DNA of 64,000 bases. Source: Christiangramia flava JLT2011 (GTDB taxonomy: Bacteria > Bacteroidota > Bacteroidia > Flavobacteriales > Flavobacteriaceae). Position numbers and translations under genes: made by a program. The notes under the pieces are model-generated. The model was not told where the DNA came from. It worked only from the letters and a program-made list of their open reading frames with translations, and ran no database searches. How positions within the stretch are numbered: the first letter of the stretch is position 1; each line of letters starts with the position of its first letter. The stretch spans positions 2,008,001 through 2,072,000 of the forward strand of contig NZ_CP016359.1 in assembly GCF_001951155.1 (NCBI RefSeq), written 5' to 3'. This document shows, one piece after another, positions 1-64,000 of this stretch.

Positions 1-25
1 TCTTCCCGATGAAAACGCGATTGGA

Positions 26-1501
26 ATGTCTTCAGTTTTAAAGAAAATCACCTTATTCGCCGGTCCGGCGATTTTTTTATTCTTGCAATTTCTGGGCGGG
101 CCAGAAGGTCTGTCTGAAAATGCCTTTTCCGTCCTCTGTGTGACCATCTGGATGGCGCTCTGGTGGGTGACGGAGGCGGTTCCGATTGCTGTGACTGCTC
201 TTTTGCCTATCGTTCTTTTTCCTTTGACCGGAGCGATAGACATTGGAACTACGACGGAATCTTACGGCCATAAATATGTGTTTTTGTACCTCGGTGGGTT
301 CATCCTCGCGGCGGCTATCGAACGCTGGGGTTTACATAAAAGAATTGCTTTGAACATCATCAACCTTATCGGGTCGAATATCAAGAAGATTATCTTAGGC
401 TTCATGCTGGCGACTGCATTCCTGTCTATGTGGATCTCCAATACCGCGACTTCAGTAATGATGCTGCCTATTGGAACGGCTATTATCGCCCAGCTGAAAG
501 ATAATCCGAAAACGGTCGAAAATGAAACCGAGATCTTCGGAAAAGCCCTTATGTTGGCCATTGCCTACAGTGCCTCTATTGGTGGGATCGCTACGCTTAT
601 AGGAACACCGCCTAACCTGGTCCTGGCCGGAATCGTGGAAGAATTATACGGGATCGAAATTTCCTTTAGTAAATGGATCGTCCTGGGTCTCCCGGTTTCC
701 GCGCTGGTTTTGTTCCTGTGTTATCAATATTTGACATCCAGGGCATTTGATTTTAAACAAAAGGAATTTCCCGGTGGTAAACAGGAAATCAGGCGGCTTC
801 TGAAGCAATTAGGGAACATGCGCGCTTCGGAAAAAAGAGTGATGATTATTTTTATCATTACCGCCTTTTGCTGGATCAGCCGAAGTTTTTTACTTCAGAA
901 GCTTTTTCCGGCAATAGACGACACGATCATAGCGATGGCGGCGGCGGTCCTGCTTTTCCTCGTCCCGGCAGGAGACGCTGACCGAAAATTGCTCACCTGG
1001 GAAGAAGCGGTGCAGATTCCCTGGGGCATTATCATTCTCTTTGGAGGAGGGATGGCGCTGGCTACCGGTTTTAGCGAGACCGGCCTGGCAGAATGGATCG
1101 GGAGTCAGTTGGTGAACCTGGAAAACCTTCCGTTATTGTTACTGGTTGTGATCCTGGTAGCCGCCGTAAATTTCTTAACCGAAATCACTTCGAACCTCGC
1201 AACAACAGCCATGCTCTTACCCATTTTGGCCTCGATGGCGCTGGCCCTTAACCTGCATCCATACTTTTTGATGGTAGGAGCCACCCTTGCCGCATCCTGT
1301 GCTTTTATGCTTCCCGTTGCCACGCCGCCCAATGCGGTGGTTTTTGGTTCCGGATACCTGAAAATACCCGATATGATCCGAACCGGTTTCTGGCTGAATA
1401 TACTTTCGATAGTAGTGATCAGCTTAATAATCTACTTCGGTCTGCCGTATTTATGGGATTTTGATCCCCGGGAAATTCCTTCGAAATTCACCGGAAATTA
1501 A
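26..1501 (+). CDS. SLC13/DASS-family sodium-coupled anion symporter
   Basis: A 491-residue polytopic inner-membrane protein of the divalent anion:Na+ symporter family, which imports dicarboxylates, sulfate or phosphate together with sodium. The two inverted halves each carry the family's sodium/substrate signature: S138-N139-T140 in the first half and S389-N390-L391 in the second, where the usual Thr is replaced by Leu. About a dozen hydrophobic segments fill the protein and the length is normal for the family. The ATG at 26 fits a gene whose upstream partner lies outside the window. The stop overlaps the convergent AraC gene by 4 bases. The substrate cannot be read from the sequence; the nearby arsenic-type locus makes an oxyanion possible but this is only inference. 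Confidence 0.85.
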   Translation: MSSVLKKITLFAGPAIFLFLQFLGGPEGLSENAFSVLCVTIWMALWWVTEAVPIAVTALLPIVLFPLTGAIDIGTTTESYGHKYVFLYLGGFILAAAIERWGLHKRIALNIINLIGSNIKKIILGFMLATAFLSMWISNTATSVMMLPIGTAIIAQLKDNPKTVENETEIFGKALMLAIAYSASIGGIATLIGTPPNLVLAGIVEELYGIEISFSKWIVLGLPVSALVLFLCYQYLTSRAFDFKQKEFPGGKQEIRRLLKQLGNMRASEKRVMIIFIITAFCWISRSFLLQKLFPAIDDTIIAMAAAVLLFLVPAGDADRKLLTWEEAVQIPWGIIILFGGGMALATGFSETGLAEWIGSQLVNLENLPLLLLVVILVAAVNFLTEITSNLATTAMLLPILASMALALNLHPYFLMVGATLAASCAFMLPVATPPNAVVFGSGYLKIPDMIRTGFWLNILSIVVISLIIYFGLPYLWDFDPREIPSKFTGN

Positions 1502-2586
1502 TCCTGGTCATCCAGTTCTTCCTTGATAGCTTTCCGGGCTTTCAGGAAATATTTCGGACTCACGCCGTAGTTCTCTTTAAATACTTTTGAAAAGTAGCTT
1601 CTGTTATTCAAACCTATCGCTGTCACGATCTCTGAAATATTCTTTTCAGAATTCATCAGCATTTCCTTCGCGGCTTCCAGTTTTACCTGCTGCATGTATT
1701 TGTTCACGGTAAGATTGTACACATATTTGAAGCCTTCCTGAAGTTTGTTCACGTTGGTTCCGGCCTCCTTGGCGAGCGCTTCCACCGTATGATTGGTGCT
1801 GAGGTCGCCCTGGATGCGTTTAGCCACGTAATCCACTTTTTGGATGTCTGATTTCCGAAGGATCTGCGGAAGATTGTCACTGTTTTCGTCATCCTGGTAC
1901 TGTGCGATCTGGATCACCAGCATCTCGAAAGCTTTTCCCTCCAGGAACAGGCTTCGAAGGAAACCGGTGTGCTCCTTGATGTTGATCTCTTCCATCAAAT
2001 CAGCAGCTTTGATGCTGTAATTTCCCTGGTAAAAGAACTGTTGCTTGGAAACGGAATCCTTGAAAAGCTCCTTCAAAGTTGGATCGAGATCTTTGAAATC
2101 GTAATTGGAACGATGAGCGAAAACTGAGCGAATGATCTCCAGGCTCGACACATGCGTGGGAGTGTTCTTTTTAAAATAGAGCACATGGCCATCGTAACCG
2201 CTGCTGCTCACCACTATGTTCTGGTAAGTGTCGATGCTGTTTACCTGATCGGTCTTCTGAAAAGAATGCCCCACCATTCCTTCTGAACAGAATATAAATT
2301 TTAAGGGATGTACTGTGTTAAGACTGAAATGAATTTCCACATCCTCGTAAAATTGACAGTTATAAGTGATAAAACCAATGCCTGAATCAAAGCTGCTCCC
2401 CCTTATATAGCCAACTCCGCAATCTTTGGGGATATCTATGCGAAATTCTCCGCTATTATTGAACAATTCGGTTTTGAAACCTTCGGAAAGGTCTTGCATT
2501 ATTTCGTTGACTGGCAGGGTTTTAACGTCAATTCTCATGGTGTAGCTCATAGAAAAAGCGCTATTAAAGTTAACGCTTTTTAACAT
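1498..2586 (-). CDS. AraC-family transcriptional regulator
   Basis: A 362-residue DNA-binding regulator. The C-terminal 100 residues form the double helix-turn-helix of AraC/XylS proteins: a first helix pair around residues 265-300 and the conserved segment ending near NNRSYFSKVFKENYGVSPKY at about 328-347. The N-terminal 240 residues are a less conserved sensing region without a recognisable periplasmic or membrane segment, so it should act as a soluble cytoplasmic regulator, PchR-like in layout. The start at 2586 gives a plausible N-terminus, but an internal ATG encoding the Met of MSYTMRID is also possible. It is convergent with the SLC13 gene and divergent from the peroxidase-like/ArsS genes, so it is a candidate regulator of either; the sequence does not say which. 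Confidence 0.85.
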   Translation of the reverse strand: MLKSVNFNSAFSMSYTMRIDVKTLPVNEIMQDLSEGFKTELFNNSGEFRIDIPKDCGVGYIRGSSFDSGIGFITYNCQFYEDVEIHFSLNTVHPLKFIFCSEGMVGHSFQKTDQVNSIDTYQNIVVSSSGYDGHVLYFKKNTPTHVSSLEIIRSVFAHRSNYDFKDLDPTLKELFKDSVSKQQFFYQGNYSIKAADLMEEINIKEHTGFLRSLFLEGKAFEMLVIQIAQYQDDENSDNLPQILRKSDIQKVDYVAKRIQGDLSTNHTVEALAKEAGTNVNKLQEGFKYVYNLTVNKYMQQVKLEAAKEMLMNSEKNISEIVTAIGLNNRSYFSKVFKENYGVSPKYFLKARKAIKEELDDQD

Positions 2587-2874
2587 TCAATTGTAAAAAA
2601 ATATTAACGTAAAGTTATTATTTGGCTGAAAAAATTAAGAATTGTAAGGCTATTTATCAGCTATTGGGATAAATCTAGTGCGAAAAACGTTATAAAGCCC
2701 TGTTCACGGGGCTTTTCCGTTATTTTGATCGATCGAAACTGTTAATTTTCGTTGCGCCCGCGTGCGCAGTGGTATTTGGTTTTGGATAGGGTTTACGAAT
2801 GCCTTACCTTCAGATGCAAATCTTCTAAAACTGGAAGACCAATCTATTCGTACATATTATAAAGAATCAACAGC
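2587..2874. other. Divergent intergenic region with a hairpin
   Basis: A 288-base gap between the AraC regulator and the peroxidase-like gene. No convincing coding sequence is present; a reading frame from 2762 overlaps the start of the downstream gene out of frame and matches nothing. The region is AT-rich near the AraC start. It contains one clear inverted repeat (see 2694-2715) and should hold the promoters for both divergent transcripts, but no exact TAnnTTTG box was found. Confidence 0.6.
2694..2715 (+). terminator. GC-rich hairpin followed by T-rich stretch
   Basis: AAAGCCC (2694-2700) pairs with GGGCTTT (2709-2715) around an 8-base loop and is followed by a short T run. The shape is that of a weak intrinsic terminator or leader attenuator. 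It lies about 160 bases upstream of the arsenosugar-type genes and downstream of no plus-strand gene, so a role in a leader or against readthrough from the divergent promoter is possible. Confidence 0.4.
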
Positions 2875-3210
2875 ATGTCTAAAAATTATTATGATCCGGC
2901 AGATCTTCGGAAGTTTGGGGAGATCACTGAGTGGAGTGAAGAACTGGGAACGAAATTTTTCGATTATTACGGGAAAGTTTTTGAGGAGGGAGCACTGTCT
3001 GCAAGAGAAAAATCCCTGATCGCACTGGCGGTAGCACACGTGGTAAAATGTCCGTATTGTATCGATGCTTATACCAAAGATGGTTTGCAGCGCGGGATAA
3101 CCAAAGAGGAAATGATGGAGGCGGTTCATGCGGGCGCAGCCATCGAAAGTGGAGCAACCTTAGTTCATGGCGTGCAAATGATGAATAAATATAAGAAGCT
3201 GAGTATGTAA
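2875..3210 (+). CDS. Arsenosugar-associated peroxidase-like protein (AhpD/CMD fold)
   Basis: A 111-residue protein of the carboxymuconolactone decarboxylase/AhpD-like family. The central segment KCPYCIDAY, residues about 60-68, carries the CxxC pair typical of AhpD-type alkylhydroperoxidases, preceded by a conserved helix LSAREKSLIALAVAHV. A small subfamily of this fold is annotated as accompanying the ArsS radical SAM protein in arsenosugar clusters, and here ArsS follows 40 bases downstream on the same strand. It probably acts in the cytoplasm in redox protection or in handling a thiol/arsenic intermediate; the exact reaction is not established. It is the first gene of the plus-strand run. 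Confidence 0.8.
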   Translation: MSKNYYDPADLRKFGEITEWSEELGTKFFDYYGKVFEEGALSAREKSLIALAVAHVVKCPYCIDAYTKDGLQRGITKEEMMEAVHAGAAIESGATLVHGVQMMNKYKKLSM

Positions 3211-3250
3211 GCAATTTTTGCTTTCAGCTACTAATTTTTAAAACCAATTT

Positions 3251-4309
3251 ATGTCAGTTAAATCGCTAAAGGCGCGGAAAGATGATCTTTCCAGTCCTAA
3301 AAAGCAATTGGAAATATTAGATAACGGAATGTTTGAAGATGGTGATCTGCCTCGATTTAAAGATAAGATTGCCAACACAGGTCATAAGCCGTTCAAGCCA
3401 GGAAAACTGGAAATCCTTCAGATAAATCTCGGCTATATGTGCAACCAGGTCTGTTCGCACTGCCATGTTGATGCAGGTCCCGACCGAAAAGAGATCATGA
3501 CCAGGGAAACCATGCAACAGTGTTTGGAAGTGATCAAAACTACCGGCGCGCATACCCTGGACCTAACGGGGGGAGCTCCAGAAATGAATCCGGAGTTCAG
3601 GTGGTTTGTGGAGGAAGCTTCAAAAGCCGGAATTAAAGACTTTATCGTTCGTTCCAATCTTACTATAATCCTGGCGAATAAAAAATACCACGAACTACCG
3701 GAATTCTTCAAAAAGCACAACGTTCACGTGGTGTCTTCTCTTCCGTTCTATAAAAGAGAGAAAACAGACAAGCAGCGTGGCAGCGGAGTTTTCGATAAAT
3801 CGATAAAAGCTCTTCAAATGCTGAATAAGGTTGGTTATGCTAAGGAAGGAACCGGTTTAAAACTGGATCTGGTATACAATCCTGCAGGAGCTTTTCTGCC
3901 AACCAATCAGAAGGCCATGGAAAATGATTTTAAAGTTGCTTTGAAAGAGGACTTTAATATCGATTTTGATAATCTTTTTGCGATTACAAACCTGCCAATT
4001 AGCCGATTCCTGGAATATTTAATAGCTTCTGAAAATTATGAAGATTATATGTATGCACTGGTAGATGCCTATAATCCTGCAGCTGTAGAAAATGTGATGT
4101 GCAGAAACACCATTTCGATAAGCTGGGACGGCTGGCTGTATGATTGCGATTTCAACCAGATGCTCGAGCTGAAGGTAGACAGTAAAGTGAAGCATATCAG
4201 TGAATATAACGAGGACTTGCTGAATGATCGGGAAATCGTGATTTCTCAGCATTGTTACGGTTGTACTGCCGGTGCTGGAAGTAGTTGCCAGGGAACTGTA
4301 GCCGAATAA
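3251..4309 (+). CDS. arsS: Radical SAM protein ArsS (arsenosugar biosynthesis)
   Basis: A 352-residue radical SAM enzyme. C64-x3-C68-x2-C71 is the motif binding the [4Fe-4S] cluster that cleaves S-adenosylmethionine, followed by the TGGAPE segment (GGE-like) near residue 107. The C-terminal part is Cys-rich, with C335, C338 and C346, as in the radical SAM/Cys-rich family now linked to arsenosugar synthesis, some members of which contain selenocysteine; here the positions are cysteine. By family knowledge the enzyme transfers the 5'-deoxyadenosyl group of SAM to a dimethylated arsenic, giving an adenosylated arsenosugar precursor. It sits between the peroxidase-like gene and a TIGR04282-like gene, a typical neighbourhood. 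Confidence 0.88.
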   Translation: MSVKSLKARKDDLSSPKKQLEILDNGMFEDGDLPRFKDKIANTGHKPFKPGKLEILQINLGYMCNQVCSHCHVDAGPDRKEIMTRETMQQCLEVIKTTGAHTLDLTGGAPEMNPEFRWFVEEASKAGIKDFIVRSNLTIILANKKYHELPEFFKKHNVHVVSSLPFYKREKTDKQRGSGVFDKSIKALQMLNKVGYAKEGTGLKLDLVYNPAGAFLPTNQKAMENDFKVALKEDFNIDFDNLFAITNLPISRFLEYLIASENYEDYMYALVDAYNPAAVENVMCRNTISISWDGWLYDCDFNQMLELKVDSKVKHISEYNEDLLNDREIVISQHCYGCTAGAGSSCQGTVAE

Positions 4310-4313
4310 CTTT

Positions 4314-4991
4314 ATGACCGGGAAAACCGCCATACTCATTTTTGCCAATTCTTCTTCGGAAGAACTGAAGACCAAGAAAATCCAAAGGTCAGCACTGCTA
4401 TTTGACCATCTTAATCAAAAGGTGCTGAAAATTGCCAGAAGCACCGGTCTGCCTTATTTCCTTTTTTCAGAAGAAGAACAGAAAGGCTCTAATTTTGGTG
4501 AGCGGTTTACGCACGCTATTGCCTCTGTTTTTCAGAAAGGCTATCAAAATGTGATTAGTATCGGGAATGATACACCGGGGCTGTCAAAAAACCATATTCT
4601 AAGAACCGCGACCTCGCTTAAAAACAATGGAATGGTTCTGGGGCCATCTTTTGATGGGGGTTTTTACTTAATGGGTATGCGGAAGGAGTTGTTCTGTAAA
4701 AAACAATTTCTGAAACTGCCGTGGCAAACGGCTCAATTAACTAAATGCATCAGGCGCTTACTCGGCAAAAAGTTCGAAAACATTGTTTGGCTGGAGCGCC
4801 TTAGAGATATAGATAACGAATCTGATCTTAAGCATATCGTCAATACATTTCAGTTTGTTGGAGATGTATTACGAACTATAATTCTTAAAATTACGAAGTC
4901 TGCACAGACATTTTTCTCCGAAATGATTCAAGTGCAGCAACTCGTGTTCATTCGTCATTTTTTTAATAAAGGTTCGCCTTTTCAGATTTAA
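4314..4991 (+). CDS. Divergent TIGR04282/DUF2064-like glycosyltransferase
   Basis: A 225-residue protein starting 4 bases after arsS. The central region, with SNFGERFTHAIASVFQKGY, the acidic-site segment ISIGNDTPGLS near residues 82-92 and GPSFDGGFYLMGM near 112-124, matches the DUF2064/TIGR04282 nucleotide-diphospho-sugar transferase-like family. The N-terminal segment that in the second copy (12424-13047) reads GKVKTRLA is not preserved here, and the last 45 residues resemble nothing in that copy. It is therefore a diverged paralogue in the same locus, either specialised for a different donor/acceptor or partly degenerate. The role in glycosylating an arsenic-containing or other ribose derivative is inferred from family and context. 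Confidence 0.75.
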   Translation: MTGKTAILIFANSSSEELKTKKIQRSALLFDHLNQKVLKIARSTGLPYFLFSEEEQKGSNFGERFTHAIASVFQKGYQNVISIGNDTPGLSKNHILRTATSLKNNGMVLGPSFDGGFYLMGMRKELFCKKQFLKLPWQTAQLTKCIRRLLGKKFENIVWLERLRDIDNESDLKHIVNTFQFVGDVLRTIILKITKSAQTFFSEMIQVQQLVFIRHFFNKGSPFQI

Positions 4992-5035
4992 ACCTGGATC
5001 ATAAAACAAATCTGAAACCTTTAAGAGGCTAACCA

Positions 5036-8000
5036 ATGAAATATATTCTTGTAGGCATTGCCATGTGCCTGTCATTACCAATTTTTGCACAGCAACGCGT
5101 CACGGGTAAAGTCACCGATAGTTCGGGAGCCGCGCTGCCATTCGTTAATGTTATTCTGAAAAATTCGCCTGTTGGAACCACAACAAATTCCGACGGCTTG
5201 TATGAATTGCAATTAACCGATCTCAACGGAGATCTGGAATTTTCTTCGCTCGGTTTTGAAAGTAAAACAGTATCTATTAACGGTCGCGATCGAATAAATG
5301 TTAGCCTGATCGAGGCTGAAGCATTGCTAAACGAAGTGGTGATCACCGCTCTGGGGCTGGAACGCGAAACAAGGGAGCTTGGTTACGCGGTTCAAAGTGT
5401 GGAAAGCGGTGAAATAAGTGAGGTAAAATCTCCTAATTTCTTAGATAATTTAGGCGGAAAAATGGCTGGTGTTACGGTCAGTCAGGGTGCAACCGGAGTC
5501 GGCTCTTCCACTAAGATCGTTATTAGGGGAGAAGCATCCTTTTCTAATAATAACCCGCTTTTTATTGTAGATGGCACTCCTATAAATAATAATACAGTTT
5601 TCCCTCGAACATCTGAAGCTGCTGCCGGTTTCCAGGAAGTAGATTTTGGTAACGGTGCAATGGAGGTCAATCCTGATGATATTGCTTCGGTTTCTGTACT
5701 GAAAGGTCCCAGTGCCGCTGCACTGTATGGTACGCGGGCATCTAATGGGGTGATCATAATTGAAACGAAAGATGGTTCAAAAGCTCAGGGAATGGGAGTG
5801 AGTATTAATTCCAGCGTATTTATTGATACACCATTTCAGCTGCCAAAATTTCAAAATGAATATGGTCAGGGAAATTCTAGAGAATTTGAGTTCGTGGATG
5901 GTCTTGGCGGCGGTGTGAACGATTTGATCACTTATAGCTGGGGGCCAAGGTTGGATGCAGGTAACATGATCCCGCAATTTGATAGCCCTGTAATGCTTGC
6001 TGACGGTACCGTGGTTCGTGGTGGGGATACCTCGGTTTATGGGAATGAAGCTATTTCTGCTACACCTTTTGTTTCGCATCCAGATAACCTGAAAGATTTT
6101 TACCGAACTGGCGTTACCACGATCAATAACGCGGCAGTATCATCTGGTTTTTCCAATGGAAATTACCGCCTCGCCTTCACCGATCTTCGCAGTGAATCAA
6201 TTTTACCAGGTGTAGATCTCGACAGGCAGACGGTTGCCGCAAAATTGAATTTCAAACCTTTAAAAGGACTGGTAGTAAATGCGACTGTTAATTATGTCAA
6301 TTCTGGCAGTGATAATAGGCCTGCTAACGGTTACGGTTCAGAAAACCTGAATTATTCTTTGGTTGCCTGGGGACCTCGATCTCTAAACATAAACAGTTTG
6401 AAAGATTACTGGCAGCCTGGGCTGGAAAATATTCAGCAGTTTTCGTACAACTATACTTATTTTGATAATCCTTATTTCATCATGTACGAAAACACCAATT
6501 CCTTCGGAAGAGACCGTGTTTTTGGGAATATTTCTGCAAAACAGCAGATCACACCAAATCTAAGTCTGCACATTCGTTCGGGAATGGATTATTCTTCAGA
6601 ATTGCGGAAATTTAAAAGAGCTTTCAGTTCAAACAGGTTTAAAAATGGAGCATACGGTGAACAGGAAGTAGTTTTTCGTGAAGTGAATACCGACTTTTTG
6701 CTGAATTACAACCGAGATTTCGGAATCTTTTCCGCAGATATTTCCCTTGGTGGAAACAGACTGGACCAATATGCTTCCAACAAGCAATCGCAAGCTTCAA
6801 CCCTTGCACAGCCCGGAATTTTTAAGCTCACCAATGCAGCATCGCCGGTGGAAATTTACCAGTACGAATCAGAAAAACGCATCAATAGCTTCTACGGAAT
6901 TGCAAAATTTGGTTACAAAGATTTCTTATTTCTGGATGTTACGGGCAGAAATGACTGGTCGAGTTCGCTTGCCACACCATTTTCGGTAGATAACACATCG
7001 TTCTTTTATCCATCTGTTTCCTCTAGTTTTATTTTGTCTGAAGTGACCGATCTTCCAGAGGCAATTTCTTATGCACAATTGAGGGCCAGCTGGGCGCAGG
7101 TTGGGAATGACACTGATCCCTATCAGACCACAGGAGCTTTTGTTGCACAGACGCCATATTTGTCTCAGCCAACTTTCAGCGATCAGGATTTTATTGCGAA
7201 CCCTAATTTAAGACCGGAACAGACCACTTCTTTTGAAGTTGGTGCGGATATCAGGTTTTTTAGGGATCGCCTGAGTTTTGATCTCACATATTATAATGCG
7301 CTGACAGAAGATCAAATACTCTCTTTGCCAATCGGAATTTCTTCAGGATACACCCAAAAAGTGGTAAATGCTGGTAAAGTGCGGTCAAAGGGTGTTGAGA
7401 TCATTGCCGGGGCTGTGCCTGTACTTTCAGATAATTTCAGGTGGGATACAAAGATCAATTTCAGCAGAAATATTTCCGAAGTAGAAGAACTGCCGCAGGA
7501 AGCCGGACGTCTTACCCTGGCTTACAACAGGGTTTATGACAATCCTGACCAGACCGTTTGGTTGCAGGTGGAAGAAGGTGGAAGAATTGGTGACCTCTAT
7601 GGAACGGGTTATCAAAAAACTGATGACGGGAGATTTATTTTAACTGAAGATGGCCGTTATATCGCGAATAATGACCTGCAAAAACTTGGGAATTACAATC
7701 CTGATTTCATGATGGGAATTAATAATGAGTTCAGTTACAAAAACTGGAATCTCTCATTTTTATTTGATTGGAGACAGGGCGGAATTCTGGTTTCCAGAAC
7801 GCTTTCTCTGGCAGCCGTTGGTGGACAGTTGGAAGAGACCTTGCCTGGCAGGGAAGACGGAATTGTGCCAAGCGGAGTAGTAAATGTTGGCACGCCAGAA
7901 AACCCGACCTATGTAGAAAACACCACGCGTGTTTCGGCAGAATCTTATTACCGTCAATTCTATGATCGCAACCATGAAGAAAATAATGTTTATGATGCTT

Positions 8001-8251
8001 CCTATTTGAAGCTGCGCCAGTTTTCGCTGGGATATACTTTTGACCTGAAAAAGAATGCTCTTGGATTTATGAAAGAAGGCGGGACGGTGAATTTGGCTTT
8101 GATCGGCCGTAATCTTTTTGCCTTCAGTGAGATTCCACATTTCGATCCGGAGCAATTGGCGGTTCAGGGAAATGGTTTTGTTAGCGGGGTGGAAGATATG
8201 TCTTATGCCACCACAAGAAGTATTGGCTTTAAAGCCGGAATTAATTTTTAA
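5036..8251 (+). CDS. SusC/RagA-type TonB-linked outer-membrane transporter
   Basis: A 1071-residue outer-membrane porin-like transporter with an N-terminal signal peptide ending near residue 19 (IFAQQ), a carboxypeptidase-regulatory-like beta domain (VTGKVTDSSGAALPFVNVIL), a plug domain with the family segment VSVLKGPSAAALYGTRASNG around residue 222-241, and a long beta-barrel with a C-terminal aromatic residue (final Phe). It is coupled to the SusD-like lipoprotein 11 bases downstream and together they form a TonB-powered uptake complex. Unusually for a SusC/D pair, no polysaccharide-degrading enzyme or sigma/anti-sigma pair flanks it; it is embedded in the arsenosugar-type genes, so its substrate is probably a small compound handled by that locus. 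Confidence 0.93.
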   Translation: MKYILVGIAMCLSLPIFAQQRVTGKVTDSSGAALPFVNVILKNSPVGTTTNSDGLYELQLTDLNGDLEFSSLGFESKTVSINGRDRINVSLIEAEALLNEVVITALGLERETRELGYAVQSVESGEISEVKSPNFLDNLGGKMAGVTVSQGATGVGSSTKIVIRGEASFSNNNPLFIVDGTPINNNTVFPRTSEAAAGFQEVDFGNGAMEVNPDDIASVSVLKGPSAAALYGTRASNGVIIIETKDGSKAQGMGVSINSSVFIDTPFQLPKFQNEYGQGNSREFEFVDGLGGGVNDLITYSWGPRLDAGNMIPQFDSPVMLADGTVVRGGDTSVYGNEAISATPFVSHPDNLKDFYRTGVTTINNAAVSSGFSNGNYRLAFTDLRSESILPGVDLDRQTVAAKLNFKPLKGLVVNATVNYVNSGSDNRPANGYGSENLNYSLVAWGPRSLNINSLKDYWQPGLENIQQFSYNYTYFDNPYFIMYENTNSFGRDRVFGNISAKQQITPNLSLHIRSGMDYSSELRKFKRAFSSNRFKNGAYGEQEVVFREVNTDFLLNYNRDFGIFSADISLGGNRLDQYASNKQSQASTLAQPGIFKLTNAASPVEIYQYESEKRINSFYGIAKFGYKDFLFLDVTGRNDWSSSLATPFSVDNTSFFYPSVSSSFILSEVTDLPEAISYAQLRASWAQVGNDTDPYQTTGAFVAQTPYLSQPTFSDQDFIANPNLRPEQTTSFEVGADIRFFRDRLSFDLTYYNALTEDQILSLPIGISSGYTQKVVNAGKVRSKGVEIIAGAVPVLSDNFRWDTKINFSRNISEVEELPQEAGRLTLAYNRVYDNPDQTVWLQVEEGGRIGDLYGTGYQKTDDGRFILTEDGRYIANNDLQKLGNYNPDFMMGINNEFSYKNWNLSFLFDWRQGGILVSRTLSLAAVGGQLEETLPGREDGIVPSGVVNVGTPENPTYVENTTRVSAESYYRQFYDRNHEENNVYDASYLKLRQFSLGYTFDLKKNALGFMKEGGTVNLALIGRNLFAFSEIPHFDPEQLAVQGNGFVSGVEDMSYATTRSIGFKAGINF

Positions 8252-8262
8252 AGGAATTAGCA

Positions 8263-9705
8263 ATGAAAAAAGTAGTTTATATATCAGCAATTTTGATTTT
8301 GATTCTTTCAGCGAATTCCTGTACCAAGGATTTTAAGGAGATCAACACCAATCCTAATGCACCGCTGGAAGTGGAGCCTTCTTTATTGCTTCGTGAGGTT
8401 ATTTATGATTACGGCGAGCAAATGTCTTATGAAGGTTTTGTGGCAGGTAATCTATTAGGGCAATATTTAACAGCCCTGGATTTTAACCTTTTTGACCGTC
8501 ATGCACTTAAATCTCCGCAATTAGGTGGTAATCCCTGGCCGGTTATCTATACCAATTTACGGGATAACGAAATCATTTTGCAACAATCACAAAATGAGCC
8601 TGCCTACAGGGTTTATGAAGGTCCGGCTTTGATCTTAAAGGCTTATATGGCTGCGGCTCTTACAGATCTTTATGGCGATGTTCCTTATTATAATGCTTTT
8701 AGAGGAAAAGAACTTACTACGACTCCCGCATACGATGCGCAGGAAGATATCTATTTAGGTGAAGGAGGAATTCTTGATAACCTAGCAAAAGGAATCGCTG
8801 CGATTCAGGCGTATGAAGGCAGTATTCCACTGGAAGGTGATATTTTATTCAATGGCGATCTAACTAAATGGGTTCGTTTTGCCAATTCTCTTCGAATTAA
8901 ACATCTTATGCGAATTTCCTCGAAAATGGATGTTTCGGCAGAACTTCAGCAAATATATTCGGAGGGAGATTATATCATGAATAACCAGCAGAATGCCGTT
9001 TTTGATTTTACTTCCGGTGAACCGAACAGCTTCCGAATGGAGCAATTAAGAGTTGGTGATTTTAATAATTTTGTGATGGCTGAAACGATGGACGAAATTC
9101 TTTCTGAATTAAATGATGCTCGGGTGGCAGTTCTTTTCCGTCCAACAGCCAATGATGGCAACACCTATAACGGTCTCATAAATGGTATTGACGCTTCGCA
9201 AACCTCTATTTCTCCAGCAGATTATTCCTATGCTGGAATGATCTTTCGCGAGAACACGGCAATGCTGGATGCTAATTTTCTAACAGCCTGGGAAACGAAA
9301 TTCTGGCTGGCAGAGGCTGCCGAAAAAGGGTATATTTCGGCCGATGCGGAAATGCTTTACAACGAAGGAGTGATGCAGGCTTTCGACTATTGGAACACGC
9401 CTTTACCAGGTGATTATCTGGAAGGTCCTGCGGCTTATGATGCAGGGGAGAATCCTTTGGAACAGATCATTACCCAAAAATGGATCGCCAATATGATAAA
9501 CGGCTACGAAGGCTGGATAGAATGGAGACGAACGGGCTTTCCTAATTTAAAACCCATTTCTGCCAGTCTGAATAATGATCTTTTGCCTGTGCGCATGCCG
9601 TATCCTGCGGAAGAGGAAGCTTTAAATGCTGAAAACTATGATCAGGCAGCCGAAAATACGAATGGTAACAGCATCAACGCGCCGGTATGGTGGGACAGCG
9701 AATAA
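8263..9705 (+). CDS. SusD/RagB-family outer-membrane lipoprotein
   Basis: A 480-residue surface lipoprotein. The signal peptide ends in a lipobox (SANSC, Cys20), followed by the family segment EINTNPNAPLEVEPS. The body is the helical, TPR-containing fold of SusD-like proteins, with the typical late segment QKWIANMINGYEGWIEWRRT near residues 406-425, in which a Trp-Arg-Arg stretch is often conserved in the SusD-like_2 group. It is the ligand-capturing lid of the SusC transporter immediately upstream. The stop lies 7 bases before the sodium:solute symporter, supporting a co-transcribed import route from the cell surface to the inner membrane. Confidence 0.92.
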   Translation: MKKVVYISAILILILSANSCTKDFKEINTNPNAPLEVEPSLLLREVIYDYGEQMSYEGFVAGNLLGQYLTALDFNLFDRHALKSPQLGGNPWPVIYTNLRDNEIILQQSQNEPAYRVYEGPALILKAYMAAALTDLYGDVPYYNAFRGKELTTTPAYDAQEDIYLGEGGILDNLAKGIAAIQAYEGSIPLEGDILFNGDLTKWVRFANSLRIKHLMRISSKMDVSAELQQIYSEGDYIMNNQQNAVFDFTSGEPNSFRMEQLRVGDFNNFVMAETMDEILSELNDARVAVLFRPTANDGNTYNGLINGIDASQTSISPADYSYAGMIFRENTAMLDANFLTAWETKFWLAEAAEKGYISADAEMLYNEGVMQAFDYWNTPLPGDYLEGPAAYDAGENPLEQIITQKWIANMINGYEGWIEWRRTGFPNLKPISASLNNDLLPVRMPYPAEEEALNAENYDQAAENTNGNSINAPVWWDSE

Positions 9706-9712
9706 TTTATAA

Positions 9713-11068
9713 ATGCTCATAGATTTATCTGAAATAAACCCGGTTTACTGGCAATGGTGGCTGCTGATATTTTCCAGCATTGCCTTATTTATCATTTCTC
9801 CAAGAGCGCGATCTAAAAACCAGTTTTTTAGTGCCACGCTGGGAAAAAAGGCTCCCGGCTTTTTAACGCTCACGGGAAGTCTGATCATTTCCTGGGTTTT
9901 TGCCAAAAGTATTACCAATGCCGCCAATCTGGGGCTGGACTTCGGGATTGTTGGTGGTCTGGCTTATGCCGGTTACTACCTTTCTTTTGCTGTAGCTGGT
10001 GTGGTGATCTATTTATTACGAACGAAGGGCGGTTACAGTAGTATTCATCACTTTTTAATTTCGAAATTCGGAAGAGGCGCGATTGCCATTTTTTCCATTT
10101 TGATCAGTATTCGTTTGTTTAATGAAGTATGGTCCAATACCATGGTGATTGGTAGCTATTTTGGCGATATTGGAACATCTGAATATTATTGGTCGATTCT
10201 TGTCTTTACAGGTCTGACACTGGCCTACGCTATAAAAGGCGGGTTAAGCAGTTCTATTTTTACCGATGTGATCCAGATGGTTCTTTTTGGTTTGATGCTT
10301 TTTGTGATTCTCGCCTGTATTTTTAGTATTGGTGAACTGGAAGTTTCTGAAGTGATAAATTCCGGAACCTGGAGCATGTCTACCGGACTGAATTTACTCC
10401 TGGCGGCACTTTTACAATCCTTCAGTTATCCTTTTCATGATCCTGTGTTGACCGATCGAGGCTTCATTAGCAATCCCAAAATTACATTAAAGAGCTTTCT
10501 GTATTCCAGTGTCTTCGGCGGACTTTGTATCGTACTTTTCAGCATAATTGGTGTTTACGCACAAAAAGAAGGAATGGCAGGTCAGGCTGCTGTTGAGGTA
10601 GGAAAAGCTTTTGGTGTTGGAATATTGCTGATCATTAATTTTATAATGATCACTTCTGCTGCCTCCACACTCGATTCTACATTTTCTTCCTCTTCAAAAT
10701 TATTGTCGGTAGATCTGAAATTTGGGAAAACAGTAAGAATAGGGAGGCTGGTGATGATCGGCGTGGCAGTTTTGGGTACGATCCCAATTTTCCTAGAAGC
10801 CGAAATTCTTTCAGCAACGACTATAAGTGGAACCATGGTCATTGGTTTGACCCCGGTTTTTATTTTCTGGAATAAAAAGGTTCCGAAAATTAGCTTTTAT
10901 TTGAGCGTTTTCTGCGGATTATTTTTCGGGTTGCTGCTCGTTTTTGAAACTTTTCCCAAAAACCTGATTTTAACCGAAGGCCCTTATGCAGAGCTGTTAT
11001 GGATCAATGTTTGGGGAATTTTAAGTTGTATAATCTTATTCTTTATTCCGAAATGGATAAAAAAATAA
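9713..11068 (+). CDS. Sodium:solute symporter family transporter
   Basis: A 451-residue inner-membrane protein with about 12-13 hydrophobic segments. The segment GGLSSSIFTDVIQM near residues 176-189 is the conserved loop of the SSF family (sugar, nucleoside, proline and related sodium symporters). It starts 7 bases after the SusD stop and its 3' end overlaps the start of the metallophosphoesterase-like gene by 16 bases, so the transporter is translationally linked to both neighbours. By position it should move the compound brought in by SusC/D across the inner membrane. The substrate is unknown; an arsenosugar, a riboside or a polyol acceptor are possible by context only. Confidence 0.88.
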   Translation: MLIDLSEINPVYWQWWLLIFSSIALFIISPRARSKNQFFSATLGKKAPGFLTLTGSLIISWVFAKSITNAANLGLDFGIVGGLAYAGYYLSFAVAGVVIYLLRTKGGYSSIHHFLISKFGRGAIAIFSILISIRLFNEVWSNTMVIGSYFGDIGTSEYYWSILVFTGLTLAYAIKGGLSSSIFTDVIQMVLFGLMLFVILACIFSIGELEVSEVINSGTWSMSTGLNLLLAALLQSFSYPFHDPVLTDRGFISNPKITLKSFLYSSVFGGLCIVLFSIIGVYAQKEGMAGQAAVEVGKAFGVGILLIINFIMITSAASTLDSTFSSSSKLLSVDLKFGKTVRIGRLVMIGVAVLGTIPIFLEAEILSATTISGTMVIGLTPVFIFWNKKVPKISFYLSVFCGLFFGLLLVFETFPKNLILTEGPYAELLWINVWGILSCIILFFIPKWIKK

Positions 11069-11877
11069 ATGATATAGGAGAGTTGTCTGGAAAAATTCTC
11101 GTTTTTGGGGGAGTTTACAGCAATCTTCAGGCTTTGCAAAGCCTGCAAGAACTGGCTGAAGATCTTGATATTTCTCCGGAAAACTGTATTTGCACGGGCG
11201 ATATAGTCGGTTATTGCTCGCAACCCGAGGAAACTATCCAGTTTTTCAGAAGTTGGGGAGCACAAACGATTGCCGGGAATGTGGAAATCCAGTTGGCGAA
11301 TGATGAGGAGGATTGCGGATGCGATTTTCGCGAAGGTTCGCGTTGTGATGACTTTTCCAAAGAATGGTATCCATTTGCGAAAATGATGCTTTCAAAAGAA
11401 TCGGTTAACCGGATGAAGAATATCCCTGAACACATTCAGTTTAGGTATGCCGGGAAAAAGGTTTTTGTGGTGCACGGTTCATTTTTCAATACTTCAGAAT
11501 TTATTTTCAAATCAACCAGCTGGGATAAAAAACAGCAAAATTTCGATCATACGAAAAGTGATATCATCCTGGCGGGGCATTGCGGTTTGCCATTTTCAGA
11601 TTCTAAAAACGAAAAACTTTGGATCAATCCTGGGGTTATCGGGATGCCGGCCAACGACGGCTCAAACAAGACCTGGTATGCGATCTTGGATGATAGCTCC
11701 AGTAATTTAGTTGAATTTCAGCAGCTGGAATATGATCACGTAAAAGCCAACGAGTTAATGCTTAAAAATAACCTGCCTGCTGCATATGCAGCTACTCTTA
11801 AAACTGGAATTTGGGATAATATGGAAATTCTTCCAGCCGAGGAAGCGTCCAGGCAGGGTGAATTGATCAGGTTTTAG
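11053..11877 (+). CDS. Metallophosphoesterase-fold protein with altered metal ligands
   Basis: A 274-residue calcineurin-like phosphoesterase-fold protein. The start at 11053 (MDKKIND) is preferred because an earlier in-frame ATG at 10999 lies far inside the symporter gene. Family landmarks are recognisable, but several metal ligands differ: the usual D-x-H motif reads G-V-Y in ILVFGGVYSNLQAL, the GD motif is intact in CTGDIVGY, the GNH motif reads GNV in IAGNVEIQ, VVHGS keeps its His, and the final GHxH reads AGHCG. It may bind a single metal, use other ligands or be a non-catalytic binding protein. It sits in the arsenosugar-type locus, whose members could need removal or recognition of a phosphate group. 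Confidence 0.78.
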   Translation: MDKKINDIGELSGKILVFGGVYSNLQALQSLQELAEDLDISPENCICTGDIVGYCSQPEETIQFFRSWGAQTIAGNVEIQLANDEEDCGCDFREGSRCDDFSKEWYPFAKMMLSKESVNRMKNIPEHIQFRYAGKKVFVVHGSFFNTSEFIFKSTSWDKKQQNFDHTKSDIILAGHCGLPFSDSKNEKLWINPGVIGMPANDGSNKTWYAILDDSSSNLVEFQQLEYDHVKANELMLKNNLPAAYAATLKTGIWDNMEILPAEEASRQGELIRF

Positions 11878-11923
11878 ATTACCATAACATCTACCGCCTG
11901 AATATTTTCGTAACTATTAAAAA

Positions 11924-12424
11924 ATGATGAAATTATATATAAACCTGATAGTGATCCTTTTCGGCCTGAACCTGGCTCACGGCCAGCGTGATCTCAGGCA
12001 TTTGCTTGAGAAATACAATAATCAGGAAGTGCCTTATGTATCGGTTCAGGAATTGAAAATGATGCAGACTAATCAAAAAGTGCTGGTTGCAGATGCAAGG
12101 GAGAAAAAGGAATATGATGTTAGTCATCTGCCTCAGGCCGAGTTTATTGGTTATAAAGAATTTTCCATTGAAAAGTTTTCACAGAAATTTAAAAATAAGT
12201 CTGCGCCCATCGTGGTATATTGCTCGATAGGTATCCGTTCTGAAAATATCGCTGAAAAGATCAGGAAAGCCGGTTATTCTAATGTATCTAATTTATACGG
12301 TGGAATATTTGAATGGAAAAATACCGGTTATGACGTTTTCAGGAATGGAAAGCCCACTGATAGTGTGCATGTTTTTTCTAAAAACTGGGCTAAATGGCTT
12401 ACGAACGGTAAAAAAGTATATTAG
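11924..12424 (+). CDS. Exported rhodanese-like sulfurtransferase
   Basis: A 166-residue protein with an N-terminal signal peptide ending near residue 20 (NLAHG), so it is probably periplasmic. A single rhodanese domain spans about residues 38-135: VLVADAREKKEYDVSHLPQA, then the active-site loop with C100 in YCSIGIRS, whose six-residue CxxxxR form is that of sulfurtransferases. It could carry persulfide sulfur on Cys100. The gene ends with TAG overlapping the GTG start of the next gene by one base, so translation of the two is coupled. In an arsenic-related locus a thiolation or thiol-redox role is plausible but unproven. Confidence 0.85.
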   Translation: MMKLYINLIVILFGLNLAHGQRDLRHLLEKYNNQEVPYVSVQELKMMQTNQKVLVADAREKKEYDVSHLPQAEFIGYKEFSIEKFSQKFKNKSAPIVVYCSIGIRSENIAEKIRKAGYSNVSNLYGGIFEWKNTGYDVFRNGKPTDSVHVFSKNWAKWLTNGKKVY

Positions 12425-13047
12425 TGACCTCAGAACAATCAGAAAAAAATCTTCTTTTAATCTTTACTAAAAATCCGGTGGCTGGAAAAGTCAAAACCAG
12501 GCTTGCAAAAGATGTAGGAGATAAAAAAGCACTGGAGATTTACCAGTTTTTATTAGATCATTCCGTTAAATTCACATCAAAAGTCGTTGCGACCAGGCAG
12601 GTTTGGTATTCCGATGAGATCAATAATAGTGATATCTGGGATAATGATCTTTTTCAAAAGAAAGAACAATTGTCCTCTCCGGACCTTGGTGAAAGGATGC
12701 AACATGCTTTTGAAAATGGATTCAGTGAGGGTTTTGAGAGAATTCTAATCATCGGGACAGACCTCTATGATATTTCTGAAGAAGATATCCGGCTTGCTTT
12801 CGAGTCTCTTAATAATCATGATTTCGTTATTGGCCCGGCAACTGATGGCGGATACTATTTATTAGGAATGAAATCCTTAAATTCGGAAATATTTAAAAAC
12901 AAAAATTGGGGAACCAATACAGTGCTGGAGAATACGCTTCAGGATTTGCAAGAGTACCAGCTGAAGTTGATGGAGCCCCGAAATGATGTAGATTATCTGG
13001 ATGATATTAGAGATCATCCGGCCTTCCAAAAATTTATAGAATTATGA
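12424..13047 (+). CDS. TIGR04282-family arsenosugar biosynthesis glycosyltransferase
   Basis: A 207-residue cytoplasmic protein of the DUF2064/TIGR04282 family. The nucleotide-binding N-terminus reads FTKNPVAGKVKTRLAKDVG (residues about 14-32), the acidic site is in LIIGTDLYDIS and the substrate segment is GPATDGGYYLLGM. The start codon is GTG at 12424, overlapping the TAG of the rhodanese gene, and the stop overlaps the ATG of the phosphorylase gene (ATGA). Family models associate it with arsenosugar loci as a sugar/aglycone transferase. It is the canonical copy; 4314-4991 is a diverged paralogue. Confidence 0.85.
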   Translation: MTSEQSEKNLLLIFTKNPVAGKVKTRLAKDVGDKKALEIYQFLLDHSVKFTSKVVATRQVWYSDEINNSDIWDNDLFQKKEQLSSPDLGERMQHAFENGFSEGFERILIIGTDLYDISEEDIRLAFESLNNHDFVIGPATDGGYYLLGMKSLNSEIFKNKNWGTNTVLENTLQDLQEYQLKLMEPRNDVDYLDDIRDHPAFQKFIEL

Positions 13048-13856
13048 CAGACCGTATAGATGAATCGGTAGATTATTTGAAATCCCGCGGCTTCGGGGAG
13101 CCGGAAGTGGGGATCATCCTGGGCACCGGCCTTGGGCAGTTGCTGGATGATGTTGAGATCGAGAAAGAAGTAAGCTATAATCATATTCCCTATTTTCCCA
13201 CGGCCACGGTCGAATTCCATAAGGGCAAGCTCATCTTTGGCAGTCTCGAAGGGAAAAAGGTTGTAATCATGCAGGGAAGATTTCATTTATATGAAGGCTA
13301 TAGCCTTTTTGACGTAACCTATCCCGTTCGCGTCATGAAGCGTTTGGGAATGAAGCGTTTGCTGGTTTCCAATGCTTCCGGTGCGATCAATCTAAACTTC
13401 GGAAAAGGGGAGTTGATGCTCATCGAAGATCATATCAATTTGCAGGGTGGTTCGCCGCTGGCATTCCATGGAGTTGAAAAACTTGGGGAACGTTTTGTAG
13501 ATATGAGCGAACCCTACAATAAAGAGATGAACGATATTTTTGAAGTGGCTGCCAAAAAGCACGATATCACGCTTCATAAAGGTGTCTATGCATCGGTCTT
13601 AGGTCCTCAACTGGAAACACGGGCGGAGTACCGCTATTTAAAAATGATCGGCGCAGATGCTGTGGGAATGAGTACCGTTCCTGAAGTGATCGTGGCTAAT
13701 CATTTGCATATTCCTGTTGCCGCAATTTCAGTTATCACAGATCAGGGCGATCCTTCGAACCTTGAAAAGGTAGATATTCAGGATATTCTGGCCAATGCCG
13801 CGAAAGCAGAACCCAGTATGGTGAAATTATTTAAAGAATTACTTCAGCAAGTTTAA
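13044..13856 (+). CDS. Purine-nucleoside phosphorylase
   Basis: A 270-residue trimeric-type (PNP/MTAP class) phosphorylase. Recognisable segments are GIILGTGLGQL (phosphate loop, residues about 22-32), MQGRFHLYEGY near 76-86, VSNASGAIN near 111-119, and the late nucleoside-binding stretch containing VGMSTVPEVIVANH. It catalyses phosphorolysis of purine nucleosides to base and ribose-1-phosphate. In arsenosugar loci a PNP is expected to remove adenine from the adenosylated arsenical made by ArsS, leaving the arsenoribose-1-phosphate for glycosylation. The start overlaps the preceding stop (ATGA) and ArsM begins one base after its stop, so it is embedded in the operon. Confidence 0.92.
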   Translation: MTDRIDESVDYLKSRGFGEPEVGIILGTGLGQLLDDVEIEKEVSYNHIPYFPTATVEFHKGKLIFGSLEGKKVVIMQGRFHLYEGYSLFDVTYPVRVMKRLGMKRLLVSNASGAINLNFGKGELMLIEDHINLQGGSPLAFHGVEKLGERFVDMSEPYNKEMNDIFEVAAKKHDITLHKGVYASVLGPQLETRAEYRYLKMIGADAVGMSTVPEVIVANHLHIPVAAISVITDQGDPSNLEKVDIQDILANAAKAEPSMVKLFKELLQQV

Positions 13857-13857
13857 T

Positions 13858-14829
13858 ATGAGCAGTTACTTAGAAACAACCAAGAATGTCTATCGAGATG
13901 CGGCCTTAACGCCAGAAGTGGGGCTTTGCTGCACCACGAATCCTATTTGGGAACTTCCGGGGTTGAAAATTCCGAAGATCATGCAGGAAATGAATTATGG
14001 CTGCGGAAGCACCGTTCATGCAAGGGATCTTACCAATAATCCGCGAATTCTTTATGTTGGTGTTGGCGGAGGTATGGAACTGCTGCAATTCGCCTATTTT
14101 TCTCGTCAGAAAAATGGTGTGGTGGGCATTGATGTGGTTGATGAGATGCTGGAAGCTTCCAGGAAGAATTTTAAAGTTGCTGAAGAACAGAACCCCTGGT
14201 TCAAATCGGAATTTGTGGACCTGAAAAAAGGTGATGCTACAGATCTCCCTGTTGAAGACAATTCTATCGATGTTGCCGCACAGAACTGTCTTTTCAATAT
14301 TTTCAAAACGGAAGAACTTACGAAAGCGCTTAAGGAAATGTATCGCGTACTGAAGCCTCATGGCAGGCTCGTGATGAGCGATCCAACCTGCGAACAGGAG
14401 ATGAACGAGGAACTGCGTAATGATGAGCGCCTGCGAGCTTTATGCTTAAGCGGAAGCCTTTCAATAGCCGATTATGTTAAGGCGTTGACAGATGTTGGTT
14501 TCGGAACAATTGAAATTCGCGCAAGAAAACCTTACCGAATTCTGGATCCTAAAAACTATCCTACCGAAGAACTCGTATATATAGAGTCTATTGAAGTTGC
14601 TGCGATTAAAGATCCAATGCCCGAAGACGGACCATGTATTTTTACCGGTAAGGCGGCGATCTATTATGGAGAAGATGATCATTTTGATGATAAAAAAGGT
14701 CATGTTTTACTCAAAAATCAGCCACTGGCAGTATGCGATAAAACTGCGGGTGCACTGGCAGCGCTTGGACGAGACGATATATTCATCAGCGAATCTACTT
14801 TTCATTATGATGGTGGAGGCTGCTGCTAA
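13858..14829 (+). CDS. arsM: Arsenite methyltransferase ArsM (arsenosugar type)
   Basis: A 323-residue SAM-dependent methyltransferase. Motif I is ILYVGVGGGMELLQF, residues about 64-78, followed by the acidic GIDVVDEML motif II. Cysteines C24, C25, C49, C144 and C178 are spread as expected for an As(III)-binding methyltransferase, and the protein ends in a GGGCC tail (C322, C323). By family knowledge the enzyme methylates trivalent arsenic, giving the mono- and dimethyl species that ArsS adenosylates. It starts one base after the phosphorylase stop; the DUF547 lipoprotein follows 10 bases downstream. A thiol or selenium substrate in vivo cannot be excluded. Confidence 0.88.
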   Translation: MSSYLETTKNVYRDAALTPEVGLCCTTNPIWELPGLKIPKIMQEMNYGCGSTVHARDLTNNPRILYVGVGGGMELLQFAYFSRQKNGVVGIDVVDEMLEASRKNFKVAEEQNPWFKSEFVDLKKGDATDLPVEDNSIDVAAQNCLFNIFKTEELTKALKEMYRVLKPHGRLVMSDPTCEQEMNEELRNDERLRALCLSGSLSIADYVKALTDVGFGTIEIRARKPYRILDPKNYPTEELVYIESIEVAAIKDPMPEDGPCIFTGKAAIYYGEDDHFDDKKGHVLLKNQPLAVCDKTAGALAALGRDDIFISESTFHYDGGGCC

Positions 14830-14839
14830 AAATTAAACT

Positions 14840-15640
14840 ATGAAAAAGTCATTTTTAAATCTTTCAGTTTTTGTAATAGGTATTTGTCTTTGCGCGTCCT
14901 GCTCGTTGCTTTCCAGCGCGGGACTGACAAGTAAAGGCCTGCCTTCTACACAGGTGCCAGATAAACTTACTTCTACCACGGCAAATTCCGCTGTAAATGT
15001 GGATCACGCTATATGGGACGAGTTACTGAAAAAACACGTGAAATCTAACGGAATGGTAGATTACAAGGATTTTAAAAATGACCGGGAGAAACTGAATAAA
15101 TACCTGGAAATGTTATCTAACCAGGAGCCAACGAAAGACTGGTCTGTACAGGAACAATTGGCCTATTACATCAATTTGTACAATGCCTATACGGTTGACC
15201 TGATCTTAAAAAATTATCCGGTGAAAAGTATCAAGGATATTAAAGGAGCATGGACCAACGATTTTGTGAAAGTCGGCGATAAAACTATTTCGCTGGGAGG
15301 AATTGAGAATAGTATTCTTCGGAAAATGAAGGAACCGCGAATTCATTTTGCCATTAACTGCGCTTCCATGTCCTGCCCAAAATTGATGAACGAGGCCTAT
15401 ACCGCTGCGCATATCAATGAACAATTGGATAAAGCAGCCATTGAATTTATCAATTCCGATAAAAATGATATTTCGAAAAATTCAGCGAAACTTTCTTCAA
15501 TTTTCGACTGGTATAAAAAGGATTTCACTGAAAACGGAACTGTAATAGATTATGTGAACAAGTTCTCGAATACCAAGATCAATTCGGGAGTGAGAATTAC
15601 TTATAAAGATTACGACTGGAATTTAAATGAAATTAAATAG
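14840..15640 (+). CDS. DUF547 lipoprotein
   Basis: A 266-residue lipoprotein with lipobox LCASC (Cys near residue 21) and a DUF547 domain over about residues 50-260. Landmarks are AIWDELLKKHVKSNGMVDYKDF, QLAYYINLYNAYTVDLIL and HFAINCASMSCPKL. The HxAINCAS segment with clustered His and Cys is typical of DUF547, a papain-like or enzymatic domain of unconfirmed function. DUF547 genes commonly lie next to arsenosugar-type glycosyltransferase genes. The stop lies inside the start of the next gene (14 bases overlap if ATG 15627 is used). The biochemical role is unknown. Confidence 0.85.
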   Translation: MKKSFLNLSVFVIGICLCASCSLLSSAGLTSKGLPSTQVPDKLTSTTANSAVNVDHAIWDELLKKHVKSNGMVDYKDFKNDREKLNKYLEMLSNQEPTKDWSVQEQLAYYINLYNAYTVDLILKNYPVKSIKDIKGAWTNDFVKVGDKTISLGGIENSILRKMKEPRIHFAINCASMSCPKLMNEAYTAAHINEQLDKAAIEFINSDKNDISKNSAKLSSIFDWYKKDFTENGTVIDYVNKFSNTKINSGVRITYKDYDWNLNEIK

Positions 15641-16328
15641 GATGCTGAGTATCATCATCCCGGTTTTTAATGAAGAGGCACAACTTCCGAAGCTGCTGGA
15701 ACATTTATCGGTTGCTTCCGCAGGATTGATAAAGGAAATAATCGTGGTGGATGGTGGTAGTACCGATCGTACAGCCAGAATTGCAAAAGATCATCCAAAG
15801 GTTTTTTACCTTCCTTCAGATAAAGGGCGGGCGGTGCAAATGAACACGGGTGCCAGTATCGCAAAAGGTGAAATCCTGTATTTTCTTCATGCTGATAGTT
15901 TTCCTCCAGTGCATTTTGATCAGCTTATAATTGATGCGGTCAAGAAGGGAAAGAAAGCCGGTTGTTTTCAAATGAAATTTGATAAAAATCACTGGTGGCT
16001 TAACTTAATGGGCCAATTCACCAAAGTGAACCATATTTCGTGTCGGGGAGGCGATCAGTCTTTATTTGTCGAAAAGGACTTATTCCATGAAATAGGAGGT
16101 TTTGATGAAAATTATAAGGTCTATGAGGATAATGAGATAATAAGGCGCCTATATATTAAAAAGCAATTTACGGTTATCAAGCAGTGGATCACTACTTCTG
16201 CCAGGCTCTACAATCGTCTTGGCGTTTGGAATACCCAACGACTTTTTATAGAGATTTACTGGAAGAGAAGGCGAGGTGCTACAGCAGAAGAACTCTACAG
16301 CCATTACTACAAGCGGGTTAACGCTTAA
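15627..16328 (+). CDS. TIGR04283-family arsenosugar biosynthesis glycosyltransferase
   Basis: A 233-residue GT-A glycosyltransferase of family 2. The N-terminal SIIIPVFNEEAQLPKLLEHL and VVDGGSTDRTARIA are the nucleotide-sugar binding part; YFLHADSFPP carries the D-x-D-like metal-binding site near residue 92; the GGDQSLFVEK segment follows near 138-147. TIGR04283 proteins are the usual partners of TIGR04282 proteins. The ATG at 15627 overlaps the DUF547 gene; a second ATG at 15642 (MLSIIIPV) is equally possible. The 3' end overlaps the convergent GH-like gene by 11 bases. It probably joins a sugar or glycerol-type aglycone to the arsenoribose; that substrate is inferred. Confidence 0.88.
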   Translation: MKLNRMLSIIIPVFNEEAQLPKLLEHLSVASAGLIKEIIVVDGGSTDRTARIAKDHPKVFYLPSDKGRAVQMNTGASIAKGEILYFLHADSFPPVHFDQLIIDAVKKGKKAGCFQMKFDKNHWWLNLMGQFTKVNHISCRGGDQSLFVEKDLFHEIGGFDENYKVYEDNEIIRRLYIKKQFTVIKQWITTSARLYNRLGVWNTQRLFIEIYWKRRRGATAEELYSHYYKRVNA

Positions 16329-17361
16329 ATTTCCTGTAGTATTCTTTTATGGTATTTTCCGCAGGTTTATTTTGCGGAGTAAAACGATCGTTTTCAAGTC
16401 CGCCGCTGGTTTCATGCTGATGCCATTTCCAAAGAAACCCTCCTGCAAACCAGTTTTCTGTCCAGAATTCCTGGTAGGTGGCTTCCAGAGCGCGAGCTTG
16501 TAAACCATGATTCGTTTCAGTTTTTTCCCTGCCCGAATGCCAGGGCTCTTTTACAGCAAAATCAATACTTCGGTAACCGTATTCTGTAAAGAGAACGGGT
16601 TTGTCATATTCCTCGGAAAGATCTTTCAACATCGATTTATGTTTCTGCCAGCCCGACCTGATTTCCTGTAGTTTCGGTGCGACTTTGTCGCTTAATGGGA
16701 AGTATGCATCGACACCAATATAATCCAGCGATTTCCAAATTTCTGTTTGATCTACTTTATCCCAGTTTTCAGCATAAACAAGTTTGCCATGATATTGATC
16801 ACGAATTTCAGCAATCAATTCACCCCAGAATTCAGGCCTGTTTTTTACAAAATTGTAGAGTTCTGTGCCGATACAGAAAAGTTCCACCTGGTGTTTTTCG
16901 GCGATTTCAACATACAGCAAAATATATTCCCGGTAAGAGTTTTCGAATTGAGCCCAGTCTTGATCAGTTTTAAAATTAAGATCTCCGGTAAATGATCCAT
17001 TCCGAAGCCAGATGTGTGGCTTCATCATCACTTTTATGTTATGCTGATGCAATTTGTCTATTGCCTGTTCAATGCCTTCCACCCGCTCCCCAAACCATTG
17101 CCTGTCTGAATTAAAATGTAACTCGGGAGAATCTTCCGAACTAAGAAAAGCATAGGGCATCAACGCAGCGGCGTTTGCGTTGATATCTATCAATCGGTTT
17201 GCCTGTTTTTCCGTTAGGCTATCGCGAGAAGCGACCAGGCTTATCCCATTGTACTTTTTCAGTAATTGATCAGATTGGCAGGAACTGGCAGAAACCCAAA
17301 GCAACATCAGCAAAAGCATGCTGGAAAAATCATTTCTAAAAAGCAATTTGGTAGTTTTCAT
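16318..17361 (-). CDS. GH113-like TIM-barrel glycoside hydrolase lipoprotein
   Basis: A 347-residue lipoprotein with lipobox SASSC (Cys near 28). The body is a TIM barrel of the GH113/GTA type: KLHQHNIKVMMKPHIWLRNG near 101-120, the acid/base segment LFCIGTELYNF with Glu near residue 161, and the nucleophile-strand segment KPVLFTEYGYRS with Glu near 262. These two Glu positions are as expected for a clan-A retaining glycosidase. GH113 includes beta-mannanases; substrate cannot be read here. It is encoded opposite to the arsenosugar-type genes, convergent with TIGR04283 by 11 bases and divergent from the FAD-reductase gene. It probably acts at the periplasmic or outer face of a membrane. Confidence 0.8.
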   Translation of the reverse strand: MKTTKLLFRNDFSSMLLLMLLWVSASSCQSDQLLKKYNGISLVASRDSLTEKQANRLIDINANAAALMPYAFLSSEDSPELHFNSDRQWFGERVEGIEQAIDKLHQHNIKVMMKPHIWLRNGSFTGDLNFKTDQDWAQFENSYREYILLYVEIAEKHQVELFCIGTELYNFVKNRPEFWGELIAEIRDQYHGKLVYAENWDKVDQTEIWKSLDYIGVDAYFPLSDKVAPKLQEIRSGWQKHKSMLKDLSEEYDKPVLFTEYGYRSIDFAVKEPWHSGREKTETNHGLQARALEATYQEFWTENWFAGGFLWKWHQHETSGGLENDRFTPQNKPAENTIKEYYRKFKR

Positions 17362-17466
17362 CTTAATTGAATACGGTCTTGGGATTCTGCTATATTTCTG
17401 CGTACTTTACTATGCAGGACTTCCGCAATTCTCAGCGACAGTTCATTGCCAAATTATGAAATTTTC

Positions 17467-18759
17467 ATGAAGCATATTGTTATTCTTGGCAACGGAATTT
17501 CCGGCATCACTGCAGCTCGTCATATTCGGAAAAGATCAGATCATAAGATCACGATAATTTCCGGGGAATCAGATTATTTCTTTTCCAGAACAGCTTTGAT
17601 GTATGTTTATATGGGTCATATGAAATGGGATCATTTACAGCCCTATGAAAACTGGTTCTGGGAGAAGAATGACCTGAACCTGGTGAAAGCCTGGGTGGAA
17701 AAGATCGATTTTGATCAGAAAAAATTAAGACTTTCTTCCGGAAGCCCGATAGAATACGATCAATTAGTCCTGGCTACAGGTTCAATCCCGAATAAATTCG
17801 GTTGGGAAGGGCAGGATTTGCCTGGCGTGCAGGGACTGGTTAGTAAACAGGATTTGATCGAGCTGGAAGAAAATACCAAATTCACCCGAAAAGCAGTGAT
17901 TGTTGGTGGAGGTTTGATAGGCGTGGAACTGGCAGAAATGCTTAGAACACGTAAGATCGAGGTTACTATGCTCGTTCGGGAAAAAGAGTTCTGGCATAGC
18001 GTTCTGCCACTAAAAGATGCTAAAATGATTGCTGAACATATCGAATCTCACGGAGTGAAAATTCTGAAAGAGACCCAGCTTGAAACGATCAATCCAGGTG
18101 AAAATGGTAGGGTGCGATCGGTTACTACCTCAACCGGAGAAGAAATTGAATGTGAACTGGTAGGCCTTTGTGCCGGGGTGAGACCGGCAATTGAATTTTT
18201 AAAAGGTTCAGAATTAGAAACTGATAATGGAATTCTCGTTAATGAATTTCTGGAAACGAATATTCCTGATGTTTATGCAATTGGAGACTGCGCACAGCAG
18301 CGAAAGGCGATCGGTCAGCGAAAACCTGTGGAGGCTGTTTGGTATACAGGCCGTATGATGGGTGAAACTGTGGCCCTGACTTTAACCGGGAATAAGCAAA
18401 AATACAATCCCGGAAACTGGTTCAATTCGGCTAAATTTTTCGATGTGGAATATCAAACATATGGCTGGGTATGGTCAAAACCGAAGGAATATGAAAAACA
18501 CTTTCGCTGGCAACATACCACTGAACCTAGAGCAATCACGATTTCTTTTAATTCGGAAACAGAATTGTTTCAGGGAATCAATACGTATGGAATCAGGCTT
18601 CGGCATGAAGTGATCGATCGCTGGCTGAATGAACAGCGTAAAATTGGTTATGTACTGGCAAATCTTAAAGAGGCCAATTTCGATCCGGAGTTTTATGATC
18701 GTTATGAAAAACAAATATTTCAAAGTTTTAAAAATAACCTGCAGCAGGCAACGATATGA
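17467..18759 (+). CDS. FAD-dependent NAD(P)H oxidoreductase
   Basis: A 430-residue flavoprotein of the pyridine nucleotide-disulfide oxidoreductase superfamily, resembling the N-terminal module of NirB or a rubredoxin/ferredoxin reductase. FAD-binding HIVILGNGISGITAA opens the protein, LVLATGSIP closes the FAD domain near residue 100, the NAD(P)-binding motif is AVIVGGGLIGVELAEML near 139-155, and the second FAD segment is DVYAIGDCA near 268-276. The start at 17467 is preferred over ATG 17446 because it places the GxGxxG strand at the N-terminus. The stop overlaps the next gene by 4 bases (ATGA), so it is coupled to the membrane ferredoxin and probably reduces it. Confidence 0.85.
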   Translation: MKHIVILGNGISGITAARHIRKRSDHKITIISGESDYFFSRTALMYVYMGHMKWDHLQPYENWFWEKNDLNLVKAWVEKIDFDQKKLRLSSGSPIEYDQLVLATGSIPNKFGWEGQDLPGVQGLVSKQDLIELEENTKFTRKAVIVGGGLIGVELAEMLRTRKIEVTMLVREKEFWHSVLPLKDAKMIAEHIESHGVKILKETQLETINPGENGRVRSVTTSTGEEIECELVGLCAGVRPAIEFLKGSELETDNGILVNEFLETNIPDVYAIGDCAQQRKAIGQRKPVEAVWYTGRMMGETVALTLTGNKQKYNPGNWFNSAKFFDVEYQTYGWVWSKPKEYEKHFRWQHTTEPRAITISFNSETELFQGINTYGIRLRHEVIDRWLNEQRKIGYVLANLKEANFDPEFYDRYEKQIFQSFKNNLQQATI

Positions 18760-20339
18760 GTAGAATAGAACATAATATGGCTATGACCGGTGAAAGCCCG
18801 GCATCTATTTCAACAATTCAGAAAATTGCCACAACCGCGGGATTAATTGGTTTGAGCATTTTGCTGTTGGCAGTTGCAAACGTCAGTTTTCCGAATAAAG
18901 CACTTTTTCTAAGTCTGTCTTTAGGTTTGATCAGCATTGGAACCATTGTTTTTGCGGTCCATGCTTACAATGGTAAGCATGCCGGAATCAAAAATGACGG
19001 TGTCTGGTTTAAATCCATGACCAATCGTGGAATTCTGGGTTGGATAGCAGGAATTGCCCTCACACTGTTTTATATTATTCTTTATTGGTTTCCACAATAT
19101 TTGGGACTCAATGCGGAAGGTGACAATACGGGTGTCATAGCACTTTTTGATCCTTTAAGCCGAATTATTAGTGGTAATCCTGCCAGCCAGTGGTTTGTGT
19201 ACGGAACGCTTTATACGCTGGCAATTTTGATTTTCGGCTTTAAATTTATTCTGAAATATCGCCATAACAGGTACGAAGTGATTCGCACAATTTCGGTCAT
19301 GTTCTTCCAGACTGCTTTCGCGTTTATCATCCCGGAGATTCTGGCAAAACTGAACGAACCTTATTACGATTTCAAAAATATCTGGCCACTCAATTACGAC
19401 CTGTTCGCCGGTTATCGCATCGACGGATTCCTGTCTGCTGGTAATTTGGGTGTTTTGATGCTCATCTTCGGAATTATTTCCATTTTCGTGATCACACCAA
19501 TCCTTACTTACAGGTATGGCAAAAGGTGGTATTGCTCCTGGGTTTGTGGTTGTGGTGGTCTCGCAGAAACTGCCGGAGACCCTTATCGCCATTTGTCTGA
19601 TAAATCGCAGTTTGCCTGGAAGGTCGAGCGCTGGGTCATACATTCCGTTTTGGTTTTTGTAACGGTAATGACCATTGCCGTTGTTTATTCCTACCTCGGT
19701 GAAAATGCCGATCGTTTCTGGCTGACCAAAGATCTCTTTTTATGGGGCATGGCCGGACTGCTTACGGTAATTTTCAGTTTGATCATGATATTTAAGCGCA
19801 ACGAACTGGCAAAGGATGCCAAAATTGGTGCCATTGCGTATCTCGCCATCATTTTAGGAATTATTTCGATCAACTATTTCGGTGGGAATTATAATATCTT
19901 CTTTTTTGATGCTTATAAATTGCGTGAATGGTATGGTTTTCTGATTGGCGCAGCATTTTCCGGGGTAATTGGTGTTGGATTTTACCCAATCTTCGGAAGT
20001 CGCGTCTGGTGCCGTTTTGGATGCCCTATGGCGGCGATCCTTGGAATGCAGCAGCGTTTGTTTTCCAAATTCCGAATAACGACAAATGGGGGGCAGTGTA
20101 TTTCCTGTGGTAATTGTTCCACTTATTGCGAAATGGGCATCGATGTTCGCGCGTACGCCCAGAAAGGTCAGAATATCGTTCGCTCCAGTTGTGTGGGCTG
20201 CGGAATTTGTTCTGCGGTTTGTCCGCGTGGTGTTTTAAAACTGGAAAATGCTTCAACAAAAAACAGGATTAATTCTGAAGAAGTGCTTCTTGGAAACGAC
20301 GTAAACCTGTTAGATTTGCTGAACCAGAAATCAGAATAA
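18756..20339 (+). CDS. Membrane-bound 4Fe-4S ferredoxin protein (NapH/CcoG-like)
   Basis: A 527-residue polytopic inner-membrane protein with about 8-9 hydrophobic segments and a C-terminal cytoplasmic ferredoxin domain. Two complete 4Fe-4S motifs are visible: CISCGNCSTYCE (about 449-460) and CVGCGICSAVCP (about 476-487). Two further Cys clusters sit at membrane borders: WCSWVCGCGG near residue 260 and VWCRFGCPM near 417, as in NapH/RdxA-type proteins. It most likely passes electrons from the FAD reductase (coupled ATGA overlap) to a membrane acceptor. The acceptor is unknown. It overlaps the next, disrupted gene by one base (TAATG). Confidence 0.85.
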   Translation: MSRIEHNMAMTGESPASISTIQKIATTAGLIGLSILLLAVANVSFPNKALFLSLSLGLISIGTIVFAVHAYNGKHAGIKNDGVWFKSMTNRGILGWIAGIALTLFYIILYWFPQYLGLNAEGDNTGVIALFDPLSRIISGNPASQWFVYGTLYTLAILIFGFKFILKYRHNRYEVIRTISVMFFQTAFAFIIPEILAKLNEPYYDFKNIWPLNYDLFAGYRIDGFLSAGNLGVLMLIFGIISIFVITPILTYRYGKRWYCSWVCGCGGLAETAGDPYRHLSDKSQFAWKVERWVIHSVLVFVTVMTIAVVYSYLGENADRFWLTKDLFLWGMAGLLTVIFSLIMIFKRNELAKDAKIGAIAYLAIILGIISINYFGGNYNIFFFDAYKLREWYGFLIGAAFSGVIGVGFYPIFGSRVWCRFGCPMAAILGMQQRLFSKFRITTNGGQCISCGNCSTYCEMGIDVRAYAQKGQNIVRSSCVGCGICSAVCPRGVLKLENASTKNRINSEEVLLGNDVNLLDLLNQKSE

Positions 20340-21043
20340 TGGAAATTATTGATCTGAGCCAGGAAATTTACGATGGAATGCCTGTCTATAAAGTTCTTCC
20401 TGAAGTGAAAATCTGCATGCATGCTTCGCATGAAGAATGGAATGGGGAAGAGATCATTGGCGAGCCAACTCCAAGTGTATATAAGCTGGAAATGAGCGAA
20501 CATACCGGCACGCATGTGGATGCTTTAAGCCATATGCGGAAGGAGGATAAAGGTAAATCTATAGACACCATGCCGCTGAGCATGTTTTATACGGAGGGTC
20601 TTTGCCTTGATTTTTCTGAAAAGGGATTGAAGGAGATCATTACTTCTGAAGAAATTCAGCAAAAACTAAAAGATATCGATGAAACTCTGAAAGCTGGCGA
20701 TACTATTTTGCTCCATACGGGTCATTATCAAAAGCATTTTAATACTGAAAACTGGCCCGACGGACCGGGAATTTCAGCTGAAGCCGCCAGGTGAATGGGA
20801 AACCATGGGATCTCAGCATTTGGTGTGGAGACCATGTCGCCAGGCGTTCCGAAGATTTCCAATAAAGAAGTCCACCACATTTGCGGGGAATTGGGATTTA
20901 CGCATTATGAAAATATGATCAACCTGGATAAACTGGTGGACCGAGGCCGTTTCAGATTTTGTGCTTTTCCGCTTAAAATACGAGGAGGAACCGGTTCGCC
21001 TGTAAGAGCCGTGGCAATTTTCGACCAATCACAAAATTTTTAG
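20339..21043 (+). pseudogene. Cyclase-family (kynurenine-formamidase-like) gene with in-frame TGA
   Basis: A metal-dependent hydrolase of the cyclase/formamidase fold, interrupted by one TGA. Codons 1-151 carry the metal-binding motif H55-x-GTH59-x-D61-xxx-H65. The TGA is codon 152 (20792-20794), after GPGISAEAAR, and the same frame continues with MGNHGISAFGVETMSPG and a normal C-terminus to 21043. In relatives this position is normally Trp (AARW-L type), so TGG to TGA is the simplest explanation. Total length of 234 codons is family-typical. Either the gene is dead, the stop is read through, or the base is an error. The start overlaps the ferredoxin stop by one base, so it belongs to that operon. 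Confidence 0.8.
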
Positions 21044-21049
21044 CAACTC

Positions 21050-21745
21050 TTGCAGCATTCAATAATCAAGGTTATTATTCCAGCCCATAACGAGGCAGAT
21101 TCGATTGGTCATGTTATAAACGATATTCCAGGCTATGTTGAGGAGGTGATCGTGGTAAGTAATAATTCGACCGATGCTACGGAAGAAGTTGCAAGAAAAG
21201 CCGGAGCTACGGTACTTTCCGAAGCTCAGAAAGGTTATGGTTATGCGTGTTTAAACGGAATGGCGCATATCGCCGCACAAAACCAAAAGCCTGATATTAT
21301 CGTATTTCTTGATGGTGATTATAGTGATTTTCCGCAGGAAATGGACCTGATTTTAAAGCCGATCCAGGAAGAAAATAAAGACCTGGTCATTGGTGCCAGG
21401 GTTGCTGAATGGCGGGAAAAAGGCTCCATGACCTTTCCGCAGATCTTCGGAAACTGGCTTGCCACATCACTGATGAAAGTATTTTTCAAATCAGAGTTTA
21501 CAGATCTTGGACCATTTCGGGCGATCAAATATGAGAAATTGCTGCAATTGCAAATGGAAGACAAGACTTATGGCTGGACCGTTGAAATGCAGCTGAAAGC
21601 TTTACGACAAAACTTAAGCTATGCCGAGGTTCCCGTTCACTACAGAAACCGGATAGGCGTATCAAAAGTTTCCGGAACGGTGAAAGGTGCTATATTTGCA
21701 GGCATAAAAATCCTTGGCTGGATCTTTAAATACAGTTTTAAATGA
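21050..21745 (+). CDS. Family 2 glycosyltransferase (polyprenyl-phosphate sugar synthase type)
   Basis: A 231-residue GT-A enzyme of the dolichyl-phosphate-mannose synthase-like group. IKVIIPAHNEADSIGHVI at the N-terminus, VVSNNSTDATEEVA near 36-49, VFLDGDYSDFP with the D-x-D site near 87-97, and the late segment GWTVEMQLKAL with VPVHYRNRIGVSKVSGT are typical. The start is TTG at 21050, only 6 bases after the cyclase stop; no better ATG exists upstream of the conserved N-terminus. The stop overlaps the next gene by 4 bases (ATGA). It may form a lipid-linked sugar for the two membrane proteins downstream. Confidence 0.87.
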   Translation: MQHSIIKVIIPAHNEADSIGHVINDIPGYVEEVIVVSNNSTDATEEVARKAGATVLSEAQKGYGYACLNGMAHIAAQNQKPDIIVFLDGDYSDFPQEMDLILKPIQEENKDLVIGARVAEWREKGSMTFPQIFGNWLATSLMKVFFKSEFTDLGPFRAIKYEKLLQLQMEDKTYGWTVEMQLKALRQNLSYAEVPVHYRNRIGVSKVSGTVKGAIFAGIKILGWIFKYSFK

Positions 21746-23214
21746 TTGATAGTGCGATAATTGTTGTGTACACGCTGGCTTTACTGGTGATTTTCCTGTA
21801 CAGCCTGTCCCAACTGCATTTATTGATCAATTATTTCCGCGCGAAACGAAGCGTCGATACTTCAGAAAAATTTGATTTTAATGTTGAAGGGTATCCGCAG
21901 GTAACCATCCAGCTGCCACTTTACAATGAATATTACGTGGTGGAGCGACTGCTTCGGAATATTGCCAAAATAGATTATCCAAAAAATAAGCTGGAGATCC
22001 AGGTTTTAGATGATTCCACCGATCAGTCTGTTTTAAAAACGGCAGGAATTATTTCGGAATTACAAAATGACGGGTTGAATATTCAGCATATCCGAAGAGA
22101 AAAACGTGTCGGTTTTAAAGCCGGGGCATTGAAGGAAGGTTTGCAGATCGCCAGCGGGGAATTCATCGCGGTATTCGATTCTGATTTCGTTCCGGGAGAA
22201 AACTGGCTGAAAGAAACCGTTCCATATTTTAAGAACGAAAATATAGGCGTGGTGCAGACGCGCTGGGGTCATTTGAATCGCGATTATTCATTGCTGACCA
22301 GAATTCAGGCATTTGCTCTGGACTTTCATTTTATTCTGGAGCAAACCGGTAGAAACTTCGGGAGGAATTTTATCAATTTTAATGGTACAGCCGGCATCTG
22401 GCGAAGAGAGTGTATTCTTGATGCCGGTAATTGGAGTGGCGATACGTTAACCGAAGATCTGGACCTAAGTTACCGCGCCCAGATGAAAAAATGGGATTTC
22501 AAATACCTCGAGAATGTCGAAACTCCGGCTGAATTGCCGGTTGTGATCAGTGCGGCACGAAGTCAGCAATTTAGGTGGAATAAAGGCGCAGCTGAAAATT
22601 TCAGAAAAAATTACTGGAAATTGCTGAATGATTCATCGGTTTCTTTTAGTACCAAATTTCATGGTTTCTTTCACTTGCTGAATTCCAGCATGTTTTTGAT
22701 CGTTTTACTACTGTCGATCCTAAGTGTTCCAGTTCTGTATATAAAAAGCACCAATCCTGCATTCAGCTGGTATTTTAATGTTCTTGCCGCTTTTGCCGTA
22801 AGTACCTTGATCTTTTTTGTTTGCTATTATGTGGCTTATGCCCGTATTCATGGAAATTCTTTCAGAACATTTTTCAGGTTTATCGGGATGTTTTTGACGT
22901 TTTTCTCTATCGCTATGGGATTTTCTGTTCACAACAGCCTGGCAGTTCTGGAAGGACATTTTGGAAAAAAATCTGAATTTATTCGTACGCCGAAATTTAA
23001 TATCTCCAACCTGAAAGACAGCTGGAAAGGAAATCGTTATTTAAGCGGCCGCTTTTCTAAAAATATCGTGATCGAAGGTTTGCTGTTTCTCTATTTCGGT
23101 TTTGCCATTTGGAGCGCATTCCATTTAAATGACTTCGGATTACTTGTTTTTCACCTTATGTTGTTCAGCGGATTCGGTTTTGTTTTCTTCAATAGTCTGA
23201 AAGCCGAAGTTTAG
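21742..23214 (+). CDS. Membrane family 2 glycosyltransferase (cellulose-synthase-like)
   Basis: A 490-residue processive-type GT2. One membrane segment at residues 1-30 is followed by the cytoplasmic catalytic domain: VTIQLPLYNEYYVVERLL, LDDSTDQS (D-D), FDSDFVPG (D-x-D), TEDLDLSYRA (TED) and QQFRWNKGAAEN (Q-x-x-R-W) near 273-284, the full set of processive GT2 motifs. Four to five membrane helices follow. It joins a beta-linked sugar onto a growing chain or a lipid. It is coupled by a 4-base overlap to the preceding GT2 and followed by another membrane glycosyltransferase. Confidence 0.9.
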   Translation: MIDSAIIVVYTLALLVIFLYSLSQLHLLINYFRAKRSVDTSEKFDFNVEGYPQVTIQLPLYNEYYVVERLLRNIAKIDYPKNKLEIQVLDDSTDQSVLKTAGIISELQNDGLNIQHIRREKRVGFKAGALKEGLQIASGEFIAVFDSDFVPGENWLKETVPYFKNENIGVVQTRWGHLNRDYSLLTRIQAFALDFHFILEQTGRNFGRNFINFNGTAGIWRRECILDAGNWSGDTLTEDLDLSYRAQMKKWDFKYLENVETPAELPVVISAARSQQFRWNKGAAENFRKNYWKLLNDSSVSFSTKFHGFFHLLNSSMFLIVLLLSILSVPVLYIKSTNPAFSWYFNVLAAFAVSTLIFFVCYYVAYARIHGNSFRTFFRFIGMFLTFFSIAMGFSVHNSLAVLEGHFGKKSEFIRTPKFNISNLKDSWKGNRYLSGRFSKNIVIEGLLFLYFGFAIWSAFHLNDFGLLVFHLMLFSGFGFVFFNSLKAEV

Positions 23215-23238
23215 CTATTTTAGCGGCAAAGCTTTTTG

Positions 23239-24594
23239 ATGGATCTTAAGAAATTGCAACTTTACAAATTGCCGATCATCTTCGTGCTGTCCTGTACAGC
23301 TTTCTATTTTTCTTTCGCTTACGATCTCGATCGTACCGATTTTTTCAAATTAGCCGGATTATACCTGGCATTATTTTACTTAAGCTTTAATCTGATACAA
23401 ATGCAGAAAAATAATTTCTGGTTTCTGGCCGGAGCTGCATTGGTATTTCGGTTAGTGTGGTTACTGGCGCTTCCAGATCTTTCCCAGGATTATTTCCGGT
23501 TTATTTGGGATGGAAGGCTTATTGCTGAAGGAATGAATCCATATCAGTTTACGCCAGATCAACTAATGCAGCAACCAGATTTTAATTTATCCCAAGGCGG
23601 GGAACTGGTTGCCGGAATGGGTAATTTAAGTGCTGGTCATTATTCGAATTATCCTCCGGTGAGTCAGTTGATCTTTGGAATCGCGGGATTTCTATCGCCA
23701 GAAAGCATTCTTGGCTCTGTGGTGGTCATGCGCATCATTTTAATACTGGCAGATATCGGGACGCTCTTTATTGGCTGGAAGCTGCTAAAAAAGCTTGATT
23801 TGCCCCAACATCGTATTTTCTGGTATATTCTGAATCCTTTTGTGATCATCGAGCTTACCGGTAATCTGCATTTTGAAGGTGTTATGGCTTTCTTTCTGGT
23901 GTTTTCCCTGTACTTGCTCTATCAGAAAAAATGGTTGCTTTCGGCTGTTTTGATGGGTTTAGCCATCTCGGTAAAACTTTTGCCCTTAGTGCTGTTGCCA
24001 TTTTTGATTCCTTATTTCAGGGAAAAGAGAAATCTTTTAAAATTGCCGGTTTATTATCTTGTTACCAGCCTCGTGGTAATGGTCAGTTTTCTTCCATTTT
24101 ATTCCGAAGAGGTGGTTCAAAATTTTTCTTCCAGTATAGGGCTGTGGTTTGATAAATTTGAATGGAATGCGAGTATTTATTATATCGTTCGCTGGTTCGG
24201 TTACCTGGATAAAGGCTATAATATTATCGAAAGTGCAGGGACAGCTCTGGCGATCTGTACCTTTTTACTAATTATGATCCTGACTTTTCTTCGGAAAGCT
24301 GAAAACCTGAAACAGCTTTTCACCAGTATGCTTTTTGCGGTAAGTATATATCTACTGTTTTCCACGACCGTTCATCCGTGGTATTTAACCATCCCATTGA
24401 TGCTCTCGATTTTTACAAGTTTCAGGTATATGATCATCTGGACCCTGGTGATCATTCTTAGTTATGTTGCCTATTCCAACCCGGAATACCAGGAGAATCT
24501 ATGGCTGGTAGCACTGGAATATCTGGCAGTTGCTTCGTATTTTATGTTGGAATTATTCGGAAGAAAAAAGCCTTTTCAGGCACTGCTAACATAA
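23239..24594 (+). CDS. Polytopic membrane glycosyltransferase (GT87/mannosyltransferase-like)
   Basis: A 451-residue protein with about 10-12 membrane segments. The segment LSQDYFRFIWDGRLIAEGMNPY near residues 76-97 is the extracytoplasmic loop with the acidic catalytic region found in polyprenyl-phosphate-dependent GT-C enzymes of the GT87/DUF2029 type, and HYSNYPPVSQLIFG follows. ATG 23239 is preferred to the adjacent TTG at 23236. The gene follows the processive GT2 by 24 bases and its 3' end overlaps the convergent LAB_N gene by 9 bases. It probably transfers a sugar from a lipid carrier on the periplasmic side. Confidence 0.82.
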   Translation: MDLKKLQLYKLPIIFVLSCTAFYFSFAYDLDRTDFFKLAGLYLALFYLSFNLIQMQKNNFWFLAGAALVFRLVWLLALPDLSQDYFRFIWDGRLIAEGMNPYQFTPDQLMQQPDFNLSQGGELVAGMGNLSAGHYSNYPPVSQLIFGIAGFLSPESILGSVVVMRIILILADIGTLFIGWKLLKKLDLPQHRIFWYILNPFVIIELTGNLHFEGVMAFFLVFSLYLLYQKKWLLSAVLMGLAISVKLLPLVLLPFLIPYFREKRNLLKLPVYYLVTSLVVMVSFLPFYSEEVVQNFSSSIGLWFDKFEWNASIYYIVRWFGYLDKGYNIIESAGTALAICTFLLIMILTFLRKAENLKQLFTSMLFAVSIYLLFSTTVHPWYLTIPLMLSIFTSFRYMIIWTLVIILSYVAYSNPEYQENLWLVALEYLAVASYFMLELFGRKKPFQALLT

Positions 24595-25236
24595 ATGTTT
24601 TGGATGCTCTTCCTGGCAGCTGGCTTTCTTGATGAGGTAAAGATTTCGGACATAAATTAACGCGCCGAAAAAGTGAGCCGACATTAAAACCGGATCTTTT
24701 CTGAAAATTCCATAAGTAAAAAGAATACAGGAGCCAATTAAGCTAAGAATCCAGAATATTCGAGGCAGGCTGGATTCGTTATGTTTTTCTGAATAATACC
24801 ACTGATAGAAGAATCTGGAGGTGTAAACGATCTGCCCAACGATTCCCATAATTACGATCCATTCCGAAAGATTCTCACCTTTAAAAAGATCGCTCCAGTT
24901 CAGGTTTCCGAAGAAAATCACGTAGGCGACCAATAGAAAAGGGATAATGGTTGTGCTAATTTTGAAGATAATATTGCGATCGCTCCATTCATGCTGAATT
25001 TTAAGATTACGCCAATAAAGACCATAGGTTAGGAACTGGCCAATCATGATCGCAAGGTCATTCCGAAGAAAACCGTAGATAAAAAGAAAAATGGCGCCGA
25101 GCAGGCTCAGTTTCCAGAAGAGTACCGGCGTTTCGACTTTTTTGGACTTTTCAGATTTTAACCATTGCGTGATCAGCCTCGCTGAAAAAAGCAATTGCGC
25201 TAAAAATCCTAATCCGAATACCAACCAGTTTCCCAT
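24586..25236 (-). CDS. Tandem LAB_N (lipid-A-disaccharide synthase N-terminal) membrane protein
   Basis: A 216-residue membrane protein built of two similar halves. Residues about 3-80 (WLVFGLGFLAQLLFSARLIT onward) and about 124-205 (WIVIMGIVGQIVYTSRFFYQW onward) each contain a LAB_N domain with the pattern of three helices and a basic segment between. This domain is normally found fused to LpxB but here stands alone and duplicated. Stand-alone LAB_N proteins probably bind or flip a lipid or lipid-linked sugar. It begins 2 bases after the lipoprotein gene upstream on the same strand. Confidence 0.85.
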   Translation of the reverse strand: MGNWLVFGLGFLAQLLFSARLITQWLKSEKSKKVETPVLFWKLSLLGAIFLFIYGFLRNDLAIMIGQFLTYGLYWRNLKIQHEWSDRNIIFKISTTIIPFLLVAYVIFFGNLNWSDLFKGENLSEWIVIMGIVGQIVYTSRFFYQWYYSEKHNESSLPRIFWILSLIGSCILFTYGIFRKDPVLMSAHFFGALIYVRNLYLIKKASCQEEHPKHLC

Positions 25237-25238
25237 AA

Positions 25239-25838
25239 TTAGTCGATATAATTTTTCTCAATTCTTGAAAGTATCTTTTTGAAAGATTTGTCCATCATTT
25301 TTTCCGCTGTGACGGCAAAGGAAAAATCTTTGGTATCTTTATAAGCCTGCAGAACGGAGTAAACTTCCTGAATATAAATACTTCCTGGTACGTTTAAATC
25401 GATGATTTCGAGGCTCACCGAAACACTGTTCCTGTCAGATGATGACAGATTCCCAATTTGCATGGAACCTATATCATCGCTTGCCATATTCGTATGGATA
25501 TTGATTAGATAATCGAACGATTCTGCCCCAATTTTCAGCTCGTTTAGTAATTTTTTATCGGGCGAAATAGGAATTCGGGCTGGCAAAATGAGTCCGCTGG
25601 TTTCACTGGCCAGCTTTAGATTATTACGCCCAACATAAGCTGAAAAATTTTCCAGTAATTCTTTTTCAAAATCTTTTTGCAATCGTGTTGGGATATCTCT
25701 TGTATAAACCAGGTAGTTCCCTTCTTGAAATTTGATTGGATCATTTGAAGACCTGGTGCTAAAAGTATAGCTTGGTGTATGACAGGAGCTAAGGATGAAA
25801 AGAAATAAAGAGACGAAGGTTAGGATCAGTTTTTTCAT
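25239..25838 (-). CDS. Lipoprotein of unknown function
   Basis: A 199-residue lipoprotein with lipobox LSSC (Cys near residue 19), then a soluble periplasmic domain with mixed alpha/beta segments such as NYLVYTRDIPTRLQKDFEKE and LVLPARIPI-like stretches. No family was recognised with confidence. It ends 2 bases before the LAB_N gene, so the pair is co-transcribed and the lipoprotein may sit near the LAB_N protein's lipid substrate. Its 5' side is separated from the polyamine operon by a hairpin at 25844-25888. Confidence 0.75.
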   Translation of the reverse strand: MKKLILTFVSLFLFILSSCHTPSYTFSTRSSNDPIKFQEGNYLVYTRDIPTRLQKDFEKELLENFSAYVGRNNLKLASETSGLILPARIPISPDKKLLNELKIGAESFDYLINIHTNMASDDIGSMQIGNLSSSDRNSVSVSLEIIDLNVPGSIYIQEVYSVLQAYKDTKDFSFAVTAEKMMDKSFKKILSRIEKNYID

Positions 25839-25843
25839 AAAGC

Positions 25844-25888
25844 AAAAAGCTACTCAATGTTAAGCAATTATTTACATCGAGTAGCTTT
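25844..25888 (-). terminator. Hairpin terminator downstream of the polyamine operon
   Basis: AAAGCTACTC (25846-25855) and GAGTAGCTTT (25879-25888) are perfect inverted repeats around a 23-base loop. On the minus strand the stem ends in a T run, as expected for an intrinsic terminator after the deoxyhypusine synthase-like gene. Confidence 0.65.
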
Positions 25889-25911
25889 AAGTTGTTGTAA
25901 AACTGTGTTAA

Positions 25912-26883
25912 TTACATATCTAAGAGATAGGCAAAAATAAGCGGCGCCACGATCGTAGCATCACTTTCGATTATATGTTTTGGAGTGTTAATATCCAGTT
26001 TTCCCCAGGTGATCTTTTCATTTGGAACGGCACCGGAGTAGGAACCGTAACTCGTTGTAGAGTCTGAAATCTGACAGAAATAGCTCCAGAAAGGGGTATC
26101 TGTTCTTTCAAGATCCTGGTATAACATTGGCACTACACAAATTGGGAAATCACCTGCAATACCACCACCAATCTGGAAGAAACCAATACCTTTTTCAGAA
26201 TTATCGGTATACCAGTCGGCTAAAAAGGTCATGTATTCGATACCCGATTTCATAGTAGTCGCTTTCAATTCCCCTTTGATCACGTAGGAAGCGAAAATAT
26301 TCCCTAAAGTACTGTCTTCCCAACCCGGGCAAACTATTGGTAAATTCTTTTCCGCAGCGGCGTACATCCAGCTATCTTTCAGGTCAATTTCGTAATACTC
26401 TTCCAGCACTCCGCTTAATAGCAATTTGTACAGGTATTCATGCGGCAGGTATCTTTCTCCTTTATCATCTGCATCTTTCCAGATCTTGAAAATATGTTCC
26501 TGTATTCTGCGGAATGCCTCTTCTTCAGGGATGCAGGTATCGGTCACGCGGTTCAGTCCTTTTTCCAGCAGATCCCATTCTTCCTGCGGGGTTAGATCAC
26601 GATAATTTGGAACGCGTTTGTAATGGCTGTGTGCAACCAGGTTCATCACATCTTCCTCCAGGTTGGCACCCGTACAGGAAATAATATCTACTTTTCCCTG
26701 ACGAATCATTTCGGCAAAAATTTTACCTAGTTCTGCAGTACTCATCGCACCTGCAAGGGAAACAAGCATTTTAGCACCATTTTCCAGCTGCTTTTCGTAA
26801 TCTTTAGCAGCATCTACCAGTGCGGCAGCATTGAAATGCAGGTAATATTTTTCTATGAACTGGGAAATATGTCCTTTATTCAT
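25912..26883 (-). CDS. Deoxyhypusine synthase-family protein
   Basis: A 323-residue NAD-dependent enzyme of the deoxyhypusine synthase fold. The segment EKITWGKLDINT near residues 288-299 contains the WGK whose lysine is the covalent catalytic residue in eukaryotic DHS, and SYGSYSGAVPNE precedes it. Bacteria lack eIF5A, so the reaction here is more likely homospermidine or spermidine-derivative formation. The start overlaps the agmatinase gene by 8 bases on the same strand, placing it at the end of a speA-speB-dhs-like operon. Substrate (putrescine plus spermidine, or two putrescines) is inferred. Confidence 0.88.
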   Translation of the reverse strand: MNKGHISQFIEKYYLHFNAAALVDAAKDYEKQLENGAKMLVSLAGAMSTAELGKIFAEMIRQGKVDIISCTGANLEEDVMNLVAHSHYKRVPNYRDLTPQEEWDLLEKGLNRVTDTCIPEEEAFRRIQEHIFKIWKDADDKGERYLPHEYLYKLLLSGVLEEYYEIDLKDSWMYAAAEKNLPIVCPGWEDSTLGNIFASYVIKGELKATTMKSGIEYMTFLADWYTDNSEKGIGFFQIGGGIAGDFPICVVPMLYQDLERTDTPFWSYFCQISDSTTSYGSYSGAVPNEKITWGKLDINTPKHIIESDATIVAPLIFAYLLDM

Positions 26884-27754
26884 CTTCGTCGTCTTCTTCG
26901 TTATAATTTAAATATTTGAATTTGTAGCTGAGCATCTTATAATAAAGCTTCGCCGCAAGAAAATCTGATGATTTCTCCTCTTTATTCGGGCAAAGCTCTA
27001 CAATGTCAAAGCCAACCACATTTTTTTTCTTGAAGATCATTCTTAGAAAATCAAGCGTCTCGTACCAGAAAAGTCCGCCTGGTTCCGGCGTTCCGGTAGA
27101 AGGCATAATGGAAGGATCAAAGGCATCCAGATCAATCGTTAGGAATACGTTGGGTGTCATCTGGCCAATGGCATCATCCATCCAGTCTTCATAAAGATCA
27201 TGAGCGAAATAAACCTGGTTTTCGTCCATATGTTCCGTTTCTGAAACATCCATAGAGCGAATGCCAACCTGTATGAGGTTGGTCTCTTTACTGGCTTCGT
27301 AAACGGCACAGGCGTGATTGCATTTGGAACCCTCATATTCCGGTCTGAGATCGGCATGAGCATCGATCTGAACCACGGTAAGATCTTCAAACGATTCATT
27401 GAAAGCGCGAATACTTCCTATGGAAATAGAATGCTCCCCTCCAAAAAGCGTTACGAACTTTTCCTGTTTGATGTAGTTCTTCGTCGTTTTGTAGACAGCC
27501 TCCACCATTTTTTCAGGAGAAGCATCCTCGGTAACCGGCGGTGCAAGATAAACCCCTTTTTTATAGACTTCGGAACGGGTTTCTATGTCATAGAGTTCCA
27601 TATTCTCTGAAGCATCCAAAAAAGCATCCGGGCCTTTATCGGCTCCTTTTTGCCAGGTGCTGGTACCGTCGTACGGCACAGGAATCAATACCACCTTAGC
27701 CTCGTCCAGACGGGCATATTTATCGGGTATCCCGGCGTAATTCTTTCTACTCAT
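26876..27754 (-). CDS. speB: Agmatinase (ureohydrolase family)
   Basis: A 292-residue Mn-dependent ureohydrolase. Metal ligands are visible in LFGGEHSISIGS (His), VVQIDAHADLRPEY (D-A-H-A-D) and FLTIDLDAFDPS (D-x-D). It hydrolyses agmatine to putrescine and urea. It lies between arginine decarboxylase upstream and the deoxyhypusine synthase homologue, which it overlaps by 8 bases. The length and all motifs are normal; a plain arginase or other guanidino substrate is less likely given the upstream arginine decarboxylase. Confidence 0.9.
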   Translation of the reverse strand: MSRKNYAGIPDKYARLDEAKVVLIPVPYDGTSTWQKGADKGPDAFLDASENMELYDIETRSEVYKKGVYLAPPVTEDASPEKMVEAVYKTTKNYIKQEKFVTLFGGEHSISIGSIRAFNESFEDLTVVQIDAHADLRPEYEGSKCNHACAVYEASKETNLIQVGIRSMDVSETEHMDENQVYFAHDLYEDWMDDAIGQMTPNVFLTIDLDAFDPSIMPSTGTPEPGGLFWYETLDFLRMIFKKKNVVGFDIVELCPNKEEKSSDFLAAKLYYKMLSYKFKYLNYNEEDDEDE

Positions 27755-27805
27755 GGTTTATTTAATTGGTTATTAGTTGTTTAAATGTATAAAAATTTAA
27801 CGGCA

Positions 27806-29200
27806 TTAGTTGTATCCCAGAATTTCCAGCATTTCACTTGCTTTTTGCTGTTCGGCAAAAACTTTAGTGCTGATGTTCCCATTCTCGTCCTTATCGATGA
27901 GAATATGCTTTGGAGTAGGGATAAGGCAGTGTTGCAAACCACCGTAACCGCCAATCGTTTCCTGGTAGGCGCCGGTATTGAAAAAGCCAATGTAGAGCGG
28001 TTTCTCCCGTTTGAACTTCGGCAAATAGATGGCGTTGGTGTGCTGCTCAGAGTTGTAATAATCGTCGCTGTCACAGGTAAGGCCACCCAGTAATACGCGC
28101 TCATATTCATCATTCCAGCGATTGATCGCCAGCATGACGAATTTTTTGCTGATCGCCCAGGTATCTGGCAGGGTGGTAATGAAAGAGGAATTGATCATAT
28201 TCCATTTTTCACGATCGTTCTGCTGTTTCTGGTACAAAATCTCGTAGATCGCACCGCCGCTTTCACCAACGGTGAAACTTCCGAATTCTGTGAAAATATT
28301 GGGAACATCTACCTCTGCCTCTTCACAGGCCAGTTGGATCTGGTTCACGATCTCTTCAACCATATAGGCATAATCGTAATCAAAGGCCAGGGAATTCTTG
28401 ATCGGGAAGCCGCCACCAATGTTCAGGCTATCCAGAGAAGGGCAAATGCGCTTCAGGTTGATGTAAACTTTTAAACATTTATTGAGTTCGTTCCAGTAAT
28501 AGGCGGTATCACGTATACCGGTATTGATAAAGAAATGCAGCATGCGCAGGTCTACCTGCTCATTTTCCATGATCTGCTTCTTGTAGAACGGAACGATATC
28601 TTTATAGCCAATCCCAAGTCTCGAAGTATAAAATTCAAATTTCGGCTCTTCTTCTGAGGCGATCCTGATGCCAACCTGGAATTTACTGTCGATCTTTTCA
28701 GTCAACAGGTCAAGCTCCTCGTAATTGTCGATCACCGGAATACACTTTTTATGGCCGCCATTCAATAACCTGCTGATGTTTTCAATGTACTGGTCTCTTT
28801 TAAAACCGTTACAAATCACCCAGTTATCATTGCTGAGTTTGCCGTTTTGCTTCAGTTTTTCAACAATATTGATATCGAAAGCTGAAGAGGTTTCGATATG
28901 GATATCATTCTTCAGCGCTTCATTCAGCACATGTTCAAAATGCGAGCTTTTCGTGCAATAACAATAATTATAAGACCCCTTATAATTGTGCTTTTCAATA
29001 GCACTTTTAAACCAGCCTTTTGCGCGGTTAATGTTGTCTGATATCTTTGGCAGATAGGTGAATTTCAATGGAGCACCGTATTTCTTAACCAGCTCCATTA
29101 GGTCGATGTCGTGGAACCTGAGTTCAGAGCCTTCTAAAGTGAATTCCTCCTGAGGGAAATAATAGGTCTGATCGATCAGGTCGCTGTACTTGGTATTCAA
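27806..29200 (-). CDS. speA: Arginine decarboxylase (PLP fold III)
   Basis: A 464-residue alanine-racemase-fold decarboxylase. The PLP lysine is in YCYCTKSSHFEH near residues 81-92, the glycine-rich phosphate-binding segment is SLNIGGGFPIKNS near 257-269, and the second-domain catalytic region with GGLTCDSDDYY lies near 379-389. The protein is shorter than the E. coli SpeA (about 658 residues) and matches the short flavobacterial type. It makes agmatine from arginine, feeding agmatinase 51 bases downstream. The start has an AT-rich upstream region at 29201-29290, probably the operon promoter. Confidence 0.88.
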   Translation of the reverse strand: MNTKYSDLIDQTYYFPQEEFTLEGSELRFHDIDLMELVKKYGAPLKFTYLPKISDNINRAKGWFKSAIEKHNYKGSYNYCYCTKSSHFEHVLNEALKNDIHIETSSAFDINIVEKLKQNGKLSNDNWVICNGFKRDQYIENISRLLNGGHKKCIPVIDNYEELDLLTEKIDSKFQVGIRIASEEEPKFEFYTSRLGIGYKDIVPFYKKQIMENEQVDLRMLHFFINTGIRDTAYYWNELNKCLKVYINLKRICPSLDSLNIGGGFPIKNSLAFDYDYAYMVEEIVNQIQLACEEAEVDVPNIFTEFGSFTVGESGGAIYEILYQKQQNDREKWNMINSSFITTLPDTWAISKKFVMLAINRWNDEYERVLLGGLTCDSDDYYNSEQHTNAIYLPKFKREKPLYIGFFNTGAYQETIGGYGGLQHCLIPTPKHILIDKDENGNISTKVFAEQQKASEMLEILGYN

Positions 29201-29467
29201 TTTTTGCGGAAATTTTTAAAGCTAAAAATTAGAGAATAATTTAAAGGGTCAAAAAAATCGACTGGTAAATTAATGTTAAGAAAGCCTGCGGAAGATTTTC
29301 GGAAAGTTCGAATGCCATTGACGGCCAGCGATCTGGCGTGCGTGATTCGGGATTTTAAGCTTTTTCTCAATTACATACAAATCGATAAAAAGCCGGAATT
29401 TTCACCCGGCTTCTGTATTTTTTGACAATGTAAAAGTATTAAAAAAAGTAAACCTTGCTTAAAAAAT
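29201..29467. other. Intergenic region between speA and pseudouridine synthase genes
   Basis: A 267-base gap. It holds the AT-rich upstream region of the speA operon and the minus-strand terminator of the pseudouridine synthase gene (29387-29412). The stretch 29281-29360 is somewhat more GC-rich and has no reading frame of note. No RNA gene or exact TAnnTTTG promoter was recognised. Confidence 0.5.
29387..29412 (-). terminator. Intrinsic terminator of the pseudouridine synthase gene
   Basis: AAGCCGG (29390-29396) pairs with CCGGCTT (29406-29412) around a 9-base loop; on the minus strand the stem runs directly into TTTT. It lies about 55 bases beyond the stop of the pseudouridine synthase. 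Confidence 0.7.
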
Positions 29468-30310
29468 TTATAGCATTCCCAAATTGATCACTTCCTGCTG
29501 CGTCAGGTTGCGAAAACGACCTCTTGGTAGGTCCTTTTTAGTGAGTCCGCCAAAGACCACGCGGTCGAGGCTTTCCACATTATAACCAAGACTTTTGAAG
29601 ATTTTGGTCACGATGTGTTCCTTGATACTGTTGAGTTCCAGTCCTACTTCAGTATGCGGGCGATCCTCGATAAAACTGATGGCTGTAACCGAAACTTTGG
29701 AACCTTCAATAAACACCCCACCGGTTTTGATCTTTTCAAAATCTTCGGAAGATAGGTTCTTATCCAGCGTGATCTGGTAGATCTGGCGAATCCCGTTTTT
29801 TGGTTTGGCCAGTTTCTTTGCCAGCGTACCATCATTGGTGAATAATAGCAGGCCTTTTGCCTGGTTATCGAGCTTCCCGATAGGTGAAACCCTGGCTGAA
29901 GTCGCCTTGGAAATAAGCTCCATTACGGTGCGCCCGCCTTTTTCGGGGTTCCCGGTAACGAAAAATCCTGCGGGTTTATTCAATAAAATATATTCCGGTT
30001 TTTCCGGGTTGAGCCTGCGATTGTCAAACCGAACATCATCTGTAAGTTTCACGCGGTAACCCATTTCGGTCACCGTTTGCCCGTTTACGGTTACGTTCCC
30101 GGCTGCAATATACATATCGGCTTCTCTACGGGAACAAACGCCGCTATTGGCGATGAATTTATTGAGCCTGATCCCATCTTCATTAGAAAGCGGACTCTTT
30201 TCCATTTTTTTCTTAATAGGAGAGTTACCACGAGCGTAAGACTTGCGCCTTTTTCCGCCGCCCTGTCTTCCGCTGTATTTGGATCCTGAATCGTTACTGC
30301 CTCTACTCAT
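29468..30310 (-). CDS. Pseudouridine synthase (RsuA/RluB family)
   Basis: A 280-residue RNA-modifying enzyme. A basic, glycine-rich N-terminal extension of about 40 residues is followed by an S4 RNA-binding domain (IRLNKFIANSGVCSRREADM, 47-66) and the catalytic domain with GKLDNQAKGLLLFTNDG near 142-158, whose Asp is the conserved nucleophile. Family members convert uridine to pseudouridine in 16S or 23S rRNA; which site cannot be told. Transcribed alone on the minus strand, ending at the terminator at 29387-29412. Confidence 0.9.
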   Translation of the reverse strand: MSRGSNDSGSKYSGRQGGGKRRKSYARGNSPIKKKMEKSPLSNEDGIRLNKFIANSGVCSRREADMYIAAGNVTVNGQTVTEMGYRVKLTDDVRFDNRRLNPEKPEYILLNKPAGFFVTGNPEKGGRTVMELISKATSARVSPIGKLDNQAKGLLLFTNDGTLAKKLAKPKNGIRQIYQITLDKNLSSEDFEKIKTGGVFIEGSKVSVTAISFIEDRPHTEVGLELNSIKEHIVTKIFKSLGYNVESLDRVVFGGLTKKDLPRGRFRNLTQQEVINLGML

Positions 30311-30391
30311 AGCTCAAAATTTTTGCGAAGATACGTTTTAGCTTCGGGGAAGCCAATTTTATTGAAATGTTTTAAAATGAATCGCTTAGCG

Positions 30392-31294
30392 CTAAAAAAC
30401 CCTGTTGATCACCTCATCCAGATCGATCAATAAGATACTGAAAACACCGGCGACAATGATCAGTTTCAGGATATTATGCAATAAAAGATACTGCCATTTT
30501 GCTTTGCTGAAGAATAACAGGAGTAAAAACAGCACCAGCAGGAAAAGGGAAGCGTAAAAATAATAGTCCATTTGCCCAATTTCAAAACGTGAAACCAGCA
30601 ACATAAGCGGGATGACCGCCAGAACAGCACAGATGCTTAAAAAGAACTTGCTCCATTTTTCGCCATACACCAGTGGAATGGTCTGGTAATTCTGTGCGAG
30701 GTCGCCCTGCATGTTCTCCAGGTCTTTTACCAGTTCCCGCATGACGATCATCAGGTACAGGAACATCGCATGGATAAAAATGACCGTTTCAAAGTTCTTG
30801 TAATAAATGAAGATCACGAAAAAAGGGGTGATGGTGAGGATCGAAGCGATGAGGTTCCCGAGGAAAAGAATGCGCTTCAGGCGGTAAGAATACAGCCAGA
30901 TCACAAATATGTATGCCGAAAAGAATACTACTGCGCGAAATGAAACATAACTGGCAAAGAAGATCGAAGCGAAATTCAGCATAAAATAAACCGAAAGCTT
31001 GGTTCGCTGGCTGATCACGCGGTCCAGCATGGTTTTCTTGGGCCGGTTGATGAGGTCTTTTTCGCTGTCGTAAAAATTATTGATGATGTAGCCAGATGCA
31101 ATGACGCTGGAGCTTGCCAGCACCAGAAAAAACAGGTTTGGATCAAAAAGGATCTTGCGAAGAGGCTTATCGTGGGCCAGGATAAAGGCCGAGGTCAGGT
31201 ATTGTGCAATGATGACCACGAGAATATTGTAACCGCGAACCACCGAAAAAAGGCTGAAAATTTTCAGTAGCAGGCGTTTGTTGCTGGCCGACAT
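30392..31294 (-). CDS. UbiA-family prenyltransferase
   Basis: A 300-residue polytopic membrane enzyme with about 8-9 helices. The first aspartate-rich motif is NNFYDSEKDLINRPKKT near residues 66-82, and a second acidic region is VKDLENMQGD near 188-197. Such enzymes attach a polyprenyl group to an aromatic ring or, in the flavobacterial group often called geranylgeranylglycerol-phosphate-type, to another acceptor. It follows the GHMP kinase by 12 bases on the same strand, so it is tied to isoprenoid supply. The acceptor is not certain. Confidence 0.85.
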   Translation of the reverse strand: MSASNKRLLLKIFSLFSVVRGYNILVVIIAQYLTSAFILAHDKPLRKILFDPNLFFLVLASSSVIASGYIINNFYDSEKDLINRPKKTMLDRVISQRTKLSVYFMLNFASIFFASYVSFRAVVFFSAYIFVIWLYSYRLKRILFLGNLIASILTITPFFVIFIYYKNFETVIFIHAMFLYLMIVMRELVKDLENMQGDLAQNYQTIPLVYGEKWSKFFLSICAVLAVIPLMLLVSRFEIGQMDYYFYASLFLLVLFLLLLFFSKAKWQYLLLHNILKLIIVAGVFSILLIDLDEVINRVF

Positions 31295-31306
31295 GTAATT
31301 GAAGTT

Positions 31307-32245
31307 TTAGAAGTTGTAAACGACCTCTAAATTGTAACCTTTAAGCGCTTTACGGGCTTTTTCAATATCCTCGGTAAAGCCAAGAATATACCCGCCGCCA
31401 CCGGAACCGCATAATTTCAGATAGTAATCGTTGGTTTCGATACCTTTTTTCCAAAGTTTATGGAACTGCGCCGGGATCATAGGTTTAAAGTTGTCCAGTA
31501 CCACGTGAGAAAGTTTCTTTACGTTAGAAAACAGAGATTTTACATCACCCTTCAGGAAATCTTCCACACAGGAATCAGTATGCTTAACGAACTGCTCCTT
31601 CAGCATTTTTCTGAAAGGTTCCTGTTTCATGTTCTCCATGAAAATGCTCACCATTGGGCCTGTTTCACCCGTAATCCCTGAATCCAGAAGAAAAACGGCT
31701 CCCGTGCCATTTTCGGTCTGAGAAGGAATACCGGCCGGTTCAATATTTTCTTTAGAATTGATCAGGATCGGGATGCTTAAATAAGAATTCAGTGGGTCAA
31801 GACCAGAAGATTTTCCGTGGAAAAAAGATTCCATTTCTCCGAAGATCTTCTTCAGTTTCAACAGCTTGTCGCGGGTAAGATTTTCCAGGACAGTGATTTT
31901 ATCGGTCGCATATTTATCGTAAATAGCAGCGACTAATGCGCCGCTACTTCCAACGCCGTATCCCTGAGGAATGCTGGAGTCGAAATACATACCTCTTTCA
32001 ATATCTGCTCGAAGTGACTCCAGATCGAAATGAACCAGCTCCGGATTATTTTCCTGCAATTCTTCCAGGTATGCAGCAAATTTCCGCAGATTCTCGTTCG
32101 ATTTTTTACTGATGTCGCTTAGGTTTTCATCCACCTTCAGCGCACCGTTATAAAAATTGTAAGGGATGGACAAGCCTTTGGAATCTTTGATAATTCCATA
32201 TTCACCAAACAAAAGTATTTTCGAGTAGAATAGAGGTCCTTTCAT
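31307..32245 (-). CDS. GHMP kinase, probable mevalonate kinase
   Basis: A 312-residue cytoplasmic kinase. The ATP-binding motif 2 is IPQGYGVGSSGALVAAI near residues 89-105, the N-terminus SKILLFGEYGIIKDSKG is the GHMP first motif, and LCGSGGGGYILGF near 282-294 is motif 3. It phosphorylates mevalonate or phosphomevalonate in the isoprenoid pathway, fitting the diphosphomevalonate decarboxylase upstream at 32652-33737 and the prenyltransferase downstream. The spacing upstream is filled by a decayed S23-type gene between inverted repeats. Confidence 0.85.
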   Translation of the reverse strand: MKGPLFYSKILLFGEYGIIKDSKGLSIPYNFYNGALKVDENLSDISKKSNENLRKFAAYLEELQENNPELVHFDLESLRADIERGMYFDSSIPQGYGVGSSGALVAAIYDKYATDKITVLENLTRDKLLKLKKIFGEMESFFHGKSSGLDPLNSYLSIPILINSKENIEPAGIPSQTENGTGAVFLLDSGITGETGPMVSIFMENMKQEPFRKMLKEQFVKHTDSCVEDFLKGDVKSLFSNVKKLSHVVLDNFKPMIPAQFHKLWKKGIETNDYYLKLCGSGGGGYILGFTEDIEKARKALKGYNLEVVYNF

Positions 32246-32251
32246 ATGCTT

Positions 32252-32286
32252 TCAATTGAAAATTGATAATTGAAAATTGAAAATTA
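32252..32286. repeat. Left AT-rich repeat of the S23 unit
   Basis: Tandem short repeats of the type TTGAAAATTGA, reverse-complement-like to 32634-32668. It lies directly between the GHMP kinase start and the end of the S23 pseudogene, whose original stop (rc of 32284-32286) is inside it. Confidence 0.6.
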
Positions 32287-32622
32287 CTTTTGTTTTGAGC
32301 TTTTAATAATGGCTATGAGTAATCTCAATATTTCCTCAATATCATTTCTTATTTCTTCAAACTAATCTTTATCTAAATAATTACATTCATTTAAAAGATC
32401 AATTCAGTATTCTGTTTCGTTGGCTTCTTTAAGGCCAATTGACAATTTATGAATAAAATCTGCCTTGCTCTCAGCATGTTCTGCTTCACGACCCAATGCT
32501 CCTATTGCCGTTCCAGATCTTAAAACCTGCATGGACATTACAAATTCTTTCTTCTCAGAAGTAAGAAACTTATACAAATTAACAACTTTTGCTGAGAACT
32601 GAAAACTCTTGGATTTTATCAC
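32284..32622 (-). pseudogene. Four-helix-bundle (S23/23S rRNA intervening-sequence) protein, two in-frame stops
   Basis: An S23-family small protein, 112 codons in full. The intact part, codons 1-72, contains the typical AKVVNLYKFLTSEKKEF, VMSMQVLRSGTAIGALGREAEHAESKADF and IGLKEANETEY segments. A TGA (32404-32406) stands where relatives have Trp (ETEYW), and a TAG (32362-32364) follows 14 codons later; after it the frame continues FEEIRNDIEEILRLLIAII and ends at TAA 32284-32286. The remaining reading frame agrees with the family end, so these are point nonsense changes in a once-complete gene. S23 proteins occur near rRNA insertions and in retroelement-like contexts; the role of this copy is unknown. 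Confidence 0.82.
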
Positions 32623-32633
32623 ATTCTCTCTAC

Positions 32634-32668
32634 TCCATTATCCATTGTCAATTATCCATTGTCAATTC
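32634..32668. repeat. Right AT-rich repeat of the S23 unit
   Basis: Contains ATCCATTGTCAATT twice in tandem, complementary in type to 32252-32286. The opposite-strand reading supplies the last codons of diphosphomevalonate decarboxylase (RRIDNG and stop). Just next to it the mvaD strand also carries GCGACGAA-TTG(A/G)CA(A/G)TGG twice, so the gene end itself is repetitive. Confidence 0.6.
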
Positions 32669-33737
32669 GTCGCGCTCCACTGCCAATTTCGTCGCAAATA
32701 TAGTGACCGTTCTCACAATACGCAACTAACTCATTCTTAATCAATTCTAAAACTTCATTTTCAGAATGTTGCGGGTAGAGCACATGCACATTGGCACCGG
32801 CATCCAGGGTAAAGCATACCGGGACACCTGTTTCCCTGCGAAATTCCCAGATTCGCTGAATGATTTCCAGGGTGTTCGGCTTCATTAAGATGAAATACGG
32901 GATACTGCTGAGCATTACGGCGTGCAGGCTGAGCGCTTCACTTTCCACGATCTCGATGAATGCCGGAAGATCGCCGCTTTGCAGGATCGGGATTAATTTA
33001 GCCAGGTTGCTGTTGGCCTGTTTAAAACGCGCTTCGGCAAACGGGTTACCGTGCATCAAATCGTGTCCCAGGGTACTGCTTACGGTCTTCTGCCCTTTAT
33101 CAACCAGTAAGATCGTATCCTTATAAGTTTTGAACACCTCATGAAGGTCATGTGGATAGTTTATTCCGAAAAGATCTGAAGATTCTTCAAAATCTGCATG
33201 TTTTCCCCATTCTACTAGTGGGCCTTCAATACTTCTGCTCGCGCTTCCGGAGCCAAGACGAGCCAGAAAGGAGGCTTTCCGATTAAAATATTCCAAAGAC
33301 ATTTCCGGGAAAATAGCTTTCTCCAGGCTCATTACGCAAAGAGCTAGCGCACTCATTCCGCTGGCCGAAGAAGCGATACCGCTGCTGTGAGGAAAGGAAT
33401 TCTCACTGTGAATCTCCAATTTATACGATTGCAGGTAAGGTGAATAATCCCTGATTCTTTCAAAAAACTTCTGGATCTTCGGTTTAAAATCGTCCTTTTT
33501 AACCCCTTCAAAATAGAAATCGAATTCCAGCGTAGCGCTCTCAGTTCGTTGATACTGAAAGCTGGTCGTGCTGTGGCAATTGCTCAGGGTAAAACTCACC
33601 GACGGGTTTGCCGGGATCTGGTTTTCTTTTTTTCCCCAGTATTTGACCAGGGCGATATTGCTGGGAGATTGCCAGGTCACTTTCCCTTTTTCTGGGAGGT
33701 TCTCGCTGGTTTCCGGAACGAATTCCTTGTGAAGCAT
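32652..33737 (-). CDS. mvaD: Diphosphomevalonate decarboxylase
   Basis: A 361-residue GHMP-fold enzyme. Landmarks are WQSPSNIALVKYWGKKENQI near 23-42, the ATP loop HSSGIASSASGMSALALC near 116-133, and the MVD segment ARLGSGSASRSIEGPLVEWG near 154-173. It converts mevalonate-5-diphosphate to isopentenyl diphosphate with ATP, in the mevalonate route. The last six residues, RRIDNG, are encoded inside a repeat (32634-32668), so the original C-terminus may have been altered by an insertion. It is the first gene of the isoprenoid group that continues with the GHMP kinase and UbiA-type enzyme. Confidence 0.93.
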   Translation of the reverse strand: MLHKEFVPETSENLPEKGKVTWQSPSNIALVKYWGKKENQIPANPSVSFTLSNCHSTTSFQYQRTESATLEFDFYFEGVKKDDFKPKIQKFFERIRDYSPYLQSYKLEIHSENSFPHSSGIASSASGMSALALCVMSLEKAIFPEMSLEYFNRKASFLARLGSGSASRSIEGPLVEWGKHADFEESSDLFGINYPHDLHEVFKTYKDTILLVDKGQKTVSSTLGHDLMHGNPFAEARFKQANSNLAKLIPILQSGDLPAFIEIVESEALSLHAVMLSSIPYFILMKPNTLEIIQRIWEFRRETGVPVCFTLDAGANVHVLYPQHSENEVLELIKNELVAYCENGHYICDEIGSGARRIDNG

Positions 33738-33834
33738 CTTCAGAATTTTTTGTCAAAGTTAAACTTTTCTTCACGCCGGCAGGTGAAATACAATTCAAAT
33801 AAATTGTTATTTTAGTAGTCCAACCAACCACCAA

Positions 33835-34311
33835 ATGTCTAAAAAGCTATTCATAAGGAGTTCTTTTGCCATTGGCGTCTGCCTGGTTTTTGCGGTTTTA
33901 GGCGTGGTGGCAGCGCAGGCTGGTTTCGAAAACTGGTATTTTTCCCTCCAACGTCCCTGGTTCGAAGTACCGCAGGGAATTTTCAGTCCGGTCTGGATCA
34001 TTATGTACATTCTGATGGGAATTTCTGCAGGAATCGTTTGGAGTAAGGGCTTTTATCATAAATGGGTAAAAACAGCCCTCTACCATTTCGGGTTTCAGCT
34101 TTTTCTGAATGGATTCTGGTTTCTTCTTTTTTTCGCTTTTCAGAAACCTTTTTTAGCCTTGATCGATATCACCGCGCTTTTTATCCTCATCCTGATAACC
34201 ATTCGATGGTTCAGGATCGTCAATGCTACTGCGGCATACCTGCTCGTTCCTTACGCGGTTTGGGTGCTGTTCGCCATGGCGCTCAATTTTGAGATCTGGC
34301 GACTGAATTAA
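33835..34311 (+). CDS. TspO/MBR-family membrane protein
   Basis: A 158-residue protein with five membrane helices. The signature WYFSLQRPWFEVPQGIFSPVW near residues 32-52 and WFLLFFAFQKPFLALIDI match the tryptophan-rich sensory protein/benzodiazepine-receptor family. It binds porphyrins or related lipophilic ligands and acts in the membrane; the physiological role in flavobacteria is not fixed. It overlaps the convergent flavoprotein gene by 4 bases and has a 97-base upstream gap from the divergent mvaD gene. Confidence 0.92.
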   Translation: MSKKLFIRSSFAIGVCLVFAVLGVVAAQAGFENWYFSLQRPWFEVPQGIFSPVWIIMYILMGISAGIVWSKGFYHKWVKTALYHFGFQLFLNGFWFLLFFAFQKPFLALIDITALFILILITIRWFRIVNATAAYLLVPYAVWVLFAMALNFEIWRLN

Positions 34312-35528
34312 TTTTTTGCCATTGCCTTTGCGGCAAGAAAACCACCCGTCCAGGCATTCTGAAAATTAAAACCCCCGGTGATCGCATCGATATTGAGGAT
34401 TTCTCCTGCGAAGAATAAATTAGGATGAATCTTGCTTTCAAAAGTTTTGAAATTCACCTGTTTGAGATCAATCCCGCCGGCTGTCACAAATTCTTCCTTA
34501 AAAGTACTTTTTCCGTTTACCTGAAATACGGAGGCGGTTAGCTCTTCAGCGAGACTTTGCAGCTGGTTTTTGTTTAGGTCTGCCCAGTTCGTCTTTTCAG
34601 GAATATTGGCTGCGCTTACGAGTTTTTGCCAGAGCCGTTTGGACAAATCAAATTGCGGTCTGCTGGGAACGAACTGCCTGGAATGGGCAATTTTCAGTTC
34701 TTTTAGTTTTTCCAGCATACCATCAGCCTCCATGCCCGGAATCCAGTTGACCTCGATCTGGAATTGGTACTTCAGCCGGTGTAGTTCACGGGCGCCCCAG
34801 GCCGATAATTTGAGAATGGCAGGGCCACTCATTCCCCAGTGTGTGATGAGCAGTGGCTCGGAACTTTGTAATTTGGTTTGCTGAACGCGCACTTCTGCTT
34901 CCCTGGCGACCCCTGCAAGCCCGTCAATACGGTCATCCTGAATATTGAAAGTGAATAAAGACGGTACCGCTTCTACCATATCGTATCCCAATTTTTCCAG
35001 TAACTGCCATATCCTGGAATTGCTTCCGGTGGCCAGCAGTAATTTCTTGGCGGAAAAGTTTCCCTGGGAGGTTTTCAACTTCCAGCCTTCCTCTTCCTGC
35101 TGAAGATTCTGTAGGCTCGTTTTCGTGAGAATTTCGATCCCGAGGCGGCGGCAGCTTTTCGTAAAACAATCAATAATGGTTTGAGAATCATCTGTAACCG
35201 GGAACATACGCCCGTCTTCTTCGGTTTTTAGCTCAATTCCTTTTTCCGCGAACCAGGCAATGCTGTCACCGGTCATGAAATTGTGAAAAGGGCCGATCAG
35301 CTCTTTCTCACCCCGCGGATATTTTTTTGATAATTCCTTCGGAAGAAATTCAGCATGAGTCACATTGCAGCGGCCACCACCCGAAATTTTGACTTTTTGC
35401 AGCACCTCTTTTCCGCGTTCGAGAATCGCGATGCGCAGTTTCGGATTAAATTCCGCAGCATTGATGGCCGCAAAAAATCCTGCTGCGCCACCACCTACTA
35501 TCAAAATATCGTAAGCTGAAGTATTCAT
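34308..35528 (-). CDS. HI0933/BaiN-family NAD(P)/FAD-dependent oxidoreductase
   Basis: A 406-residue flavoprotein. FAD-binding GGGAAGFFAAINAAE near residues 12-26, the family signature KISGGGRCNVTHAEF near 46-60, ITHWGMSGPAILKLSAW near 233-249 and the C-terminal FAGEILNIDAITGGFNFQNAWTGG region are typical of the HI0933-like group. The reaction is unknown; some members act on steroid or related ring reductions. It follows a GDPD gene on the same strand (the two are separated by 19 bases), suggesting a shared transcript. Confidence 0.87.
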   Translation of the reverse strand: MNTSAYDILIVGGGAAGFFAAINAAEFNPKLRIAILERGKEVLQKVKISGGGRCNVTHAEFLPKELSKKYPRGEKELIGPFHNFMTGDSIAWFAEKGIELKTEEDGRMFPVTDDSQTIIDCFTKSCRRLGIEILTKTSLQNLQQEEEGWKLKTSQGNFSAKKLLLATGSNSRIWQLLEKLGYDMVEAVPSLFTFNIQDDRIDGLAGVAREAEVRVQQTKLQSSEPLLITHWGMSGPAILKLSAWGARELHRLKYQFQIEVNWIPGMEADGMLEKLKELKIAHSRQFVPSRPQFDLSKRLWQKLVSAANIPEKTNWADLNKNQLQSLAEELTASVFQVNGKSTFKEEFVTAGGIDLKQVNFKTFESKIHPNLFFAGEILNIDAITGGFNFQNAWTGGFLAAKAMAKN

Positions 35529-35547
35529 GCTGCAAAAATAGGCTTTC

Positions 35548-36270
35548 TCAGGGATTCAGTTTCAGGAAAGGCTGATTTAGCCTGTCAGGAAAATCGGAAA
35601 TGATCCCGTCCACACCAAATTCGAGCATGCGTTGGATGTCATTATATTCGTTAACGGTCCAGACATTCACTTTCAGGTTTTCTTCGTGGCAGCGTTTCAC
35701 GTTATCACGCGTGATGATACCAAGGGAAGGATGGATCGCGCTGGCATGAAGTTTTTTAGCCAGCTCTATCGCTTCCGGTACGCTGGCCTTGCTTAGAATG
35801 CCAATTGGCACCTGCTCATCATACTGCCGCACCTTGAAAAGTTCGTTCTTCTGAAAACTGGAAATGATAAAATTGGAATAGGTCCATTTTCCAGCCTTGA
35901 TCTTTTTAGCGATCAACCGGCATACGGGACCGGCGGTGTTCAGGCCTTTCAGTTCAATATTGATGTCGCACCGGCCCTCGATAAGATCAAGCACTTCTGT
36001 GAGCAATGGTATTTTATAGCGGCCTTCAACTTTCAGACTGGCAATTTCTTCCGCAGATCTTTTTGCAATTTCCCCGCTGCCGTTCGTGGTGCGATCCAGC
36101 GTGAAGTCATGGAGGATCCAGAGTTCACCGCTGGCACACTTATGAACGTCGATCTCGATGAGATCCACGCCAATTTCCAGGGCTTTTGAAATGCTTTCCA
36201 GCGTATTCTCGGCCATATGGGCTTTGGCGCCACGATGACCAATTCTTTTGATTCTGAAATTATTCTCCAT
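35548..36270 (-). CDS. Glycerophosphodiester phosphodiesterase
   Basis: A 240-residue TIM-barrel phosphodiesterase. The opening RIGHRGAKAHMAENTLES (residues 9-26), GVDLIEIDVHKCASG and WILHDFTLDRTTNGSG include the metal-binding HRG, ExD and catalytic HD motifs of the GDPD family. No signal peptide is evident, so it is cytoplasmic. It hydrolyses glycerophosphodiesters to glycerol-3-phosphate and alcohol. It is the first gene of a two-gene minus-strand unit with the flavoprotein. Confidence 0.92.
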   Translation of the reverse strand: MENNFRIKRIGHRGAKAHMAENTLESISKALEIGVDLIEIDVHKCASGELWILHDFTLDRTTNGSGEIAKRSAEEIASLKVEGRYKIPLLTEVLDLIEGRCDINIELKGLNTAGPVCRLIAKKIKAGKWTYSNFIISSFQKNELFKVRQYDEQVPIGILSKASVPEAIELAKKLHASAIHPSLGIITRDNVKRCHEENLKVNVWTVNEYNDIQRMLEFGVDGIISDFPDRLNQPFLKLNP

Positions 36271-36442
36271 TTAGTTCAATCGCTTTGGATGTTGCCGCAA
36301 ATGACACCGAAAACGCGAATTTTTGAAATGCTTAAGACGGCTTAACATTTAATTGGCGTCAACAGGCTGTAATTTAATTTTTTAAAGAACAAGAACGGCC
36401 TAACCGCTGAAATATTCTGAAAACCAACCTAAAAAAAGTAGT

Positions 36443-37288
36443 ATGAGTAAAGTGAAGGAAGTGCCTGATCAACAGCAGTCACAGCCCGGAGAGGAGCACC
36501 AGATGCATCCGAAACCGGAAATCATCCGGAAGAATTATCGCGGGAGCGAAAAATTAACAGGTAAAGTCGCGCTGATCACCGGGGGAGACAGCGGGATTGG
36601 CCGCAGTGTCGCAGTGCATTTTGCCCGCGAGGGAGCCCATGTGGCGATCATTTATCTCGAGGAGCAGGAGGATGCTCGGGAAACGAGGAAACTGGTAGAA
36701 AAGGAAGGCCAGAAATGCCTGATTTTGAAAGGTGATCTTCGAAAAGAGGATTTTTGTATCAAAGCCCTGGAAAAAACCATCAGTGAATTCGGGAAGCTGG
36801 ACATTCTGGTAAATAATGCGGCAATGCAATTCCCAAAATCAGACGTAGAAGAGATCTCCTCAAAACAATTTCAGAAGACCTTTGAGAATAACATATTTCC
36901 GTACTTCTATATGGTCAAGGCGGCACTTGAACACTTGGAAGAAGGCGTGATCATCAATACCACTTCTGTTACTGCGTACCGCGGGAGCGAGCATTTACTG
37001 GATTATTCCAGCACGAAAGGAGCCATCACCAGTTTCACCCGTTCGCTGTCGAAAATGTTGGTGGACCGCAAGATCAGGGTCAATGCCATTGCTCCCGGGC
37101 CTATCTGGACGCCGTTAATTCCTTCCACATTCGATGATGTTTCAGACTTTGGAAAGAAAGTGCCGATGGGAAGACCCGGCCAACCCAGCGAAGTAGGACC
37201 TGCCTATGTGTTTCTTGCCTGTGAAGACAGCAGTTACATGACCGGCCAGGTAATTCATATTAATGGTGGCGAAATCATTGGAGGTTAA
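36443..37288 (+). CDS. Short-chain dehydrogenase (YghA/GSP39-like)
   Basis: A 281-residue SDR oxidoreductase. The 38-residue N-terminal extension rich in Q, P and E (PDQQQSQPGEEHQMHPKPE) is the YghA/general-stress-protein-39 type. Cofactor binding is ALITGGDSGIGRSVA near 47-61, and the catalytic Tyr-x3-Lys is in DYSSTKGA near 192-199. It probably reduces a small carbonyl with NAD(P)H in the cytoplasm under stress. The gene ends immediately before the DUF421 gene and starts the plus-strand run that leads into LigD. Confidence 0.9.
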   Translation: MSKVKEVPDQQQSQPGEEHQMHPKPEIIRKNYRGSEKLTGKVALITGGDSGIGRSVAVHFAREGAHVAIIYLEEQEDARETRKLVEKEGQKCLILKGDLRKEDFCIKALEKTISEFGKLDILVNNAAMQFPKSDVEEISSKQFQKTFENNIFPYFYMVKAALEHLEEGVIINTTSVTAYRGSEHLLDYSSTKGAITSFTRSLSKMLVDRKIRVNAIAPGPIWTPLIPSTFDDVSDFGKKVPMGRPGQPSEVGPAYVFLACEDSSYMTGQVIHINGGEIIGG

Positions 37289-37289
37289 G

Positions 37290-37823
37290 ATGAGTAGTTC
37301 TTTTGAAAAATGGTTCAGTACAGACTGGGTCACGCTCCTTGCCATTGTTTTGAGCGCCGTAGGAATCTACATTGCGATCATCGTTTTTACGAGACTGGCG
37401 GGTAAACGCAGTTTTTCCAAAATGTCCAGTTTTGATTTTGCGATGACCGTGGCCGTAGGATCGGTCATTGCGACCACGGTGCTTTCTGCCAGCGTGAGTT
37501 TGCTGGAAGGCATCATTGGGCTGGCCTCGATCTATCTCCTGCAGTTGAGCGTGGCGCTGTTAAGGCGTTTTGAATTCATCAAGGCCGCGGTAGATAATTC
37601 CCCATTGCTGCTGATGAACGGTACTGAAATCTTACATAAAAACTTAAAAAAAGCCAGGGTTAGTGAAGATGATCTGCGCTCGAAACTGCGAGAGGCTAAT
37701 GTGCTGAAACTGCAACAGGTACGAGCGGTAATCTTTGAAACGACCGGTGATATATCGGTTTTGCATACTTCAGATGAAGAAACAGAACTGGAACAATGGC
37801 TTCTGAAAAATGTTAAAAAATAA
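37290..37823 (+). CDS. DUF421/YetF-family membrane protein
   Basis: A 177-residue protein. The start at 37290 (MSSSFEKW) is preferred, one base after the SDR stop; an earlier ATG at 37263 would lie inside the SDR gene. Three N-terminal membrane helices with FTRLAGKRSFSKMSSFDFAMTVAVGSV near residues 30-56 are the DUF421 signature, followed by a cytoplasmic domain with LLLMNGTEI and RAVIFETTGDISVLH. Function is unknown; such genes are often linked to spore or stress functions in other bacteria. It lies between SDR and GntA-like genes. Confidence 0.85.
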   Translation: MSSSFEKWFSTDWVTLLAIVLSAVGIYIAIIVFTRLAGKRSFSKMSSFDFAMTVAVGSVIATTVLSASVSLLEGIIGLASIYLLQLSVALLRRFEFIKAAVDNSPLLLMNGTEILHKNLKKARVSEDDLRSKLREANVLKLQQVRAVIFETTGDISVLHTSDEETELEQWLLKNVKK

Positions 37824-37827
37824 ACCT

Positions 37828-38520
37828 ATGAAAACCATCGATACAACTACCCGAAATTCTAAGAATATCACTCAGGATCCTAAGTTAAAGCTGAAATCCG
37901 ACTTTGAGGATTTTATCCTGGAAAACGAGCACCCGTGTATGATGGCGCAAACCGTTTTCAGTATGGATAAGGTGCAATTATTTGAATATCCCTCATTCGG
38001 AACCGCGGAAACTGCGCAGAAACTGATTAGGGATTTGAAAAGTTACGTGGAGAACTATGATTTTGAATCAAATGATTTTGAAACATTTTTAGCGGTATTT
38101 CCGAATTCGCCGAAATATTCCGAAATTGAATTTGAAAAACTGCTGTGGAAACAGTTGCATTTTCTGCACCAGGCAGATCATTGCGACTGGGACCAGGAGG
38201 TGAGTGCCGATCCTGAAAATGAACATTTCAGTTTCAGTCTCTGCGGGAAGGCTTTTTATATCGTGGGTTTGCATCCACAGGCTTCGAGAAAGGCCAGGCA
38301 GAGTCCGCATGCGGCTCTGGCGTTTAACCTTCACTGGCAGTTTGAAAAGCTGCGGGAAATGGGAACGTATGAAGCCATCAGGGATCGCATCCGTGATCGG
38401 GATCGCGCCTTGCAGGGAACGATCAACCCGATGCTCGAAGATTTTGGAAGTAATAGCGAAGCTCGCCAATATAGCGGTAGAGCAGTTGAAAAAGGCTGGA
38501 AATGCCCTTTTCATCATTAA
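37828..38520 (+). CDS. YqcI/YcgG-family protein (GntA-like N-hydroxylase)
   Basis: A 230-residue protein of the YqcI/YcgG (PF08892-type) family, whose characterised members include the heme-dependent N-hydroxylase GntA of guanitoxin synthesis. Family landmarks: NEHPCMMAQTVF near residues 34-45, FCL-type FSFSLCGKAFYIVGLHPQASR near 136-156, and the C-terminal GWKCPFHH. The His and Cys near the C-terminus fit metal or heme binding. The start at 37828 (MKTID) is 5 bases after the DUF421 stop. Whether it hydroxylates arginine here is unknown; no toxin gene cluster accompanies it. Confidence 0.82.
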   Translation: MKTIDTTTRNSKNITQDPKLKLKSDFEDFILENEHPCMMAQTVFSMDKVQLFEYPSFGTAETAQKLIRDLKSYVENYDFESNDFETFLAVFPNSPKYSEIEFEKLLWKQLHFLHQADHCDWDQEVSADPENEHFSFSLCGKAFYIVGLHPQASRKARQSPHAALAFNLHWQFEKLREMGTYEAIRDRIRDRDRALQGTINPMLEDFGSNSEARQYSGRAVEKGWKCPFHH

Positions 38521-38530
38521 TCAGAATAAA

Positions 38531-39145
38531 ATGTACAGACCGGAAAAATATCGGAAGGACGAGAATGCTTTTTTTTATGAGTTCATCAAAAAGCACCCGT
38601 TTGCCACTCTAGTAATGAACGGCCAGCGGTTGCTGGCAACCCATATTCCGGTCCTCCCTAAGGGAAGTGCAACTGATTTTTTGCTGTTTTCACATATGGC
38701 CAATCACAACGAACAGCAGCAGTATTTAAAAGAGGGTGCAGATGCGCTCATCATTTTCCAGGGGCCACACGCCTATGTTTCGGCTTCGTGGTATCGCGAA
38801 AAAGACATCAGCACCTGGGATTATTCTGCGGTTCACGTAAATGCCAAAATCAGGATTCAAAGCCGGGAAGAACTGGAGCTTAGCCTGAAAGAGTTGGTAG
38901 CATTTTTTGAAAAGGGAGAGGAAAAACCGCTGTTTTACGATGAAATTCCGGCCAAAATGCTCGCTGATCACCTTCCTCTTATTACCGGTTTCTGGTTGCA
39001 GCCAGTTAAAATCGAAGGAATTTCCAAGCATCACCAGTCCTATCATCCTGAAGATGTGAACCGGGTCATGGACCAACTCCGGAAACGTGGTAAGGGAGGG
39101 GATTCACAGCTTGCAGATGACCTCGCAAAAACCCATAATCTATAA
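38531..39145 (+). CDS. FMN-binding PaiB-family protein
   Basis: A 204-residue protein of the PaiB/FMN-binding split-barrel family. The N-terminus MYRPEKYRKDENAFFYEFI with ATHIPVLPKG near 34-43 and GPHAYVSASWYRE near 77-89 are conserved. The start at 38531 is chosen because the region upstream in frame belongs to the GntA-like gene read in another frame. PaiB proteins bind FMN and have been described as negative regulators or transferase-linked proteins. The stop lies 3 bases before the LigD PE gene, so the two are coupled. Confidence 0.88.
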   Translation: MYRPEKYRKDENAFFYEFIKKHPFATLVMNGQRLLATHIPVLPKGSATDFLLFSHMANHNEQQQYLKEGADALIIFQGPHAYVSASWYREKDISTWDYSAVHVNAKIRIQSREELELSLKELVAFFEKGEEKPLFYDEIPAKMLADHLPLITGFWLQPVKIEGISKHHQSYHPEDVNRVMDQLRKRGKGGDSQLADDLAKTHNL

Positions 39146-39148
39146 AAA

Positions 39149-39757
39149 ATGGCAAAGGATTTTCTGAAGAAATACCGGGAAAAGCGCGATTTTGATATTT
39201 CCGCGGAACCGTTCGGCGATGAGGTGCACAAAAAGGACGAAGACAAACAGATTTTTGTCATTCAGATGCATAACGCGACCAACCTGCACTTCGATTTCAG
39301 GCTTTTAGTAGACGGGGTGCTGAAAAGCTGGGCAGTGCCTAAAGGCCCTTCCACAGATCCTCATGTAAAGCGACTGGCCATCAGGACGGAGGATCACCCG
39401 TTGAATTATGCCGATTTTGAGGGAGTAATCCCGGAAGGCCAGTATGGCGGGGGAACGGTCATGGTCTGGGATGCGGGTACTTACGAGAATGATAAAACCA
39501 ACGATCAGGGCGAGAAGATCAGTATGGCCGAACAATTGAGGGAAGGGCACAGTACTTTTATTTTGAATGGAAAGAAGCTGCGGGGCGGATATACGCTTAT
39601 TCGTACGCGGAAAGGGGAAAAGGAGCAATGGATCCTGAAAAAAGTGGATGATGACCAGGCTGATGCCAGGAGAAACCCGGTGAGCACCGAGAAGAAATCG
39701 GTTTTAACAGGAAGAACGATGAAAGAAATTCAAAAGGACGCGGAAAAAAATGGCTGA
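39149..39757 (+). CDS. LigD 3'-phosphoesterase (PE) domain as a separate protein
   Basis: A 202-residue protein consisting of the LigD phosphoesterase domain only. IFVIQMHNATNLHFDFRLLV near residues 31-50, LKSWAVPKGPSTDP and GVIPEGQYGGGTVMVWDAGTY near 91-111 are the conserved segments containing the His/Glu/Asp metal and phosphate ligands. It removes 3' ribonucleotide or phosphate ends during end joining. In most relatives this domain is the N-terminus of a single LigD protein. Here it stops at 39757, overlapping the LIG gene start by 8 bases in another frame. Confidence 0.9.
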   Translation: MAKDFLKKYREKRDFDISAEPFGDEVHKKDEDKQIFVIQMHNATNLHFDFRLLVDGVLKSWAVPKGPSTDPHVKRLAIRTEDHPLNYADFEGVIPEGQYGGGTVMVWDAGTYENDKTNDQGEKISMAEQLREGHSTFILNGKKLRGGYTLIRTRKGEKEQWILKKVDDDQADARRNPVSTEKKSVLTGRTMKEIQKDAEKNG

Positions 39758-40750
39758 TCTTTCTGCGGAAATTTCTGAAGAATTTCGGGAGCTTCTTCAA
39801 AAAGAAGCGCAGCCAGACTGGATGGAACCCATGCTGGCAAAACTCACCCACGAGGTCTTTTCAGACGAAGAATGGATCTACGAACGAAAACTGGACGGGG
39901 AACGTTGCCTGGTTTTCAAAAAAGGGAAAAAAGTGCAGTTGTTTTCCCGCAATCAGCAGTCTGAAAACAATACATATCCCGAATTGGTTGAAGCCCTCGA
40001 AAAGCTGAAAATTGATTTTATAGCAGATGGGGAAATCGTCGCCTTCAAAGGAAAGATCACCAGTTTTGCAGAACTTCAAAAACGCATGCATTTAAAAGAT
40101 AAAAAGGAAATTGCCAGTTCTAAAACGGCGGTTTTTCTCTATCTCTTTGATGTAATGCATCTTGATGGATTTAATCTCGTTGGACTGCCGCCTTTGTTGG
40201 AGAGGAAAAAATTACTTCGGAAGGAATTTGATTTTAATGATCCTATCCGCTTTACTCCCTACCGAAAAAAGATGGCGAAAAATTTTATAAGGAAGCCTGC
40301 CACAAGAAATGGGAAGGTCTCATCGCCAAAAAGTCAAATTCCACCTACTCGCACAGCAGGTCTTCAAACTGGATGAAATTCAAATGTGAAAATCAGCAGG
40401 AATTTGTGATCGGCGGGTATACCAATCCTCAGGGCGAGCGGAAGGGTTTTGGGGCTTTGCTGATCGGTTTTTATGACCAGGAAGGGCTGCAATATGCAGG
40501 TAAAGTTGGAACAGGTTTTACAGATTCCATGCTCCAAAAGATCAAAACTGACATGACGGAAGTGGCACAGGAAAATTGCCCTTTTCAGCATCCTGGTTCG
40601 CTGCCTTCCAAAGAAGTACACTGGTTGCAACCCAAAATGGTTTGCGAGGTGGCTTTTACAGAGTGGACGAAAACCAACAAATTGCGACACCCGCGGTTCC
40701 TGGGCCTGAGAAAAGATAAACCGGCCAAAAAGGTCGTTAAAGAAATGTAG
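39750..40750 (+). pseudogene. LigD ATP-dependent DNA ligase (LIG) domain with -1 frame break
   Basis: The ligase domain of LigD, cut by a frame break. The first reading frame (39750-40376) holds the adenylation domain with K47 of the KxDG motif (YERKLDGERC). At 40265-40271 the sequence is A AAA AAG in the reading frame; after it the conserved protein continues in the -1 frame as DGEKFYKEACHKKWEGLIAK and then into 40373-40750 with the OB-fold C-terminus ending near 40750. Restoring one A gives about 333 residues, normal for this domain. Without it the protein ends early with unrelated residues. It may be a real mutation, an assembly error or programmed frameshifting; it is followed one base later by the POL gene. 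Confidence 0.85.
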
Positions 40751-40751
40751 C

Positions 40752-41660
40752 ATGGATCAAGAACGGAAATTCGGAAAACGAAATGTAAAATTGAGTAACC
40801 TGGAAAAGGTTTTTTTCCCGGAAGCAGGTTTGACCAAAGGCGATCTGCTGGATTATTATGAGAAAATTTCCGAAGTCATCCTGCCCTACCTGAAAGACCG
40901 GCCGCTTACCATGATTCGGTTTCCCAATGGCATCAATGACAAGCAGTTTTATCAAAAGGATACGCCTGATTATTTTCCTGATTGGATCCCTACCAAAACT
41001 ATCAAAAAAAAGGAGGGAGGGGAAACTCATTATGTTATCTGTAATGATCTAGCCACCCTCATGTATCTCACAAACCAGGCCTGCATTACCCCGCATATCT
41101 GGCTTAGCCGAAAAGACCAGGCAGATCTTCCAGACAGGCTCATTTTTGACCTCGATCCTTCAGAAGACGATTTTCAGAAATTGAAATTGGCTGCGCGAAA
41201 AATCAGGAAATATCTGAAGCAGGAATTCGAACTGAAGAGTTTTATCATGACCACGGGAAGTCGCGGGTTTCATATTAGTATTCCCATCAAACGCCAGTAT
41301 GATTTTGATGAGGTACGCAGTTTCGCCCAGGCAGCTTCCAAAGAACTGGAAGCGGAATTCCCTGAAATGTTCACTACTGCTTCCCGAAAAGCAAAACGGG
41401 ATGGAAAAATCTATCTCGACGTGGCTCGGAACGGTTTTGGGCAAACTGCGGTCACTCCTTATTCCGTCAGGCCGATCGAGGGAGCACCTGTCGCGACGCC
41501 TTTAGACTGGGACGAACTTTCCAAAAAAGATCTTTCCGCGCAGCGTTATACCATAAAAAATATCTTCCGAAGACTGGGAAGTAAAGATGATCCCTGGAAA
41601 AATATGGATGCTGAAGTTCAGGATCTTTCCGCAGCGATCAAAAAACTGCAAAAAGATTAG
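40752..41660 (+). CDS. LigD polymerase (POL/primase-like) domain as a separate protein
   Basis: A 302-residue archaeo-eukaryotic-primase-type polymerase. N-terminal RNVKLSNLEKVFFPEAGLTKG near 8-28, DRLIFDLDPSEDD with the D-x-D metal site near 128-140, ITTGSRGFHISIPI-type segment near 161-174 and the late VTPYSVRPIEGAPVATPLDW near 236-255 are conserved in LigD POL proteins. It fills and adds nucleotides at broken DNA ends. It is encoded just one base after the LIG gene and overlaps the convergent terC gene by 4 bases. No Ku gene is visible in the neighbourhood. Confidence 0.9.
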   Translation: MDQERKFGKRNVKLSNLEKVFFPEAGLTKGDLLDYYEKISEVILPYLKDRPLTMIRFPNGINDKQFYQKDTPDYFPDWIPTKTIKKKEGGETHYVICNDLATLMYLTNQACITPHIWLSRKDQADLPDRLIFDLDPSEDDFQKLKLAARKIRKYLKQEFELKSFIMTTGSRGFHISIPIKRQYDFDEVRSFAQAASKELEAEFPEMFTTASRKAKRDGKIYLDVARNGFGQTAVTPYSVRPIEGAPVATPLDWDELSKKDLSAQRYTIKNIFRRLGSKDDPWKNMDAEVQDLSAAIKKLQKD

Positions 41661-42376
41661 TCGTTCTTTTTCCGGTAGCGCATGTTCAGCATTTCTATGG
41701 CCAGCGAAAAGAATACTGCAAAATAGATATAGCCTTTGGGAACATGATAGTGAGCGCCTTCCACGATCAGCATCACGCCAATCAGTATCAAAAATGATAA
41801 TGCCAGGATCTGAATGGTTGGATGATCGTTTACGAATTTCCCTACCGGTTTGGCAAAAATCATCATCACGATAATAGCAATTATTACCGCAATGATCATC
41901 AGGATTAGTTGATCCGTTAGCCCAACCGCGGTTAAAATGGAATCAAAGGAAAATACAATATCTAGCAGGACGATCTGGATAATGGCAGAGGAAAATCCAA
42001 GGTGGGTAGCAGTATTTCCGGTTTTGGTACCGTTTTCTTCATGACCTTCTACTTTATGATGTATTTCCAGGGTGCTTTTGACCAGTAGAAAAATTCCACC
42101 GGCAATAAGGATGATATCGCGCCAGCTTAATTCAAAATCTGCAAGCGTGAGAACTGGTTTGGTTAGACCAATGATCCAGGTAATGCTTAGGAGGAGTAAA
42201 ATTCGCATGACCAGGGCGATGGAAAGACCGCCAAGCCTCGCTTTTTTTTGATCTTTTTCCTCCACTTTGCCCGCAACCAGGGAAATAAAAATGATGTTGT
42301 CGATTCCCAGTACAATTTCAAGGAAAGTAAGAGTGAGCAGGGCGACCCAGGTATCAGGTTGAGCAAAAATTTCCAT
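41657..42376 (-). CDS. TerC-family membrane protein
   Basis: A 239-residue polytopic protein. LEIVLGIDNIIFISLVAGKV near residues 19-38 with its buried Asp is the TerC hallmark, repeated as QIVLLDIVFSFDSILTAVGLT near 133-153. About seven to eight membrane helices are seen. Members move or protect against metal ions, often manganese or tellurite-related stress. It ends 4 bases inside the convergent POL gene. No neighbour shares its strand closely. Confidence 0.9.
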   Translation of the reverse strand: MEIFAQPDTWVALLTLTFLEIVLGIDNIIFISLVAGKVEEKDQKKARLGGLSIALVMRILLLLSITWIIGLTKPVLTLADFELSWRDIILIAGGIFLLVKSTLEIHHKVEGHEENGTKTGNTATHLGFSSAIIQIVLLDIVFSFDSILTAVGLTDQLILMIIAVIIAIIVMMIFAKPVGKFVNDHPTIQILALSFLILIGVMLIVEGAHYHVPKGYIYFAVFFSLAIEMLNMRYRKKND

Positions 42377-42486
42377 TGTGCAGGCTTAGTTCCACTCAAA
42401 AATAGCCAAATTTTGACCAGTGCTAGTTAAAGTTTTCTCAAGAGGAAACCCAAATATCAGTTAAATAAAGAGGTGATAGTCCGGTT

Positions 42487-42657
42487 TTAGACAGGCAAAT
42501 TCTGATCATTATCAAATTCACTATTGAGCTTTTCGTATAGTTTTTTCTGGCGTTTGAAGAAAGGTCTTATTTTCCGGATATAGTAAAACCGATGAGCCAG
42601 CAGCACCAAAACAGGAACAAGGCTTAGAAAAAGACCGATGAGTAGGAATCGTGACAT
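42487..42657 (-). CDS. Small membrane protein (56 residues)
   Basis: A short reading frame on the minus strand coding MSRFLLIGLFLSLVPVLVL followed by a basic stretch (HRFYYIRKIRPFFKRQKK) and an acidic C-terminus ending in QNLPV. It has one N-terminal membrane helix and a cytoplasmic tail, a common layout for small regulators or membrane-associated peptides. The frame is clean and occupies the otherwise empty 440-base gap between terC and DUF819 genes. No family was recognised; its translation is not proven. The rest of the gap (42377-42486, 42658-42817) shows nothing further. Confidence 0.6.
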   Translation of the reverse strand: MSRFLLIGLFLSLVPVLVLLAHRFYYIRKIRPFFKRQKKLYEKLNSEFDNDQNLPV

Positions 42658-42817
42658 TTTCTGTAATTTGACTGGAAGTAAGTTAAAAAAATCTAAAAAT
42701 TGAAAATTTTAACTGTTAAAGAATAAGTGTCTTTTGCGTACTTTTCAGCGTAAAGGCTAATAATTGGCATCAACATGAAAAATTCTTAGTCTAAATTTCT
42801 AAAAATTACAATTTCGA

Positions 42818-43951
42818 ATGCAGGCGTTCACGGTTCTTACAATTCTTATTTTGGTCATCTTGGCAAGCGAATGGCTGGCCAGGAATACAATTTTACGAAA
42901 TATCAGTGCGTCGCTTTTGGTGATCTTGTTCGGGGCCATCCTGGCAAACACTGGGTTAATTCCCAGCGCTTCCACTGCCATTCCCTTATACGGGCATATT
43001 TTCCATTACGTGGCTCCTGCCAGTATTTTCTTTCTCCTGCTCGGTGTAGATCTAAAAAATATCAGGAAAGCGGGAGTGCCTATGTTGCTTGCTTTTGGCC
43101 TGGGCGCTTTGGGAACAGCGATTGGGGTGATTGTGGCTTTGCAAATCATCGATTACCAGTTGGTTTTTGGGAAAGATTACGCGGCGATCAGCGGGATGAT
43201 GACCGGGACCTATATTGGTGGAAGCGCCAATTTTAACGCGCTGGCCATTGAATTTGATATGCTTCGGAAAGGTGCTGAATACACCGGCCTGGTCGTGGCC
43301 GATAATATAGTCACTACGGTCTGGATGCTTGTGACACTGGTTATTCTGCCCGTTTTTCAGAAGATTTTTCCGCATCCGAAGAATATTCAGCATACGGCCG
43401 AAAAAAATACCGATGTAGCGAAACCGGTTAGCCTGATGCAATTACTAATCGTCTTGAACCTGGGGATGCTCACCATTCTTTTTTCTGAAGGTATAGCGAA
43501 CTGGTTCGCCGAACAAGGGCTTAACCTGCCTTCGATCCTGGTGCTGACAACCGTAGCCCTGATTTTGGCGCAATTCCGGAGTATCCGAAATATGGCTGCT
43601 TCCAGGATGCTGGGATTGTTCAGTATTTACCTGTTTTTAGCGGTAGTTGGTGCGTATTGCGAGATCAGTGCCCTGGTGGAAGTTGGGAATTATGCGTTTC
43701 AGATCTTGATCTTTACCGTTAGTATTGTCGCCATCCACGGAATTTTCCTGCTGGGAATGTCGGTTTTGTTGAAATTAGACTGGGCGATCGTCGCGATCGC
43801 TTCTCAGGCCAATATTGGTGGTTCCAGTACGGCCCTGGCTCTTGCTGAAAGTTTTAAAAGGGATGATCTGTTGCTTCCGGCAATTCTGGTAGGCTCCCTT
43901 GGAACCGCGCTGGGAACCTATATTGGATTCCTGGTTGCGGCATTGGTGTGA
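42818..43951 (+). CDS. DUF819-family membrane protein
   Basis: A 377-residue polytopic membrane protein with about ten helices. Conserved stretches are HYVAPASIFFLLLGVDLKNI near 66-85, the GGSANFNALA segment near 134-143 and IASQANIGGSSTALALAESF near 327-346; these Gly/Ser/Asn repeats are the two pseudo-symmetric signature loops of DUF819 (YjcL-like). Substrate and direction are unknown; the two-fold repeat suggests a transporter. Its TGA overlaps the ATG of a 26-codon frame. Confidence 0.88.
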   Translation: MQAFTVLTILILVILASEWLARNTILRNISASLLVILFGAILANTGLIPSASTAIPLYGHIFHYVAPASIFFLLLGVDLKNIRKAGVPMLLAFGLGALGTAIGVIVALQIIDYQLVFGKDYAAISGMMTGTYIGGSANFNALAIEFDMLRKGAEYTGLVVADNIVTTVWMLVTLVILPVFQKIFPHPKNIQHTAEKNTDVAKPVSLMQLLIVLNLGMLTILFSEGIANWFAEQGLNLPSILVLTTVALILAQFRSIRNMAASRMLGLFSIYLFLAVVGAYCEISALVEVGNYAFQILIFTVSIVAIHGIFLLGMSVLLKLDWAIVAIASQANIGGSSTALALAESFKRDDLLLPAILVGSLGTALGTYIGFLVAALV

Positions 43952-44031
43952 TGAAAAATTACCAGTTTCTTAATAAGCAGCCGTGGCGTTTTTCCGTAAT
44001 TTCCTGGAGAGAAAAACCTGAAAATGCCTGA
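43951..44031 (+). CDS. Possible 26-residue peptide between DUF819 and MutM genes
   Basis: ATG at 43951 overlaps the DUF819 stop (TGATG) and runs for 26 codons, reading MKNYQFLNKQPWRFSVISW and a short charged end, with its stop inside the start of the MutM gene. Coupled position at both ends is suggestive but length gives little statistical support, and no relative was recognised. Confidence 0.25.
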   Translation: MKNYQFLNKQPWRFSVISWREKPENA

Positions 44032-44803
44032 ATTACCTGAAGTTTCCTATTTTAAAAAATACCTCGACGCCACCGCTCTTCATCAGAAAATCAGGAAAGT
44101 TTCCGCGCCTGAGGAGCTAATCCTTGGAACTAAGGAAGTCGCTTTTCAGCAATTGCAGGGAGACCAGCTGAAGGAAAGCAGGCGCTTGGGAAAATACCTT
44201 TTCGTAGCTACTGAAAATAGAAATACCTTGATCTTTCACTTTGGGATGACCGGGAATTTTGAATACCGGCAGGGAGAGGAACCACCAAAATATACCTATT
44301 TCACGCTGCATTTTGAGAATGATTTTCAGTTGTTCTTTACCTGTCCAAGAAAACTCGCCAGGGTGTATTTAGTGGAAGATGCGGAAGTTTTCCGGAAAGA
44401 ACATGAATTGGGACAGGATGCTTTGGAGGCTTCAGAAGAAGAATTTCTGGAACTGGCCGATGGTCGCAGAGGCAGTATGAAAGGTTTTTTGATGAATCAG
44501 AAGATCATTTCCGGGATTGGCAATTTATATTCTGACGAAATACTGTTTCAGAGCCGTATCCATCCAGCTACTGCCGTAAACGACCTGAATCAAAAAGAAC
44601 TGAAGGCAATTTTCCGAAATATTGAAAAAGTATTGCTGCGAGTAACGAAAAGTAAAATGGACAGTTCGAGTTTACCGCAAAGCTATATCACGCCATATCG
44701 AAAAGCGGGAGCCGCTTGTCCGCGTGGTAATGGAAAGATTGAAAAAGCTAAAATTGCCGGAAGAACCAGCTATTTTTGTGTAAACTGTCAGCCAGCAAAA
44801 TGA
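44024..44803 (+). CDS. Formamidopyrimidine-DNA glycosylase / endonuclease VIII family
   Basis: A 259-residue base-excision repair enzyme. The catalytic N-terminus PELPEV (Pro2-Glu3 after Met removal) is intact, FHFGMTGNFEY lies near residues 68-78, the helix-two-turn-helix segment GIGNLYSDEILFQ-like occurs near 165-177, and the C-terminal zinc finger is reduced but present: CPRGNGKIEKAKIAGRTSYFC-x2-C near 233-256. It removes oxidised bases and nicks the strand. The stop overlaps the ATG of the DUF1697 gene (ATGA). Confidence 0.88.
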   Translation: MPELPEVSYFKKYLDATALHQKIRKVSAPEELILGTKEVAFQQLQGDQLKESRRLGKYLFVATENRNTLIFHFGMTGNFEYRQGEEPPKYTYFTLHFENDFQLFFTCPRKLARVYLVEDAEVFRKEHELGQDALEASEEEFLELADGRRGSMKGFLMNQKIISGIGNLYSDEILFQSRIHPATAVNDLNQKELKAIFRNIEKVLLRVTKSKMDSSSLPQSYITPYRKAGAACPRGNGKIEKAKIAGRTSYFCVNCQPAK

Positions 44804-45335
44804 AATATATAGCCTTGTTACGCGGGATCAATGTGGGAGGTCACCGCAAGATTAAAATGCAGGATCTTCGTAAGTTTTTGGAAACAGCAGGTTTTGAGCA
44901 GGTACAAACCTATATCCAGAGTGGAAATTTGATCCTTGAAAAACCCGGTGTTGGCTCCAAGGACATCGCCGGAATGATCAAAGAGCTGATTTGGAGTAGT
45001 TTTGGATTCGAAGTGCCTGTGGTAGCGTTGGAAGGAAATTATGTTACCGAAATAATTTCAGCATATCCTTTTGAAGCAGAACTGAGCGAGAAGCATTTTG
45101 TGTTCCTGGCAACCGAAGTTTTTTCAAGAGATTTTGAAAGGGACAAAACCTATACGAATGGAGCAGATCAATTCCAGCTAGGTTCGCACGGCGTATACCT
45201 GAAAATTCCTGGAAAATATCACCAAACGAAACTTTCAAACGCATTCTTTGAGAAGAAACTAGGCGTTGAAACCACGACCCGAAACTGGAAACCATCCTGA
45301 AACTGGAAGAGCTGATTCATTTCACAAAAGATTAA
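44800..45335 (+). CDS. DUF1697 protein with a C-terminal frame break
   Basis: A DUF1697 protein, annotated through the conserved end. MKYIALLRGINVGGHRKIKM, QTYIQSGNLILE and the late VFLATEV and TTRNW segments are typical. In the frame as given, translation stops at 45300 shortly after TTRNW. One added A in the AAA run at 45289-45291 puts the next part back in frame as TILKLEELIHFTKD ending at 45335, giving about 178 residues, the family length. The break is thus probably a single-base loss. The start overlaps the MutM stop (ATGA). The domain's function is unknown. Confidence 0.78.
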
Positions 45336-45380
45336 CTGCGATTTCTTTTTTTCACTGGTCGCCGGGAGTACATTTAATCT

Positions 45381-45794
45381 ATGAAATTCTACGTGCTGCT
45401 AGCCTTTTTGGTAACTGCCTGTAACTTTCCGAAAGATCCGGAAAACACTTTTGAAAACGCCCAGGAACACCAGTTGAAAATTGGTGTGACCGAGAATATT
45501 CCGTTTACCAGCAAAAATGAAGAGGGTAAAGAAATCGACTTTCTTAAGGAATTTGCCCGTAGTGAAAACCTGGAGACGGAATTTATCTATGGTTCAGAAA
45601 GTGACCTGATCGAAAAACTGGAGAAACGGGAAATCGCGATCCTGGCCGGTGGTTTCGATAAAAATACGATCTGGGTTAAAAAAGCTGGGCTTAGCAGGCC
45701 GTATGACAGTGTACATGTATTTCTTATTCCGAAGGGGGAGAATAAACTTTTGCAGCATCTGGAGTTGTTCATTCATAAAAACAAGCAGCCATGA
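45381..45794 (+). CDS. Small periplasmic-binding-like lipoprotein
   Basis: A 137-residue lipoprotein with lipobox VTACN (Cys near residue 14). The rest reads like a shortened family 3 solute-binding domain: LKIGVTENIPFTSKNEEGKEIDFLKEFA, LIEKLEKREIAILAGG and YDSVHVFLIPKGENK. Only one lobe-like set of strands fits the length, so it may act as an accessory or sensor domain rather than a full binding protein. Its stop overlaps the ATG of a cation diffusion facilitator gene, so the two are coupled and it may bind or sense the metal at the periplasmic face. Confidence 0.72.
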   Translation: MKFYVLLAFLVTACNFPKDPENTFENAQEHQLKIGVTENIPFTSKNEEGKEIDFLKEFARSENLETEFIYGSESDLIEKLEKREIAILAGGFDKNTIWVKKAGLSRPYDSVHVFLIPKGENKLLQHLELFIHKNKQP

Positions 45795-46738
45795 GAGGGA
45801 TCAGAAGTTTTGAATTGCCCCCTGAATTGCAGGAGTCTCTCGAAAAAGCCAAAAAGCTGGAATGGGCAACTATTGGCTATCAGTTATCGGTAGTGGTGGT
45901 AATGTTCCTGGTTATGGGAAGTTCAGAAGCTATGAAATCTGCCTGGCTGGAGGATACGCTGGGAATGGTACCATCGGTGGTTTTTCTCATAGCCACGAAG
46001 ATCAATAATAAGAAACCAGACGATAAATTTCGGTATGGCTACCACCGTGTGTTTACGATCGCTTTCCTGATTGGTGCCACGGCCCTGCTGGTCATGGGCC
46101 TATTTCTGGTGATCGATTCCAGTATCACTTTACTGAAAGGGGAACACCCAACTATTGGAACGGTGTTTTTGGGAGACACGCAGGTATGGCTGGGCTGGGT
46201 GATGATTGCAGCTTTGCTGTACAGCTCTTTACCGGCGATGTACCTGGGATTCAAAAAGCTTCCGCTGGCGAAAAAACTGCACAATAAAGTATTGTTTACG
46301 GATGCGAAAGCTCAAAAAGCCGATTATATGACCGCGTTCGCGGCTATAGCGGGAATCATTGGGCTTGGTGCCGGATGGTGGTGGGCAGATGCCGTTGCGG
46401 CGATTTTTATTTCGGTGTCTGTTTTGAAAGACGGACTCACCTATGTGACCACCGCGATACAGGATTTGATGGACCGCTACCCCGTAACGCTCGAAAAAGA
46501 AGAGAAAGACCCGATCATCGAAGAACTGAAAGAAAAGATCCTGACCTGGGACTGGGTGAAGGCGGTAAATGTGCGTTTTCGAGAAGATGGTCAGGTTTAC
46601 CTGGGCGAGGTGGCCTTTATCCCAAATGGGGAAATCAACTTGGAAAAAATGGAATGGGCCTACCAGGAAATTCTTGGTTTTCACTGGAAGATCAATGATG
46701 TGGCTATTGCCCCGGTTAAAACCCTTCCGGAATGGTAA
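45791..46738 (+). CDS. Cation diffusion facilitator family transporter
   Basis: A 315-residue inner-membrane protein with about six helices. KFRYGYHRVFTIAFLIG near residues 77-93 is the CDF signature region, and FTDAKAQKADYMTAFAAIAGIIG near 168-190 carries the paired Asp residues of helix V that bind the metal. A C-terminal cytoplasmic domain with AVNVRFREDGQVYLGEVAFI follows. It exports a divalent metal such as zinc, iron or manganese using a proton gradient. The start overlaps the lipoprotein stop by 4 bases (ATGA). Confidence 0.87.
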   Translation: MRGIRSFELPPELQESLEKAKKLEWATIGYQLSVVVVMFLVMGSSEAMKSAWLEDTLGMVPSVVFLIATKINNKKPDDKFRYGYHRVFTIAFLIGATALLVMGLFLVIDSSITLLKGEHPTIGTVFLGDTQVWLGWVMIAALLYSSLPAMYLGFKKLPLAKKLHNKVLFTDAKAQKADYMTAFAAIAGIIGLGAGWWWADAVAAIFISVSVLKDGLTYVTTAIQDLMDRYPVTLEKEEKDPIIEELKEKILTWDWVKAVNVRFREDGQVYLGEVAFIPNGEINLEKMEWAYQEILGFHWKINDVAIAPVKTLPEW

Positions 46739-46796
46739 GCTCTGCTTCTGAACTAGTATCTAATCTTTTTCTAACTTTAGAAAAGAAACTTGAAAT

Positions 46797-47699
46797 ATGG
46801 CAAAAAAACTGAATGCGGTTTGCTTCGGAGAAATTTTATTCGATGTCTTTCCCGATAAAGAACGAATTGGCGGTGCACCTTTAAATGTAGCTTTACGGCT
46901 AAGCAGCCTTGGTGTAACTACGGAAATGATCAGCAAAGTAGGAGATGACCTTAAGGGAGAAGAATTGCTGGCGTACCTCAAGGCCAATAATATCATAACG
47001 GAAAATATCGAAAAAGACCCCAGCTTCGAAACAGGCAAAGTGCAGGTACAACTATCGGCAAGTGGTTCGGCTACTTATACTATAGATTACCCGGTGGCCT
47101 GGGACAAGATTGAAGCGACTGAAGCCATGGAGAAGAGTGTGAAAGAGGCTGATTTTTTCGTTTTTGGAAGCCTGGTTAACCGGGACGACAAGAGTCGGGA
47201 AAGCTTATTCCGCTTGCTCCCACAGGGCCGTTACAACATCCTGGATCTCAATTTAAGGCCTCCCCACTATTCCAAGGAATTGCTGATCAAACTTTTGGAA
47301 TACACCGATTTTATCAAATTCAATGATGACGAGCTGTATGAAGTGGCGGCAATGCTTGGGTCCAAGTATCACTCTCTGGAACAAAATCTGCTGTTTATGG
47401 CAGTGAAATTTCCAGATCGCAGCATTTGCGTGACTAAAGGTGCCTATGGTGCCGTTCTGATGCACGACAAAAAGCTATATTACAACAGTGGATACAGGGT
47501 ACAGGTGAAAGATACTGTTGGCGCGGGAGATTCTTTCCTAGCCACCTTACTGGCTAACCTGCTAGGGGAGGAAAATCCACAGCATGCGCTGGATCGTGCC
47601 TGTGCGATGGGAGCTTTGGTAGCTTCAGAAGAAGGAGCTACACCGGAAATCACTTCAGAAAGGCTCGAAAAATTCATCGACCCCATGGCAAAGGACTGA
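46797..47699 (+). CDS. PfkB-family carbohydrate kinase
   Basis: A 300-residue cytoplasmic kinase. IGGAPLNVALRLSSLGV near residues 22-38 is the first PfkB signature and VKDTVGAGDSFLATLLANLL near 237-256 is the second, containing the catalytic Asp. It phosphorylates a sugar such as fructose or adenosine/ribose-type substrates; which one is open. The gene stands alone on the plus strand with a 58-base gap from the CDF gene. Confidence 0.88.
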   Translation: MAKKLNAVCFGEILFDVFPDKERIGGAPLNVALRLSSLGVTTEMISKVGDDLKGEELLAYLKANNIITENIEKDPSFETGKVQVQLSASGSATYTIDYPVAWDKIEATEAMEKSVKEADFFVFGSLVNRDDKSRESLFRLLPQGRYNILDLNLRPPHYSKELLIKLLEYTDFIKFNDDELYEVAAMLGSKYHSLEQNLLFMAVKFPDRSICVTKGAYGAVLMHDKKLYYNSGYRVQVKDTVGAGDSFLATLLANLLGEENPQHALDRACAMGALVASEEGATPEITSERLEKFIDPMAKD

Positions 47700-48032
47700 A
47701 AATGAAGCAACTGAAATGTTAAAATTTACTCTTGCAAAACAATTATTTCGAAATAAATAATATTTTAGGCTCTGATATAAAGAGGATTACGTTTTTTAGA
47801 TAGGCCCTACATCTATGTTTTACGTAAGCTCGCCTAAATGGTCAGTATGAAAAAACGCTACTCAAACCTACAACTGGTTCTCAACCTTCCGAAGGAACTT
47901 TTCAATTTGCTTTTGCTGTTTTTAAGATCTCAGGATCAATTCCCGAAGCGGGATGGAAAGCTGGTTGCGATTAGAAGGAACACTCATACTGAAATTCCAT
48001 TCTCATACTACTCTCAACCCAAATCTTTTAAA

Positions 48033-48200
48033 ATGAACCGAATCAAATTATTAGGCATCATCACCGTAATGGTGAGCCTTTGCATTGCTTTCCTAAGCGA
48101 CCGGAGTGACTACCAGTTTTTTAGTACCATTATGATCTTCTTCGGAATTGGCTGGATCATAAAAGGTCGAATTTCCGAAATGAAGGCAAAAAGGGTATAA
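48033..48200 (+). CDS. Small two-helix membrane protein (55 residues)
   Basis: ATG at 48033 opens MNRIKLLGIITVMVSLCIAF, followed by a second hydrophobic helix FFSTIMIFFGIGWIIKG, a layout seen in small conserved flavobacterial membrane proteins. A longer frame upstream from 47838 is open but reads as low-complexity leader and is not supported. A strong terminator hairpin follows at 48202-48227. Function unknown. Confidence 0.65.
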   Translation: MNRIKLLGIITVMVSLCIAFLSDRSDYQFFSTIMIFFGIGWIIKGRISEMKAKRV

Positions 48201-48201
48201 A

Positions 48202-48227
48202 AAAACGGCCCTTGAAAGAGCCGTTTT
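48202..48227. terminator. Bidirectional intrinsic terminator between small membrane protein and katG
   Basis: AAAACGGC (48202-48209) and GCCGTTTT (48220-48227) pair around a 10-base loop; A and T runs on the two flanks let it act on both strands, ending the plus-strand small gene and the convergent minus-strand katG transcript. Confidence 0.75.
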
Positions 48228-48243
48228 CAAAAATATATAGAGA

Positions 48244-50520
<2,277 letters not shown>

Positions 50521-50647
50521 TTAGTAACAATCTAAATTTACAATGTTTATTTCTTATAGTTTTAAAATTTTGATAGTTAATAACTATTAAGCTTCAGTAA
50601 AACTTATTGTCTTATAAAACTGCCAGTTCAAAAAGCTTTTCAGAGAA

Positions 50648-51301
50648 TTAGGCGGTGTTGCAAAATACTTCGGAAGAATTGGAATTCCTGGAGTTCCATA
50701 ATTTCTGAAATTCGGAAAGCGCTTCCGAAGCTTTGGAACAGTCAGTCTCTGTATTGGGAATTTCTGTTTCCACTGATCCGGCATTTGAAGTTCTCTCGAA
50801 ATTTTTCTCCAGGCATTGAAGAGCCTTACCATTCAGAAAATACAGGCGCGATTGCGTGATCTGGTCCCTGGTTTGCGTTTCGCCGCCAGATTGCCTATCG
50901 AAACTCCAGTCGAGCCGATCTAAAAACACGAAAAATGGCTCCTTATTATATAGGTAAAACCAGTCGGTCGCTTCATGGTGAGAATATTCATTGTACCGAT
51001 GTTCGATAAGCACAAGCTTCTCATTTTCCGAATAAAATGTGACTTTCCCGGAGCGTTCATTATAGCAATGGTAATTGAAAGATATGGTATCAAGTTTGCC
51101 AGTTTTCCGCACGGTTTCAATTTCCGAAAAGCGTTTTTTAATGGTCGCCAGGTCTTTGGGGGGAGTAGTTGCACGAGCAGAAATTTCATTGGTCACTTCT
51201 TCAGAATTTCGGTCTGCCTGACGAGTTTTTTCGGTTTGCTGCCTGCAGGAAATCAGCAAAAGCAGGTTCAGCAGCAAAAAAATGATTTTTTCAATACGCA
51301 T
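50648..51301 (-). CDS. Lipoprotein of unknown function
   Basis: A 217-residue lipoprotein with lipobox LLISC (Cys near 19). The middle reads KLDTISFNYHCYNERSGKVTFY and LIEHRYNEYSHHEATDWFYLY, with paired aromatic and charged residues, and the end is low-complexity Ser/Asn-rich. No family was recognised. It is followed on its upstream side by a DUF5694 gene on the same strand, which is also a lipoprotein, with about 100 bases between. Confidence 0.7.
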   Translation of the reverse strand: MRIEKIIFLLLNLLLLISCRQQTEKTRQADRNSEEVTNEISARATTPPKDLATIKKRFSEIETVRKTGKLDTISFNYHCYNERSGKVTFYSENEKLVLIEHRYNEYSHHEATDWFYLYNKEPFFVFLDRLDWSFDRQSGGETQTRDQITQSRLYFLNGKALQCLEKNFERTSNAGSVETEIPNTETDCSKASEALSEFQKLWNSRNSNSSEVFCNTA

Positions 51302-51402
51302 TGCAAAGAGTTTGAGAGCTTTGAAAATACATATTAAATCCTCGGCAGGCGTATGATTTTGACCTGTTTAACCTTTTATTGGCAGGTCATGTGTATTTCG
51401 AT

Positions 51403-52251
51403 TCATTCTAAAAACTGTTCGATAGGAACCAATTCCATATCGCGAGAATCTTCGATCAATTGCCCAAGTATTTTCAGGTGTCCCTGCCCGTAGATCACCA
51501 GTATGCGATCGTCATTGGAATTTGCCAATTTTTGAATATTCCGGTAGATATTGAGATTCGATTTATACCATTCTCCCACAATTTCGGTCCCGATGCGATT
51601 TTCTTCATCCCCAATCTGGGTGGTAAGCAAATAGCCAAAATGATTTTTATTGATCGCTTCTTCCGAATTTAAATACTGTAGCGCTGCCGTCAGTGATTTT
51701 TCTGCGAGGATACGGTCATAATTTTGAGCTAGTTCCCTGGCGTTGCTGATTATGGAATCCACGAGCTGCTGCTGGTCATGCTGGGAGGCGAATTCCATAG
51801 CCGACTCAAAGTCAAAATTCACCGGGGCATAAGCCAGATACAGTTTTTCATGACCCAGATCTTTTGCCAGTCGAAACGCCAGCTGATCGGTTTCTTCATC
51901 AGTCAGTTCATAATTTCCATGGAGAAATTGCTGATATGCCCGATTTAATTCTTCTTCTGATCGATAAGGCCTTTCCACGGCGATCTTGGTAGGCTGAAAT
52001 TGCTTCAGTTTGGAGATAAGAATTTTGATTTCCTGTTGGGTTTTCTCATTGGAAATGTCGGTTTCTTCCTGGCTAACGGTGTTGTTTTTGGAAACGAAAT
52101 GCAGCATTCCGAGGATGGCAACAGATGCTTTAGTAGTGGTTTTTTCGGCTTTTTCCGAATGTTTCGTGATTTTTTCAACAGGCCGCTGGCAACAAATGTT
52201 CAACAGCAATAACAACAGGAAAACAGGAAATTTAGAAAGGAAAAATTTCAT
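51403..52251 (-). CDS. DUF5694 lipoprotein (TraB-like)
   Basis: A 282-residue lipoprotein with an N-terminal signal and Cys in ICCQ near residue 20. The body matches the DUF5694 group: VAILGMLHFVSKNNT, PTKIAVERPYRSEEELN and the C-terminal DDRILVIYGQGHLKILGQLIED, where the conserved GxGH near 260 resembles the TraB/PrgY-like fold with possible metal-binding His and Glu. Function unknown. The neighbouring AraC gene is also on the minus strand, but their roles are not obviously linked. Confidence 0.8.
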   Translation of the reverse strand: MKFFLSKFPVFLLLLLLNICCQRPVEKITKHSEKAEKTTTKASVAILGMLHFVSKNNTVSQEETDISNEKTQQEIKILISKLKQFQPTKIAVERPYRSEEELNRAYQQFLHGNYELTDEETDQLAFRLAKDLGHEKLYLAYAPVNFDFESAMEFASQHDQQQLVDSIISNARELAQNYDRILAEKSLTAALQYLNSEEAINKNHFGYLLTTQIGDEENRIGTEIVGEWYKSNLNIYRNIQKLANSNDDRILVIYGQGHLKILGQLIEDSRDMELVPIEQFLE

Positions 52252-52315
52252 TTTTAAGGAATAGGCCAGTGGTTTCCGCCTGAAGTTAACCTATTTCTTT
52301 GAAAATCGCGTCAGC

Positions 52316-53284
52316 CTATAGTCGGTTTCTAAACTGCCGGGGCGTGCAGCGATATTTCCTTTTAAAGGCCGCAGAAAAATGGGTGGCGTTTTTATAACCC
52401 ACTTCTTCAGCGATCTGGTAGATCATTTTATTCGTGTTTTCCAGGTCCTGCCTGGCTTTTTCCATTTTCTGGGAGATACTGAATTCGTTGATGGAGCAAC
52501 CGAAGACCCTTTTAAATTCGTTGTTCAGGGTATGAGCGTTCAGGCCAGATTCCATAGCAAGGTCTTCCAGAGAAAAATTGGTGCGCAGATTAGACAGGAT
52601 GGTTTTTTTGATATGGGATAATTTTTTCAGAATATGATCAGGAGTAGCGCTTAGGTCGTTCGTAGCATTTTTAGTGTGGGTTTTCAGAAGAATGGCAATC
52701 AGTTCCAGGATCCTGGCCCGAAGCAGGATGACATCTGCCTGCTCGCTGAAATCATTTTCCTGAATATCCTCTAAAATGGAGAAAGCCTGTTCGTGAATAG
52801 GTAGCAGGATGATTTCTTCTTCGATTCCAGCTTCATTCTTAAAAACGTCATATTCCTTTAAATAATCCAGAGGCACAGCGATCTGTATCTCCTTCAGGAT
52901 CTTATCAGCCAGGATACGAACCTCCTTCTCAAAAGTCTTTTGGATCATACAGGCCTGCATGCTTTCTAACAAATATTCCTGGTTATTGGCCGTCCTGAAA
53001 ATCTTTTCACCGCTAAGAATAAAGAAGAGTTGCAGGAATCCCGGTGTTTCTTTCGGCAAAAAGTGAAGATCTTTTGTTAGATGGATTTTGCTGATGTTGA
53101 CGCAGAGTCTGCCCGTCTTTAACCGAAGAATATTACCAGTACCAAAATCGGGATGGAGTTCGAATTGTTCTTTACTCGTCGAAATACTGCTGGATTTTCT
53201 TGAAATACTGCTGGCCAGAGACTCCTGTCCATTCCTCAAGTCCAGTATGGGAACATTTTCCGAATCACGTCTTTTTTTTATCAT
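52316..53284 (-). CDS. AraC-family regulator (PchR-like)
   Basis: A 322-residue regulator. The C-terminal 100 residues hold the AraC double helix-turn-helix: LEDLAMESGLNAHTLNNEFK near 239-258 and YQIAEEVGYKNATHFSAAFK near 287-306. The N-terminal ligand-binding part includes PGFLQLFFILSGEKIFR and RILADKILKEIQIAVPLDY, similar to PchR-type iron-siderophore regulators. It is encoded divergently from the iron receptor, with only 80 bases between, and is probably its activator in response to siderophore. Confidence 0.85.
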   Translation of the reverse strand: MIKKRRDSENVPILDLRNGQESLASSISRKSSSISTSKEQFELHPDFGTGNILRLKTGRLCVNISKIHLTKDLHFLPKETPGFLQLFFILSGEKIFRTANNQEYLLESMQACMIQKTFEKEVRILADKILKEIQIAVPLDYLKEYDVFKNEAGIEEEIILLPIHEQAFSILEDIQENDFSEQADVILLRARILELIAILLKTHTKNATNDLSATPDHILKKLSHIKKTILSNLRTNFSLEDLAMESGLNAHTLNNEFKRVFGCSINEFSISQKMEKARQDLENTNKMIYQIAEEVGYKNATHFSAAFKRKYRCTPRQFRNRL

Positions 53285-53315
53285 TTTCCGTCATTTAAAT
53301 AGCAGGCGAACTCTA

Positions 53316-53323
53316 TAAATTTG
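53316..53323 (+). promoter_or_regulatory. Promoter -7 element matching TAnnTTTG
   Basis: TAAATTTG is an exact match to the Bacteroidota -7 element TAnnTTTG and lies 42 bases before the siderophore receptor start. It is consistent with the promoter of the iron-uptake operon. The -33 element is not clear. Confidence 0.5.
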
Positions 53324-53333
53324 CGTCAAACTT

Positions 53334-53352
53334 ATTTAGACTAATTAAAAAT
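53334..53352 (+). promoter_or_regulatory. Fur-box-like sequence upstream of the siderophore receptor
   Basis: ATTTAGACTAATTAAAAAT resembles the flavobacterial iron-box type (TTTAG-x-CTAATT) found before TonB-receptor genes. It sits between the -7 element and the start codon, where a repressor would block transcription under iron-rich conditions. The match is partial on its right half. Confidence 0.35.
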
Positions 53353-53364
53353 AGCAAATATTAG

Positions 53365-55698
53365 ATGAAAATAATTACCAGTTTAATTTGTGTATTATTC
53401 GTTTCACTGGCGCTGAATGCCCAGTCAGGAGTGATTGAGGGAAAAGTTACCTCGGGAGATCAATCGCCTATTCCCGATGTGAATATTATGATTGAGAGTC
53501 TGAATCTTGGTACCATCACCAATAAACGCGGAGAATTCAGGTTGAAAAATGTGGCAGAAGGATCGTATAATTTGAAGGTTTCTTCCGTAGGATATATTTC
53601 CCGCGATATTCCAGTTCAGGTGCAGGCCGGTAAAACTGTGAAAGTTCCGGTGATAGTGTTGCAGGTAAATGAAGAACAATTAAGTGAAGTGATCCTGGAA
53701 GGCCACCAGAACCGCTACGTGACCAACGAGCCCAGTTCGAGCCTTCGATTGAATACTGAAATTTTCAAGGTTCCGCAAAATATCCAGGTGATCAGCAATG
53801 ACCTGTTACAGGATCAGCAGGTCACCAATATGATGGAAGGAGTGATCAGGAACGTGAGCGGGGTGACCATGATCGAACATTGGGGCCATTTTGCCAGGGT
53901 GAATATGAGAGGTTTCCGGTTGCCAGCCTTTAGGAATGGAGTGAATGTGCAGGGAACATGGGGGCCTCTTTCTGAGGATATGAGCACCGTGGAGCGTATC
54001 GAATTTGTGAAAGGACCGGCAGGTTTTATGATGTCTGCCGGGGAGCCTGGCGGGTTTTACAATGTCGTGACCAAGAAACCAACCGAAAACCCGGTCGCCC
54101 AGGCCTCTATCATGCTGGGGAGTTATGACACGTATAGAGGGACGCTGGACCTTGGCGGGAAACTGACCAATAACGGCAAATTGCTCTATCGTTTAAACGG
54201 AATGTACCAGACTTCAGATTCTCACCGCGGCAATGAGGATGCGCAACGCTATGGGGTTGCACCGGCCTTAACGTACCAGATTTCTGATAAAACATCGGTA
54301 ACTGGAGAATTGAATCTTCAGCAGGCCGAAAGCTACATCGGTACCGCCTATGTGTTCGCCCCCAGCGAAGATGGGTATGGCAGCCTGGACCGCGATTTTA
54401 AGTTTACTGACACCAATTACCCGGTGACCGATATTCGGGAACTTTCAGCTTTCATCAATGCGAATCACCAATTTTCTGATAACTGGAGCGTTCGCGTTCA
54501 GCTGGCGAGCCTTCGTTACGACCAGGAGGGGAATTCTACCTGGCTGCTGGACCTTGCCGATAATGGCGACGCTCATCGCTACGTAAGCATCTGGGATGCG
54601 CTTTCTACCGGAAAATATTTCCAGACTTATCTCTACGGAAATTTCAATACCGGCAAGATCAATCACAACATTCTTGGAGGTTTCGACTTCAGTGAAAAGG
54701 AATATTGGGCAGATTGGAACCAGCTGGTGGCGATAGATACGGAACAGGCTTTCAATATCTATGATCCGGTCTACGGAAATACAGAAACTCCGCAGTTCGA
54801 CCGATCAGTAGACCTGAAAGACCGGGAGAATGTTTACAACACCGGGAATACGACGCGAGGTTTTTACGCCCAGGATGAGATTGGCCTGTTTGAAAACAGC
54901 TTGAGACTTACTCTTGCCGGAAGATATACCGAACTGGTGACTCTTGGCAAGGAAGAAACCGATCATAAATTCACTCCAAGATTTGGTTTGAGCTGGGATA
55001 TTTTGCCAGACTTCACGGCCTACGCGCTTTACGACCAGTCGTTTTTAGGGCAGAGCGGGTTAAGTTATGACGGGGAAACCTTCGATCCTGTAGATGCCAT
55101 CGACGTGGAAGGAGGGATCAAAAAAGCATTTTTCGGTGGTCGTTTGAAAGGTTCCCTTGGAGTTTACCAGATCACCAAGAAGAACGTGCTGGTGACCGAT
55201 CCCGAACATACCGATTTTTCCATTCAGCTGGGAGAAGTACAGTCTAAAGGAGTGGAATTGGACCTGCAGGGACAGATCACTCCAGAGCTGAACATCATCC
55301 TGAATTACGCCAATACTGATGTAGAGATCACCGAAGATACCAATCCTGATAATATTGGAATGAAAGTGGCCGGTCACGCCAAGCACCTGACCAACGGCTG
55401 GCTGAACTATAATTTTCCTTCCGAATCTATACTGAATGGTTTTGGGACTTCGTTGGGCTATCAATACCAGATTGATCGTTCTGCCTGGTCCTGGGGAGCC
55501 GACAATCAAACTGATCTGCCGGATTATTTCCGACTGGACGGCGCGGTTTCCTGGAAAAATGACAAAGTGCGAATTCAGCTGAATGTGAACAACCTTTTGG
55601 ATGAATACCTGTACTCAGGGTCTAACTACGGCTCATACCTGTATTGGCAATCAGAGCCCGGCATTAACGGGAGACTGACCCTGACCTATAACTTTTAA
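53365..55698 (+). CDS. TonB-dependent siderophore receptor
   Basis: A 777-residue outer-membrane receptor. Signal peptide ends near residue 20 (LNAQS), a carboxypeptidase-regulatory-like domain follows (VIEGKVTSGDQSPIPDVNIM), then the plug with FKVPQNIQVISNDLLQDQQV near 132-151 and RGFRLPAFRNGV, the FKGPAGFMMSAGEPGGFYN-like segment, and the beta-barrel ending with Phe. These are FhuA/FpvA-type siderophore receptor features. Upstream Fur-like and -7 boxes and a divergent PchR-like regulator fit iron control. The hairpin at 55733-55760 separates it from the next genes. Confidence 0.93.
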   Translation: MKIITSLICVLFVSLALNAQSGVIEGKVTSGDQSPIPDVNIMIESLNLGTITNKRGEFRLKNVAEGSYNLKVSSVGYISRDIPVQVQAGKTVKVPVIVLQVNEEQLSEVILEGHQNRYVTNEPSSSLRLNTEIFKVPQNIQVISNDLLQDQQVTNMMEGVIRNVSGVTMIEHWGHFARVNMRGFRLPAFRNGVNVQGTWGPLSEDMSTVERIEFVKGPAGFMMSAGEPGGFYNVVTKKPTENPVAQASIMLGSYDTYRGTLDLGGKLTNNGKLLYRLNGMYQTSDSHRGNEDAQRYGVAPALTYQISDKTSVTGELNLQQAESYIGTAYVFAPSEDGYGSLDRDFKFTDTNYPVTDIRELSAFINANHQFSDNWSVRVQLASLRYDQEGNSTWLLDLADNGDAHRYVSIWDALSTGKYFQTYLYGNFNTGKINHNILGGFDFSEKEYWADWNQLVAIDTEQAFNIYDPVYGNTETPQFDRSVDLKDRENVYNTGNTTRGFYAQDEIGLFENSLRLTLAGRYTELVTLGKEETDHKFTPRFGLSWDILPDFTAYALYDQSFLGQSGLSYDGETFDPVDAIDVEGGIKKAFFGGRLKGSLGVYQITKKNVLVTDPEHTDFSIQLGEVQSKGVELDLQGQITPELNIILNYANTDVEITEDTNPDNIGMKVAGHAKHLTNGWLNYNFPSESILNGFGTSLGYQYQIDRSAWSWGADNQTDLPDYFRLDGAVSWKNDKVRIQLNVNNLLDEYLYSGSNYGSYLYWQSEPGINGRLTLTYNF

Positions 55699-55732
55699 TG
55701 TTGTTTTTGTTTGAGTTTTTCAATGTTTAACC

Positions 55733-55760
55733 AACAGCCCTTATTCCGATAAGGGCTGTT
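55733..55760 (+). terminator. Perfect 12-bp hairpin between the receptor and DUF4198 genes
   Basis: AACAGCCCTTAT (55733-55744) pairs perfectly with ATAAGGGCTGTT (55749-55760) around a TCCG tetraloop, followed by an AT-rich stretch without a long T run. It is likely an attenuating or partial terminator that gives higher receptor than downstream expression, or an RNA-stabilising hairpin. Confidence 0.65.
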
Positions 55761-55777
55761 ATTACTAAAATAATACG

Positions 55778-56503
55778 ATGAATACTAAAAAAATTATCCT
55801 CACAATTTTGTTTATAATGGCCATTTCAGCCCAGTCTTTTGCTCACTATTTATGGGTCGAAACGGCTGCTTCAGGAACCTTGAACCAGCAGCAGGAAATC
55901 AGGGTTTATTTCGGTGAATATACTTACGGAGTCATTGAAGAAGTGAAGGGCGAGAATTTTCCGAATGTAAAAGATTTCAGCCTTTGGGTGCTGGACAGTG
56001 AAGGGAATAAAACGCAGCTGCAGGTCACTGCACAAAAAGACCATTATGTGGCGCATTATGTGCCGAAATCAGCAGGAACTTACACCGTTCTATTGAATAA
56101 TGATTCTATAGACGTGATCGATTATACCGAATATGATTTCGGGATCTTTAAGACACACTATCATTCCGTAGCCAAATTCCAGGTGGGAGCAGCGGAAAAC
56201 GAGACGATTGTTCAGAATGAAAAAGGATTGAGCATCAAGCGATTTCCTGTTTCCGAAGAGGCGATCAAACTCCAGGTGTTTTTCAAAAATAAGCCTCTGG
56301 CAAACAATGAACTGAAGGTGTTCGTAAAAGATCTTTGGTCCAAAACCCTGGAGACCGATGAGAACGGAATGGTCTCTTTCCAGCTTCCCTGGGATACTAA
56401 ATACATCGTGGAAACGACTTTTGAAGAACGCACTCCGGGAACCTACAAAGGCGAGGAATACGAGTTCATCTGGCATTGTGCGACCACTAGTCTTAACCCC
56501 TAA
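55778..56503 (+). CDS. DUF4198 periplasmic protein
   Basis: A 241-residue exported protein with a signal peptide ending before HYLWVE, a start typical of DUF4198, which begins with the mature metal-binding His. Two beta-sandwich-like parts follow, with a second domain containing NNELKVFVKDLWSKTLETDENG near 178-199. DUF4198 proteins occur beside TonB receptors and are thought to bind metal or its complexes in the periplasm. It lies just after the hairpin in the iron operon. Confidence 0.85.
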   Translation: MNTKKIILTILFIMAISAQSFAHYLWVETAASGTLNQQQEIRVYFGEYTYGVIEEVKGENFPNVKDFSLWVLDSEGNKTQLQVTAQKDHYVAHYVPKSAGTYTVLLNNDSIDVIDYTEYDFGIFKTHYHSVAKFQVGAAENETIVQNEKGLSIKRFPVSEEAIKLQVFFKNKPLANNELKVFVKDLWSKTLETDENGMVSFQLPWDTKYIVETTFEERTPGTYKGEEYEFIWHCATTSLNP

Positions 56504-56513
56504 TTACTGAAAA

Positions 56514-56843
56514 ATGTTCTCAGTTGCTTTTTTATTGTGCTTTTTGGGATTTTACTGCTGGTACCTGAGCTCCAAAAGAGTGAAACAGTCTGGTTCAAAA
56601 TTTCAAAAATGGATGAATAACCGCCCCAATTTCACGAAAGTAACTGGGAGCATCTTTTTGATCATTTCCTGCATGCTGCTTGTGAAATCTTCCGGAGTGG
56701 GCGCAGGAATATTCCTTTTTTTCATCGTGCTGATGAGCCTGGCAAGTTTAACCATCCTGCTGGTTCCGCTCAGGATCTTCCGCTACCCGTTGATCCTGGC
56801 CACTTTTTTAATCCTGTTGTTCACTGAAATCTTTCTGTTTTAA
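56514..56843 (+). CDS. Small membrane protein of the iron operon
   Basis: A 109-residue protein with three to four hydrophobic helices: FSVAFLLCFLGFYCWYLS at the N-terminus, then a basic loop (KWMNNRPNFTKVTG) and SIFLIISCMLLV, ending in a helix with LLFTEIFLF. No defined family was recognised, but similar proteins sit between DUF4198 and PepSY genes in other flavobacteria. The stop overlaps the next gene by one base (TAATG). Confidence 0.75.
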   Translation: MFSVAFLLCFLGFYCWYLSSKRVKQSGSKFQKWMNNRPNFTKVTGSIFLIISCMLLVKSSGVGAGIFLFFIVLMSLASLTILLVPLRIFRYPLILATFLILLFTEIFLF

Positions 56844-57145
56844 TGCCTGCAAATCCGAAGTATTTAACACAATCCAACTGGCAGCGTTTTGCCAAGATCA
56901 CCGCCGGTATCCTGGGGGGCTACGCGCTTAGCGTTACTATGCACATGGTTCTGGCACTCGTTTTCGATCCGGTAAAAGTTTTGATCACCAGCACCTATTC
57001 CATTTTTATCCTCTGGGCGGCCCTGATGATCCTGGCATTTCTGGCTCGGAATGGCTGGAAGATCCTGGGAATCTATTTGCTGATAAGCCTTGTTCTTTGC
57101 GCTATGGTCTACTTCGGAAATGCTCATAATCCAATCAATTCATAA
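56843..57145 (+). CDS. DUF3649-like iron-uptake membrane protein
   Basis: A 100-residue protein with three membrane helices. RFAKITAGILGGYALSVTMH near residues 15-34 and the end TFLARNGWK-type segment (FLARNGWKILGIYLL) resemble the small DUF3649 proteins that precede PepSY-type reductases in siderophore loci. It probably forms part of an inner-membrane iron-reductase complex with the PepSY protein, which begins one base after its stop. Confidence 0.78.
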   Translation: MPANPKYLTQSNWQRFAKITAGILGGYALSVTMHMVLALVFDPVKVLITSTYSIFILWAALMILAFLARNGWKILGIYLLISLVLCAMVYFGNAHNPINS

Positions 57146-57146
57146 C

Positions 57147-58697
57147 ATGGGAAACAGGACGTATAACATACTTTTTCATACGCACACCGTCAGCGGGATT
57201 GTGATCAGCGTGGCGCTCTACGTGATCTTTTTCGCAGGTTCATTTTCCTTTTTTCGGGATGAGATCGTGAATTGGGAAAGAGGGCATACGGTGGAGGATT
57301 ATGATGAATTGTCGGTAGATTTTAACTCGGTCCTGAAAGATCTTAAAAAAGATCATGATCTATACGGAAGGGACGTGGAACTGGCTCATTATTTCAACGA
57401 GCGCCAGATTGGTGTAAATATTGGTCCGTCCAAAGACTCCCTGGCTTCGGAAAAAGCCAAAACGAATTCCTTCTTTTACCTGGATACCGAAGATCGCTCC
57501 ACGCAGACCTATGTGGAATCCTATTCGTTGGGGGAATTCCTGTATCGCCTTCATTTTTTCGCCCAGGTTCCTTATCCTTATGGCTATTATCTTTCCGGAT
57601 TCGTCGCTTTCTTTTTCCTTTTCGCGATCCTTACCGGGATCATTGTGCACTGGAAAAAGATCGTATCCAATTTTTACCTTTTTCGCCCTATGGCCAAGCT
57701 GAAAACATTGTGGACAGACGCTCATACCGCTCTGGGCGTGATTGGTTTTCCGTTCCAGTTTGTTTATGCGGTTACCGGCGCATTTTTTATGCTGAAGCTT
57801 TTACTGGTCGCACCAATGGTTTTTGGTTTGTATGATGGAGAGGAAGCTGAATTGTATAAAGACCTGGAATATACCCATCCTTCATTTGCTTTTCAGCATA
57901 CAGCCCTTCCTGAAACACCAAATATTAACCAGTTCGTGGCCACTACGAAAGAAAAATGGCAAAATTTCAAGGTAACTGAAGTGCATATCTTTAATTACGG
58001 CGATACCGGGATGCATGTTTCCATTAGTGGGAATCTGGACCGCAGGGCCAAAATGAATGGTATCGGGAATATTATTTACAAGGTAACTGAAAATAGCCCG
58101 GTGGAGGTGAAAGATCCCACTGAAGCAGCTTCCTATCTTGATGGGGTAAAGAACATGATGTTTCGGCTTCATTTTGGGGATTATGCTGGTTACGGACTCA
58201 AGCTGATCTCCTTTATCCTGGGATTGATCTCCTGTTTCGTGATCATTTCCGGGGTAATGATCTGGCTGGTGGCACGCGACAAGAAACATGTCCTTGAAAA
58301 AAGGCGAAAATTTAATGCTACGGTGGTTCGGTATTACCTGGCGATCTGCCTGAGCATGTTTCCGGTCACGGCGCTGGCTTTTATCCTGGTAAAAATCAAT
58401 CCGGCCTCCATGAGTTTTATTTATTACGCCTATTTCCTCAACTGGCTGGCCTTTTCTGTTTTCCTCGTGCTTCGGAAAGATGACCGTTTTACCAATAATT
58501 TCACCCTGCTTTCGGGAAGTTTGCTGGGTTTTCTGGTCCCGATCACCAATGGTCTGGTAACCGGTAACTGGATTTGGAAAAGCTTTTCCGAAGATCAAAC
58601 GCAGATTTTTTTGATCGATCTGCTGTGGCTGATCCTTTCTGTAATTTCCTTGCTGGTTTACCTGAAACTGAGGCGAGGCCGAACTACAAAAGTATAG
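57147..58697 (+). CDS. PepSY-associated TM helix protein (iron reductase type)
   Basis: A 516-residue protein. The start at 57147 is preferred (MGNRTYNI), immediately after the previous stop; the upstream in-frame sequence lies within that gene. The N-terminus HTHTVSGIVISVALYVIFFAGSF is the first PepSY-TM helix with an H-x-x-x-G/S pattern; a long periplasmic domain follows and four more helices, including DAHTALGVIGFPFQFVYAVTGAFF with its conserved His. Such proteins reduce ferric-siderophore complexes or anchor the uptake reductase. It is the last gene of the operon and is convergent with the methyltransferase. Confidence 0.88.
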   Translation: MGNRTYNILFHTHTVSGIVISVALYVIFFAGSFSFFRDEIVNWERGHTVEDYDELSVDFNSVLKDLKKDHDLYGRDVELAHYFNERQIGVNIGPSKDSLASEKAKTNSFFYLDTEDRSTQTYVESYSLGEFLYRLHFFAQVPYPYGYYLSGFVAFFFLFAILTGIIVHWKKIVSNFYLFRPMAKLKTLWTDAHTALGVIGFPFQFVYAVTGAFFMLKLLLVAPMVFGLYDGEEAELYKDLEYTHPSFAFQHTALPETPNINQFVATTKEKWQNFKVTEVHIFNYGDTGMHVSISGNLDRRAKMNGIGNIIYKVTENSPVEVKDPTEAASYLDGVKNMMFRLHFGDYAGYGLKLISFILGLISCFVIISGVMIWLVARDKKHVLEKRRKFNATVVRYYLAICLSMFPVTALAFILVKINPASMSFIYYAYFLNWLAFSVFLVLRKDDRFTNNFTLLSGSLLGFLVPITNGLVTGNWIWKSFSEDQTQIFLIDLLWLILSVISLLVYLKLRRGRTTKV

Positions 58698-58706
58698 CGG
58701 TGAAAA

Positions 58707-59312
58707 TTAGATCTTCTGAGCCTCGAAATAATGGTTTTCACCCTCATCCTGGAAAGTATCGATGATCTCCATCCCGAAATTGGAAAGCATGCTTCGGTAT
58801 GTTGTGGAACCCAATGAGACCGATGGTTGCCCGGTAAGTACATCTTTCCATGTTGCCGGTTGCTCGGGAGCAGTGAACAAGAATCTTCCGCCGCGTACCA
58901 GGCTTTCAGAAGCTTTTTTGAATAGAGCAAGTTGTTCTCCTTCGGAAAGTAAAAAGAGCAGCCCCCAGGCGAGGATGCCGTCAAATTTTCTTCCGAAAAA
59001 ATCAGAATTCTGCACCGCTTCCAGACGGTTGGGAACATCCGGGAAATTTTGCCTGAAAATAGATAATAGGGTGGGAGAAGCATCGATAGCATAGACCTTC
59101 ACAGCCTGTTCGAGTAGAACTTTCGTGATCGGCAACCCCGTTCCGCAGCCCAACTCGAGAATACTGGCATGGGCGGGTAGTCCCTGTACCCAATTTTGAA
59201 CACTGCTAACGCCAATTGTATTTTTACTTCTGATAGCGTTAAAAGTTTCGGCCAGCTGCTCGTAGCCATTTGAATGATCTATAAAACGCTCATTTTTCAA
59301 TCGCTGTTTCAT
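58707..59312 (-). CDS. SAM-dependent methyltransferase
   Basis: A 201-residue class I methyltransferase. Motif I is ILELGCGTGLPITKVLLEQ near residues 53-71, followed by the acidic VYAIDASPTLLSIF motif and the later DGILAWGLLFLLSEGEQ. No substrate domain is recognisable. The gene is preceded by a terminator hairpin (59350-59385) that ends the lipoprotein transcript, so it is likely expressed from its own short promoter region. Confidence 0.88.
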   Translation of the reverse strand: MKQRLKNERFIDHSNGYEQLAETFNAIRSKNTIGVSSVQNWVQGLPAHASILELGCGTGLPITKVLLEQAVKVYAIDASPTLLSIFRQNFPDVPNRLEAVQNSDFFGRKFDGILAWGLLFLLSEGEQLALFKKASESLVRGGRFLFTAPEQPATWKDVLTGQPSVSLGSTTYRSMLSNFGMEIIDTFQDEGENHYFEAQKI

Positions 59313-59349
59313 TTTTCATAAAACTACTGAAATTTCATGTTGGCGCTAC

Positions 59350-59385
59350 AAAAAAACCGGTTCCAGATCATAGGTCTGGAACCGG
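59350..59385 (-). terminator. Intrinsic terminator of the lipoprotein gene
   Basis: CCGGTTCCAGA (59357-59367) pairs with TCTGGAACCGG (59375-59385) around a 7-base loop; on the minus strand the stem runs into a T tract at 59350-59356. A strong rho-independent terminator for the lipoprotein gene ending at 59455. Confidence 0.85.
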
Positions 59386-59454
59386 CACCTTCTGTTGCCC
59401 CCAACAAAAGCACTTCAAATAAACTTCGTTTTTGGTTGGTTAATTATTTTGTTT

Positions 59455-60027
59455 TTAAAGAGATGGGTCGCTGAGCGGCACATTCGGATTGAATTCCGCG
59501 AAGATACCATCTGGATTTTCCAGCGGCATCCAAACGTGCAGTGTCCACGCGCCACCGGCCACATTGGGATTTTCTACCCAGTGATCCTGCTCGCCCATAA
59601 AACCTTCCGGTGCTTCGGGTGAAGCAGCAATTGGTACGGCATACTCCAGGCCTACCAGTTTCAACTCGCCATCCTCATTGGGGACGTAGAGCAGAATTTC
59701 GGGCTTATCCATTTCAAAAACCCCATCCATCAGGCCAACGTTGATATAATGATATCCCATTTGCGGCACGTAGGGAGAAGGATTGAACGGCAGGTCTTCC
59801 GCATAACCGGCTTTAGCAGCCTGTTCAAAACTGTGGAATTTCATCGTGCTTTGCCGCACGAACTTTAACTGGTCCTCGAGATTTTCCAATTTTTCGGCTT
59901 TCAGATCGGCAGTGAAAAGATCGTTTTCGGTGGTCGCGGTGTCTTCCATAGAACAGGAACAAAGCAAACTCGTAAAAATAAGCAGACTGAAAATGGAAGT
60001 AAGTTGGTTTGGTACTAAAAATTTCAT
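59455..60027 (-). CDS. Lipoprotein of a conserved family of unknown function
   Basis: A 190-residue lipoprotein. The start at 60027 (MKFLVPN) is preferred because the lipobox LLCSC near residue 24 then lies at a normal distance. The mature part has FHSFEQAAKAGYAEDLPFNPS, PQMGYHYINVGLMDG, LKLVGLEYAVPIA and WTLHVWMPLENPDG. The conserved HYIN and LHVW segments, with His residues in both, recall a widespread secreted family of unknown function and could bind metal. It is upstream of a strong terminator and next to the hybrid sensor gene, a candidate target of it. Confidence 0.75.
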   Translation of the reverse strand: MKFLVPNQLTSIFSLLIFTSLLCSCSMEDTATTENDLFTADLKAEKLENLEDQLKFVRQSTMKFHSFEQAAKAGYAEDLPFNPSPYVPQMGYHYINVGLMDGVFEMDKPEILLYVPNEDGELKLVGLEYAVPIAASPEAPEGFMGEQDHWVENPNVAGGAWTLHVWMPLENPDGIFAEFNPNVPLSDPSL

Positions 60028-60183
60028 CGTTTTAAGGTTTAGTGATACAATTGAACTGGCTTGTAAAAAGAAGCTTTCCAAATGTCTGTTTTGTGATCAA
60101 AACGGCTTAACACTGATGTTGCAGATGCTAACAAAATCATCCCAAAGCCTTTAGAAACGTTGAAAAAAGGAGGTTTCTCCTAA

Positions 60184-63021
60184 TTATTCTGAAGATTCAT
60201 TCACTTTGCTCGGCGCCACGCCAAAACGCTCTTTGAAGGTTTTGGTGAAATAGGAAAGGTTGGAATATCCCACTGCGTAAGCCGCTTCAGAAACCGTGCA
60301 GGCGTTATTTTTCAGGAGTTCGTGCGCTTTATTGAGCCGCATTTCGCTGATGAGCTGGTTCGGCGTTTTGTTAAACAGGCTTTTCATCTTTCGGAATAAC
60401 TGCGAACGGCTAAACCCATTTGCCTCGGCCAGGATTTCTACGCTAAACGTCTCGTCGTCCAGGTGTTTACTGATCGTTTGAGTTACCTGTCCAAAGAATT
60501 CATCATCCATAGAGGCCAGGTCCAGTTCGTCTATTAGGATATTCTGGTTGCTCGTAATCTTACTCCAAAGCTGGTCGCGGCTGGAAAGCAGGTTTTTAAT
60601 GCGCAGTAACAGTTCTTCGGGATCAAAAGGTTTGGTGAGGTACACATCAGCTCCCTGTGTAAAACCCTGCATTTTGGAATGATGATCTGCCCGGGCCGTG
60701 AGCAGGATTACGGGAATATGACTCGTCTTGATATTGGTTTTGGTGGCCTCACAGAGTTCGTAACCGCTTTTTTCGGGCATCATCACATCGCTAATGATGA
60801 TATCGGGAATCAACTCGATGGCCATTTTTTCGCCCAGTTGGCCATTTTCTGCGGAATAGGTGGTAAAATGAGGTTTTAAGATCCCAATGATGAAATTCCG
60901 CAGGTCGGCATTATCTTCTACTACCAGGATTTTGGTTTGTGGGTTGGTATTTGGAGTTTTTAAATGTTCTTCTTCGGAAGGAATGTTTGTGGAAAATGGA
61001 ATTGCCGGGTCCTCTTTTTCTGAAGGCTGAACCAGTTGAAGCTGTTGCGGAAGTTTCTCCAGGCTTACCGGTATTTGAACCCTGAAAGTTGTTCCCTGCC
61101 CGCTCCTGCTTGTTACGGAAATGATCCCGTTATGTAGTTCCACGAGTTCCTTACATAGTGCGAGCCCAATGCCTGAGCCCTTTTTTTCTGAACCTTCCAC
61201 CCGGTAGAAACGGTCAAAAATAAGCTCCTGTTCTTTTTCGCTCAACCCCGGGCCATTATCCCGAACTTCAAAAGTAAGTTCCTCTTTTTCCAGTTTTACG
61301 GAAACATGGACTTCGTCCCGGGTGTATTTCAGGGCGTTTGAAATCAGGTTGGAAACGATCTTTTCCAGTTTGGACTTATCAAAATAATCAGTTGTGCTTT
61401 CTTCCGAAAAGGTTGCGCTAAAGGTAGTGCCATGGCCTTCAGCCATACTTTCAAACGAGAGAACGAGCGGTTTCAGAAAAGAAATGAGATTGCCCCTGCT
61501 AAGTAAAAGCTTCATGTTGCCACTTTCTATTTTTGACAATTCCAGCAGCTCATCGATCAGGTTTTGAAGCCTTTGCGTGTTTCTTTCCACGATCTTAAAA
61601 CCTTCTTCAGGAATACGAATATTTTCACCTGTGCCGGTGGCGGCTAGTTTGGCCTGCTTGATAGGGCCCTGGATCAGGGTTAAAGGCGTGCGGAACTCGT
61701 GGCTGATATTGGTAAAAAAACGGGTTTTTAGTTCGTCCAGGTCTTTGATGCGCGTCATTTCTGCCTGGATTTGCTGATTCTTCAGTTTTTCCTGCTGCGA
61801 GATCTTCGAAAGTCGCTGCTGCCTGTAGGAAATTCCGAAGCTATAAATAATGATCTGTAGAAAAATGCCGGTCACGTATGGGTCTATGCGGAACGGCGGA
61901 ACGATAAGGGAAAGCGTCCATAACAGCCCAATGATCAGGAAAATATTGGCGATCAGGGTCCCAATCCCGAAATACCTGGCAAAACTGTCTTTTTTCAGTG
62001 CCAAAATGACCGAAAGTGCCAGGCTAAAAACCGTATAAACCAAAAGGAAAATATAGTGGAACTGGATTCCGGTAAAATATAGCTGAGGTTTGGCTAAAAT
62101 GATGTAAAGAATGACGCAGATCACCTCTACAAGCACGGTTAGAGCCAGCCCAAGCATCAGTCGATCTAATTGCTGGAACTTCTTTTTGGAATTAACAAAC
62201 ACTCTTCCGAAGAACCAGAAAGAATAAAAAATACCGTTCGATGCCAGCATCCAGATAGGATAGCGGTATTCAGGAAACCAGTCAAGGCTTAAACCCATAG
62301 ACATCGCCTGGGTCAATGCACAAAAAAATAGCCAGACGCTGAACCAGAAAAAGACTTTTTGCCTCAGATAAAGAAATAGCAGGAAATGGTAGAGGAAAAT
62401 AATGAATGTAACCCCGAACATGAAAATATTAAAACTGCTGTGAAACTGGTTGAACTCATGGTAAAACCCCTGTTCCGGGCTCCTGGCGGAAAGGTTGAAG
62501 TAGGCCGGGTAGCCAAAGATATTTCCCTGCACTTTCATCACGATATCAATGGGTGTATGCTGAGGAAGGCCCTCCAGGGAAACCCGGTTCAGAACCCAGT
62601 TATTTTTAATATCACGGTTTTTCCTGGGATATTCCACTCCCGCTTTCCTGTGAAATAACAGTTTTCCATTCGCGTAAAAATAAACATCTACCTTGCCGTT
62701 GCTTTTGGTCCAGGCTGGAGGGCCAATCATTTTATCCTCCAGGTGAAGCGTCCAACCCGTAAGTTCCTCTTTCGTCAGGATCCGGGTCTTTCCCCAGTAG
62801 AGCGTCCCGATCTCCAGCATCCTGGGTAATTCATCACCCTTCAGCTGTTTTTCGAAATGCTTGTTCAAAATATCTTCCGGAGTGAATTCCTTATTTTCAT
62901 CAGGAATTACCTGTAACTGTCCGTCGAGCTTATGAACCGGGTAGGAAGTATCGATCTCGTATGCCTGTTGGGCATAGGAAAAAGACATCTTCAGAAGCAG
63001 CAGAATCAGAATTGCTCGCAT
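60184..63021 (-). CDS. 7TMR-DISM hybrid sensor kinase with REC and AraC domains
   Basis: A 945-residue one-protein two-component system. After a signal peptide (residues 1-17), an extracellular 7TMR-DISMED2 domain (about 40-170) and seven helices (about 190-400) sense an outside signal. The phosphoacceptor His441 is in NISHEFRTPLTL; an HK ATPase domain follows to about 650, with GSGIGLALCKELVE. A receiver domain has D745 in ISDVMMPEKSGYEL, and the C-terminal AraC double helix-turn-helix ends near 940. Such proteins read polymers or small molecules in Bacteroidota. No carbohydrate locus is adjacent; the lipoprotein downstream is the nearest candidate target. Confidence 0.92.
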   Translation of the reverse strand: MRAILILLLLKMSFSYAQQAYEIDTSYPVHKLDGQLQVIPDENKEFTPEDILNKHFEKQLKGDELPRMLEIGTLYWGKTRILTKEELTGWTLHLEDKMIGPPAWTKSNGKVDVYFYANGKLLFHRKAGVEYPRKNRDIKNNWVLNRVSLEGLPQHTPIDIVMKVQGNIFGYPAYFNLSARSPEQGFYHEFNQFHSSFNIFMFGVTFIIFLYHFLLFLYLRQKVFFWFSVWLFFCALTQAMSMGLSLDWFPEYRYPIWMLASNGIFYSFWFFGRVFVNSKKKFQQLDRLMLGLALTVLVEVICVILYIILAKPQLYFTGIQFHYIFLLVYTVFSLALSVILALKKDSFARYFGIGTLIANIFLIIGLLWTLSLIVPPFRIDPYVTGIFLQIIIYSFGISYRQQRLSKISQQEKLKNQQIQAEMTRIKDLDELKTRFFTNISHEFRTPLTLIQGPIKQAKLAATGTGENIRIPEEGFKIVERNTQRLQNLIDELLELSKIESGNMKLLLSRGNLISFLKPLVLSFESMAEGHGTTFSATFSEESTTDYFDKSKLEKIVSNLISNALKYTRDEVHVSVKLEKEELTFEVRDNGPGLSEKEQELIFDRFYRVEGSEKKGSGIGLALCKELVELHNGIISVTSRSGQGTTFRVQIPVSLEKLPQQLQLVQPSEKEDPAIPFSTNIPSEEEHLKTPNTNPQTKILVVEDNADLRNFIIGILKPHFTTYSAENGQLGEKMAIELIPDIIISDVMMPEKSGYELCEATKTNIKTSHIPVILLTARADHHSKMQGFTQGADVYLTKPFDPEELLLRIKNLLSSRDQLWSKITSNQNILIDELDLASMDDEFFGQVTQTISKHLDDETFSVEILAEANGFSRSQLFRKMKSLFNKTPNQLISEMRLNKAHELLKNNACTVSEAAYAVGYSNLSYFTKTFKERFGVAPSKVNESSE

Positions 63022-63145
63022 AGCGGTTGGGAAAACACTACTGCAATTTATTGATTTTCAAATTATAAAGCTGCATTTGATAAAACCTCCAGGAATTGCA
63101 TACTGTTAAATTTTGACGTGGAAACCAAGCTAGTTTTTTGCGGAA

Positions 63146-63705
63146 TTACAGCTGCGACTCGAACCATTCGTTTTTCAGGATTCCGTAGAAAATGGAATCG
63201 CGCCTTCTGCCGTTGGCCAGCAGGGTATGGCTTCTGAGCACGCCTTCTTCTGTTAAACCGCTTTTTTGCAAGCCTTTTCGAGCTGCGAGATTCAATACAT
63301 CGGTTTTGCTTTCTACACGCTCCAGCTGCAATTCTTCGAAACAGTATCTCAAAAGTAACTTTTTGACGTGCTGATTCATGCCGGTTCCACGTGCCGATGC
63401 CGCGAGCCAGGTCCACCCAATCTCGATACGCTGATCTCTTTCAGAAAAATTCCCAAGACTGGTTGTCCAATGATCTTCTTATGTTCTTTGTCGATAATGC
63501 TGAAAGCCAGTCTTTCCTGATTGTTCATGGCCTCCACTGCGGTTTGGATCCAGCGAAATAACTGTTCTTTCACCGCCAGGTTGCTGGTAAAATAATCCCA
63601 GACCTTTTCGTCTTTGGTAAGTTCTTTCATCTCGTCAAAATCTTCCTGGCAGATGGGACGAAGCAGTACTTTTTCGGTTTCTAGGCTTTTCTGAAAGTCG
63701 ATCAT
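63146..63705 (-). pseudogene. GNAT acetyltransferase gene with a -1 frame break
   Basis: A GNAT-family N-acetyltransferase cut in two frames. The first part (from 63705) has the N-terminal LETEKVLLRPICQEDFDEMK and AFSIIDKEHKKIIGQ. Near 63463-63464 the minus strand reads GGACAACC; one more A restores the frame as TSLGNFSERDQRIEIGWTWL and joins the second part (NQHVKKLLLRYCFEELQLERVESKTDVLN), which holds the acetyl-CoA-binding half and ends at 63146. The restored product is about 186 residues, family-typical. As given, the gene yields a truncated protein; it may be a true lesion or a sequence error. Confidence 0.82.
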
Positions 63706-63870
63706 TTTTTAAAATTCTGCAGTACTGGTAAAAATAAGTATCCAGGTTTATTTTTCGGGAGTTCTTTCAGGTAATAGTTGCTTGAGGTGCGGAATGTGAC
63801 AAAGATTGCTTTCCGCAGAAAATCGTTGGAAGAGAGCAGGTGATTTTTCCGAAGCTGGAAAAAGTCCATA

Positions 63871-63897
63871 AAAAAAGCCGACTAAAAGTCGGCTTTT
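63871..63897 (-). terminator. Terminator after tRNA-Leu
   Basis: AAAAGCCGACT (63873-63883) pairs perfectly with AGTCGGCTTTT (63887-63897) around a 3-base loop; on the minus strand a T run follows. It ends the tRNA-Leu transcript 6 bases beyond the mature 3' end. Confidence 0.85.
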
Positions 63898-63902
63898 CTC
63901 TG

Positions 63903-63984
63903 TGCGGGTGAAAGGACTCGAACCTTCACACATTGCTGCACTAGATCCTAAGTCTAGCGTGTCTACCAATTCCACCACACCCGC
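63903..63984 (-). tRNA. tRNA-Leu (UAG anticodon)
   Basis: A complete tRNA-Leu on the minus strand. The acceptor stem GCGGGTG pairs with CACCCGC, the D-arm GGAATTGGTAGACACG is typical, the anticodon stem GCTAGA/TCTAGT encloses the loop CTTAGGA with anticodon TAG (UAG in RNA), a short variable arm typical of class II leucine tRNAs follows, and the T-arm contains GGTTCGAGTCC. The discriminator is A and CCA is not encoded. It reads CUN leucine codons. Confidence 0.95.
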
Positions 63985-64000
63985 GTGTTCTTTTCAATAA

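Follow-up and report, generated by a model that had tools for sequence, protein, structure and literature searches.

An arsenosugar biosynthesis locus of Christiangramia flava JLT2011 harbors a cassette of five genes (positions 4314-11877) that encode a degenerate TIGR04282 paralogue, SusC, SusD, an SSF-like symporter and a metallophosphoesterase-fold (MPE) protein. The coupling of this cassette to the ArsS pathway is well supported. That it is a modular TonB-dependent importer feeding the pathway, probably with an organoarsenical, we regard as an evenly balanced proposition.

Gene content of the arsenosugar locus

The window, i.e., the whole 64,000-nucleotide stretch of DNA that was analyzed, carries the following genes:

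2875..3210, plus strand: AhpD-like arsenosugar biosynthesis-associated peroxidase-like protein; core; TIGR04169, 200 bits, over the curated cut-off
3251..4309, plus strand: ArsS, radical SAM; core; TIGR04167, 446.5 bits, cut-off 300
4314..4991, plus strand: cassette gene 1, degenerate TIGR04282/DUF2064 paralogue; TIGR04282, 99 bits, cut-off 134
5036..8251, plus strand: cassette gene 2, SusC/RagA-type TonB-dependent outer-membrane protein; TIGR04056, 590.6 bits, over the curated cut-off
8263..9705, plus strand: cassette gene 3, SusD-like_2 lipoprotein; PF12771, 299 bits, over the curated cut-off
9713..11068, plus strand: cassette gene 4, SSF-like membrane symporter; TIGR00813, 31 of 184 bits; PF00474, 20.8 of 22.8
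11053..11877, plus strand: cassette gene 5, MPE, calcineurin-like fold protein; start chosen by alignment
11924..12424, plus strand: exported rhodanese-like protein; core, not cassette; NF045521, 199.9 bits, over the curated cut-off
12424..13047, plus strand: second TIGR04282 copy with intact GKxKTRL motif; core; 204 bits, over the curated cut-off
13044..13856, plus strand: purine nucleoside phosphorylase (PNP); core; NF006054, 333 bits, over the curated cut-off
13858..14829, plus strand: arsenosugar-type ArsM; core; NF038099, 574.6 bits, over the curated cut-off
14840..15640, plus strand: DUF547 protein; core; PF04784, 98 bits, over the curated cut-off
15627..16328, plus strand: TIGR04283 glycosyltransferase; core; 233.6 bits, over the curated cut-off
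16318..17361, minus strand: GH113-like protein; common neighbor of the core locus whether the cassette is present or absent

Every gene named in the original prediction was found on the plus strand where it had been placed, with intergenic distances of -16 to +46 bases rather than the few bases claimed. ArsS, the arsenosugar ArsM and the TIGR04169, TIGR04282 and TIGR04283 proteins all scored over their cut-offs, which identifies an arsenosugar biosynthesis locus. The rhodanese had been assigned to the insert; among the 57 insert-free loci that were fetched, 30 have it directly 3' of ArsS, and it is therefore a core gene. The claimed absence of arsenic efflux, arsenate reductase and ArsR genes holds for the locus, in which no ars efflux or regulator gene was found, but not for the genome: an ACR3 gene (TIGR00832) is located 0.72 Mb from the locus, and the genes grouped with it resemble, in sequence, ArsR, DUF6428, a GNAT acetyltransferase and ArsC. 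No exporter was recognized among the scanned cassette and core genes, and no known RNA family was detected in window positions 1-30000 at gathering scores.

The cassette genes

Only the second of the two predicted TIGR04282-like proteins passed the profile cut-off; the first, which travels with the insert, stayed under it, and its alignment covers profile positions 70-189 of 189. The GKxKTRL motif is missing from this first copy. At the motif glycine, 36/36 cassette copies have E, D or L and 29/29 second copies have G; 4 of 40 rows were excluded from this count, as they had hit the second copy or some stray stretch. A C-terminal NKGSP is near-invariant in the cassette copies. Of 40 family loci, 36 have the degenerate paralogue together with the cassette.

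SusC contains barrel, plug and CarbopepD-like N-terminal domains (PF00593, PF07715 and PF13715), and the SusD gene follows directly downstream after a gap of 11 bases. The 24 cassette SusC proteins compared were monophyletic (support 1.0); the best-scoring of 16 paralogues from the same genome was 36% identical. TonB-dependent import would be expected from SusC/SusD biology. PDB relatives of SusD are annotated as SusD homologues, glycan-binding proteins or unnamed proteins and do not decide the cargo; nor does the single weak PDB match of the symporter, a choline transporter (E 0.0078). The predicted sodium:solute symporter is SSF-like, with scores below the cut-offs of both family models. By Pfam, no carbohydrate-active enzyme was found among the five cassette genes, and a polysaccharide utilization locus, in the sense of SusCD and carbohydrate-active enzymes in one unit, is not present.

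The MPE protein probably starts at 11053, not 10999, as judged by alignment. The predicted metallophosphoesterase fold, of the calcineurin-like type, was confirmed, but half of the dimetal site is lost from the complete motif set, which we take to be DxH, GD, GNH/D, H and GHxH. Residues D50, N76, H141 and H176 are retained. Other residues stand in place of DxH and the last His in 39/39 family, 9/9 other-family and 80/80 named orthologues; the named ones were found by patterns covering positions 20, 22 and 55 and are thus no independent test there. Compared with SapH (3qfm, a streptococcal asymmetric Ap4A hydrolase) and the metallophosphoesterase 3rqz, G20 and Y22 take the place of the metal-site D and H, V77 (I in one of 39) that of the GNH-type residue and G178 that of the final His of GHxH, and Cys55 and Cys98 are gained. 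The protein may not be an enzyme. The idea of an active phosphodiesterase for arsenosugar phosphate was not retained, since every orthologue examined has lost half of the metal site; residual activity is possible. Cys55, Cys88, Cys90 and Cys98 are invariant. Among seven canonical relatives, Cys47 occurs in all seven and Cys88 and Cys90 in six, so the thiols are not all cassette-specific, which weakens the idea of a purely cassette-specific arsenic site. In seven of nine type II family loci the MPE and TIGR04169 peroxidase-like proteins are encoded in one frame (three checked by HMM), and the same arrangement was found at locus L241 in another family.

Linkage and co-occurrence with ArsS

Close MPE orthologues (E below 1e-100) were detected in 40 of 299 family genomes, and all 40 were among the 215 genomes with ArsS over cut-off (Fisher 7.6e-7). 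The symporter was present at all 40 loci, susC and susD at 37, and three cassettes were reduced to symporter and MPE. The proposed tie of the SusC/SusD-symporter block to the arsenosugar pathway was strongly supported: arsS lay within the same ~20-kb stretch at 39 of the 40 loci, and the block does not occur mostly away from arsS/arsM in relatives. Named genomes, a set that overlaps with the family sample, gave a similar picture; the best 80 of 275 relatives had the symporter in 80, susD in 74, susC in 73 and arsS in 74 of the fetched stretches. Two of the six stretches lacking arsS were on short cut contigs, two adjoin TIGR04282-PNP-ArsM, and two (L152 and L196) had no core gene nearby. Insert gene order and orientation recur in dozens of genomes, so the neighborhood is not due to chance.

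The association extends beyond the family. In the class sample, ArsS was found in 47 of 295 genomes and the cassette in eight, all eight with ArsS (Fisher 2.4e-7); the six cassette genomes outside the family alone gave 7.3e-6, calculated after the nine genomes recognizable as family members had been removed. In five of the eight, arsS was not beside the cassette, being 68 and 89 kb away in two and on another contig of a draft assembly in three, which indicates that the co-occurrence is not mere proximity. Linkage is looser outside the family, where arsS adjoins two of nine cassette loci, but ArsS is encoded in all nine genomes.

The core locus also exists without the cassette. The cassette was lacking in 175 of the 215 ArsS genomes of the family. 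In a genome of the same genus (G266), which has the core, MPE is absent and the ArsS and rhodanese matches are 13 bases apart. In the nine type II loci, only the degenerate TIGR04282 paralogue, the peroxidase-like protein and ArsS were matched in the fetched stretch, with no match to the PNP, ArsM, DUF547 and TIGR04283 proteins of the window.

ArsM in cassette genomes

Within the family, the arsenosugar ArsM (NF038099) was detected in 19 of the 40 cassette genomes and in 149 of the 175 genomes that have ArsS but no cassette (p 1.6e-6), i.e., it was missing from 21 and 26, respectively. Twenty of the 21 ArsM-less cassette genomes were also without the general ArsM NF008823 at E 1e-20. Outside the family, ArsM was found in one of nine cassette genomes versus 19 of 36 others (p 0.03). 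After phylogenetic pairing (14 independent pairs), ArsM was missing on the cassette side in four pairs, the reverse occurred in none and 10 were ties (p 0.125); the association is suggestive only. Because the genome of the window has ArsM itself, the cassette is no mere stand-in for it, and general replacement of ArsM was not accepted given the 19 of 40 genomes that retain it and the p value of the pairs. The absence of ArsM from many cassette genomes favors, not decisively, an organoarsenical over a riboside or an acceptor as the cargo.

Discussion

In the importer proposed here, the SusC/SusD pair would capture a scarce extracellular compound and pass it to the periplasm with TonB energy, and transport over the inner membrane would fall to the SSF-like symporter. 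The cytosolic MPE and AhpD-like peroxidase-like proteins would then receive the compound, where the MPE thiols may play a part, and present it to ArsS. The cargo would most likely be an arsenical that has been methylated or ribosylated beforehand, be it an arsenosugar, a conjugate of one or some other dimethylarsenic donor. With such a cargo, the pathway could still run in cells without ArsM.

The cassette resembles the SusCD/RagAB uptake systems of Bacteroidota in its SusC, its directly downstream SusD-like_2 lipoprotein and the same outer-membrane import architecture; it differs in its tie to ArsS rather than to glycan enzymes and in the SSF-like symporter and degenerate phosphoesterase-fold protein that come after SusCD. 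Compared with arsenosugar biosynthesis loci, the full core set is present, and the cassette is an addition found in 40 of 299 family genomes, 21 of which lack the arsenosugar ArsM. Free arsenosugars and dimethylarsinate are small molecules. PMC7782687 describes SusCD complexes as serving large nutrients, which would make a small cargo unusual. In vitamin B12 uptake by BtuB-BtuG of Bacteroides (PMC10404256), a TonB-dependent receptor and a surface lipoprotein likewise serve a scarce small nutrient that is not a glycan, although the receptor belongs to another family and has no arsenic link.

A cargo without arsenic is unlikely, though a serious competitor: the cassette could import an acceptor or aglycone (e.g., an algal glycoside, a glycerol-phosphate or a sulfonate conjugate) or a nucleoside. 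The TIGR04282/TIGR04283 transferase-like proteins and PNP of the locus could use such partners, the degenerate TIGR04282 paralogue comes with most family cassettes, and larger organic compounds are the normal cargo of SusCD. Against this, the type II loci had no PNP, ArsM, DUF547 or TIGR04283 match in the stretch, MPE is found in frame with the peroxidase-like protein and not with a transferase, and the ArsM trend would not be predicted. It is improbable that the pathway secretes an arsenic compound that the cassette re-imports, as such or in metal-bound or breakdown form, in the manner of a siderophore. In favor of this, siderophore loci usually have a TonB-dependent receptor among their biosynthetic genes, and in the samples the cassette occurs strictly together with ArsS; against it stand the lack of a recognized exporter among the scanned genes and the many ArsS genomes in the family without the cassette.

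An ordinary glycan utilization locus that chanced to sit in the arsenosugar locus would account for SusC/SusD and the nearby GH113-like gene. That gene is on the opposite strand and remains a neighbor when the cassette is absent, the cassette itself has no carbohydrate-active enzyme, and its SusC proteins form one orthologous clade. A chance neighborhood or glycan locus was rejected on the ArsS co-occurrence inside and beyond the family, and we hold the glycan reading to be very improbable.

The organoarsenical importer can tentatively be taken further. In this extended form, which is a real possibility and somewhat less probable than the importer in general, a dedicated outer-membrane system would scavenge methylated or sugar-bound arsenic from the environment through SusCD and the symporter and deliver it to a pseudo-phosphoesterase that bears thiols and in some genomes shares a frame with an AhpD-like redox protein, which would allow ArsS to make arsenosugars in bacteria devoid of ArsM. 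To our knowledge, no dedicated outer-membrane import system for an organoarsenical was known earlier. Titles and abstract openings among the literature matches listed mentioned no SusCD or TonB system for an arsenical, and the terms arsenosugar and SusD came together only in one ICP-MS screening paper among those matches. Arsenic in seaweeds is mainly in the form of arsenosugars, according to PMC5478658. If the proposal is true, a receptor system found with ArsS in Flavobacteriaceae and in further Bacteroidota would be a gene handle on organoarsenical uptake or recycling, would extend the range of cargo known for SusCD systems and would explain how ArsS can be kept in genomes without ArsM.

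Gene content and layout of the locus

The window lies at 2008001-2072000 within a 4.0-Mb genome of one contig. All genes named in the original prediction were present as a plus-strand run at 2875-16328, and the observation it made there was correct. The core arsenosugar locus and the insert (the cassette) were arranged as follows:

Core, before the insert, plus strand: TIGR04169 peroxidase-like protein, ArsS (radical SAM arsenosugar protein)
4314-11877, plus strand: five-gene insert of a degenerate TIGR04282 paralogue, SusC, SusD, an SSF-like symporter and a calcineurin-like metallophosphoesterase-fold protein (MPE)
Core, after the insert, plus strand: rhodanese, TIGR04282, PNP, ArsM, DUF547, TIGR04283

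A 3' block at 16318-24594 encodes GH113 (minus strand), a disulfide-type oxidoreductase, a polyferredoxin-like protein, two GT2 proteins and a membrane protein. The block is conserved, adjoins the core locus in many relatives and may be part of the arsenosugar pathway. Within it, a Cyclase-family (PF04199) frame at 20339-20794 aligns to positions 1-123 of the 142-position profile before stopping; it may be truncated.

The core locus without the insert

ArsS scored over the cut-off in 215 of the 299 family genomes, and arsS neighbourhoods were fetched from 60 of the 215, hand-picked from the better-scoring portion of the list. The MPE was absent from the fetched stretch in 57 of the 60, and rhodanese came directly after ArsS in 30 of those 57. 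G266, a genome of the same genus, had its ArsS and rhodanese matches 13 bases from each other and no MPE anywhere. The insert thus behaves as a presence/absence unit.

In arsS loci of a second kind, the peroxidase-like gene and arsS were followed by a gene for a protein of about 205 aa. Members of this one protein cluster were seen in 14 of 16 compared loci (L018, L024, L041, L045, L059, L061, L069, L034, L039, L067, L070, L102, L132 and L049), 8 of which had a degenerate TIGR04282 copy before the peroxidase-like gene and arsS, and further neighbours were common to 13 of the 14.

A fatty acid hydroxylase-like protein of about 300 aa (PF04116, checked in L140 only) occupied the arsM position between PNP and DUF547 in L140 (12887-13840), L112 (14360-15247) and L163 (12923-13849), and a similar protein stood alongside ArsM in L226 and L243; it is possibly a lipid step of the arsenosugar pathway. 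L243, from a same-family genome, also encoded an aquaporin-family protein (major intrinsic protein, PF00230; 12787-13452) between PNP and ArsM. In two core loci, L140 (15662-16393) and L112 (16770-17528), a distinct metallophosphatase-like protein carrying the motifs GDIHG and GNHD was encoded on the opposite strand near GH113.

Linkage of the cassette to ArsS within the family

At a threshold of E 1e-15, MPE matches were obtained in 46 of the 299 genomes: 40 with a close orthologue (E below 1e-100; 57-64% identity, the window's own aside) and 6 whose sole match was distant, at near 30% identity. In the stretches around the 40 close orthologues (38 fetched, one reused and the window), the original prediction of a transport block dedicated to the arsenosugar pathway withstood the refuting condition set for it: instead of lying mostly away from arsS, the MPE had arsS within the same stretch in 39 of 40, the window included. 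The sole exception, G087, carried a core locus elsewhere in its genome. The symporter accompanied the MPE in 40/40 stretches, susC and susD in 37/40 and the degenerate TIGR04282 copy in 36/40; three genomes retained the symporter and MPE alone.

A separate scan of named genomes yielded 275 relatives, mostly titled as Flavobacteriaceae-type genera (the one genus whose family was looked up, Frigoriflavimonas, belongs to Weeksellaceae). Among the best 80 of these, which overlap the family set, the stretch contained the symporter in 80, susD in 74, susC in 73 and arsS in 74. The six lacking arsS were two loci on short contigs (L176 and L191), two loci adjoining TIGR04282, PNP and ArsM (L197 and L203), and two with no core gene in the fetched surroundings (L152 and L196).

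Two layouts were observed. In type I, which includes the window, the insert lies between arsS and rhodanese; in type II (nine family loci), it lies upstream of the peroxidase-like gene and arsS, and no match to the window's ArsM was found in these nine stretches. The MPE and the peroxidase-like protein lay in a single open frame, a short linker between them, in 7 of the 9 type II loci (three of them checked by profile), in 7/80 of the named loci (an overlapping set) and in L241 of another family. The two proteins may be made separately despite the shared frame, because it contains an internal ATG.

Orthology of the cassette proteins

A tree was built from 24 hand-picked cassette SusC proteins together with 16 long SusC-like sequences that the window's genome encodes (from 32 barrel matches). 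All 24 cassette proteins formed one clade with support 1.0, and the window's SusC shared 36% identity with its best-scoring own-genome paralogue. The pair in L260 was more divergent (SusC 46%, SusD 40%). Judged by sequence, the cassette transporter is one orthologous group.

All 36 cassette TIGR04282 copies had lost the glycine of GKxKTRL and retained the DGG region. They ended in a near-invariant C-terminal NKGSP (N 35/36, K 34/36, and G, S and P each 36/36), which was not found in the conserved columns of the second TIGR04282 copy. A degenerate copy also occurred without the cassette, beside the peroxidase-like gene and arsS, in 10 of the 57 MPE-less loci.

The cassette beyond the family

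Cassette loci of other families were found in both the phylum (395 genomes) and class (295 genomes) samples. Nine were examined; susC, susD, the symporter and the MPE were present in 9/9, with the MPE gene in opposite orientation in L261, and the degenerate TIGR04282 copy in 5/9. Two adjoined arsS (L239 and L241) and seven lay away from it, and ArsS was over the cut-off in all nine genomes. In the class sample, ArsS was present in only 47/295 genomes and the cassette in 8, all 8 with ArsS (p 2.4e-7; p 7.3e-6 for the six cassette genomes outside the family), both p values being nominal, given the relatedness among genomes and the contig ends in drafts. The strongest indication of a shared function is that the cassette co-occurs with ArsS even where the two are not adjacent.

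ArsM and the arsenic setting

In arsenosugar biosynthesis, arsenic is adenosylated by ArsS, according to the statement in PMC12159101 that cites a 2021 ArsS study. Within the family, the arsenosugar ArsM model (NF038099) was matched in 19/40 cassette genomes versus 149/175 other ArsS genomes (p 1.6e-6), and with one genome per genus in 17/32 versus 125/145 (p 9.4e-5). Of the 21 cassette genomes without it, one of them only 75% complete, a single genome had a general ArsM at E 1e-20. Outside the family, the model was matched in 1/9 cassette versus 19/36 other ArsS genomes (p 0.03), or 3/9 versus 30/36 when weaker matches were counted; five of these nine came from the phylum sample or both, and all 36 others were drawn solely from the class sample. 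Phylogenetic pairing on a 97-genome ArsS tree, however, gave 14 separate pairs: 4 with the cassette side lacking ArsM, none the reverse and 10 equal (p 0.125).

ACR3 is encoded at about 1.286 Mb in the window's genome, and its neighbours resemble arsR, DUF6428, GNAT and arsC:

L279 (G000:C1:1278000-1294999), 8114-11198: separate ars group of the window's genome, with ACR3 and genes resembling ArsR, DUF6428, ArsC and GNAT acetyltransferase

The acetyltransferase is reminiscent of ArsN/phosphinothricin acetyltransferases. In L259, a comparable group (HTH_5, DUF6428 and SBF by Pfam) is found some 5 kb away from the cassette.

The data indicate that the cassette is very probably coupled to the ArsS pathway, and import is its probable direction of transport. 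An organoarsenical is a plausible, slightly favoured candidate for the putative cargo. The substrate of ArsS is trivalent dimethylarsenic. The lower frequency of arsenosugar ArsM among cassette genomes is a lead, not proof, toward an imported methylated arsenical.
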